Source of the DNA: Geobacteraceae bacterium GWC2_55_20
GTDB lineage: Bacteria > Desulfobacterota > Desulfuromonadia > Geobacterales > Pseudopelobacteraceae
Length of the DNA stretch: 32,170 bases
NCBI GenBank assembly: GCA_001802125.1
Contig: MGZK01000019.1
Location: forward strand, 1 to 32,170
Reading direction: 5' to 3'
Shown: positions 1 through 32,170 of the stretch, piece after piece
Layout of the letters: each line of letters starts with the position of its first letter
Numbering within the stretch: position 1 is the stretch's first letter
Program-made: the position numbers and the translations under genes
The notes under the pieces: model-generated
Told to the model about the DNA's origin: nothing
Seen by the model: only the letters and a program-made list of their open reading frames with translations
Database searches by the model: none

Positions 1-44
1 ATTTGTACAAGGTCGCAACACAAACTCCAAAGGTCCTGCCACAC

Positions 45-1292
45 ATGCGAAAACAAAGGTTCGTGACAACTTTCATGGTAACAGCGCTGGTGATTGTTGC
101 GCTTGTTTTAAGCGGGACGTTCCTCTGGTTCTACCTCCGTACCGAAAAGCTTTCCATGGGATTGGTGCATCAGCAGGCCCAGACGCTTTTTCGTCAAATA
201 GTGTTGACTCAACGCTGGGTCACCCAGCATGGCGGTGTATTTGTCCAGGTACTCCCCGGAGTCGATCCCAATCCATACCTGACCAGCCTGCCCGGCCTGA
301 AAGTCACGATTAAGGACGAAGATGGAGTCCGGTACACTTTGCGCAATCCCGGTCTTGCCACACGCGAGATATCGCAACTGGCAAATGAATCGGGACTGTT
401 TACCGTCCGCATTACCAGCCTGAAACCTGTCAATACACAAAACAGCCCTGACGCCTTCGAGCGGGACGCGCTCCGTAAGCTGGAAAACGGTATAAACGAG
501 GTGTCAAAGGTTGACAGGACAGCCAAGGGTGTTTTTTACAGGTACGTTGCGCCGCTCTATTATGAGACCACATGCAACCGCTGCCACAGTCATCAGGGAT
601 ATAATAATGGCGATATCCGGGGCGGGATAAGCATCTCCATTCCCATGGACAAGCTTGTTGACGAGATGAAATTGTCACGTCTGTATACCCTGTTCGGATT
701 TATCGTTGTGTTCGGGACCATGTTCCTGATTCTGTTCATCATTGCCAGGCGCTTTATGCGGGAGTTGAGTTTTGCCCAGTCGGAATTGGAAAAATCGGCA
801 TGCACCGACAGTCTTACCGGGCTTTTTAACCGCAAAACCGCTGAAATACGTTTCAAGGAAGAAATTTCGAGACACATTAGAACCGGTGAACCATTGTCAT
901 GCCTGATGCTGGACGTGGACCATTTCAAGAGTGTTAACGATAACCATGGTCACCAGATCGGTGATATGGCTCTTGTCGAGGTTGCCAGGATCGTCTCTGA
1001 ACTGTCACGCCAGGCCGATGTTGTCTTCAGGTATGGAGGTGAAGAGTTCCTGGTTTTGTTGACCAACACTCCCTTGCAAAGCGCGCTGATAATTGCCGAG
1101 CGAATGCGGATCAAGGTTGAAGAGGAAACTGCTAATCTGCGTGATGGATCTCTCTCGGTTACCATCAGTTGCGGAGTAGTGGAATATTGCGATAATGAGT
1201 CGGTTGAAAAATTTATCGGGCGGGCAGACGCCGCATTGTACCGCGCAAAGGACAACGGGAGGAACCGTGTCTGTACTGAAAATGCATCTTGA
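45..1292 (+). CDS. Membrane diguanylate cyclase with haem-binding periplasmic sensor domain
   Basis: This is a predicted inner-membrane enzyme that makes cyclic di-GMP from two GTP. Counting from ATG 45, residues about 8-30 are a first membrane segment. Residues about 35-205 are a periplasmic domain of the DUF3365/Tll0287 type with a CNRCH (CxxCH) c-type haem motif at 177-181. Residues about 214-234 are a second membrane segment, followed by a GGDEF domain. The active-site loop is GGEEF (331-335), and an RQAD inhibitory site lies five residues before it, so product inhibition is expected. The haem suggests redox or gas sensing; that is inference. A TTG at position 3 is also in frame at the window edge. 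ATG 45 is preferred because an AAGGT lies upstream and the first membrane helix follows at once, but an upstream start outside the window cannot be excluded. Confidence 0.88.
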   Translation: MRKQRFVTTFMVTALVIVALVLSGTFLWFYLRTEKLSMGLVHQQAQTLFRQIVLTQRWVTQHGGVFVQVLPGVDPNPYLTSLPGLKVTIKDEDGVRYTLRNPGLATREISQLANESGLFTVRITSLKPVNTQNSPDAFERDALRKLENGINEVSKVDRTAKGVFYRYVAPLYYETTCNRCHSHQGYNNGDIRGGISISIPMDKLVDEMKLSRLYTLFGFIVVFGTMFLILFIIARRFMRELSFAQSELEKSACTDSLTGLFNRKTAEIRFKEEISRHIRTGEPLSCLMLDVDHFKSVNDNHGHQIGDMALVEVARIVSELSRQADVVFRYGGEEFLVLLTNTPLQSALIIAERMRIKVEEETANLRDGSLSVTISCGVVEYCDNESVEKFIGRADAALYRAKDNGRNRVCTENAS

Positions 1293-1398
1293 TTTTCGCT
1301 GTAAACCTGATTTTCATCCCAACGATGTCCGCAGATGTGATAAAAGATCTCGATCGTAATCCTTAACTTAACCTCTGAAATCTGTGCCGGAGTCTCCT

Positions 1399-2535
1399 AT
1401 GAACACCACCCAACGTGCCTGGAAACTGATCCGCAACGGCATTCGCTATCGTCGGCTGAAATCCGGTGGCAAACCATACCGGCTCGAAGCGATCAGCCTG
1501 GAAATCACCCATCGCTGCATCTGCAAATGTTGCATGTGCAATATCTGGAAGATACCAGCGAACGTTGCGGACCTCGAACTTTCAAACTGGCTGACGCTGC
1601 TTTCCTCTCCTGAACTCCGGCACATCAGGGAACTGGACCTGACCGGAGGAGAACCGTTTCTGCGAAAAGACCTGGGCGAACTCCTCCAGCTTATTCGCGA
1701 CCTTCAGCCGACTCACTTTCCGGGGCTGCGCACGCTGGCGATTACCACAAACGGCATTTTGACCGACAGGGTTCTGGAAATTACTCGGAGAATAATCGGC
1801 CAGCTGCAAGATCGCGGTATCGATCTGGTACTGGCATGTGGCATGGATGCGGTGGGGGAAATTCATGACCGGATCCGGAACTTTCAGGGAGCCTGGGAAA
1901 GTCTTCAGAAAACATTGGACGGACTCTACCATCTCAGGACAATTCACCCCAATCTGGTCCTGGGCATAAAAACCACGGTTGTGCCACAGAATGCCCACGT
2001 ACTAACCCAAATAGCCGAATACGCGGAAAGAAACAAGCTGTTCACGATAATTTCACCCTGTATTATCACTCCGAACCGGTTCGGAAATGCAGACAGGGAG
2101 ATCGATCTGAAATTCAGTTCCGAAGAGCTGGATTCGATCATTCGCTTCTACGAAAAACCGGGAGTCACCTGGAACGGGCACCGTCAAGCATTGCTTGGCT
2201 ATCTGAAAAGCGGCAGGATCAGCAAGCCTTGTTCCGCCGGTTATAACACGCTTTTTGTCCGGCATAACGGAGAAGTCTTCTGCTGCCCGGTGTTGCCGGT
2301 CCCGCTGGGTAACATCAAGGAACAGACATTGACTGAGCTGTTCCGGAACACTACTGCCGACCGGTTCCGGAAAATGGTCGGTGATCATCCTGAATGCGGT
2401 ACGTGTACTGAGCCGGGCATGGAGCGTATTGCCTGGCCTTTTGAGGGATTCGCCTTGCTAAGGCTGATGACGGAAATGGGAAAAAGTGATTCCGACGAAC
2501 TAGTGCTGCAGATGGGGCTCGACAAGTATCTGTAA
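1399..2535 (+). CDS. Radical SAM protein with SPASM-like C-terminal cysteine cluster
   Basis: This is a predicted 378-residue cytoplasmic radical SAM enzyme. The CxxxCxxC motif that binds the 4Fe-4S cluster is at C40, C44 and C47. It is followed by a TGGEP motif, the usual S-adenosylmethionine contact, near residue 85. The last third carries a second cysteine set (KPCSAGYN, then FCCPV, then ECGTC), as in SPASM/twitch proteins that bind auxiliary clusters and often modify peptides or cofactors. The substrate cannot be named. ATG 1399 is chosen because GGAG lies six bases upstream; a GTG at 1384 is in frame but has no such site. The small CxxC gene follows after 27 bp and may be co-transcribed. 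Confidence 0.85.
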   Translation: MNTTQRAWKLIRNGIRYRRLKSGGKPYRLEAISLEITHRCICKCCMCNIWKIPANVADLELSNWLTLLSSPELRHIRELDLTGGEPFLRKDLGELLQLIRDLQPTHFPGLRTLAITTNGILTDRVLEITRRIIGQLQDRGIDLVLACGMDAVGEIHDRIRNFQGAWESLQKTLDGLYHLRTIHPNLVLGIKTTVVPQNAHVLTQIAEYAERNKLFTIISPCIITPNRFGNADREIDLKFSSEELDSIIRFYEKPGVTWNGHRQALLGYLKSGRISKPCSAGYNTLFVRHNGEVFCCPVLPVPLGNIKEQTLTELFRNTTADRFRKMVGDHPECGTCTEPGMERIAWPFEGFALLRLMTEMGKSDSDELVLQMGLDKYL

Positions 2536-2562
2536 TGCTGAACGAACAGTGGAGAGAACCGC

Positions 2563-2742
2563 ATGAAGATCTGTACGATATGCGCCGGTGAATTCGACGG
2601 CACCGAAGCACCCTCGATGTATGCCGAGGCGGGTGAATGGCTGGCGGGCGAAGTCTGGCAGGATGCCGGGCAGCTATGCCCGCGCTGTCTTGAGAACCGG
2701 GCCAAACTGGCCATGATGTACTGTCACGAATATAATAGTTAG
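2563..2742 (+). CDS. Small CxxC/CxxC protein; its 3' end is the element's attachment site
   Basis: This is a 59-residue protein with two cysteine pairs (CTIC at 4-7, CPRC at 39-42) that could bind one metal ion as a small zinc ribbon. I do not recognise a named family. GGAGAGA lies just upstream of ATG 2563. The last eight codons plus stop (MYCHEYNS) occur again at 22524-22550 with three synonymous third-position changes. The element therefore inserted inside this gene and supplied a replacement 3' end that keeps the protein unchanged. It sits 27 bp behind the radical SAM gene and is probably in its operon. Confidence 0.75.
   Translation: MKICTICAGEFDGTEAPSMYAEAGEWLAGEVWQDAGQLCPRCLENRAKLAMMYCHEYNS
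2716..2742 (+). repeat. attL: left copy of the attachment repeat
   Basis: This 27-bp segment matches 22524-22550 at 24 positions. The three mismatches (2724, 2736, 2739) are all third codon positions of the small CxxC gene and are T here but C at the right copy. The longest identical block is CACGAATATAA (2725-2735). The crossover probably lay in that block or in the preceding identical ATGTACTG, so everything to its right here is element DNA. Confidence 0.8.
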
Positions 2743-2767
2743 CAACTAGCTGTAATTGCTGTATAAT
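2739..2767 (+). promoter_or_regulatory. Possible promoter at the left end reading into the element
   Basis: A perfect -10 hexamer TATAAT (2762-2767) lies 17 bp after a weak -35 TTAGCA (2739-2744). It would read rightward through the left arm, where there is no gene on this strand. It may drive a short untranslated RNA ending at the hairpin near 2958-2985, or it may be chance. Confidence 0.3.
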
Positions 2768-2787
2768 ATTATCTTTGTGTGGTGGCT

Positions 2788-2795
2788 AGGTAACT
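2788..2795 (+). other. Candidate arm-type integrase site at the left end
   Basis: AGGTAACT here matches three copies beside the right end (22360-22367 inverted, 22399-22406, 22410-22417). Repeats of this kind at both ends of an integrated element are where the N-terminal arm-binding domain of a tyrosine integrase normally binds. An 8-bp match is short, so the call rests on the shared position at both ends. Confidence 0.45.
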
Positions 2796-2812
2796 TATAG
2801 GAAACTGCAAAT

Positions 2813-2850
2813 AGAAAAAGGACTCTGCTTTAATCAGCGAAGTCCTTTGA
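2813..2850 (-). terminator. Intrinsic terminator, leftward, near attL
   Basis: AAAGGACT (2817-2824) pairs with AGTCCTTT (2841-2848). On the minus strand the stem is followed by a run of T. It is the second of two stops between the collagen-like gene and the host gene, so it should keep leftward element transcription from running antisense into the host. Confidence 0.65.
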
Positions 2851-2956
2851 AAAGAAACCATACCTATTTATTATCTCCCAAACAGAGCGGGTACAGCTGG
2901 TTTATACCATTTCAAAGATAGGTGGTCAAGAAAGTATCGGCCAAGAGTTATTGACC

Positions 2957-2987
2957 AAAAACCGCCCCGGTGATCTGAGGCGGTTTT
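2957..2987. terminator. Terminator behind the collagen-like gene (possibly bidirectional)
   Basis: AAAACCGCC and GGCGGTTTT form a 9-bp stem around a 12-base loop, with T runs on both strands. It lies about 35 bp after the stop codon of the collagen-like gene on the minus strand. Between it and 2850 I see only a short GGTCAA/TTGACC inverted repeat and no gene. Confidence 0.75.
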
Positions 2988-3020
2988 ACTTTGTCAGAAC
3001 TGATTAAGCGTTACAACTTG

Positions 3021-4187
3021 TCAGTACGTGGTGACCCCGCATTTGTCAGGCGTTATTTCCCAGCTATGAATTCCGTAATCTATCTGGGCGTCATAGTATT
3101 TGATGCTAACAACATTGGTTGTTCGGTTCAGCGTGAGTTGCCACGAGCCGACGCCAAGATTATAGGCCAAGTCGTAAATGAATGTCACAGGGCCAGTTGC
3201 CCAGTCAGTATGGGTAGGTACATAGAACCCAGCTCCACTGGCTTGATTATCATGATACTTGATCGATCCCGAAACAAGAACGAAGCCAGACGAGAATATC
3301 GCAGCGTCATAGTTGAAGTGGAAGATATATGAAGTCAGCGGTTGCTGGATGTCACCTGCACAATGGATTGATTTGGTCATTTCCAATGACGAAGCTGATA
3401 CTCCAGCAGGGCCAGTCGCACCTGTCGCACCTGTCGCTCCTGTGGCTCCTGTAGGGCCGGTGAGTCCAGCGGCACCCGTGGCCCCGGTTGATCCTGTAGC
3501 ACCAGTAAGACCTGTTGCACCCGTAGCACCGTCAAGGCCAGCTATGCCTTGCGAACCTGTGGCACCTTGAATCCCTTGTGCGCCTGTAGCGCCTGTGGAA
3601 CCGGTAAGGCCATTGCTTCCATTAGACCCAGCAGAACCCGTTGCGCCTGTTGCGCCTGTTGCGCCTGTTGCTCCTGTCAATCCGATAAGACCCTGAGCGC
3701 CAGTTGCACCAGTGGGGCCGGTCGCTCCGGTTATCCCTTGTGATCCGTTAAGACCTGCAACGCCTTGAGTGCCCTGAGAACCGGTAGCACCTGTTGCCCC
3801 TACTGAACCAGTCGCGCCGGTTGTACCAGGTGCTCCAGTCAAGCCGGTAGCCCCTGTAGCACCCTGGGGGCCGATTGCACCAGTAACTCCAGCAGCGCCG
3901 GTGGTTCCCGTTGTACCGGTCGCGCCCTCTGCGCCGTTGCACACTTTCTGTGATGATGTGACCTCGGAAGCATCGAGCGTACCGTTGCCGTTCTTATCAA
4001 TGCCGGTTTGAACCAATATTCCGCCTGTCGGACAATCGGTGTCTCCAGCGGCCAATGGTGTACTTTTGGCAGCAGATGAATTTAACGCTCCAAGCGCTGT
4101 ACCATCTGGAACGCCCGCTGTCTTGCCTCCTCCACTTCCACAACCTGATAGCGCCAGCAGCATAAATCCTAAAATGATTCTCTTCAT
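3021..4187 (-). CDS. Collagen-like surface lipoprotein (probable moron)
   Basis: This is a 388-residue predicted lipoprotein. The signal peptide ends in the lipobox LSGC with the lipidated cysteine at residue 16. Residues about 52-86 form a module with two cysteines and a DKNGNGTLD segment, like the DUF7151-type unit often found before bacterial collagen-like tails. Residues about 87-262 are some 58 Gly-X-Y triplets, mostly GAT and GPT types, with one short interruption. The last 126 residues are a non-repetitive domain rich in aromatic and beta-type residues, with two cysteines. Such tails form triple-helical rods; the C-terminal domain probably trimerises or binds a ligand, which is inference. 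GGAGG lies eight bases before the ATG. It lies outside the leftward operon, between its own terminator and a divergent recombinase, as cargo genes do. Confidence 0.85.
3641..3676 (-). repeat. Perfect 9-bp tandem repeats inside the collagen-like gene
   Basis: Three identical 9-bp units (TTGCGCCTG on the plus strand) and a fourth with one change follow each other without gaps. Because the unit is three codons (one GATGAT-type step), slippage would change the rod length without breaking the frame. Similar shorter runs occur near 3416-3450. Confidence 0.7.
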
Positions 4188-4291
4188 AAATCCTCCATAA
4201 ATTTGATGATATGAAAATGAAATGCTTCGCTTACCTACCGCCGATATTGAGTAAAATACTTTTGTCTTCAGGGCACCTTTCTTGTGTGAGA

Positions 4292-4376
4292 TATGGCGGA
4301 AACAACAAAACGCCTTGCAGGTAAACTGGAAACTTCACTAATGCGAGTTCCAGCCGTCTTACAAGGCGTCGCCATA
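4292..4376. other. Nested inverted repeat between collagen-like gene and serine recombinase
   Basis: Three arm pairs nest: TATGGCG/CGCCATA (4292-4298 with 4370-4376), ACGCCTTG/CAAGGCGT (4310-4317 with 4362-4369), and an inner 8-bp stem with one bulged A (4326-4334 with 4346-4353). The left side has an 11-base bulge (4299-4309) while the right arms are contiguous. No protein explains it. It could be a structured leader of the collagen-like mRNA on the minus strand, an RNA gene or a recombination site for the adjacent serine recombinase. Confidence 0.55.
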
Positions 4377-4378
4377 GA

Positions 4379-4411
4379 CAAAAAAAGACCGCCCACTTTT
4401 GGACGGCCCTT
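4379..4411 (-). terminator. Terminator-like hairpin in the divergent intergenic region
   Basis: On the minus strand a 9-bp imperfect stem (4387-4395 with 4400-4408, one mismatch and one G-U) is followed by seven T. It sits in the region between two divergent genes, just before the nested repeat. A leftward transcript starting near the recombinase promoter would meet it before reaching the collagen-like gene. Confidence 0.5.
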
Positions 4412-4462
4412 CATTCTTTCAAACACGGTAGCATCTCAGTCAATCACGATCAATAAAAAGTA

Positions 4463-4491
4463 TTGCTCAATCAATATCAATCATGTATAAA
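4463..4491 (+). promoter_or_regulatory. Probable sigma70 promoter of the serine recombinase
   Basis: TTGCTC (4463-4468) and TATAAA (4486-4491) are separated by 17 bp, with TG directly before the -10. The recombinase start is about 50 bp downstream. Confidence 0.55.
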
Positions 4492-4544
4492 TGGTGTACG
4501 TTCATACGCCAAATGGAAATCAGGCAAAAACAGGGGGATTTGAC

Positions 4545-5186
4545 ATGGAAACGACTACCGCAAAATATGCTCACTACCTGAGAGTGTCCACCGACAAACA
4601 GGGAATTGACGGTTATGGTATCGATGCTCAGCGGTTGGCAATTTCCAAGTATGTACCTGGAGCAGAATTCATTGAGGTAGAATCCGGAAAGCGGAAAGAT
4701 CGCCCGGAACTTCTGAAGGCGTTGGCGTACTGCAAAAAGAACTCTGCCGTCCTGATTGTGGCAAAGCTCGACCGGCTTGCCCGTAACGTGGCATTCGTAT
4801 CAATGTTGATGGAAAGCAAGGTAGAGTTTATTTGTGCAGACATGCCAGCCGCTACCCCGTTGACGATTCACATAATGGCGGCAATGGCTGAACATGAAGC
4901 GTCTATGATCTCGGTTCGCACCAAAGCAGGTTTGGCCGCTGCCAAGGTTCGTGGCGTGAAGCTGGGAAAGTCTATGGACACAACCAAGGCCACCAAAGGG
5001 CATGACACACAGTCAGATATTGCCAACAGGAACGCCGTGAAGGTACGGGCAACCATTGACGGCCTTGTCGCTGCGGGTCTGAGCCTCAGAAAGATTGCGG
5101 CACAGTTGAACACAATGGGAGTAACGACCCCCCGCAAAGCACAATGGACGGCTCAGGCTGTCAAGAACGCTTTGGCGAGGGGGTAA
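4545..5186 (+). CDS. Serine recombinase (resolvase/invertase family)
   Basis: This is a 213-residue small serine recombinase. The catalytic serine is in YLRVSTDKQ near the N-terminus. The other family motifs follow: ESGKRKDRPEL, then AKLDRLARN, then the long helix MAAMAEHEASMISVRTKAG with the conserved glutamate and arginines. The C-terminal 45 residues (AGLSLRKIAAQLNTMGV) are a helix-turn-helix for DNA binding. Length is normal for resolvases and invertases, and too short for a large serine integrase. ATG 4545 is chosen because AGGGGGA lies eight bases upstream; the frame is open further but lacks a ribosome site. As the element already has a tyrosine integrase, this enzyme more likely resolves multimers or inverts a local segment. 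It converges with the end of the leftward operon. Confidence 0.85.
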   Translation: METTTAKYAHYLRVSTDKQGIDGYGIDAQRLAISKYVPGAEFIEVESGKRKDRPELLKALAYCKKNSAVLIVAKLDRLARNVAFVSMLMESKVEFICADMPAATPLTIHIMAAMAEHEASMISVRTKAGLAAAKVRGVKLGKSMDTTKATKGHDTQSDIANRNAVKVRATIDGLVAAGLSLRKIAAQLNTMGVTTPRKAQWTAQAVKNALARG

Positions 5187-5238
5187 GTCTTCAGTAATCT
5201 ATTTCATTCCTCTTTGAACGATTCAACATGCTTTAAAC

Positions 5239-5715
5239 TCATAGCAGATCACCGAACGCCTGCATTGGAAGGCAATAGAGCTTTGCGTACACTCCCGGCG
5301 CGACTCCTACCTGCTCACTGCGAACAACGTACATGGAAACGTCTCTCAGGTTCGTATCGTCAACGTATTCTGCCCACTGGATAACGGACTGCTCCGGCAC
5401 ATCAATAATCGACAACAGCAATACAACCGGATCAGGTTCAACGCCGTCAGTACGATTACCGTCATCCGACATTGGGAAAGGCTTGAACTCAGGCACAATA
5501 ATGGCCTTACATGGAAAAGGATCATCGTATTCAAGAGTTCTTTCGCTTGAATCCAACGCGCCCACTACATCAAGCCCCGGCGCTACCGTTTCGGGATGCG
5601 AGAGGTCAGCTTTGTAATAGAGGACTTCAAATGCGTCTGGGTGATCGTCAAACATGGTTGCTGCATTAACCGCAATGGCGGCGTGTACGTTACGGTAGTT
5701 TCTTGGAGCGGTCAT
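5239..5715 (-). CDS. Hypothetical protein, last gene of the leftward operon
   Basis: This is a 158-residue acidic protein without signal peptide or membrane segment. I do not recognise a family. Its start overlaps the stop of the gene before it in an ATGA, so translation is coupled. Its place after the tail and terminase genes suggests a virion or packaging role, but nothing in the sequence proves this. Convergent with the serine recombinase, 52 bp away. Confidence 0.75.
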   Translation of the reverse strand: MTAPRNYRNVHAAIAVNAATMFDDHPDAFEVLYYKADLSHPETVAPGLDVVGALDSSERTLEYDDPFPCKAIIVPEFKPFPMSDDGNRTDGVEPDPVVLLLSIIDVPEQSVIQWAEYVDDTNLRDVSMYVVRSEQVGVAPGVYAKLYCLPMQAFGDLL

Positions 5716-6914
5716 AGTAAACCTTCCTCTTTAGCAATGTCTTTCAGTTCTTTGGAGGTCATCCCGGTATTTTCAACCATGGCTTTCAATCCTGAATCAT
5801 TGAGCATGTTCAACTGCTTTAACAGTTTGAGGCTGTTTACATACCCGTCTCTTTTCGCCTGCTCCACTTTGTTTCCTAATTCGCGCTTCTCTGCGACAAC
5901 CTTCTTGAACTCAACTTCAAGAGCCTTCTTTTCCGCCAATTCCTTTTTCATTTTCGCCTCATTCTTTTTATTCATCTTGTTAAGAGCGGCCTTTGATTGA
6001 GGTTGCGCCTGTTTTTGGTTGAAGGCTTTCACGGCATCTACGAACCGCTTGTACTTGGCAAGAGTAGTGCCGGGCAATGATCCGGCCTGTTCCATCTCTT
6101 TCAATTCTTTGGCTGTCAGGTGTTCTTCTACGCCGGTCTTCTCGAAATCCTTATCAACCGCCATAGCCTGCATGGACTTGGCAACCCTGCTTTGAATGAT
6201 GGATGATTGCACTGTCATGAGAGCCTTTAGGATGTGTTTACAACAGATACCCTTCAGGCGCTTGTTCCTGATCTTCGGGAATACGGTTTCACCTGGAGCA
6301 ATGTCAAAGTTGCCGATTGTGGCAAGATACTGATACCAGTAGATGTAACGCCCGCAGTTGCAGTCAAAGGAAACATACCCCATAGTTGCCCGCTGCGCCG
6401 CCGTCATGTAATCCTTGCCCTTGGCTTTGGCTATCTCGCTTTTCCAATCTTCCAGGCGCACACGCACTTTGTAATACGAAGGGGCATTCGGGGTGTCTCC
6501 GCTGGCCGTTACTCTGAAGTCAAGAATGTTGTCGGTGAGTTTATAGAGGGTCGCGCTGGCTACGCGCTTGGCAAGTCGCTTATCTTCAATATCTGACTTA
6601 GCGATTGCCTGCGTGATCGGAATTCCGGTCTCGCGTGATTTGTATTTATCCTGAGCTTTCTCGGTAGCCTCAGCCATCTTATGAAGCGTCTTCAGATCAT
6701 ATTCAATCTTCTGACCGCTGAAGCCGTAATCCATCACCAGTTTCTTGCGACTGGTAAGCCCTTTCCTGTCTCCAAGGACATCGGGAGTAAGGAAGGCCCC
6801 ACCCTGAGTCCTGCCCCTGAATGTACGCTCGTCGGCTTTACGTCGGTCTTCTAAAGTTGCCATGCGGCGGGCAAAGTCTTTTTCAAAAGCTTTAATATCG
6901 AATTTAGTTGGCAT
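5712..6914 (-). CDS. Unrecognised 400-residue protein with SWIM-like CxC...CxH cluster and coiled coil
   Basis: This is a basic cytoplasmic protein. The region from about 120 to 240 holds C185-x-C187 and C225-x-H227, the order seen in SWIM zinc fingers (CxC-xn-CxH), although the 37-residue spacer is longer than usual. Residues about 290-370 are rich in K, E and A and look like a long coiled coil. SWIM domains bind DNA or protein partners, so a role at the DNA during packaging or transfer is possible; this is inference. The start has a weak site (AGGGA, about 13 bases upstream), so it could lie elsewhere. It overlaps the next gene by 4 bp. Confidence 0.78.
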   Translation of the reverse strand: MPTKFDIKAFEKDFARRMATLEDRRKADERTFRGRTQGGAFLTPDVLGDRKGLTSRKKLVMDYGFSGQKIEYDLKTLHKMAEATEKAQDKYKSRETGIPITQAIAKSDIEDKRLAKRVASATLYKLTDNILDFRVTASGDTPNAPSYYKVRVRLEDWKSEIAKAKGKDYMTAAQRATMGYVSFDCNCGRYIYWYQYLATIGNFDIAPGETVFPKIRNKRLKGICCKHILKALMTVQSSIIQSRVAKSMQAMAVDKDFEKTGVEEHLTAKELKEMEQAGSLPGTTLAKYKRFVDAVKAFNQKQAQPQSKAALNKMNKKNEAKMKKELAEKKALEVEFKKVVAEKRELGNKVEQAKRDGYVNSLKLLKQLNMLNDSGLKAMVENTGMTSKELKDIAKEEGLL

Positions 6915-6980
6915 AGTGATAGAATATCCCTGTTATCTGGCTCTGTGAATCGTACAAGAAAGCACCTTGCGGCATAGAAT

Positions 6981-7274
6981 CTAATCCGTGACCTGATCCA
7001 AGCTGTAGGTGTTTCTGGTCATTATTCTTATCAAATCTTCCATCCGCTTTAAGTTCCTAATGGCGAAACGGTCTCTTCTCTTCGCAAGTGTTACAAGCTT
7101 CTGAGCGGTGATTTCTGGAGAATGGTCTGGTCTTGGCTGTAACTGTGTCGCAACGAGACAATACAGTGTTGATAGTGCGCCCCTCAATTCCTGAATCTCT
7201 TTTTGTTGTGCTTCAACCTCCATTTTTAAATCAGTGAATATTTCTTCAGAGTTGCCGGTTTCGGTCTTCATCAT
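6981..7274 (-). CDS. Small hypothetical protein with N-terminal coiled coil
   Basis: This is a 97-residue protein. Residues about 10-45 (heptad-like, rich in E, Q and L) look like a short coiled coil, and the C-terminal half is basic. It starts in an ATGA overlap with the 211-residue gene. I do not recognise a family. A scaffold or chaperone role near the terminase is possible only from position. Confidence 0.65.
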   Translation of the reverse strand: MMKTETGNSEEIFTDLKMEVEAQQKEIQELRGALSTLYCLVATQLQPRPDHSPEITAQKLVTLAKRRDRFAIRNLKRMEDLIRIMTRNTYSLDQVTD

Positions 7275-7906
7275 ATTTGTCCTCTCGAATTCATAAGAGT
7301 GATTTCATGCTGGCTTGATCTATCCTGAAAAACCTCATTCAACCTACGGCGTGGGTCTGAGTCTTCTTCCTCGACTGCCGTATTGCCCCACATTGCGTTC
7401 AGAAAACGCTCTGAAATTGGCTCATACATGGCGGCAACCACGCAAAGCAGGACACACCTGAAGCCACCGTGAAATGACTTCCAATCAACCGAGTATATTG
7501 AGCGACCCTTGTCATCCTGTTTCTTTTCAACCTTCTGGCCTTCGCCGCCTGTCCTGATCTGGTATTGCTGATAATCTTGGTGAATGATAAGGTTTTCCAT
7601 GTCCTGAAGCGCGAAATACCAGTCAAGCGCGTCAAAGTAGTTTGACCGGTTCTCGTCATTCATATCTTCAAGTAGATATTGAGTCGCGTGACTGGCTACG
7701 AAATCAGTCCGTTCCTCGACAATGACGATCCAGCCCTTTGACTTGCACTCTTCGACCTCTTTTATCAAGCCGTCGCGCCACGAATTGAACATTCCGACAA
7801 TGGGACTCATTGAGGCGATTACAAGGCGTTCGCCGTCATAAACCGCGTGGGCCTTGTACTTCTTTGACGATACCAGGGAAATAACCAATATTTTTACCGG
7901 TTCCAT
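7271..7906 (-). CDS. Hypothetical 211-residue protein directly after the small terminase gene
   Basis: The start overlaps the TerS stop as TAATG, so the two are translationally coupled. The N-terminus alternates short beta strands (KILVISLVSS, then a charged turn, then RLVIASMSP), and a WIVIVEERTDF strand follows near residue 60. This resembles a compact alpha/beta nuclease-like fold, but I cannot identify catalytic residues. In phages the gene after TerS is normally the large terminase (400-600 residues with a Walker A motif). This protein is far too short and has no P-loop, so it is not a canonical TerL. Confidence 0.72.
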   Translation of the reverse strand: MEPVKILVISLVSSKKYKAHAVYDGERLVIASMSPIVGMFNSWRDGLIKEVEECKSKGWIVIVEERTDFVASHATQYLLEDMNDENRSNYFDALDWYFALQDMENLIIHQDYQQYQIRTGGEGQKVEKKQDDKGRSIYSVDWKSFHGGFRCVLLCVVAAMYEPISERFLNAMWGNTAVEEEDSDPRRRLNEVFQDRSSQHEITLMNSRGQI

Positions 7907-8895
7907 TACTCAACACCTCCAAAGGATTCATGCTGCTTTAAATCTTCCTTCAGCTGCTGGACTTCTTTACGGCGTTCTGGGACAAAGTAATCTCGCTGCG
8001 CCTGAGCTGCTGCTATCGCTTCCATGGCTCTCTTTTCGATCTGATCAGGAGTAGGGCAATTTTCTGGCATTTCCTCTTCTGTTACTGCTTTTGACATCTC
8101 AATCTTCAGGACTTCAGGGATAGGCTCCCCCATTATGGTGATCTTGTATGCCGCCTCTCGTGCTGACATATCGTTATCCAGTACAGCCTGAAGAAGTGGT
8201 GCAATGTATTTGGATGGTGCCGGGGTGCTATCGCTGAACATCTTCAGGTACTTTCCCAGAAGCTCAAGGTTTGCCCTTTTGTCAGGCAACTTGATCTTTG
8301 TCACGACGGCCATACAGTCCGAGTCGTCTCCGGTAATTTTATGAAGCGTCTCGATCCCGGCAATTACAGCCGCCTGATCCGGTTCAAGCTCAGATAGTGG
8401 CTTAAGCCTGTTGTCGTCATCGAAGAAATCACGCGGGTCATAAAACGCGAGTTTGGCTATTTCAGCAATCACACGCTCAATGGATATCCCGAGACGGCGG
8501 AAACGGTCTTGCATCAGCTCTTGGATGCGTCTTGAAATGTAATGTTTTGCAAGGCATTTTGAACCCTCATTCCTTGCTGTGCCATAGGATGTGTGTGGAA
8601 ACGCTTTCCGATAAGCCCTTGTAGCGTTCAAAGCCGCGTCACACACATATTCACGACAGAAACGCTCTTCTCTTTCCGTGAGTTCGATTACCTCACGTTT
8701 TACAGAAACGGCCTTTTTTTTGACCGGCCCTTTGACCTTCTTTTTGACACTACTTTTGACAGGCAGTTTTGAAGTATCCACTCGGACATCATCAAGGGTT
8801 TGCGCGATTTTAACAGGTGGCTTTTTTGCCGTCTTTTTGACCGGTTTTTTTGTCACCTTTTTTTTAGGTGTTTTCGGGTTGGTTTCTGTTGCCAT
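7906..8895 (-). CDS. Phage terminase small subunit (Terminase_2 type) with lysine-rich N-terminal tail
   Basis: TerS recognises the pac or cos site and hands the DNA to the large terminase for packaging. Residues about 71-215 show the family pattern: LTEREERFCREY, then AALNATRAYRKAF, then a basic helix, then FYDPRDFFDD. Residues 1-66 are an unusual extension with K-rich repeats (KKVTKKPVKKTAKKPPVK) like histone H1 tails. A C-terminal extension brings the total to 329 residues, against the usual 130-200. AAGGAG stands before the ATG. No large terminase is recognisable in the element, as in satellites that redirect a helper's packaging motor with their own TerS. Confidence 0.85.
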   Translation of the reverse strand: MATETNPKTPKKKVTKKPVKKTAKKPPVKIAQTLDDVRVDTSKLPVKSSVKKKVKGPVKKKAVSVKREVIELTEREERFCREYVCDAALNATRAYRKAFPHTSYGTARNEGSKCLAKHYISRRIQELMQDRFRRLGISIERVIAEIAKLAFYDPRDFFDDDNRLKPLSELEPDQAAVIAGIETLHKITGDDSDCMAVVTKIKLPDKRANLELLGKYLKMFSDSTPAPSKYIAPLLQAVLDNDMSAREAAYKITIMGEPIPEVLKIEMSKAVTEEEMPENCPTPDQIEKRAMEAIAAAQAQRDYFVPERRKEVQQLKEDLKQHESFGGVE

Positions 8896-8940
8896 TTCAT
8901 ACGCTCCTTTTATATTTTTGCTTCTTCAGAAGTCACGGTT

Positions 8941-11900
8941 TCAAATCCTGTCGTAACTCATTAACACCAGCATCGTGTCATCGAATTCGGTTTTAATGTG
9001 CGGGAGACCCGCGCTGGCTACGACGTCAGGCTTTTTCACTGCCTGCTGTTCCTGCGATTTCGCCAGCCTTTCAAGCCCTGGTACTTCGACAGGGGGAGGC
9101 AATGGGACTTGCGCCACTTGTGGTTGAGGCAATGGAGAAAGTGTCTGTACGCCCTGGCTGCTTCGCTTCGCAAGGCGGACTGTTTCCGGTTGTGCTTGAA
9201 CTGTTGCGCCGGTAGCGGTTCCTGTGACTGGTGTTTGGACTTTACCGGCTACAGTGGCGGTGGGGTCACTCAGGCTTACGGATTTGGCTAATTTTGGCGC
9301 GAACCCAGAGGCGAATCCGGTTGCGGCGTTTGTGAGTGAATCGAAGAACCCCGTCTTCTTCTTTGCAGGTTGGGCGGTTCCTGTGGCTGCTGCGGGTACC
9401 GGTGCCGATGGTAATGTCGCATTAAGAGGCTGAGTAGCGGTGGCAACCTGAACAGCCGTAGCCGGTACGCTGGCAGGAACAGCGGTAGAAGCTTCCGGTG
9501 TCACGGCCACAGGCAGAGCCGGTGTAGCATCTGCTGTCTTGACCGGATTACCTTCTGAAGGTGGCGCGGCGACTTCCGGGACTATCGCTGTGGTTGCTGG
9601 AACCGCTTTTGCGACGGTTACTGGAGAATCAGGGGCAGTGGGTGGCGGTTCAACTTTCTTTGTGACCACGCCCACGGCGGCGGCTGGTAGCACAGGAGTT
9701 GAGGCAACAGACGCGGCTTCTCTTTCGGCTCTTATTTCGCTGCTCTTTTTGGCTCTGCGCTCAGGTATTCCTACGGCGGCGGCTGGTTCTGCAACAGCGG
9801 GTTTTGCCTCTGCTACAGTCTTGTCATCCGGGGTTATACCTTCAACGGGCTTTGGTACTTGCTTCTTTGCCGCGACAACGGGAAGGGCGGCATTACTTTT
9901 TTTGATGGCTACACCTACAGCTGGAGCCGTTCCCTGCTGATCGGCCACAAACTTTGCCTGCATATCATTGAATTCTTTTGTGCCGGGTTTGGCTGTGTAG
10001 GCGGCGGGAGCGGTGGACACTGGCTTACCATCTGCCGTGACGGTTTGGCCTGTCAGCGACAATAAAGCTTGCCTCTCTTCGCCATCATGCCTTTTCGCAA
10101 CGCCTTGCTGAACCGAGCCGCTTGAGTTTTTAAATCTTGTGCCAACGCTTGAAGCTTTGTAATCTTGCACGGCATTTACTATGTCTGCGGGGGTCATTGC
10201 TGCGGTGTTTTTACCCTTCAGTGCACTTTCCAGCACATTTGTGCCTTCTCCGTATTGCACTCCGGTTGACATTGCCATTTCTTGAATAGCTCTGTTGTTA
10301 GTATCCACTCCCATGCCCTGCAACTTCGCCAGTTGAGGAGTGGCGTACTTCTCTTTTGCAAAATTAGTCTGCGCCTTTTCAAAGTTAGGGTCATTCTTTG
10401 CCGTTTCTTTCCACTTGGCGTCAAAGTCCTTAGAGCCAACCTGCAACCCCTGAAATTGCTGTGCATAACCTGATTTATTCAAAAACTTGTCAACTGATCC
10501 TTGTTTCGACGAGAGCTGAAAACTACCATACGACTTACCGCCAAAATCACCTTCGCCGGAAGATATTGTGCCAGCGCCACCCTTTCCGGATTCGAACCTT
10601 TTGGCAACAGAACCAACGGCATCACCCAAAGACCCGAAAAAGCTACCACCTTTCGCCCGTGATTCTTTATATGATTGATACCCGCCTGAGACAGCATCAA
10701 CAGTTTTATCCTTCAACGCCCCCAGCTTGTCAGGCAGACTGCTGAACATTGAACCGATAGAAGCTAAAAACCCTTGTTGCTGTTGTGCGCCTTGCTGTTG
10801 TAGTGCTTCATCAGCACGGGCTAAATCATCTTGTGACCTGTTCTGCTTGTCAAATGTTGTACCGAGCTTCTTACCGATCCATTCACCAGCAATGCCACCA
10901 AGAATTGCACCAACTGCCGTGCCTGCGCCCGGTATGACGGAACCAATAGCGCCGCCAGCCATTGCACCAACGGTCGCGCCTGTTCCAGAGCCTACCGCCT
11001 CTGATGCTGATCCACCTTGCGCCAGAGTAATGCCGCCTGAAATTAACCCGCCTATTAATGGGATTTTCCCACCAACAGCCTTCAACAGACCGCCGCCAGC
11101 CGCTTTAGCCGCCCCACCAGCCACAGCCCCACCCGCTTCAGCCGCAACAGTGCCAGCACCAGCAGCAGCCGGGAACAGCTTGCCAAGCAGAGGAATCTTG
11201 CTTAAAAAGCCAGTGACCTTTTTTGGCAACATCGGCAACAGGTGAGAAGCCGTGTCCAACAAACCGCCACCTGAATCATTATTGTTGACTACAGTTGACC
11301 CTGCCGCCATTCCAGCTTTTGCACCCTGCTTCGCCTTATCCGCTTTTGCCTGGAGCTGATCGTGTTTCGCTTCTGCCTTATCAGACGCGGCCTCTACCTT
11401 GTCATGCTTGGCCTGAGCTTTATCGTGTGTTGCCTGAGCTTTGTCCTTGCCGAATCCGAATAGTCCTTTCGTCTTCTTGACCACCTGCCCGGTAACGGTA
11501 CTTTTGTCGCCTGCCCGCTCTCTCGCCTCTTTTGCAGAATCCTTCATTTCCACGCCGACATCGTAGAGAGGGCCAAGCGCCATTCTGCCAGCGGTATCCT
11601 TCAGGCCATCTTTGTGCTTATTGAATAGATTTTTGAGAGCGCCAGTCATTCCGATGTCTTTGGGGTCGCTTGCGCCTGGTGCCGTTTCTGATGTGGAGTC
11701 TTTGCCATGAAATTTACCGGCTGAATCACGGACGCTGGTTGCGGGTGTAGTGGTGGACGGTACGGCGTTACTTGCATTTTTAGAGGGGATTGTCGCGGAA
11801 GTGGCAACAGCAGTTGCAGTCGATGGACTTGTGCTGTCAGTCGATTTTCCGGCCTGCTTGGTAGCGATTGCCTTTGTAATGGCAGTACCGATAACCTTAC

Positions 11901-12021
11901 CTGTATTGCCAGCGGTATTGCGTTCAAGACCCTTCAGCAGCGGTAACACTTCAGCACGATCAACCGCCTTATCGTCAATCGACTTCAATAAATCGCCTAT
12001 GGTTTTGTTTTCATCGTTCAT
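8941..12021 (-). CDS. Large phage structural protein with lysozyme/chitosanase-like domain
   Basis: This is a 1026-residue protein. Residues 1-125 are Ser/Thr/Ala-rich linker. Residues about 190-240 hold DKAQAKHDK-type repeats likely to form a coiled coil. Residues about 250-395 are a glycine-rich hydrophobic region that could insert into a membrane. Residues about 478-640 hold a peptidoglycan-hydrolase-like domain starting with ISSGEGDFGGKSYGSFQLSS, a pattern shared with GH46-like chitosanase/lysozyme domains of phage and VgrG-associated proteins; the probable catalytic glutamate is in GEGD. The last 390 residues are Pro/Ala/Val-rich. The layout suggests a tail-associated protein that opens the wall and lines an entry channel, perhaps in place of a tape measure. 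GGAGG lies six bases before the ATG. Confidence 0.75.
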   Translation of the reverse strand: MNDENKTIGDLLKSIDDKAVDRAEVLPLLKGLERNTAGNTGKVIGTAITKAIATKQAGKSTDSTSPSTATAVATSATIPSKNASNAVPSTTTPATSVRDSAGKFHGKDSTSETAPGASDPKDIGMTGALKNLFNKHKDGLKDTAGRMALGPLYDVGVEMKDSAKEARERAGDKSTVTGQVVKKTKGLFGFGKDKAQATHDKAQAKHDKVEAASDKAEAKHDQLQAKADKAKQGAKAGMAAGSTVVNNNDSGGGLLDTASHLLPMLPKKVTGFLSKIPLLGKLFPAAAGAGTVAAEAGGAVAGGAAKAAGGGLLKAVGGKIPLIGGLISGGITLAQGGSASEAVGSGTGATVGAMAGGAIGSVIPGAGTAVGAILGGIAGEWIGKKLGTTFDKQNRSQDDLARADEALQQQGAQQQQGFLASIGSMFSSLPDKLGALKDKTVDAVSGGYQSYKESRAKGGSFFGSLGDAVGSVAKRFESGKGGAGTISSGEGDFGGKSYGSFQLSSKQGSVDKFLNKSGYAQQFQGLQVGSKDFDAKWKETAKNDPNFEKAQTNFAKEKYATPQLAKLQGMGVDTNNRAIQEMAMSTGVQYGEGTNVLESALKGKNTAAMTPADIVNAVQDYKASSVGTRFKNSSGSVQQGVAKRHDGEERQALLSLTGQTVTADGKPVSTAPAAYTAKPGTKEFNDMQAKFVADQQGTAPAVGVAIKKSNAALPVVAAKKQVPKPVEGITPDDKTVAEAKPAVAEPAAAVGIPERRAKKSSEIRAEREAASVASTPVLPAAAVGVVTKKVEPPPTAPDSPVTVAKAVPATTAIVPEVAAPPSEGNPVKTADATPALPVAVTPEASTAVPASVPATAVQVATATQPLNATLPSAPVPAAATGTAQPAKKKTGFFDSLTNAATGFASGFAPKLAKSVSLSDPTATVAGKVQTPVTGTATGATVQAQPETVRLAKRSSQGVQTLSPLPQPQVAQVPLPPPVEVPGLERLAKSQEQQAVKKPDVVASAGLPHIKTEFDDTMLVLMSYDRI

Positions 12022-12079
12022 TCATTGCCTCCGTTGTTGCGCTGCCTGTGCTTGTTTTATAGATTTACTCATTGTGGGG

Positions 12080-12100
12080 GGGTGAGCGAATCGTTCACCC
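12080..12100 (-). other. Hairpin between the tail-tube gene and the lysozyme-like gene
   Basis: A 9-bp stem (GGGTGAGCG/CGTTCACCC with one G-U) closes a three-base loop in the 97-bp gap. On the minus strand C residues rather than T follow it, so it is not a typical terminator. It could be an mRNA processing or stability element. Confidence 0.45.
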
Positions 12101-12118
12101 TTGATCCTCAAACGTCCA

Positions 12119-12679
12119 TTATCCCTGAGATCGGAACTGTTGGAACGTAACAGGAAACTCCGTGAAACCTTCGCCGTCTACTGACATCTGAATATCACCC
12201 ATCTTTTGAGGGTAAACCATCCCCTTCCAAAGCTCTTGTTCACTGGCTCCGTCATCATCCTTGTATGTGTAGATTGTGAGTTTTTGCAGATAGGTGTAGG
12301 GAAGATTAAAAGTCCCGTCGGAATTGCTGACACTTTCAGCCCACGCGACGAACCACTGATAAAGAAGACGATCAGCTGTGTCTCGAACAGTCATAGTGAC
12401 AACAACCGGTTGTGAAGATTTGGGGAATGTGAAGACTGTACCGCCAGCTTCAACCGTATCACCGGAAAGCTCGACCGGCCCGAAACTGACATCTTTAACG
12501 AGGTAATCAAATATGCTGTGGTGTGGGTCGCCTCCACTCGATAGAAAACCTGGCATGTCGGAGAAGGAAACGCGAAACTGCCACGGTTCAGCGAAATGCT
12601 GACGGACAAGCCCGTGTGAAATGAGTTTACGTTTTCTGAAGTCGTCTGCGAGTCCTGAATATGATTTTAAATTTGCCAT
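12119..12679 (-). CDS. Tail tube protein, T4 gp19-like
   Basis: This is a 186-residue protein matching the pattern of T4 gp19-type tube proteins of contractile tails and related injection systems: an aromatic N-terminal region (RQHFAEPWQFRVSF), a central beta region with FPKSSQPVVVTMTVRDTADRLLYQWFVAW, and a C-terminal YVYPQKM-like beta segment ending in FPVTFQQF. Tube proteins stack as hexamer rings. ATG 12679 is chosen because AAGGGG lies about eight bases upstream. Its partner upstream in the operon is another tube-like protein. No sheath gene is found, which is odd for a contractile tail. Confidence 0.65.
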   Translation of the reverse strand: MANLKSYSGLADDFRKRKLISHGLVRQHFAEPWQFRVSFSDMPGFLSSGGDPHHSIFDYLVKDVSFGPVELSGDTVEAGGTVFTFPKSSQPVVVTMTVRDTADRLLYQWFVAWAESVSNSDGTFNLPYTYLQKLTIYTYKDDDGASEQELWKGMVYPQKMGDIQMSVDGEGFTEFPVTFQQFRSQG

Positions 12680-12707
12680 GAACCGCCCCTTTGTTCTGTT
12701 TTGTGAG

Positions 12708-13322
12708 TTACAGCCATGTCCCGGCAAGCGTATCTCTGTTTTGCATGGTCAGCGTCTGGATATCGAGCGTCACTTGCGCCCGGATCAGGTTGCCCGCCTT
12801 GTCCCTCTCTTTGTCAATCGGAGTGGACACCGATTCAATGACGCATCCGGTAAAGATCATTTTACGACCGACATTAATCGTTACGCGATCAGGGATGCGT
12901 CCGCCCAGTTTTAGCCCGTTGACCTGGGGACTTGCAAAGACTTCAAGCCATTGGATAGGCTTCATTACCTGTTCTGCGGCGTTATCTATCGCAAAGAAAT
13001 CAAGAACCAGATTAAACTTTACCGGTGTGTTGCCGTCCCATATCTGCGTTGTCGAAAAAGTACTGATGCTGGTCTTCTGTATGCTCGCCTGGATCACTGC
13101 TGAAACCTTTTCGAATGCGCTCTGGCTGCCTACGTTCGATTGCTCAAGAGGAGCTTCCCACTTAGCGGTGAGGCTTCGGCTACTGCCTTGCCCTATCACG
13201 CCAACCACCATTGCTTCCCCTTGCGATATCCAGCAACAGAGGTGCTCGGAGATACCGAACCTTTCAAAGGGGTTCAACCCGCACACTCCTGATAATTTTA
13301 TTCCCGGCTCTTTATCGGCCAT
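12708..13322 (-). CDS. Tail/injection-system tube-spacer protein (gp53/CIS_tube-like)
   Basis: This is a 204-residue protein. The middle has an alternating beta segment (KFNLVLDFFAID) and a conserved-looking patch (KPIQWLEVFASP). The last 60 residues follow the pattern P-x-x-V...G...F-x-G-x-V-x-S-V...D-x-x-GN-x-IRA-x-V, known from CIS_tube/gp53-like proteins that cap the tube at the baseplate. Such proteins usually carry a LysM domain, which is missing here. It precedes the tail-tube gene by 28 bp. The family call is from pattern memory and is moderate. Confidence 0.55.
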   Translation of the reverse strand: MADKEPGIKLSGVCGLNPFERFGISEHLCCWISQGEAMVVGVIGQGSSRSLTAKWEAPLEQSNVGSQSAFEKVSAVIQASIQKTSISTFSTTQIWDGNTPVKFNLVLDFFAIDNAAEQVMKPIQWLEVFASPQVNGLKLGGRIPDRVTINVGRKMIFTGCVIESVSTPIDKERDKAGNLIRAQVTLDIQTLTMQNRDTLAGTWL

Positions 13323-13354
13323 GGCTTACCCCTCTCTGGATATGTGTTGCAGCT

Positions 13355-13483
13355 TCATATGGCATTGTCAGTCTCCTTTTTTGGTGTTGTCGCTGCCAGC
13401 CTGATTTCACGAATCCCTTTCAGGAGGTACGCTGTGAACTCAGCCGGAATCTTCTCTTTTCGTGGCCGGTATTTCGGTTTCAT
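13355..13483 (-). CDS. Small basic protein (42 residues)
   Basis: ATG 13483 is preceded by a GGGGGG ribosome site and overlaps the stop of the gene before it as ATGA, which supports translation. The product is strongly basic (MKPKYRPRKEKIPAEF at the N-terminus). No family is recognised. A longer frame upstream lies wholly within the preceding gene and is not used. Confidence 0.55.
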   Translation of the reverse strand: MKPKYRPRKEKIPAEFTAYLLKGIREIRLAATTPKKETDNAI

Positions 13484-13848
13484 GCGTTCCCCCCGATTGC
13501 CAAGCCTGATTGTGAGTATTCGCCTCGATGTTCCCATGCGTGAATCATCTGATTGAACGTCTCCCGCGCCACGCTCAGATTCCCTTTGCGGAATGCTGCC
13601 ATGTGTGACCGCCATAATTCGCCCTGGTGGCTCTTGACCCAATCCCAGCAGCCACCGCCTGGGGAACGGTCGCCAAACTCCTTGACCAAGGCGCGAACCT
13701 CTTCAGCGGTATCTGTTTGTTCTGCGAAACCGGCGTCAATTAGCTTCTGGGCCTTGTCGCCTGGAAGGTTCAGCCGTGTCAGGGCTTGAAGAGCTTTCAC
13801 AACTCCCTCCAGACGGACTTCACAGTTTTTGATTATGGTTATGTCCAT
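13480..13848 (-). CDS. Hypothetical 122-residue protein downstream of dnaB
   Basis: This is a soluble protein. The first 60 residues look helical; the middle holds GGGCWDWVKSHQGELWRSHM, rich in tryptophan and histidine. It follows the helicase gene by 12 bp with a GGGGG ribosome site before ATG 13848, so it may help replication. I do not recognise the family. Confidence 0.68.
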   Translation of the reverse strand: MDITIIKNCEVRLEGVVKALQALTRLNLPGDKAQKLIDAGFAEQTDTAEEVRALVKEFGDRSPGGGCWDWVKSHQGELWRSHMAAFRKGNLSVARETFNQMIHAWEHRGEYSQSGLAIGGNA

Positions 13849-13860
13849 TGGTTCCCCCCG

Positions 13861-15240
13861 TTAATCCAGATCGATACAATTGGCGCTGGCTGTATCTGCC
13901 GTAGGCATTGTTTCAAACCGCTGGTATTCGCCCATCCATACCAAAGGGATTGAAAGGTTACGTTCACCATTTCGCTGTTTTTCAATAATCACCTCGGCAA
14001 GCGCCTGATGCTCTATGAGGCTATGGCTACTGTCATTGATACGGTCTTTGCATTTTGCGCAGTATGCTGACGGACGGAAGGGGAAAAGTATCACGTCAGC
14101 ATCCTGCTCTATTTCGCCGGAATCTCGAAGGTCACTCATGTTGGGGCGCTTGTCGGGTCTTGAGTCTACAGCCCGATTCAATTGAGAAAGGAGAACGACA
14201 GCGCAATCCAGATCACGAGCCAGCTGCTTCAGGCCGCGTGAGATTTCACCGATAGCTTGCGTCCTGTTATCTTTCGAGGAAACGCTGATAAGCTGCAAAT
14301 AATCGACAATCAAGACATCCAAGCCTTTCAGCTTTTGCCTACGGGCTTTTGACTTGATCATAGGCAAACTGATCGCCGGGGAATCATCAATGAACAGTTT
14401 GTAGTTTCGGATTGCTGCTGAAGCGCGCTCATTTTTTGCCCACTCCACTTCTGACAGATTCCCGCTCCGGATGTTGCCATACCGGATATTGCCTCGACTT
14501 GCTATCATCCGATCAATGACGCTTCCATTGTCCATTTCGAGACTGAAGACCATGACGCTGTAGCCAGCTTCAGAACTGTTTTCAGCAATGTTGCTGGCAA
14601 AGGCGCTTTTACCCATAGAAGGGCGTCCGGCAATAATAATCAAATCCCCCCGGTGCATTCCATTGGTAGCGGCGTCCAGCATCGACACTCCATAAGGAAT
14701 CCCCTGAATTTTGCCCCTGTTGTCGTAACGAGCCTTAAGGCGACGGGTAGCATCAACAATAAGCGTGGCAGCATCTACAGGCTCGGTTTTTGTCGGAACT
14801 GCCAGCTTTGTAAGAAGGCCCTCAACAAGATCCGTTGCGCCTCCAGTCTCTCTATACCCTATGGCTGTAATCTCGGTTCCTGTCGCAATCAGGCGTCGAT
14901 AAAAGGCTTTCTCCTTCACAATTTGACAGTAGAATGAGATGTTGGCTGCTGTCGGGACATAATCGACCAGCATGAGCAGATAAGGCGCGCCTCCGATTTC
15001 CTCAAGTTCTCCAAGTTTGCGAAGCAAATCACTTGCAGTGATAAAGTCACATGGTTCACGAAGTTCCGAAAGCTGGATCATGGCCTTGAATATTTTACGA
15101 TGACTTTCCCGGTAAAAATCGTCTGTAACGATAATCTCTTGGGCTGTGACAATCGCATTGTTGTCAATGAATACCGCGCCCAGCACTGACATTTCCGCGT
15201 CAATGCTCTGCGGTGGAATTTGATGTGTATCATGCTGCAT
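13861..15240 (-). CDS. dnaB: Replicative DNA helicase, DnaB type
   Basis: This is a 459-residue hexameric 5'-3' helicase. The N-terminal DnaB domain (residues about 7-110) begins with IPPQSIDAEMSVLG. The RecA-like C-terminal domain has Walker A GRPSMGKSA (205-213, lysine 211), Walker B DVLIVDYLQL (aspartate 313) and the SDLRDSGEIEQDAD motif that contacts the neighbouring subunit. A cysteine pair (YCAKCKD) near the C-terminus is not usual in bacterial DnaB. ATG 15240 has GGAGG seven bases upstream and lies inside the end of the initiator gene. With the adjacent initiator it gives the element its own replisome entry. Confidence 0.93.
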   Translation of the reverse strand: MQHDTHQIPPQSIDAEMSVLGAVFIDNNAIVTAQEIIVTDDFYRESHRKIFKAMIQLSELREPCDFITASDLLRKLGELEEIGGAPYLLMLVDYVPTAANISFYCQIVKEKAFYRRLIATGTEITAIGYRETGGATDLVEGLLTKLAVPTKTEPVDAATLIVDATRRLKARYDNRGKIQGIPYGVSMLDAATNGMHRGDLIIIAGRPSMGKSAFASNIAENSSEAGYSVMVFSLEMDNGSVIDRMIASRGNIRYGNIRSGNLSEVEWAKNERASAAIRNYKLFIDDSPAISLPMIKSKARRQKLKGLDVLIVDYLQLISVSSKDNRTQAIGEISRGLKQLARDLDCAVVLLSQLNRAVDSRPDKRPNMSDLRDSGEIEQDADVILFPFRPSAYCAKCKDRINDSSHSLIEHQALAEVIIEKQRNGERNLSIPLVWMGEYQRFETMPTADTASANCIDLD

Positions 15241-16063
15241 TGGATAACCTCCGTTCCAGGACTTGCCGGATACCTGCTGACTGTTCGGCGGTTAGTATTG
15301 GGGTTTCAGGTAATATCGATGCTGACGGCTGCTGGTTCGTTACAGAAAGTGTTTTTGCGCTGAGCTGATCCCATTTCTCGCGTAACTTGGAGCCGGAAAG
15401 AATGTTCACTTTCCAGAAGGTATCTGTTTGGCTCCACCGGATCACATTTTCAATTGTTGCGGGCGGCTGGTTATCAATACGGATGATCTTGTCAATATCT
15501 GTGGCCCATGCCTGAACGCTGCCGTCACGCTTGCCATTATTCACACTCCGATTTTGCGGATTGTTTCCCATGATCATGTCAGCCAATAAATTAGATAGCC
15601 GAATGGCGTCATCTGAAACCGGCTTTTTCGGTTTCGGAGAAGAGGTTTTTATAGGATTAGGATTAGGATATATAGTAGTCACCTGCGATCTCTCCGTTAT
15701 CTCTCCGTTTCCTTTTTGGTATCTCTCCGTTGAACTTTCTAAATATTTAGAATTGATAGCTTTTATCTGTCCGTTTTTTGGTTGGCATCTCTCCGGTATC
15801 TGTATCACTATCTCTCCGCGCTGATTTTGCTTATTTCCGGTGTTTTCGGGGTACTTGACAAGCCATCCAAGGTTATCGAGAAACCGCTTTACCTTACCTT
15901 GTGACCATTGCCACATAGAGGCGTATCCAGCTATCGTGACGGTATTTCCGTTGTCATAGTCCAGTTGCAGGGAAAACCCCGCTTCAAGCTCTGTGTACGG
16001 CCTGCCTGTAGGTAAATACTTGGCAAGGCCCTTTGACAATGGTATCCAGTTCCCCGATTTCAC
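15230..16063 (-). CDS. Replication initiator / helicase-loading protein containing the origin
   Basis: This is a 277-residue protein. Residues 1-95 look like a winged-helix domain (YTELEAGFSLQL, then IAGYASMWQWSQGKVKRFLDNLGWL), as in phage replisome organisers. Residues about 95-150 are a hydrophilic linker. The C-terminal domain ends in SDTFWKVNILSGSKLREKW-like residues, typical of DnaD/DnaT-like helicase loaders. The start is GTG 16063, which shares one base with the stop of the AlpA-like gene. The linker is encoded by DNA holding six iterons, so the gene probably contains its own origin, as lambda O does. The dnaB gene follows immediately. Confidence 0.75.
   Translation of the reverse strand: MKSGNWIPLSKGLAKYLPTGRPYTELEAGFSLQLDYDNGNTVTIAGYASMWQWSQGKVKRFLDNLGWLVKYPENTGNKQNQRGEIVIQIPERCQPKNGQIKAINSKYLESSTERYQKGNGEITERSQVTTIYPNPNPIKTSSPKPKKPVSDDAIRLSNLLADMIMGNNPQNRSVNNGKRDGSVQAWATDIDKIIRIDNQPPATIENVIRWSQTDTFWKVNILSGSKLREKWDQLSAKTLSVTNQQPSASILPETPILTAEQSAGIRQVLERRLSNAA
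15688..15820. repeat. Six 11-bp iterons: probable replication origin
   Basis: Copies of ATCTCTCCGTT, perfect or with one or two changes, start at 15688, 15699, 15721, 15765, 15787 and 15810. Between the third and fourth is an AT-rich stretch (15731-15765) with the palindrome CTAAATATTTAG (15739-15750), a likely DNA-unwinding element. Repeated initiator sites beside an AT-rich region inside an initiator gene are the hallmark of lambda-type and iteron origins. Confidence 0.75.
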
Positions 16064-16350
16064 TAGAGTTCGCCACCAGTAACTTTCATTTCCTCCATGA
16101 TCTTGCGCTTACGGCCACACTTGCTCCCTTTTGCAACACCCTGTACGCTGCCAACTACTACAGTCGGTCGTGACTCAATCCATGCCAGCAGGTCACTCTC
16201 CAACCATGCACACAAACCGCCGCCGTTTTTACTCCCGCCAGTAGTGATATTTCTACGAGCTGGGAACTTGCCCTCTTTTTCCAATTGATATTGCACTGTG
16301 TTTGTCAGGCCGGTCATGTGAAGCATTTCTTTTCTACGTACGAATCTCAT
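16063..16350 (-). CDS. AlpA-like DNA-binding regulator
   Basis: This is a 95-residue protein. The N-terminal 55 residues follow the AlpA/MerR-like pattern (RKEMLHMTGLTNTVQYQLEK, then FPARRNI, then WLESDLLAWIESR). AlpA proteins activate excision or early genes of P4-like elements. The C-terminal tail is basic (GSKCGRKRKIM). AAGGAGG lies before the ATG. It stands directly upstream of the initiator gene, sharing one base with it, and may regulate replication. Confidence 0.75.
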   Translation of the reverse strand: MRFVRRKEMLHMTGLTNTVQYQLEKEGKFPARRNITTGGSKNGGGLCAWLESDLLAWIESRPTVVVGSVQGVAKGSKCGRKRKIMEEMKVTGGEL

Positions 16351-16632
16351 TTACGAATCCCTCCTTTTTTGGCTTGTCCGGTCGCTGCCGTGGCTGTAAT
16401 CAAGTATGAAGACCCCCGCCATTTTCGAGAAGAGTATAAAAGAGGATGAAACAGCATCTTTAGATACGTTCGTTATCATTCTACTTGTATTATTTTGAGT
16501 TACTAAGGCGGGTTTCTCTGATAATTCAGCACGTTCAAGTACTTTTGCTGTCAGCAGGGGGTAGCGGGTAGGATTCAGTGCCTTGACCGAATCCCCCCGC
16601 CTGGCTTTCTCCTTACAACTTGCTGCAAGCAT
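16351..16632 (-). CDS. Hypothetical 93-residue protein
   Basis: The frame ends directly before the AlpA-like ATG. The best start is ATG 16632 with AAGGA about 11 bases upstream, inside the end of the preceding gene. The sequence is mixed and globular-looking (KALNPTRYPLLTAKVLERAE, then FILFSKMAGVFILDY) without a known motif. The unusual 20-bp overlap and weak site keep confidence low; the stretch could also be an untranslated spacer. Confidence 0.42.
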   Translation of the reverse strand: MLAASCKEKARRGDSVKALNPTRYPLLTAKVLERAELSEKPALVTQNNTSRMITNVSKDAVSSSFILFSKMAGVFILDYSHGSDRTSQKRRDS

Positions 16633-16807
16633 CGTGATCGAGTTCCTTGATAATTGCCGAAAGCACATAGTTCGCGGTTATTAGCGGTTCGATATGAGAG
16701 CAGAAATCCATTTCAGCGCATTTCATAGCCTGGAGCTGCTCAGGAAGCTCTGCAATACTTGCCTGAATGCCATTTAAAGCGGCGGTTACCCTATCTATCA
16801 TTGTCAT
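16613..16807 (-). CDS. Small hypothetical protein (64 residues)
   Basis: This is a mainly helical protein with two cysteines (KCAEMDFCSHIEPL). It overlaps the gene before it by 4 bp (ATGA), as do most genes of this early cluster. No family is recognised. Confidence 0.6.
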   Translation of the reverse strand: MTMIDRVTAALNGIQASIAELPEQLQAMKCAEMDFCSHIEPLITANYVLSAIIKELDHDACSKL

Positions 16808-17109
16808 ATTGCACCGCCTTGAACTGGCTTATATTTTATCTCTGTGCCGGTTTGCAAAGCCCAAAGCGCCCAATCTCCGGCCTCTTCACCCATTCTTTCC
16901 GTAAGAGTCGCCAAGCAATTACAAACACATCCGACGCCGGTAATACGGTCATCAAAGCGTTTTTCCAGTCGGTTTTTTATCTCAGGCGGGAGATCATCCA
17001 GAATATCCCTGAATAGATAGACCTGCTCTTCGATGTGATTGAGCGCCCCAGATAACATGGCAAGGTGTTCTTGATGACGCTGGAATACGTGTGCGTTGAC
17101 GGTGATCAT
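16804..17109 (-). CDS. Hypothetical early protein (101 residues)
   Basis: This is a helical protein with a CVCNC cluster near residue 65. The first 50 residues (HQEHLAMLSGALNHIEEQVYLF) look like a helical hairpin. It is joined to its neighbours on both sides by 4-bp overlaps, so all three should be made together. No family is recognised. Confidence 0.65.
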   Translation of the reverse strand: MITVNAHVFQRHQEHLAMLSGALNHIEEQVYLFRDILDDLPPEIKNRLEKRFDDRITGVGCVCNCLATLTERMGEEAGDWALWALQTGTEIKYKPVQGGAI

Positions 17110-17519
17110 ATCGACACCTCCGTCTGGTACCGCAGCGGCGCTTCCCCAGCGACAAGCAACATCTCAAGGAGAGCGATATCTATTTCGCCGTTACCTGTTC
17201 TGTATTGCTCATCGAGTACCTGAATCCGGGCTTCGATAGATGTTATTGACCTTGAGAGCTTAGCCAGTTGCAGCGCTTTTTTGAATATTGCCGGTTGCGT
17301 CTCGTCGTTAAGAATTACGTCAAAATAAGTCTGTGGAACGGCTGTGACCTCTCTATCTTTGCTTATGCAGAGAATGTTTGACATCAGCTGTGCTTCAGTC
17401 CAGCAAAGCAAGCCGTGAAACTGGTCACGGTCAAGAATTGAAATGTCAGCTTTTGCGCCGGATAACTCCAGTTCAGGCGCAAGCTGGGCCGGTGGTACAT
17501 TGATTATGGTCAGGTTCAT
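17106..17519 (-). CDS. Hypothetical early protein (137 residues), translation probably controlled
   Basis: This is a soluble protein without recognised domains. ATG 17519 is chosen because AAAGGAG lies upstream. That GGAG is locked in a 6-bp hairpin (17526-17546), so translation of this gene and the genes coupled to it may be conditional. The gene begins a tight cluster that leads to the AlpA-like regulator, the initiator and dnaB. Confidence 0.65.
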   Translation of the reverse strand: MNLTIINVPPAQLAPELELSGAKADISILDRDQFHGLLCWTEAQLMSNILCISKDREVTAVPQTYFDVILNDETQPAIFKKALQLAKLSRSITSIEARIQVLDEQYRTGNGEIDIALLEMLLVAGEAPLRYQTEVSI

Positions 17520-17525
17520 CGAAAT

Positions 17526-17546
17526 AGCTCCTTTTTTTAGGGAGCT
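17526..17546 (-). promoter_or_regulatory. Hairpin hiding the Shine-Dalgarno sequence of the 137-residue gene
   Basis: On the minus strand AGCTCC pairs with GGAGCT around a 9-base A-rich loop. The second arm contains the GGAG used to start translation at 17519. The other arm abuts the -35 of the opposing small RNA promoter. Confidence 0.55.
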
Positions 17547-17573
17547 TGACAAGAAGGGAAGTTGCAGTATAAT
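17546..17573 (+). promoter_or_regulatory. Consensus sigma70 promoter of the antisense RNA
   Basis: TTGACA (17546-17551) and TATAAT (17568-17573) are both perfect hexamers, separated by 16 bp. It points against the leftward operon. No gene on the plus strand follows, only an intrinsic terminator some 70 bp downstream. Confidence 0.75.
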
Positions 17574-17579
17574 TCCTAT

Positions 17580-17652
17580 CAAGCTCTCTTCATTTGGTCA
17601 TGGTAGAGGTTGTAGCCCTTGAATGGTTCGAGCCATGCAGGGGCTTTTGTTT
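17580..17652 (+). ncRNA. Candidate antisense small RNA (about 70 nt) in the early-operon leader
   Basis: The transcript would begin near 17580 and end after a strong hairpin (17614-17626 with 17633-17645, 12 pairs including one G-U, one mismatch, loop TTCGAG) followed by TTTTGTTT. It is complementary to the operon mRNA between the 31-residue reading frame and the 137-residue gene. Antisense RNAs in such positions set copy number in plasmids and immunity in phage P4 and P1. Here it could limit expression of the replication genes; this is inference. Confidence 0.62.
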
Positions 17653-17746
17653 ATGCACCCATTGACAGAGCAACCGCCCGCCTTGTCGCCGATCTGCGTA
17701 ACTTCCATTTGAAAAACTCCCGGCGTATCGTAGCAATGATCTTCAT
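17651..17746 (-). CDS. Small basic leader peptide (31 residues)
   Basis: ATG 17746 overlaps the stop of the 156-residue gene as ATGA. The product is very basic, with 9 Arg or Lys in the first 23 residues (MKIIATIRREFFKWKLRR). Its stop lies at the terminator end of the antisense RNA. It may be a real micro-protein or serve only to carry ribosomes into the regulated leader. Confidence 0.4.
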   Translation of the reverse strand: MKIIATIRREFFKWKLRRSATRRAVALSMGA

Positions 17747-18213
17747 GATAATTTCACCTCGTACAGATCGTAAGACGCGAACAACATGTCCATTGCGTCC
17801 CACTGGTCGGCAAGGTTGCCAGCTATGGTGTTAATTGTGTGCAAGGCCGTCTCAATAACCTTATCGTCTGTGTAAGGGCACTCCCGCTCGATGGTGCGCT
17901 TGGTCAGAATTAATTCCATTGATGACCTGGTAAGTACTTCTAAAGAGTCTCTGAGTGTGTCGAGGAAATCTTTACCGGCTGGAATGGTGATAAAGTCTTT
18001 GCCTTCTACTGGCCGGTGACTTGCTCCGAGTCCGTTGGCGAATCTTGCTTCAGCAACGGTAGTGATGGCCTGCAATTCATCAAGGGTAATGCTTCCAAGC
18101 TCCTTCCCGGTTGCCGCAATCGCCTCAGACACAAGCTGAGTCATAGTGGGGTGGCAGTGTGCCAAGTAAGTCAGTGTTTCTGCCAATTGTGCCGCGATTC
18201 GTTTTGATTCCAT
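17743..18213 (-). CDS. Hypothetical early protein (156 residues)
   Basis: This is a mainly helical soluble protein without cysteine motifs or membrane segments. AAAGGGA lies upstream of the ATG. It is the last gene before the regulated leader of the operon. No family is recognised. Confidence 0.65.
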   Translation of the reverse strand: MESKRIAAQLAETLTYLAHCHPTMTQLVSEAIAATGKELGSITLDELQAITTVAEARFANGLGASHRPVEGKDFITIPAGKDFLDTLRDSLEVLTRSSMELILTKRTIERECPYTDDKVIETALHTINTIAGNLADQWDAMDMLFASYDLYEVKLS

Positions 18214-18248
18214 GTGAACTATCCCTTTTTCCTTTTGAAGTACCGCCG

Positions 18249-18500
18249 TTAAGCGGCCTGATTTAATCGTTTATGCTGCTGAAGGTTCTGGGCGGCATTT
18301 TCTTCAGGAGTGGCAAGTCGTGCGGCGTTGGGGAAAATCATCGAATGAATATCAAAGAGGATGTCCCGGACACTATCGGTGTCCCCTTCTTCAGAAGCAA
18401 AAATAGCCTCGTTAAGCATTGTGCCGATGTCGGCAAGGTTAACGTCCTGCTTGACTTCAAATCGGTTTGGGTCACTGCCTTTGCTGCCGTCGTTTTTCAT
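18249..18500 (-). CDS. Hypothetical early protein (83 residues)
   Basis: This is an acidic helical protein. ATG 18500 has AAGGAG nine bases upstream; a TTG six bases earlier is too close to that site. Nothing in the sequence points to a function. Confidence 0.62.
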   Translation of the reverse strand: MKNDGSKGSDPNRFEVKQDVNLADIGTMLNEAIFASEEGDTDSVRDILFDIHSMIFPNAARLATPEENAAQNLQQHKRLNQAA

Positions 18501-18537
18501 GCTCAATATCTCCTTTGCTGTACCGCCTGAGCGGGTG

Positions 18538-18732
18538 TTATGCTGAGTGAATTCTGTTGAATACTTCCCTGTACTCTCTGGACAATGACAGCAACTCCCC
18601 CACTGTCATACTGAGAAGCGGTTGATCTCCGTTATCAAGTAACCGCGCCAGCCCCGCCGTAAAGTGGCCGTTACTCCCGGCAATACTGCCGATCTCTTGA
18701 CAGACTTCAATCAACTGCGTTTCTGTTCTCAT
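18538..18732 (-). CDS. Small hypothetical protein (64 residues)
   Basis: It starts in an ATGA overlap with the excisionase-like gene and is therefore translated with it. It is a short helical protein (TQLIEVCQEIGSIAGSNGHF) with no recognised motif. Confidence 0.6.
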   Translation of the reverse strand: MRTETQLIEVCQEIGSIAGSNGHFTAGLARLLDNGDQPLLSMTVGELLSLSREYREVFNRIHSA

Positions 18733-18932
18733 GCTGCAAACCTTGTTTCATTTGTTTCCAAAAACTTGACCAGTTCAGACAGTCTGTACAAAATTTTGCC
18801 CCGTTTCACGCCGACTCTCGAAAAATTAGGGCCAGTTTTATTCATTCTCCATTTGTTAATCGTATTTTCTGTGACGCACAGGAATACCGCCGCTTGCTTT
18901 ACCGTCAGTGCCTTTTCTTCGTTCTCTGACAT
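18729..18932 (-). CDS. Excisionase-like helix-turn-helix protein, first gene of the leftward operon
   Basis: This is a 67-residue HTH_17/MerR-like protein: LTVKQAAVFLCVTENTINKW is the helix-turn-helix, followed by a wing and RLSELVKFLETNE. Proteins of this kind act as excisionases or early activators. AAGGGG lies before the ATG. It is the first gene after the operator region and opposite the repressor, the usual place for a cro or xis function. Confidence 0.75.
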   Translation of the reverse strand: MSENEEKALTVKQAAVFLCVTENTINKWRMNKTGPNFSRVGVKRGKILYRLSELVKFLETNETRFAA

Positions 18933-18967
18933 GCTGTTCCCCTTTCTAGTTCTTTCTAATTTATTGA

Positions 18968-19026
18968 CTAACTATTTATAGTTAGTTAGCATGGCGATTA
19001 TTGAGGTGTCAACTATAAATAGTTAG
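18968..19026. promoter_or_regulatory. Operator pair and early promoter between repressor and leftward operon
   Basis: O1 (18968-18985) reads CTAACTATTTATAGTTAG, with perfect 8-bp arms. O2 (19009-19026) has the same core, AACTATAAATAGTTAG. Their centres are 41 bp apart, about four helical turns. On the minus strand a perfect -35 TTGACA (19012-19007) touches O2, and a weak -10 (TAACTA, 18988-18983) overlaps O1, so bound repressor should block the leftward operon. The repressor's own ribosome site (19025-19030) overlaps O2, which suggests self-control. Confidence 0.75.
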
Positions 19027-19039
19027 GGGGTGTTTTTTT

Positions 19040-19540
19040 GTGGCTGCACAAGGAAGAGGTGGCGGGAGAACTCCTGACAGAGTTGTCGCTTTAATAAAAG
19101 AAGCTGTTGGAAAGTCCAGCCAATCGGCTGTCTCCAGAGAAACTGGATTAACCCAGTCTGCTGTCGGTAGGTATATGCAAGGCGTAGGAGAACCGTCGCA
19201 AGCCACCCTTAAAAAAATGTCTGATTATTTTGGCGAATCAGTTGAATGGTTGCGTGGCGGTAAACGTGCACTGAATGAGGGGTGGTCGGCATCACAAGAC
19301 TGTGAACGTTACCTGAAAACTTTGACGGATTTGATGGAAATTTACGAAATAGTACCGGCCAACCTTAAGGAGACTGTCCAGGATACCATTAGAACGAATC
19401 TTGACGAAGCGGATGACCTGATAAAATTTAACGGTGATAGTTTGAGCCGCGAATTAAAATTTGCCCTTATTGGTCTCATGTGTGAAGTGGAATGCGCAGC
19501 CGATCTCAAAAACTGGAAGAATGAAAGTAAAAACTCCTGA
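19040..19540 (+). CDS. Element repressor, XRE-type helix-turn-helix, no peptidase domain
   Basis: This is a 166-residue protein. Residues about 27-50 (SQSAVSRETGLTQSAVGRYM) are a helix-turn-helix of the XRE/cI type. The C-terminal half is acidic and helical and lacks the Ser-Lys peptidase of LexA/cI repressors, so classic RecA-driven self-cleavage is not expected. Satellite repressors such as Stl of SaPIs also lack it and respond to helper proteins. The start is GTG 19040 with AGGGGG nine bases upstream. It is divergent from the early operon across two operators. Confidence 0.8.
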   Translation: MAAQGRGGGRTPDRVVALIKEAVGKSSQSAVSRETGLTQSAVGRYMQGVGEPSQATLKKMSDYFGESVEWLRGGKRALNEGWSASQDCERYLKTLTDLMEIYEIVPANLKETVQDTIRTNLDEADDLIKFNGDSLSRELKFALIGLMCEVECAADLKNWKNESKNS

Positions 19541-19590
19541 CGGTTGCCTTATAATCTGAATAAAACTGAGTGAAACTAACAGCCGCTAGA

Positions 19591-19911
19591 ATGGATACCC
19601 AAATGAACCACGCGGATACATTGCGGCAAATGGCAGATTTGATTGACGAGAACGAAGCCCAGAGAATCAGGATCAGTGTTCTTGAGTTGGAGCTTCAGCA
19701 GGCAAAGAGCCGTCCGGTTAAGGAAGAAAAGGAATGGTACACGCCGAAAGAAGCCGCTGAGTACATCGGTCGCAGCACATCGTTTCTGGATAAAGACCAC
19801 ATGGAGTCAAACAAAAGCCCGGAGATTCCATTTACCAAACAAGGCAGTAGAACAATCCGGTATCGCAAGAGCGATCTCGATACATGGCTCAGCTCAAAGC
19901 AGAAGGCTTGA
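19591..19911 (+). CDS. Small DNA-binding protein, excisionase-like HTH_17
   Basis: This is a 106-residue protein. An N-terminal coiled coil (residues about 8-40) is followed by WYTPKEAAEYIGRSTSFLDKD, a MerR/HTH_17 helix-turn-helix, and a wing ending in YRKSDLDTWL. It may be an excisionase or a second regulator. No clear ribosome site is visible; ATG 19591 is preferred over the in-frame GTG 19570 and ATG 19603, but this is uncertain. It follows the repressor by 50 bp and may be co-transcribed. Confidence 0.7.
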   Translation: MDTQMNHADTLRQMADLIDENEAQRIRISVLELELQQAKSRPVKEEKEWYTPKEAAEYIGRSTSFLDKDHMESNKSPEIPFTKQGSRTIRYRKSDLDTWLSSKQKA

Positions 19912-20011
19912 ACCCCTTGCAATGGTTAGCGCCAAGTTGTCCGGCCAAGGGTAGCGTTTGAAACGCGACCCAGCCTGTTAAGGGCCACACTCGACAAGAG
20001 GAAACATAAGT

Positions 20012-20551
20012 ATGCAGCGTAATCGGACTCAGAAAATATTTGACACATGGCGGAAGGAAAACCGGCACCGGTTCACCTATCCCATGTACTTGAACGGCAA
20101 TCGGCGGCATGGACGCTACAGATTGAGCTTTGCAGGCATAACTCCGGAAATCCGTCTTCACTTGGTTCCGTCAAACTTTGGAGTCTGGGCATACGTCAAA
20201 ACCGGTAGAAGCGGCGGTGATGGCCTTGTAGAGTTCGATGTACTGGAAGAACGGCACCCGGTCACACGGAAATACTACTGTGGTTTTTGCACGGAACCAA
20301 TCTATTACGACACCCGCAGTGAATTGTGGATCAAGCACAGCTTTGAACCGCTGTTGGAATGGATGAATGAGAACTTCCAACCGGGAAAGTGGCTCTGCCT
20401 GTACGGTACTGATGAATGGATTCACAGTGTTAAAATCTTAAATGAGAGTGAGATGTTGCAGCATAGAGATAATTTGGAAAAGTACGACTTCTATTGTGCC
20501 ATGCCTGTTGTAAAGACGAAAGGTGGGCGGGTGATCGTAAAAAAGCTGTAA
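20012..20551 (+). CDS. Unrecognised 179-residue protein
   Basis: A good AGAGGAAA site stands before ATG 20012. The protein is rich in aromatic and basic residues and holds a CGFC pair near the middle, but no known domain. It lies between the repressor group and the toxin, where satellites and phages often carry accessory or defence genes. The 100 bp upstream hold only a small GCGTT/AACGC hairpin and no clear promoter. Convergent with the small RNA and toxin. Confidence 0.68.
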   Translation: MQRNRTQKIFDTWRKENRHRFTYPMYLNGNRRHGRYRLSFAGITPEIRLHLVPSNFGVWAYVKTGRSGGDGLVEFDVLEERHPVTRKYYCGFCTEPIYYDTRSELWIKHSFEPLLEWMNENFQPGKWLCLYGTDEWIHSVKILNESEMLQHRDNLEKYDFYCAMPVVKTKGGRVIVKKL

Positions 20552-20552
20552 G

Positions 20553-20672
20553 TAAAACAAAAGCCCCATGCAAAAAGCATGAGGCCTAATTCAAGTCCCC
20601 CGACTGCTTGTAATCGCGGTGCCGAGGGGCTGCTACCTTGCGGTAGTCTCACAAGCCCGATTGATCGGGAAC
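20553..20672 (-). ncRNA. Candidate pseudoknotted small RNA (about 120 nt) behind the toxin gene
   Basis: The transcript would begin near 20672 and end at an intrinsic terminator (stem 20563-20585 with a 5-base loop, then TTTTGTTTT). In RNA order it has a hairpin at 20669-20656, a 5-bp hairpin with a GCAA tetraloop (20646-20633), and two crossing pairings: GCTTGT/ACAAGC (20656-20651 with 20611-20606) and AGCCCC/GGGGACT (20631-20626 with 20600-20594). Crossing stems make an H-type pseudoknot. No open reading frame explains the region. It might be a toxin regulator, a phage C4-like antisense RNA or a new class. Confidence 0.7.
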
Positions 20673-20678
20673 AATTAC

Positions 20679-20707
20679 ATTCTAGTTTACGGTAATATCT
20701 TTGTCAA
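20679..20707 (-). promoter_or_regulatory. Strong sigma70 promoter of the pseudoknotted RNA, inside the toxin 3' end
   Basis: On the minus strand a perfect -35 TTGACA (20707-20702) and a -10 TAGAAT (20684-20679, one change from consensus) are 17 bp apart. The -35 lies within the last codons of the toxin gene and the -10 just after its stop. This separates the RNA from the toxin as its own transcription unit. Confidence 0.75.
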
Positions 20708-21112
20708 CTGCTGAAATCCCAGAGCATGAAGTGCACTGCGCTGGATAGCTTTGAAATCCTCATCTGAAACAGTTTGTGACGAATAAAGGCGCTTTCCTTT
20801 TACATCTTTTCCCATTTTCACCCTGTCCAGTCGATCAAGTGAGACAGTGGCAAGCATGTCGCACTTGGCCCATGTCGGTTTTGCAGATAATGGCCCTGGC
20901 AATGACGCCGGATCAAGACGGTGATGACACCCTTCAACCGGAACGGGCGGTGTTGTGGAGAGCGGCACTACAATACAAAGCTGTGTTTTGCGACGGGGGC
21001 GGGGTGAGATGACAACGACCGGGCGGCGCTTGACCATTTCAGGCGGCTTAAATCCTGTAGTGAAATCACATATGAGTACTGTTCCGGGGTTTGGGTGAAA
21101 CGTAAGCGGCAT
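20687..21112 (-). CDS. Solitary PemK/MazF-family toxin-like protein
   Basis: This is a 141-residue protein with the MazF/Kid pattern: GTVLICDF near the N-terminus, KRRPVVVIS (arginine near 30), VVPLSTTPP (Ser/Thr near 52), then WAKCDMLATVSLDRL. MazF proteins are mRNA-cutting ribonucleases in type II toxin-antitoxin systems. No MazE-like antitoxin frame lies on either side: upstream is the integrase, 65 bp away, and downstream a small RNA. ATG 21112 has GAGG upstream; a longer frame exists but lacks a site. The fold is shared with ToxN, whose antitoxin is a pseudoknotted RNA, so the neighbouring RNA is a notable partner candidate. Confidence 0.78.
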   Translation of the reverse strand: MPLTFHPNPGTVLICDFTTGFKPPEMVKRRPVVVISPRPRRKTQLCIVVPLSTTPPVPVEGCHHRLDPASLPGPLSAKPTWAKCDMLATVSLDRLDRVKMGKDVKGKRLYSSQTVSDEDFKAIQRSALHALGFQQLTKILP

Positions 21113-21177
21113 GGCAACCTCTATTAAAATCACGATGGAATTGAAAGTATCGGAACATTTCAGGAACATCAAGGGTA

Positions 21178-22356
21178 TTATTCGGCTACGGTCGCCTGTT
21201 CTACCCCTGCCATGCGTAACAGCTCTGCCGTGATAATCTCTGTGAATGGCCGTAATTCTTCCGGTGAGGGTATCGTATAGTTCTTGTCTGTGACTGATCC
21301 AGTGGGAATATGTGAAGTGAGGATATCAACAACGAAGCCAGGGCATAACAGCTTAGCAGTGGTAGTGAAGCGCTTACGCAGCATGTGAGGATATACCTTG
21401 ACGCCTTGCGCCACGAGCTGCCGATCAAAGTTTGATGTATTGGTTACATGCCCTGTACGGCTCTGTGTAGGGAATACCCATGCTGAACCTTGTGTTTGTT
21501 CTTTGCGGCGCTTCAGTAGCTCGACCACAAAGCCAGATAGCGGAATATACAGAGACTCGCCATTCTTCGTCTTTGCCACGAAGAGTGTTTTCTTTTCAAG
21601 GTCAATATCTTTCCATTGCAATTCAGCGCCGTTTGATTTCCGCATACCAGTGAATAGCAACAGTTTGTAGTAATCAGCACCGACGTTGCCCTTCAATGCG
21701 CCCAGGGCAGCATAAAAGGCGGGCATGGTTTCGGGAGCAACATTAACGCGGCGGGGCGGTTCTGGGTTCCACTTGATGCCGATAACCGGATTGATAGCAG
21801 GGCGCTTTAGTTCTTTCATGGAATATGATATTAAATAACTGAGCAGGCCGATTGCTCTGTTGGCTGCATAGGGCGCGGTTTTTGATATTTCCTTGAAACG
21901 CGTTTCTGCCATATCGGCGGTAATATCTTCGACACGTTTGTTCCACCAATCTTTGAAATGATTGAAATTGTACCCGTAGCTTCGTCTTGAAACTGCGTTC
22001 ATTGTCGAGGCGGCAAGGTAACTTTCAAAGACAGCAGACAGTATGCCGCGTTTATCTGAATTCTCGATTGTACGGCGTTTCTTGTCCAGGTTCGGATTGA
22101 CGCCTTTGCGAAGAGTGTCGAGGGCCTTGTGCAGTTCATCTCTTGCTTTCAACACTGAGACTTCAGGGAAGGTTCCAAGGCAGACGCGAATCAAGCGCCC
22201 GTGGACGCGCTTTTTGACAAAGAAGGTCTTTCTCCCTCCAGGCGATACCCTGACACCGAAAAGTTTGTCTTTTTCGTCGAAGTATTCAACCTGCTTGCCG
22301 GGAGTTGGTTCAAGGTCTTTGATACGGCGCTCTGTAAACCCGAATCGATCTGTCAT
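21178..22356 (-). CDS. int: P4-type tyrosine integrase
   Basis: This is a 392-residue site-specific recombinase. Residues 1-90 are the arm-binding domain (DUF4102-like, LFGVRVSPGGRKTFFVKKR). Residues about 105-190 are the core-binding domain, followed by the catalytic domain. The visible catalytic residues are R239 (FTGMRKSNGAEL), the lysine in AKTKNGES (262 or 264), H324 and R327 (HMLR), H349 and the nucleophile Y360 (DKNYTIP). The gene lies just inside the right end. An inverted AGGTAACT copy overlaps its ribosome site, so binding of integrase could shut off its own translation or transcription. It fits insertion into the 3' end of the small CxxC gene. Confidence 0.93.
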   Translation of the reverse strand: MTDRFGFTERRIKDLEPTPGKQVEYFDEKDKLFGVRVSPGGRKTFFVKKRVHGRLIRVCLGTFPEVSVLKARDELHKALDTLRKGVNPNLDKKRRTIENSDKRGILSAVFESYLAASTMNAVSRRSYGYNFNHFKDWWNKRVEDITADMAETRFKEISKTAPYAANRAIGLLSYLISYSMKELKRPAINPVIGIKWNPEPPRRVNVAPETMPAFYAALGALKGNVGADYYKLLLFTGMRKSNGAELQWKDIDLEKKTLFVAKTKNGESLYIPLSGFVVELLKRRKEQTQGSAWVFPTQSRTGHVTNTSNFDRQLVAQGVKVYPHMLRKRFTTTAKLLCPGFVVDILTSHIPTGSVTDKNYTIPSPEELRPFTEIITAELLRMAGVEQATVAE

Positions 22357-22359
22357 GGC

Positions 22360-22418
22360 AGTTACCTATTTTATGAAAAGTTCCCTTTTTTTGAGTCAAG
22401 GTAACTCCAAGGTAACTC
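22360..22418. repeat. Candidate arm-type sites at the right end
   Basis: AGGTAACT occurs inverted at 22360-22367 and twice directly at 22399-22406 and 22410-22417. The two direct copies form a perfect 11-bp tandem repeat CAAGGTAACTC (22397-22407 and 22408-22418). One more copy lies near the left end. No other feature is visible between the integrase start and attR. Confidence 0.6.
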
Positions 22419-22523
22419 TTTGAAAGATATTCAGTCAATAACAAAACATATCAGTATTGATAACACGCTGTATTTATGGGGTTTGTAATTCCTTGAAATG
22501 GACTGATAAGTATATAGGTCGTA

Positions 22524-22550
22524 ATGTACTGCCACGAATATAACAGCTAG
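22524..22550 (+). repeat. attR: right copy of the attachment repeat
   Basis: It carries the original host 3' end of the small CxxC gene (codons for MYCHEYNS and TAG) with C at three third positions where the left copy has T. The identical block CACGAATATAA is at 22533-22543. Confidence 0.8.
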
Positions 22551-22582
22551 TACCGTGTAACACTTTAATCTTCGCAAACAAA

Positions 22583-22624
22583 CCCCTTGAAGTCCCCCCC
22601 CTGACAAGGGAAAACTTCAAGGGG
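22583..22624. terminator. Bidirectional terminator between attR and the large secreted protein gene
   Basis: CCCCTTGAAGT and ACTTCAAGGGG form a perfect 11-bp stem around a 20-base loop. Before the insertion it lay directly behind the small CxxC gene; now the element separates them. It also ends the leftward 1641-residue gene. No long T run follows, so it could act as a convergent transcription barrier. Confidence 0.6.
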
Positions 22625-22656
22625 TCAGCCTAAAAGACAAGGGTCGCAAACCGCCG

Positions 22657-25600
22657 CTATTTGATTATCAGATTCGAAACTATCGCAGTACCGCTTTGGA
22701 GCGTAAGCATCCCCTCAATCGTCGTCATTCCGCTGACCACGCTGAAACCTGCATCGTAGCCCCCTTTAAATTGAACGGTAACCGGACGGTTGAAAACCAC
22801 GTTTTCGACAAAGGTGTGGATCTGGGACTGTATCGAACCGGTATCGAGCACCACATCGTAGGCACCCTGGAGAGTCCCGTACTGATCTGGAATCCTGACC
22901 GGCGGAATCGGCACGAAGGTCCCCACGACCAGGTGGTCGGATGTAACATTGGCAATCGAATAGCTGTTGCCGGATACCGATGACAGCTTGTCGCTCCCCT
23001 CGTCGGAGAGAGTGCCCAGCATGTATCCGAAGGCCGGGGATATGATACAGGTACTGGTGCTGCCGTGGTTTACGGGCGATGTGCAGCTGATTGTGCCGTT
23101 TCCGCCAACTACCGAATCGATAATGTTATAGGTCTTGATCGTAAATGTCGCTGTGCAGGTTCTTGCAGCAGTCAGGATCACCATGCCATCCGCACAGTCC
23201 GGATCTCCACCCCAGCCGCCAAAGGTGGAGCCGGTTGCGGGCGAAGCGGAGAGTCTCACGACGGAATTGGGCGGGTACTTTTCGGTACAGTCGCTGCCGC
23301 AGCTGATCCCTCCCGGTGTACTGGTAACAGTGCCGGTTCCGCTGCCGGTTTTGGTTACGGTCAGCTGGTTAAGGCCGGTCAGGTTCAGGGTTACCGGCAC
23401 GATCAGCGGCCCGTACGGGGAGCTGTTCGACACCCTCAGGTACGCGTTGTGAACGCCAGGCGCCAGATCGGAGGCGTTTACATTGGCACTGAGGGAAACG
23501 TTACTTCCCGACGCCACGCTGCCGCTGGCCGGTGATGCTGACAGCCAGGTAGAGTGCCAGTTGCAGGCGCCGGTTTCACCGGAGGTCGCCACATAGACCT
23601 TGTCTTGGGCCTGATCGACAGCCCACAGGTTGCCGCTGCAATCCATCTCCAGACCGGCCTGCGCGTTATCGGCAAAAGCGTTTACCTCACCAACTTTCAG
23701 GTTGAATCCACCCAGCAGGGCATAGGACGCCTTGGTATCCAGCACATAAACGTCGAATTTTGTCGTATCGGTGGTGGTGGCCGCATTGGTCATCACGAAA
23801 AGATGCCCGCTGCCGGGGTTGAACGCCAGCCCAGAAATGGCCAGCCCGACCGATGCCGAATCCAGCATGGTCCCATCCGGCGCAAAATGATGGATGATGG
23901 AATCAACCCAGGAGCCGGAGTAGTAGGTGTTCGTCAGCGGATCAAACGCCAGGCCGCGCTGGGAGTTATCGAAGCCGGGGCAGATCTTGTTGCCGGTGGA
24001 GGTTTTGGTGGCCGGGTCCAGTTCGTAGATGCAGTTATCGCCACTGACGTTGACCTGCCACAGCGTGTTTGTGAACGGGTTGTAGGTCATATCCGCCGCA
24101 AATGATACGGCCCAGGTCGAGGCATCGATGACATCGCCGGTGTTTACCCCCAGCGTCGTGAAACGGTGATCCAGCTTGTCATCAAAATTCCCCAGCCAAA
24201 AATCATCGGCATCGGTGTTGAACCCTATTCCCCAAGGTTGTGACAAACCGGTCACAATTGAATTGGTTACTTCGCCGCCGGCAAGAAGAGTCACCGCGGT
24301 GGGTGCAATGTCAACCCGGAGATTGGAAGCGTCGCTGTCGTTCAGGTTCTTCGGCCCGGTATGCCGGGTGCTGGCGGCAAACGGCCCGGCCGGGGCATAC
24401 CCTGTGAAAGTGCCGGGTACCGGGATAATCTCATAGGAAGAGGAGAGTCCGCCGGCATTGGCCAAGTTCAACGGCAGTGATGCGATGGGAGCATCGGTGG
24501 TCAGGTTGAACGTAAGGCTGACCGGATTGACCGAAAGCTGACCGGCGGAAAGCAGGATATCCTGGCCGACCGCGCTTCCCGCGACCACTGTCGGTGAGGC
24601 CTGGCCAGCTCCATAGGAGGGAGCGGTGGCGGTCAAAGTGCTTGTACCGGCAGCCTGGCCGATTACATAGATCCATGCCGGTGTGGCCGGGTCGGCCGAG
24701 GCATCGATCATCACCGCGGAGTTGAGGGCCGCATCCCTGACGGTGGCATTTAAAACCAGCGACCCGCTGTTGGCGTCCCTGACCGAGCCGGTGACAAGGC
24801 CGCCCGACGCAATCGGGGTACAGGTGGAACCGATCGAAACATCGTCAATCTGGGCATACCAGTCCCAGGGCGTGTCCGCGGCCACAGGTTCGGTCGTATA
24901 GTAGCGCCAGCGCAGGATGAACTGCGCGGTAACATACGGCGCCAGGTCCACGTACACCGTTTCACCCGGAAGCGCATTAAGCATGCCATGGTCGCTGGTC
25001 CAGTGGCTGATATTGGTCCAGCTGCCGCCGCCATCATTGCTGATGTCCAGATCCATGGCATCATAGGCGCTGTAGTCTTGGTAGTTCGCCTTGTATGACA
25101 GATTCAGGTTCGTCAGTGAAGCCGGATTCAAAAGCGGTGAACGGAGCTCCGTGTCGTATGCAACTCCCGGATTGGCGTCGCTGTTGACGGTGGCGGCCAG
25201 ACCTGAACCTCCGGTAAAATTGCCCATAGCGTAGAACGGATTGTACAACCATGCCAGGCCGCCCGTGACATTATTGACGATGGACCAGTCATCCAGCGGC
25301 CAGTCTTCAAATCTCTGCACGAAACTTTCGTTCCGGTTGTAGCCGGGCGCCGCACAGGTTGTGGTATTGGCGGTCAAAAGAAAGTTACTGCCGGCATCGG
25401 CACTGACTACTGCCGGCTGTGAAGCGTTGGCATAGCCGCCGCTCAAGGCGGTCACAGTAAAGGTGTAGGAACCGTTTGCGATAGCGACGTGGTAGAGGCC
25501 GGTCACCGGATTAGTAAAAATGGCACCCCCCGGATACCCGGCGATATCGATGCGGGCATATAACGGCCAGGAGGTGGTTGCGTCCCTGACGGTCCCGGAA

Positions 25601-27582
25601 ATAATCGAAACGGCAGCGGCCGCCAGCGTAAAATCACGGGTGGTGGTTGCGGGAGCGGTCACCACGACGCCATTGGCGCTGCCGGCAACATAGCCGTACT
25701 TGGAGACGGTCAGGTCATAGGTGCCGCTTGGCAGAGCAACCGAATAGAACCCCGCCGCGTCGGTTATCGTGGTGCTGCCGCCGGAAACAGCGACTGTTGC
25801 GCCGGCTATGGGAACCGAGGCGCCGTCTGTAACCGTGCCGGAAATGGCTCCGACCACTCCGGCGGAGCAGCCAGGGTACTTGAAGGAGCCGATCCTGGTC
25901 TGCCAGCTGGCGCTTCCGGTGGTCTGCACATATTCCTGGGTATACCAGAAGGTACAGCCGTCGGAAGGGTCAACCGCCATCATGCTGTAATCGCCCCATC
26001 TGTAGGAGGTGCTTGTCTGTGATCCGGTGCCGGCAACCAGTGTCTGTTCGCCCTGCGGCAATGTGCCGAGCGGGTCCGCGGCCAGCCTGCCGGTGTAACG
26101 CACCGATGGATAGGTGGTTGCACTTGCCACCGAATAGCCCAGCGCGATGTTGCCGGACGCATCCATGGCCGCGCTTGCCATCCAGCGGTTATCGGTGTCG
26201 GGATCATACACCCCTTCCTGATGCATGCCGAAACCGGCGCCGGTGTTGCGCAGTTCGAACCAGTGCACACCGGCCTGGTCCGATCCGTTGGCATCCACGG
26301 TGTGGTTTCCGACAAGCGTCTGATGGGAACCGAAATTACGGTACTGCAAGCGGTACATCAGCCGATCGGCTATGGCATCCAGCTTGGAAGTCGTATCCGG
26401 CTGCGGAACACAGTTCCGTTCGGAGAAACACATGTCCGGGTTAACGTCGGCGGTGGAAATCTTCAGGTTGGGATCGTAGTTGCTGTTCAGTCCGAAGGTG
26501 GTGTTGGCAATATTGACCCAGTCCGTCTTGAACTCCCAGACCCTCAGCGTGTCCGTCGGGTCCGACATCCAGGTGCTGTCGTCCCAGGACACAAAATAGT
26601 TGGGAGTGCCGGCAGCAGGGGCCAGACCGTCCAGGTCGGACGGCAGCAGGGCATAATAGTTCATATTTACCAGGCCGAGGTCAAAATAGATCATGCGGGC
26701 GGCCTGGCCAAGCAGCATCTTGTCCCGCTCGAACACCGCGACGCTGGCGCCCTTGTATTCGTAGGTGGTCCCGTCGAACAGGTTGAAACTCATGTAATAG
26801 CCATCCGGCCATACACCCAGCTTTCCGTAATCATTCATCCGTGACGCGCTGGTCTTGAAATCGTAGCGATACCAGGCGCCGGTCGGGTCCGCCGTCTGGG
26901 AAACCGCTATGCACTGGTGGAAATCATCGGGAAACCCGAGCGCGAACTGGCTCATTACCCAACGGTTGGAGAGAGCGTCGAAACGGGTCAGCGGATCACC
27001 GTCGTTATTTGTTTCGCAGATGCCGCCCATCCCGGCCCAGAGCGCATTTCCGGCCGTTGGCGACACCAGCGACAGCGGGGCGGCCGGATTGGTCACATCC
27101 CAGATCTGGAAGGCCAGGTTAACCCACTGGACATAGTACTTTTTGCCGGTGGCAGGATCCACGCCAATGTCGCCCTGGGTGTCGGGCGGCAGGACTCCGC
27201 TGACATTATTGACCCCCTCGAAGTTAGCTTCGGAAGTCGGCATGGAACTGCCGATCGGACGGTTCTGCACGATTGAGGCATCCGTAACTGCCGCGGTCTC
27301 GGCAACAGCGGCCGATGGAGCGCGTTTTTGGGTTTTGGGGGCCACAAACCTGCGGTCCTGGAATGTGCGCGCGGCACTGGGGGCGTTAAGGTCAACTTTC
27401 AGCGGCGCTCTGGAACGCAGCGGCAGGCTGAGACTTGCCGGAGCGGATTCAACCACCACCATGCCCGGTTTCCGGTATACAGGCGTGGAAACAGCCTGAT
27501 CCGTGCCGGCATAAGCAGACATTGACAATAAAACCGGCAAAATGGTGACTGACAACCTGATCCGGCTAATAAGTTTTCGCAT
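22657..27582 (-). CDS. Giant secreted multidomain protein (1641 residues)
   Basis: A signal peptide ending near VLLSMSAYAGTD directs export. Residues about 100-570 look like a beta-propeller-type region with many W, D and G. Around 575-720 are two carboxypeptidase-regulatory-like domains (SGTVTD...GATV...SYDLTVSKYGY type), followed by a jelly-roll-like module with NLSYKANYQ and FILRWRYYT, and a third such domain near 935. A second propeller-like part follows (about 1080-1350), then two InlB-type bacterial repeats near 1410-1560 with GTGTVTSTP, GGWGGD and cysteine pairs. The end ends in a beta-type segment. It is probably an extracellular or cell-surface adhesin or enzyme-like protein; no active site is visible. 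GGAGGAAGGGAC precedes the ATG. Confidence 0.85.
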   Translation of the reverse strand: MRKLISRIRLSVTILPVLLSMSAYAGTDQAVSTPVYRKPGMVVVESAPASLSLPLRSRAPLKVDLNAPSAARTFQDRRFVAPKTQKRAPSAAVAETAAVTDASIVQNRPIGSSMPTSEANFEGVNNVSGVLPPDTQGDIGVDPATGKKYYVQWVNLAFQIWDVTNPAAPLSLVSPTAGNALWAGMGGICETNNDGDPLTRFDALSNRWVMSQFALGFPDDFHQCIAVSQTADPTGAWYRYDFKTSASRMNDYGKLGVWPDGYYMSFNLFDGTTYEYKGASVAVFERDKMLLGQAARMIYFDLGLVNMNYYALLPSDLDGLAPAAGTPNYFVSWDDSTWMSDPTDTLRVWEFKTDWVNIANTTFGLNSNYDPNLKISTADVNPDMCFSERNCVPQPDTTSKLDAIADRLMYRLQYRNFGSHQTLVGNHTVDANGSDQAGVHWFELRNTGAGFGMHQEGVYDPDTDNRWMASAAMDASGNIALGYSVASATTYPSVRYTGRLAADPLGTLPQGEQTLVAGTGSQTSTSYRWGDYSMMAVDPSDGCTFWYTQEYVQTTGSASWQTRIGSFKYPGCSAGVVGAISGTVTDGASVPIAGATVAVSGGSTTITDAAGFYSVALPSGTYDLTVSKYGYVAGSANGVVVTAPATTTRDFTLAAAAVSIISGTVRDATTSWPLYARIDIAGYPGGAIFTNPVTGLYHVAIANGSYTFTVTALSGGYANASQPAVVSADAGSNFLLTANTTTCAAPGYNRNESFVQRFEDWPLDDWSIVNNVTGGLAWLYNPFYAMGNFTGGSGLAATVNSDANPGVAYDTELRSPLLNPASLTNLNLSYKANYQDYSAYDAMDLDISNDGGGSWTNISHWTSDHGMLNALPGETVYVDLAPYVTAQFILRWRYYTTEPVAADTPWDWYAQIDDVSIGSTCTPIASGGLVTGSVRDANSGSLVLNATVRDAALNSAVMIDASADPATPAWIYVIGQAAGTSTLTATAPSYGAGQASPTVVAGSAVGQDILLSAGQLSVNPVSLTFNLTTDAPIASLPLNLANAGGLSSSYEIIPVPGTFTGYAPAGPFAASTRHTGPKNLNDSDASNLRVDIAPTAVTLLAGGEVTNSIVTGLSQPWGIGFNTDADDFWLGNFDDKLDHRFTTLGVNTGDVIDASTWAVSFAADMTYNPFTNTLWQVNVSGDNCIYELDPATKTSTGNKICPGFDNSQRGLAFDPLTNTYYSGSWVDSIIHHFAPDGTMLDSASVGLAISGLAFNPGSGHLFVMTNAATTTDTTKFDVYVLDTKASYALLGGFNLKVGEVNAFADNAQAGLEMDCSGNLWAVDQAQDKVYVATSGETGACNWHSTWLSASPASGSVASGSNVSLSANVNASDLAPGVHNAYLRVSNSSPYGPLIVPVTLNLTGLNQLTVTKTGSGTGTVTSTPGGISCGSDCTEKYPPNSVVRLSASPATGSTFGGWGGDPDCADGMVILTAARTCTATFTIKTYNIIDSVVGGNGTISCTSPVNHGSTSTCIISPAFGYMLGTLSDEGSDKLSSVSGNSYSIANVTSDHLVVGTFVPIPPVRIPDQYGTLQGAYDVVLDTGSIQSQIHTFVENVVFNRPVTVQFKGGYDAGFSVVSGMTTIEGMLTLQSGTAIVSNLIIK

Positions 27583-27596
27583 GTCCCTTCCTCCAT

Positions 27597-28203
27597 TTAC
27601 AACAGCAGCGCTTCGTTATTTAATTGAAAAATTGTCTCACCGAACCAAAGCATGTCAAGCTGCACCGCAAATCCCAAATGTTGTGCATACAACAGGCCAA
27701 GTTTTTTACAATTCACTAATTTGCGGAAATTATGGCCAGGACGACATCCGGACCGCCAATATACCGCACGCACACACTCTACCCGGTTCCGGACCAAGCG
27801 GTCTTCGCAATTCTACTGCAATCGATATTTCGTCAATACACTTACCCGGCTATCGGATTAAGGCAATTGGCCTAAAGTTGGCCGTAGCACATTAACCGCC
27901 GGCGATACCTTTTCAATTACCGGCGGCTCTATCCGGCTGAGATTTCAAAGCGCTGCAAGGATGTATTTATCATGCCCCGCTTGATGTACTCATGGCGCCA
28001 ATACCGGAAACATATTGATTTAATTCCATTAACCAGACCGGAACAAAGCCAGCCAGCCGACAGACAGGCCATTGGCGAAGACAGATCATTGCAAGACAGT
28101 GGTTTTTTTTATGCTTTTTCCGATAAAGCAACGGTTCAGGCATGATAATGGCAGACAATTCTGAACGTATCCACATCTTATCCACCTTTTCCGGGAGTAA
28201 GTT
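27597..28203. other. Intergenic region upstream of the secreted protein and the cytochromes
   Basis: This 607-bp stretch lies between divergent genes and must hold both promoters. I see one perfect 7-bp inverted repeat (CCGCCGG at 27896-27902 with CCGGCGG at 27920-27926) without a following T run, and no convincing sigma70 or sigma54 promoter. The short reading frames in it show no ribosome sites. Confidence 0.5.
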
Positions 28204-28527
28204 TTGAGAATGCTGATTCTGATATTGATGCTGTTTTCGTTCAATGCCGTTGCTTCCAATGCCTCTGTTTCCGACATCATCAGATTCAAAAACGGCATGA
28301 CCTTCAATCATAAAATTCACCAGACCGAGAAGGTCGGCAAATGCTACGTCTGCCACGCCAATGTATCGGTTTCCGCGGACGGAAAGACCGTCACCACTTC
28401 CGAACCGGGCAAGATCAAAGGCTTCGGCAAAGAGTGGTCGCATAAATACTGTACGGATTGCCATGAGTTATTCGGCGAAGGCCCGGTTACCTGCAAAGAT
28501 TGTCACACAGAAAAGGATTTACCTTGA
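28204..28527 (+). CDS. Triheme c-type cytochrome (cytochrome c7-like), first copy
   Basis: This is a 107-residue periplasmic electron carrier. A signal peptide (residues about 1-20) is followed by three CxxCH haem sites: CYVCH, CTDCH and CKDCH. Histidines in FNHKIH and WSHKYC are likely axial ligands. Size and spacing fit the cytochrome c7 family that carries electrons across the periplasm in Geobacter. The start is TTG 28204 with GGGAG six bases upstream; an in-frame ATG at 28210 is 12 bases from that site. The second copy follows with overlap. Confidence 0.85.
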   Translation: MRMLILILMLFSFNAVASNASVSDIIRFKNGMTFNHKIHQTEKVGKCYVCHANVSVSADGKTVTTSEPGKIKGFGKEWSHKYCTDCHELFGEGPVTCKDCHTEKDLP

Positions 28528-28835
28528 AAAAACTTGTCCTGACGCTAATGCTGATTACGTCCACCTCGGAAGCTATCGACATCATCAGTTTCAAAAATGG
28601 CATGACCTTCAATCATAAAATCCACCAGACCGAGAAGGTTGGGAAATGCTATGTCTGCCATGAGAATGTTCAGGTTTCCGGGGACGGGAAAAACGTCACT
28701 ACCACTGAACCGGGCAAGATCAAGGGTTTCGGCAAAGAGTGGGCGCATAAATACTGCACCGATTGCCACGATCTATTCGGCGAAGGCCCGGTGAAGTGCA
28801 ATGACTGTCATCATAAGAAAGTATCCGACAATTAA
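28524..28835 (+). CDS. Triheme c-type cytochrome, tandem second copy
   Basis: This is a 103-residue paralogue of the preceding gene: the stretch from NGMTFNHKIHQTEKVGKCYV to the third haem site is nearly identical. Haem sites are CYVCH, CTDCH and CNDCH, the last followed by a further histidine. The start is TTG 28524, which overlaps the stop of the first copy (TTGA) with AAGGA six bases upstream; no ATG is available near it. The signal peptide (KKLVLTLMLITSTSEA) differs from that of the first copy more than the haem domain does, as expected after a tandem duplication. Confidence 0.85.
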   Translation: MKKLVLTLMLITSTSEAIDIISFKNGMTFNHKIHQTEKVGKCYVCHENVQVSGDGKNVTTTEPGKIKGFGKEWAHKYCTDCHDLFGEGPVKCNDCHHKKVSDN

Positions 28836-28883
28836 TACCGGAGCCGCTCGCTCCGCAATGAAGCCGCCGGCAGATCAATAACG

Positions 28884-30848
28884 ATGCACCGACTCCGTAC
28901 ACCCATCCGCCGCAAACTTCTGTTTGCCACCCTGACTCCGCTGACCGCCGCCATTCTTCTCAGCTGGCTGATCGGCGCCTCATTGATTACCGACCGTATT
29001 TTCAAGCAGGCCCAGCAAAAAGTTGTCGGCGACCTGAACTCGGCCCGCAAGGTTTATTGGGGTGAGATCGAACACCTGAGCGGAATGGTCAAGGTGGCCG
29101 GACTCAGCTCCGACCTGTCGGCCTCGCTCCGGGCCGGCAGATTTTCCGAACACAGGGATATGCTGCACAAACTCCTGCGGAGCGAGCAGCTCAGCTTCAT
29201 CAACATCATCGACAACAGGGGCGTTGTGCGCTACCGCGCCGCCAATCCGCGGGCTGCCGGTGATTCGCTGGCCGCCGATCCGCTGGTTGCCAGGGCGCTG
29301 CGGGGAGCCGTCTCCGGCGGCAGCCAGGTTTATGACCCGCAACGCCTGGCCCGCGAGAACCCTGCCCTGGCAAAAGCCGTTTCGATCGCAATCAAGGCCA
29401 CCCCACGTTCCCGTTCGACAACCCGCGGCAGCGAAGATCGCGGCCTGCTGCTGGTGGCGGCAGCGCCGCTGCTGGCCGCGGACGGCTCCGTGGCCGGGGT
29501 TCTGCAGGCCGGCCAGCTGTTGAATGGCGACAGCCGGGTTGTTGATACCATTACCCGCATCGTTTATGAGCGGGAGGAGCGGGGCGCGGCCACTATTTTC
29601 CTGGGGGATGTGCGGATTGCCACCAGCGTCAGGGATGCGGGGGGAGAGAGGGCCACCGGGTCACTGATGTCCAGCGAGGTCGCCTCGGTGGTGCTTGAGA
29701 ACAACAGGCCCTGGAGCGACCGGGCCTTTGTGCTGAACGACTGGTACTTCTCCGCCTACGAGCCGATCACGGACCCGGACGGGGCAACCATCGGCGCTCT
29801 CTACGTCGGCATGCCCGAGCGCCCCTTCCTGACACTGCGCACCAACATCAACCTGATCTTCGGAGGAGTACTGGCCTTTGTGGCGCTGATCGGCATCGCG
29901 CTCTCCGGCTGGATCAGCAACAAGCTGGCCGGACCGGTGCGCGCGCTGGCCGAAGGAGCCCGCCGCATGGCGGCCGGAGAACGGATCGAGCCGATTGTAG
30001 TCAATACCCGTGACGAAATCGCGCTGTTGGCGGACGAATTCAACACGATGGCCCACGAGGTCAGCACGCTTAAGAACACGCTGGAGCAGAAGGTTGAGAG
30101 GCGCACCGCCCAGCTGGAGGAAAAGAGTCTGCAGCTGTTGGCCACCCAGAAGGAGCTGGCCAAGGCCGAACGGCTGTCCGGACTGGGGCTGCTGGCCGCC
30201 GGAGTGGCGCATGAGATCAACAACCCGCTGGCGATCATACGCGGCAACACCGAACTGCTGCAAGACGAGATTCCGGAGGGGGCCGAGGAGCGCGAGGAGG
30301 TCGAGGCGATCATGCTGGAGATCGGCCGCATCGAGCGGATCGTCAACAACCTGCGCGTATTCTCGCGCAGCGGCATCAAGCGCGTCAGCATTTTTTCACT
30401 GGGGAATGTGCTGGACAGCATCCTGGACCAGGTCGGCCACCAGATCCCGCTGGAGACCTACCGCATAGCACGGGATTACTGGGGCAAGGACCTGGAAATC
30501 GAGGGGGACCAGGACCAGATCCGCCAGGTTTTCACCAACCTGATCATCAACGGCCTGCAGGCCATGGCAGGAGGCGGCATCCTGACCATCGACCTCAGCC
30601 CCAACGCCTCCGGGGAAAGCGTCAGCGTCACCGTTACCGACAGCGGTCCGGGCATCAGCCCCGAACACCTGGAAAAGCTGTTCACACCCTTTTTCAGCAC
30701 CAAGTCCAGGGGCACCGGCCTGGGACTGGCGGTCTCCTACGGAATCGTCAGCGACCACGGCGGCGAGATAAAAGTTACCAGCCGGGAAGGACGGGGCGCA
30801 ACCTTTACAGTGAGCCTGCCGCTGAAGCAGGGAACGAACGGACACTGA
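28884..30848 (+). CDS. Membrane sensor histidine kinase (Cache-HAMP-HisKA-HATPase)
   Basis: This is a 654-residue kinase. Residues about 12-36 form the first membrane segment. Residues about 40-315 are a periplasmic Cache-type sensor with FINIIDNRGVVRYRA and LLLVAAAPLLAADGSVAGVL. The second membrane segment is at about 320-343, followed by HAMP (about 345-395), a coiled coil and the HisKA dimer domain with phospho-accepting H443 in HEINNP. The ATPase domain has NLIINGLQAM, DSGPGIS, FFSTKSRGTGLGL and the G boxes. No response regulator follows, so it is an orphan here or its partner is elsewhere. It lies 48 bp behind the cytochromes and may sense small ligands linked to respiration. The start has no strong ribosome site. 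Confidence 0.92.
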   Translation: MHRLRTPIRRKLLFATLTPLTAAILLSWLIGASLITDRIFKQAQQKVVGDLNSARKVYWGEIEHLSGMVKVAGLSSDLSASLRAGRFSEHRDMLHKLLRSEQLSFINIIDNRGVVRYRAANPRAAGDSLAADPLVARALRGAVSGGSQVYDPQRLARENPALAKAVSIAIKATPRSRSTTRGSEDRGLLLVAAAPLLAADGSVAGVLQAGQLLNGDSRVVDTITRIVYEREERGAATIFLGDVRIATSVRDAGGERATGSLMSSEVASVVLENNRPWSDRAFVLNDWYFSAYEPITDPDGATIGALYVGMPERPFLTLRTNINLIFGGVLAFVALIGIALSGWISNKLAGPVRALAEGARRMAAGERIEPIVVNTRDEIALLADEFNTMAHEVSTLKNTLEQKVERRTAQLEEKSLQLLATQKELAKAERLSGLGLLAAGVAHEINNPLAIIRGNTELLQDEIPEGAEEREEVEAIMLEIGRIERIVNNLRVFSRSGIKRVSIFSLGNVLDSILDQVGHQIPLETYRIARDYWGKDLEIEGDQDQIRQVFTNLIINGLQAMAGGGILTIDLSPNASGESVSVTVTDSGPGISPEHLEKLFTPFFSTKSRGTGLGLAVSYGIVSDHGGEIKVTSREGRGATFTVSLPLKQGTNGH

Positions 30849-30869
30849 GCCTTAAACAACCCGCCACGA

Positions 30870-30897
30870 AAACCGGATCTTCGCCGGTCTTTTCCTT
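30870..30897 (+). terminator. Intrinsic terminator behind the histidine kinase
   Basis: ACCGG and CCGGT (30872-30876 with 30884-30888) form a short GC stem with a 7-base loop, followed by CTTTTCCTT. It closes the cytochrome/kinase unit and supports the absence of a coupled response regulator. Confidence 0.6.
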
Positions 30898-30988
30898 GGA
30901 TATTTTAATTTACAGCCCGCCAAAGTATGCGTATATTTTCGAGAAAATTACCATTTCTGAATGGACACAGCGGCCAGGTTTCAAGTCA

Positions 30989-31038
30989 CCTGTATAAGGA
31001 ATAACTGAGCTACCTATACAGGGTGCTTGTTCCTTATA
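30989..31038 (+). other. Overlapping inverted repeats upstream of the 262-residue gene
   Basis: CCTGTATA (30989-30996) pairs with TATACAGG (31015-31022). The overlapping TATAAGGAA (30993-31001) pairs with TTCCTTATA (31030-31038). The two stems share bases and exclude each other, like an attenuator or a paired operator. It lies 45 bp before the next gene. Confidence 0.45.
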
Positions 31039-31083
31039 TACGGAAACCCATGATCTACGGGTTGGCCGAGGAAGAATGAATTG

Positions 31084-31869
31084 ATGGCACCAAGCAATAA
31101 TGAAAATAGCCGGACTGGCACCTGCAAGCTTACCCTCAAAGAGGGTAACTTCGTCAAAGCACATTTGATACCAAAGGCGCTCACTACCCCTGTTCAAAAG
31201 GGTATGCCGTTCTTTCAATGGAAGTCTGGAGCGACACCGAAAAGGCGATGGAGCAGTTGGTATGACCAGAACCTAGTCACACGAAATGGGGAAGATATAC
31301 TCACAGAATTTGACACTTGGGCTATCACTGAGCTACGGAAACAAAAGCTGGTCTGGAGCAGCTGGGGAAAGAAAAAGTCCCTCGGACCACTACATTCTGC
31401 CGCTAGTGGTACGCCATGGGGAATTCGTAAGATTGAGAACATTGATCCAGCGAAGCTTCGACTGTTCTTCCTAAGCTTGCTTTGGAGAGCAGCATCAACG
31501 AATCTACCAGAGTTTGCAGAGGTTCAACTGCCACAAGAGGACCTGGAAACCTTAAGGTTATTGCTGCTTGCCAGACAACCTGGTCCCATTTCTTTTTACC
31601 CAACAACGATAACCCAGCTTTCTACCATTGGAATCATTCAAAACCACGCTCCCATTGCTCAGACAAAAGAGATACCGAGTCTTGAACCCGGTGAACCCAC
31701 AATAGAGATGCCTATATTCCGTTTCTATTTCGATGGCCTTATAGCACATGTTCACAACCATCCTTCAGATGATGGCTATACAGCTGCACTTGGAAATTTG
31801 ATAGTTGGTGCTTCAGAACAGCTCGTTTTAACAACACAGGGAAAAATACAGGGACACCATACCTATTAA
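31084..31869 (+). CDS. Unrecognised 261-residue protein
   Basis: The N-terminal part has CKLTLKEGNFVKAHLIPKAL, similar to short zinc or HNH-like proteins with a C-x-L...HIIPKAL pattern, but the second cysteine of the usual pair is missing. The rest has two W-rich patches and a C-terminal HVHNHP stretch. No known enzyme motif is complete, so a function is not given. ATG 31084 has AGGAAG nine bases upstream; a TTG at 31081 is also possible. Base use looks lower in GC than the kinase gene, and a RAYT follows after 38 bp, so this may be a transferred segment. Confidence 0.65.
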   Translation: MAPSNNENSRTGTCKLTLKEGNFVKAHLIPKALTTPVQKGMPFFQWKSGATPKRRWSSWYDQNLVTRNGEDILTEFDTWAITELRKQKLVWSSWGKKKSLGPLHSAASGTPWGIRKIENIDPAKLRLFFLSLLWRAASTNLPEFAEVQLPQEDLETLRLLLLARQPGPISFYPTTITQLSTIGIIQNHAPIAQTKEIPSLEPGEPTIEMPIFRFYFDGLIAHVHNHPSDDGYTAALGNLIVGASEQLVLTTQGKIQGHHTY

Positions 31870-31907
31870 GACTTGACGTTGTAGAGTCTGGAGGGTAATT
31901 TCATCGC

Positions 31908-32170
31908 ATGCCACGAATAGCCCGCATCATTGCTCCCGGTATACCCCACCATGTAACCCAACGTGGTAACCGCAGAATGGAAACGTTCTTCCGGGATGAA
32001 GACTATCATGCGTATCTTGCCCTGATGGTCGAATGGTGCCGGAAGTACAACGTGGCAATCTGGGCCTACTGCCTGATGCCAAATCATGTTCACCTTGTTG
32101 CTGTTCCCGAGACGGAAGAAGGTCTGCGTCTGGCAATCGGTGAGGCTCATCGCCGCTACTCTGCCATGAT
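31908..32170 (+). CDS. REP-associated tyrosine transposase (RAYT), partial at window end
   Basis: The N-terminal 87 residues are visible. They carry the Y1 (IS200-like) family marks: GIPHHVTQRGNRR, then a charged helix, then AYCLMPNHVHLVAVP with the HUH metal-binding histidines. The catalytic tyrosine lies beyond the window. GGAGGG lies 13-18 bases before the ATG. RAYTs nick single-stranded DNA at REP hairpins and are usually single chromosomal genes rather than full insertion sequences. No IS ends are visible here. Confidence 0.85.
   Translation, partial: MPRIARIIAPGIPHHVTQRGNRRMETFFRDEDYHAYLALMVEWCRKYNVAIWAYCLMPNHVHLVAVPETEEGLRLAIGEAHRRYSAM

Follow-up and report, generated by a model that had tools for sequence, protein, structure and literature searches.

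A gap of 131 bp in the early operon of a prophage from Geobacteraceae bacterium GWC2_55_20 contains a perfect consensus promoter that points against the operon, and the question is what an RNA started there could do to the genes that follow. The prophage lies within the window, that is, the whole stretch of 32,170 nucleotides that was analysed, which is one complete contig (C19) of the 4.55-Mb genome. An earlier note had taken the site for the leader of the operon and had proposed that it works as an antisense switch. The main parts of that observation stand and the antisense switch is kept as the interpretation, while the leader setting, the location given to a 31-residue frame and the likeness drawn to CopA/RNAI and to the P4 and P1 immunity RNAs have to be given up.

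On the minus strand, the prophage runs from a tyrosine integrase gene through the early operon to tail and terminase-small-subunit genes. The operon has the order HTH_17, g2, g3, g4, g5, gap, g6, g7, g8, a possible g8b, AlpA-like regulator, initiator and DnaB, with start/stop overlaps between several neighbouring genes, and the gap between g5 and g6 spans 17520-17650. The surrounding features are the following.

21178-22356, minus strand: tyrosine integrase, from profile matches
19040-19540, plus strand: CI-like repressor gene, opposite the early operon across the control region
18968-18985 and 19009-19026: operator-like repeats CTAACTATTTATAGTTAG, in the control region that separates the CI-like gene from the early operon
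18729-18932, minus strand: HTH_17 protein gene, upstream of g2
17743-18213, minus strand: g4, an early protein of 156 amino acids with no assigned role
17651-17746, minus strand: g5, a basic peptide of 31 amino acids, whose ATG overlaps the g4 stop
17106-17519, minus strand: g6, 137 amino acids, family not recognised, the first gene under the proposed switch
16804-17109, minus strand: g7, no assigned role, start overlapping the g6 stop
16613-16807, minus strand: g8, no assigned role, start overlapping the g7 stop
16351-16632, minus strand: possible gene g8b, from sequence reading only, start within the end of g8 and stop adjoining the AlpA-like start
16063-16350, minus strand: AlpA-like regulator (PF05930, E 6e-8; phrog_2790)
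15230-16063, minus strand: initiator or helicase loader, O- or DnaD-like (phrog_2514, E 4e-23; phrog_391)
13861-15240, minus strand: DnaB-type replicative helicase (PF03796, E 3e-88)

The repeat at 18968-18985 is an 18-bp near-palindrome, and the operator-like pattern has 3 matches compared to 0.02 expected. The CI-like protein presumably binds these repeats (18968-19026), and the early operon likely starts in the control region beside the CI-like gene. The gap itself is intercistronic, standing behind five early genes of the same strand (HTH_17 and g2 to g5), and is not the leader that the earlier note had seen in it. The 31-residue frame that was placed inside the same 130 bp is g5, at 17651-17746, which adjoins the gap. 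The AlpA-like regulator, the initiator and dnaB do lie downstream as had been stated, according to the matches to PF05930, phrog_2514 and PF03796. Both g7 and the AlpA-like gene carry Shine-Dalgarno-like sequences of their own.

For g6, we prefer the ATG at 17519, preceded at 8 nt by a GGAG, over an in-frame TTG at 17582, which would lengthen the protein to 158 amino acids and place all three of the mRNA segments described below within coding sequence. The family search with g6 gave none, the best hit being phrog_7185 with an E of only 0.04, and its predicted structure has a mean pLDDT of 39, which makes it unusable.

As to the rest of the prophage, 26 of its proteins (window 5239-22356) were scanned. 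Tail-tube, PmgG-like and other tail families were found together with the terminase small subunit, and one protein of 1026 amino acids has a VgrG3-like domain. A large terminase, a portal and a capsid protein were not recognised in this set of 26, which suggests that the prophage is a satellite or remnant.

We now turn to the plus strand of the gap, where three features are of concern.

17546-17573, plus strand: promoter TTGACA-16-TATAAT, against the early operon, matching the consensus at 12/12 positions
about 17580-17652, plus strand: predicted antisense RNA of ca 70 nt with two stem-loops, start and end inferred
17614-17652, plus strand: intrinsic terminator, a 13-pair hairpin (17614-17645) with one mismatch, followed by TTTGTTT

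The perfect promoter opposing the operon is thus present as described in the earlier note. It is the window's sole perfect site at spacers of 15-19, where chance would give 0.009 per window and 4e-5 per 131 bp, and the sole 12/12 match among the 9 promoter-like sites in 13500-20600. Such sites are not enriched in this region (9 vs 8.3 in shuffles), and neither are terminator-like sites (6 vs 7.0), so that the weight rests on the perfect match and on the joint arrangement of the elements. In the whole genome, there are 3 perfect sites with spacers of 16-18 and none of the reversed control pattern, compared to ca 1.3 expected from base composition (scaled from the window estimate); each of the other two is in a gap and precedes a co-oriented ORF by about 45-50 bp. 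We have also counted units in which a promoter of 10/12 or better is followed by a terminator no more than 160 nt away. There are six such units in 152 kb, made up of the window and ten related loci (11 of the 55 sequences), and only the unit of 17546-17573 is 12/12; nothing comparable was found in the related prophage stretch L045. Operator-like repeats were seen only at the main control region and none near the antisense promoter, which is apparently independent of the CI-type repressor, and the antisense RNA should for this reason persist in the lysogen.

The start of the RNA was placed 6-8 nt past the -10 box and its end was taken from the hairpin and T-rich tail, which gives the 70-nt RNA with a terminator hairpin (about 17580-17650) that had been proposed before. 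It is predicted to form a 5′ hairpin with the loop UUGGUC, followed by the 3′ terminator hairpin, and the fold from about 17580 has an energy of -27.3 kcal mol−1 (z -3.2). The terminator segment has a z of -4.06, reached by 1 of 1000 shuffles; a simple terminator scanner scored just the 5-pair core at 17614-17645. The folding of the whole antisense stretch has no plus-strand bias (z -3.06 on the plus and -3.36 on the minus strand), and the segment of the 5′ hairpin is weaker on the plus strand (-1.50 vs -2.82). The terminator runs into the g5 stop codon (17651-17653), which is as far as the RNA reaches; the earlier statement that no protein gene is opposed therefore holds, the part about a leader does not.

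Rfam includes models of both ctRNA and c4. Its covariance models gave no match over 17520-17652, either with the whole window at the gathering threshold or with 17480-20760 at E up to 10, and a tRNA or a known Rfam RNA at this place was thus rejected. The longest exact match of the predicted RNA to the rest of the window is 12 nt, within a terminator. The possibility that it is a copy of the RNA at 20556 was also discarded, the common part being this 12-nt terminator end only.

On the mRNA strand of the same gap, folding points to three segments that can pair in two ways.

17573-17586, minus strand: segment 1, the pre-emptor arm of the 14-bp ON stem
17542-17555, minus strand: segment 2, partner of segment 1 (ON) or, via 17541-17546, of the Shine-Dalgarno sequence (OFF)
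17526-17531, minus strand: segment 3, GGAGCU, which holds the g6 Shine-Dalgarno GGAG (17528-17531), 8 nt before the ATG

The whole gap folds with a z of -3.87 on this strand, which none of 1000 shuffles reached. For the segment of the 14-bp stem the value is -4.49, compared to -2.65 on the other strand, and where the palindrome is imperfect, at two positions, the mRNA strand has G-U pairs and the other strand has mismatches. In 400 mononucleotide shuffles, the longest stem was at most 12 bp. The GGAG of g6 is able to pair with 17541-17546 in a 6-bp hairpin. That a hairpin hides the GGAG, as had been claimed, is thus possible, but the favoured fold from the g5 stop onwards is the 14-bp stem, which spares it; the hiding hairpin arises once this stem is prevented. 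The 5′ half of segment 1 is complementary to the first nucleotides of the predicted antisense RNA. The case for a switch is therefore stronger than the earlier note had argued, since the 5′ arm of the pre-emptor stem is the very segment that the 5′ end of the RNA would cover.

To imitate bound antisense RNA, pairs at 17580-17650 were forbidden in the calculation. The probability of the 14-bp stem then falls from 0.89 to 0.05 and that of the Shine-Dalgarno hairpin rises from 0.09 to 0.94. An equally large switch was found in 3 of 500 shuffles in which the Shine-Dalgarno sequence and the start were kept, and at 2 of 246 ORF starts, one of which is g6 itself; among the 94 ORF starts with a Shine-Dalgarno-like word there is 1. 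The ORF starts in this control (ATG, at least 100 amino acids, six frames, window plus twelve loci) are not all real genes. The elements are thus in place, their structure is non-random, and in computation they switch.

The bound form is OFF in all 40 folding windows (Shine-Dalgarno hairpin 0.92-0.94), and the free form is ON in all 24 that start after the g5 stop, with 17650 as the earliest starting point in the transcript. Once untranslated g5 is added, however, the free form is ON in only 3 of 16 windows, and in the other 13 the Shine-Dalgarno hairpin forms with no antisense RNA. The model thus requires, or predicts, ribosomes on g5. Even in the 24 ON windows the Shine-Dalgarno sequence is only partly open (0.10-0.57), and equilibrium folding takes no account of the order of folding during transcription, which is expected to matter for a switch of this kind. 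Two other options considered were attenuation by a leader peptide, with ribosomes stalling in g5, and transcription attenuation. The former was rejected because 64 nt separate the end of g5 from segment 1 (the folding windows nevertheless predict that translation of g5 matters), and the latter because a U-run is absent.

The best reading of these results is control by an antisense RNA, on an mRNA that has a competing pre-emptor stem. We give a probability of roughly 0.5 to a cis-encoded RNA of ca 70 nt in the g5-g6 gap that restricts the translation of g6 and, through polarity, the following genes. In its absence, the stem of segments 1 and 2 would hold segment 2 off the Shine-Dalgarno sequence and g6 would be translated. 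The RNA would pair with the emerging mRNA and cover the 5′ half of segment 1, upon which the freed segment 2 would close on segment 3 and block the entry of ribosomes to g6. Since no U-run follows this second hairpin, the block should be translational and not an attenuation of transcription. Downstream genes would then be reduced through polarity from the untranslated g6; this step is needed given the separate Shine-Dalgarno-like sequences of g7 and of the AlpA-like gene. That the RNA is transcribed and pairs in vivo, that polarity extends to the initiator and DnaB, and what purpose this serves, we infer. With the initiator, DnaB and other early genes downstream, the net effect would be that expression of the replication genes is capped in proportion to copy number, and leaky or superinfecting early transcripts would be silenced as well.

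A more far-reaching proposal, which we put forward tentatively and with more doubt than belief, is that the phage has a plasmid-type pre-emptor switch, in which a repressor-independent RNA of the lysogen gives copy control of the excised element and immunity to superinfection, with translation of g5 as a second input that keeps the switch ON. If true, RNA-based copy control and immunity would be layered on a CI-type repressor, and the antisense and pre-emptor logic of plasmids (repABC, pT181, pSK41) would have been carried, in translational form, into the early operon of a temperate phage. It would be a concrete and testable case of control at the RNA level on top of such a repressor, and one in which a gap of 130 bp can be read for function from a single sequence. 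In the open-licence literature (titles and abstract openings), no phage antisense RNA acting via a competing stem was found among the matches listed, and the matches listed for Geobacter make no mention of such RNA-level control.

The parallels are closer to RepE of repABC plasmids and to pSK41 and pT181 than to the CopA/RNAI and P4/P1 systems that had been suggested. The RepE/ctRNA (inc-alpha, incA; p42d, pTiR10) is described as an antisense RNA of ca 50 nt from the intercistronic gap of the operon, without which a large stem-loop keeps the repC Shine-Dalgarno sequence single-stranded and with which the region refolds (PMC3155836, PMC6090056). At the level of sequence, our locus likewise has an antisense unit, with its promoter and terminator, between two genes of a replication operon. 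It also has, in silico, two mutually exclusive mRNA folds, of which the antisense RNA brings about the blocking one, a likeness that is not robust if g5 is untranslated. There are, however, differences. One of the refolded hairpins in repABC is an intrinsic terminator, whereas here the U-run is absent after 17526-17531. The next gene there is the initiator gene repC, with the partition genes (repA/repB) upstream, whereas here it is g6, with no assigned role, and the initiator gene begins 1.46 kb beyond the g6 start. No repABC genes were found by family search of ten early proteins (g8b left out).

RNAI of pSK41 is reported to be an antisense RNA of ca 83 nt with two stem-loops, complementary to a region ca 100 nt upstream of the initiation region, whose binding leads to the ribosome-binding site being sequestered in a hairpin, while transcription is not attenuated (PMC5703833). 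For pT181, the same source describes an RNAI of 87 nt and a pre-emptor that competes with stem-loop IV next to the start (PMC5703833). The sequestration of a ribosome-binding site induced by antisense RNA, with no terminator, is common to pSK41 and, in silico, to the gap. The RNA of pSK41 and pT181, however, sits in the leader of a plasmid rep gene and not in an intercistronic gap of a phage. No RepA_N or Rep_trans initiator was found among the early proteins scanned, and a relation in sequence to pSK41 or pT181 is not seen.

Among phage RNAs, sar is located in the arc-ant gap of P22, and the CI RNA of P4 is an immunity RNA that likewise works near a ribosome-binding site; both c4 and P4 CI RNA are encoded on the strand that also carries their target. 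In our case the promoter is on the plus and the operon on the minus strand, which makes the RNA divergent from the operon and fully complementary to its mRNA, unlike c4 and P4 CI. The gap RNA (17580-17652) starts ca 50 nt upstream of the Shine-Dalgarno sequence (17528-17531) and, unlike sar, has to act by refolding; the complementarity to the ribosome-binding site, which is a feature of sar, is lacking. As described, sar is a small antisense RNA that pairs with the ant mRNA and interferes directly with translation initiation, and c4 of P1 and P7 is an immunity RNA working near the ribosome-binding site (PMC12197685). OOP of lambda, an antisense RNA of 77 nt, has a promoter and a terminator of its own and runs against the early operon immediately ahead of the replication genes (PMC5415839, PMC5869508), and in this respect the gap unit resembles it. 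OOP, however, overlaps the 3′ end of cII and reportedly acts through RNase III, whereas here the overlap is the g5 stop codon only and a Shine-Dalgarno switch is predicted. In the available parts of the sources, none of OOP, sar, aQ and c4 is described as using a competing stem (PMC12197685, PMC5415839, PMC5869508). By these features, the gap RNA is not a repABC ctRNA, pSK41 RNAI, OOP, sar or c4 RNA, and in its computed mode of action it works like the first two.

The resemblance to OOP leads to an explanation in which the antisense RNA is real and there is no switch, the duplex in the gap recruiting RNase III or convergent transcription lowering the early mRNA. The same promoter and terminator would suffice, refolding of the Shine-Dalgarno sequence would not be needed, and action through RNase III is what has been reported for OOP, which likewise lies right before replication genes (PMC5869508, PMC12197685, PMC5415839). 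We regard this as unlikely, as it leaves the 14-bp stem, the bias toward the mRNA strand and the rarity of the switch in shuffles unexplained. The 14-bp palindrome could instead serve as an operator at the DNA level, controlling the antisense promoter, with the RNA switch incidental. Its arms flank the -35 and -10 boxes, ca three helical turns apart, and 12 of the 14 positions are palindromic. However, both mismatches become G-U pairs only on the mRNA strand, the bias in folding is on that strand, and the palindrome is unlike the operator-like repeats of the main control region, all of which makes an operator very unlikely.

The RNA could also be a trans-acting small RNA of the prophage with targets in the host or in other phages, its complementarity to the gap being a by-product of its location. 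As a free-standing unit of promoter, RNA and terminator, with no recognised ORF, it is similar to the prophage small RNAs described in PMC12197685. The longest exact match elsewhere within the window is, however, the 12 nt in a terminator, and we find this option quite unlikely. The least probable explanation, to which we give very little credence, is chance, that is, a consensus promoter and hairpins with no function. It agrees with the counts of promoter- and terminator-like sites, which equal those in shuffles, with three perfect promoters in the genome being near the chance level, and with the fact that conservation of the gap was not seen in the collections searched. What chance does not easily give is a 12/12 promoter combined with a terminator that ends in the g5 stop codon and with a three-segment switch reached by 3 of 500 shuffles.

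The DNA of the gap and its flanks (17060-18220) had no match in phages and plasmids, and the gap found only itself in its own genome. In the 141 genomes of the order, 34 other genomes have matches of 18-53 bases (E up to 0.1), none of which spans the gap, and they are judged to be chance. The search with g6 covered 147 relatives, phages, viral contigs, one-per-species genomes and 277 genomes of the class, and yielded only g6 itself and the identical UViG record 2721755253, which is probably the same genome. A match of 18 residues in L004 (61%, E 7e-5) was read as chance after the L004 ORFs had been viewed. In viral contigs, g4, the initiator, the AlpA-like protein, g2 and g7 were found in UViG 2721755253 only. 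Relatives of the initiator are present in 7 other genomes of 76, of g4 in 2 others of 141, and of g2 in 3 others of 141 and in 4 loci in a further search of genome contigs. The loci with relatives of the initiator, g4 or g2 are prophages or fragments whose early genes are ordered differently, and none contains a copy of the gap; what related prophages have in common with this one is g2, g4, g5 or the repressor. The absence of relatives of the gap is neither support nor refutation, and it caps the confidence.

A homologue of g5, with 35 amino acids, is found in the related prophage L037 (1983-2090; 53.6% over 28 residues, E 0.002 / 5e-4), and its start likewise overlaps the stop of the preceding gene. 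This means that g5 is probably a real gene and not a leader peptide peculiar to the gap. The two prophages, which have different neighbours around it, define a family of basic peptides of 31-35 amino acids with the motif K-x-[KR]-LRRSATR-x-AV. As a separate observation, a g2 homologue (82% over 62 residues) is encoded on CAJAJL010000063.1 (L073/L076), a contig of 11,240 bp labelled as a Chlorobiaceae MAG. A direct repeat of 141 bp at both of its ends suggests a circular or terminally redundant element.

Two further loci of the window can be mentioned here. At 3021-4187, on the minus strand, a predicted lipoprotein of 388 amino acids has a long collagen-like glycine-x-threonine repeat and a lipobox assigned by eye. 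At 28204-28835, on the plus strand and probably just outside the prophage, two small proteins that resemble each other are encoded in tandem; each has three CxxCH motifs, as seen in periplasmic multihaem cytochromes.

Finally, a second candidate RNA is found next to the integrase gene.

20687-21115, minus strand: PemK/MazF-type toxin gene (PF02452, E 6e-13), adjoining the integrase
20553-20683, minus strand: conserved structured RNA directly downstream of the PemK-like gene, with a terminator and, at 20707, a promoter matching at 11/12 positions

Beside the PemK-like gene, no antitoxin gene could be recognised within the window, and Rfam gave no match to the RNA, either in the window or at 4 of the other loci. 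Its structure was derived from 10 copies, that is, 10 of 14 matches, L063, L065, L068 and L069 having been dropped as partial or badly cut. It has 32 pairs, 9 of them with two-sided changes, and its covariation score was reached by none of 500 shuffles. The resulting model gives 18 matches of at least 38 bits, counting the 10 source copies, in 17 of the 277 genomes of the class; weaker matches resemble terminators. At 11 of the 17 loci, a PemK homologue (48-87% identity outside the window) lies in front of the RNA in the same orientation; none was found at the other 6, where 2-3 kb were examined in each. The RNA could be an RNA antitoxin with its toxin, or part of another RNA-controlled toxin module, and this module is possibly more novel than the antisense switch.
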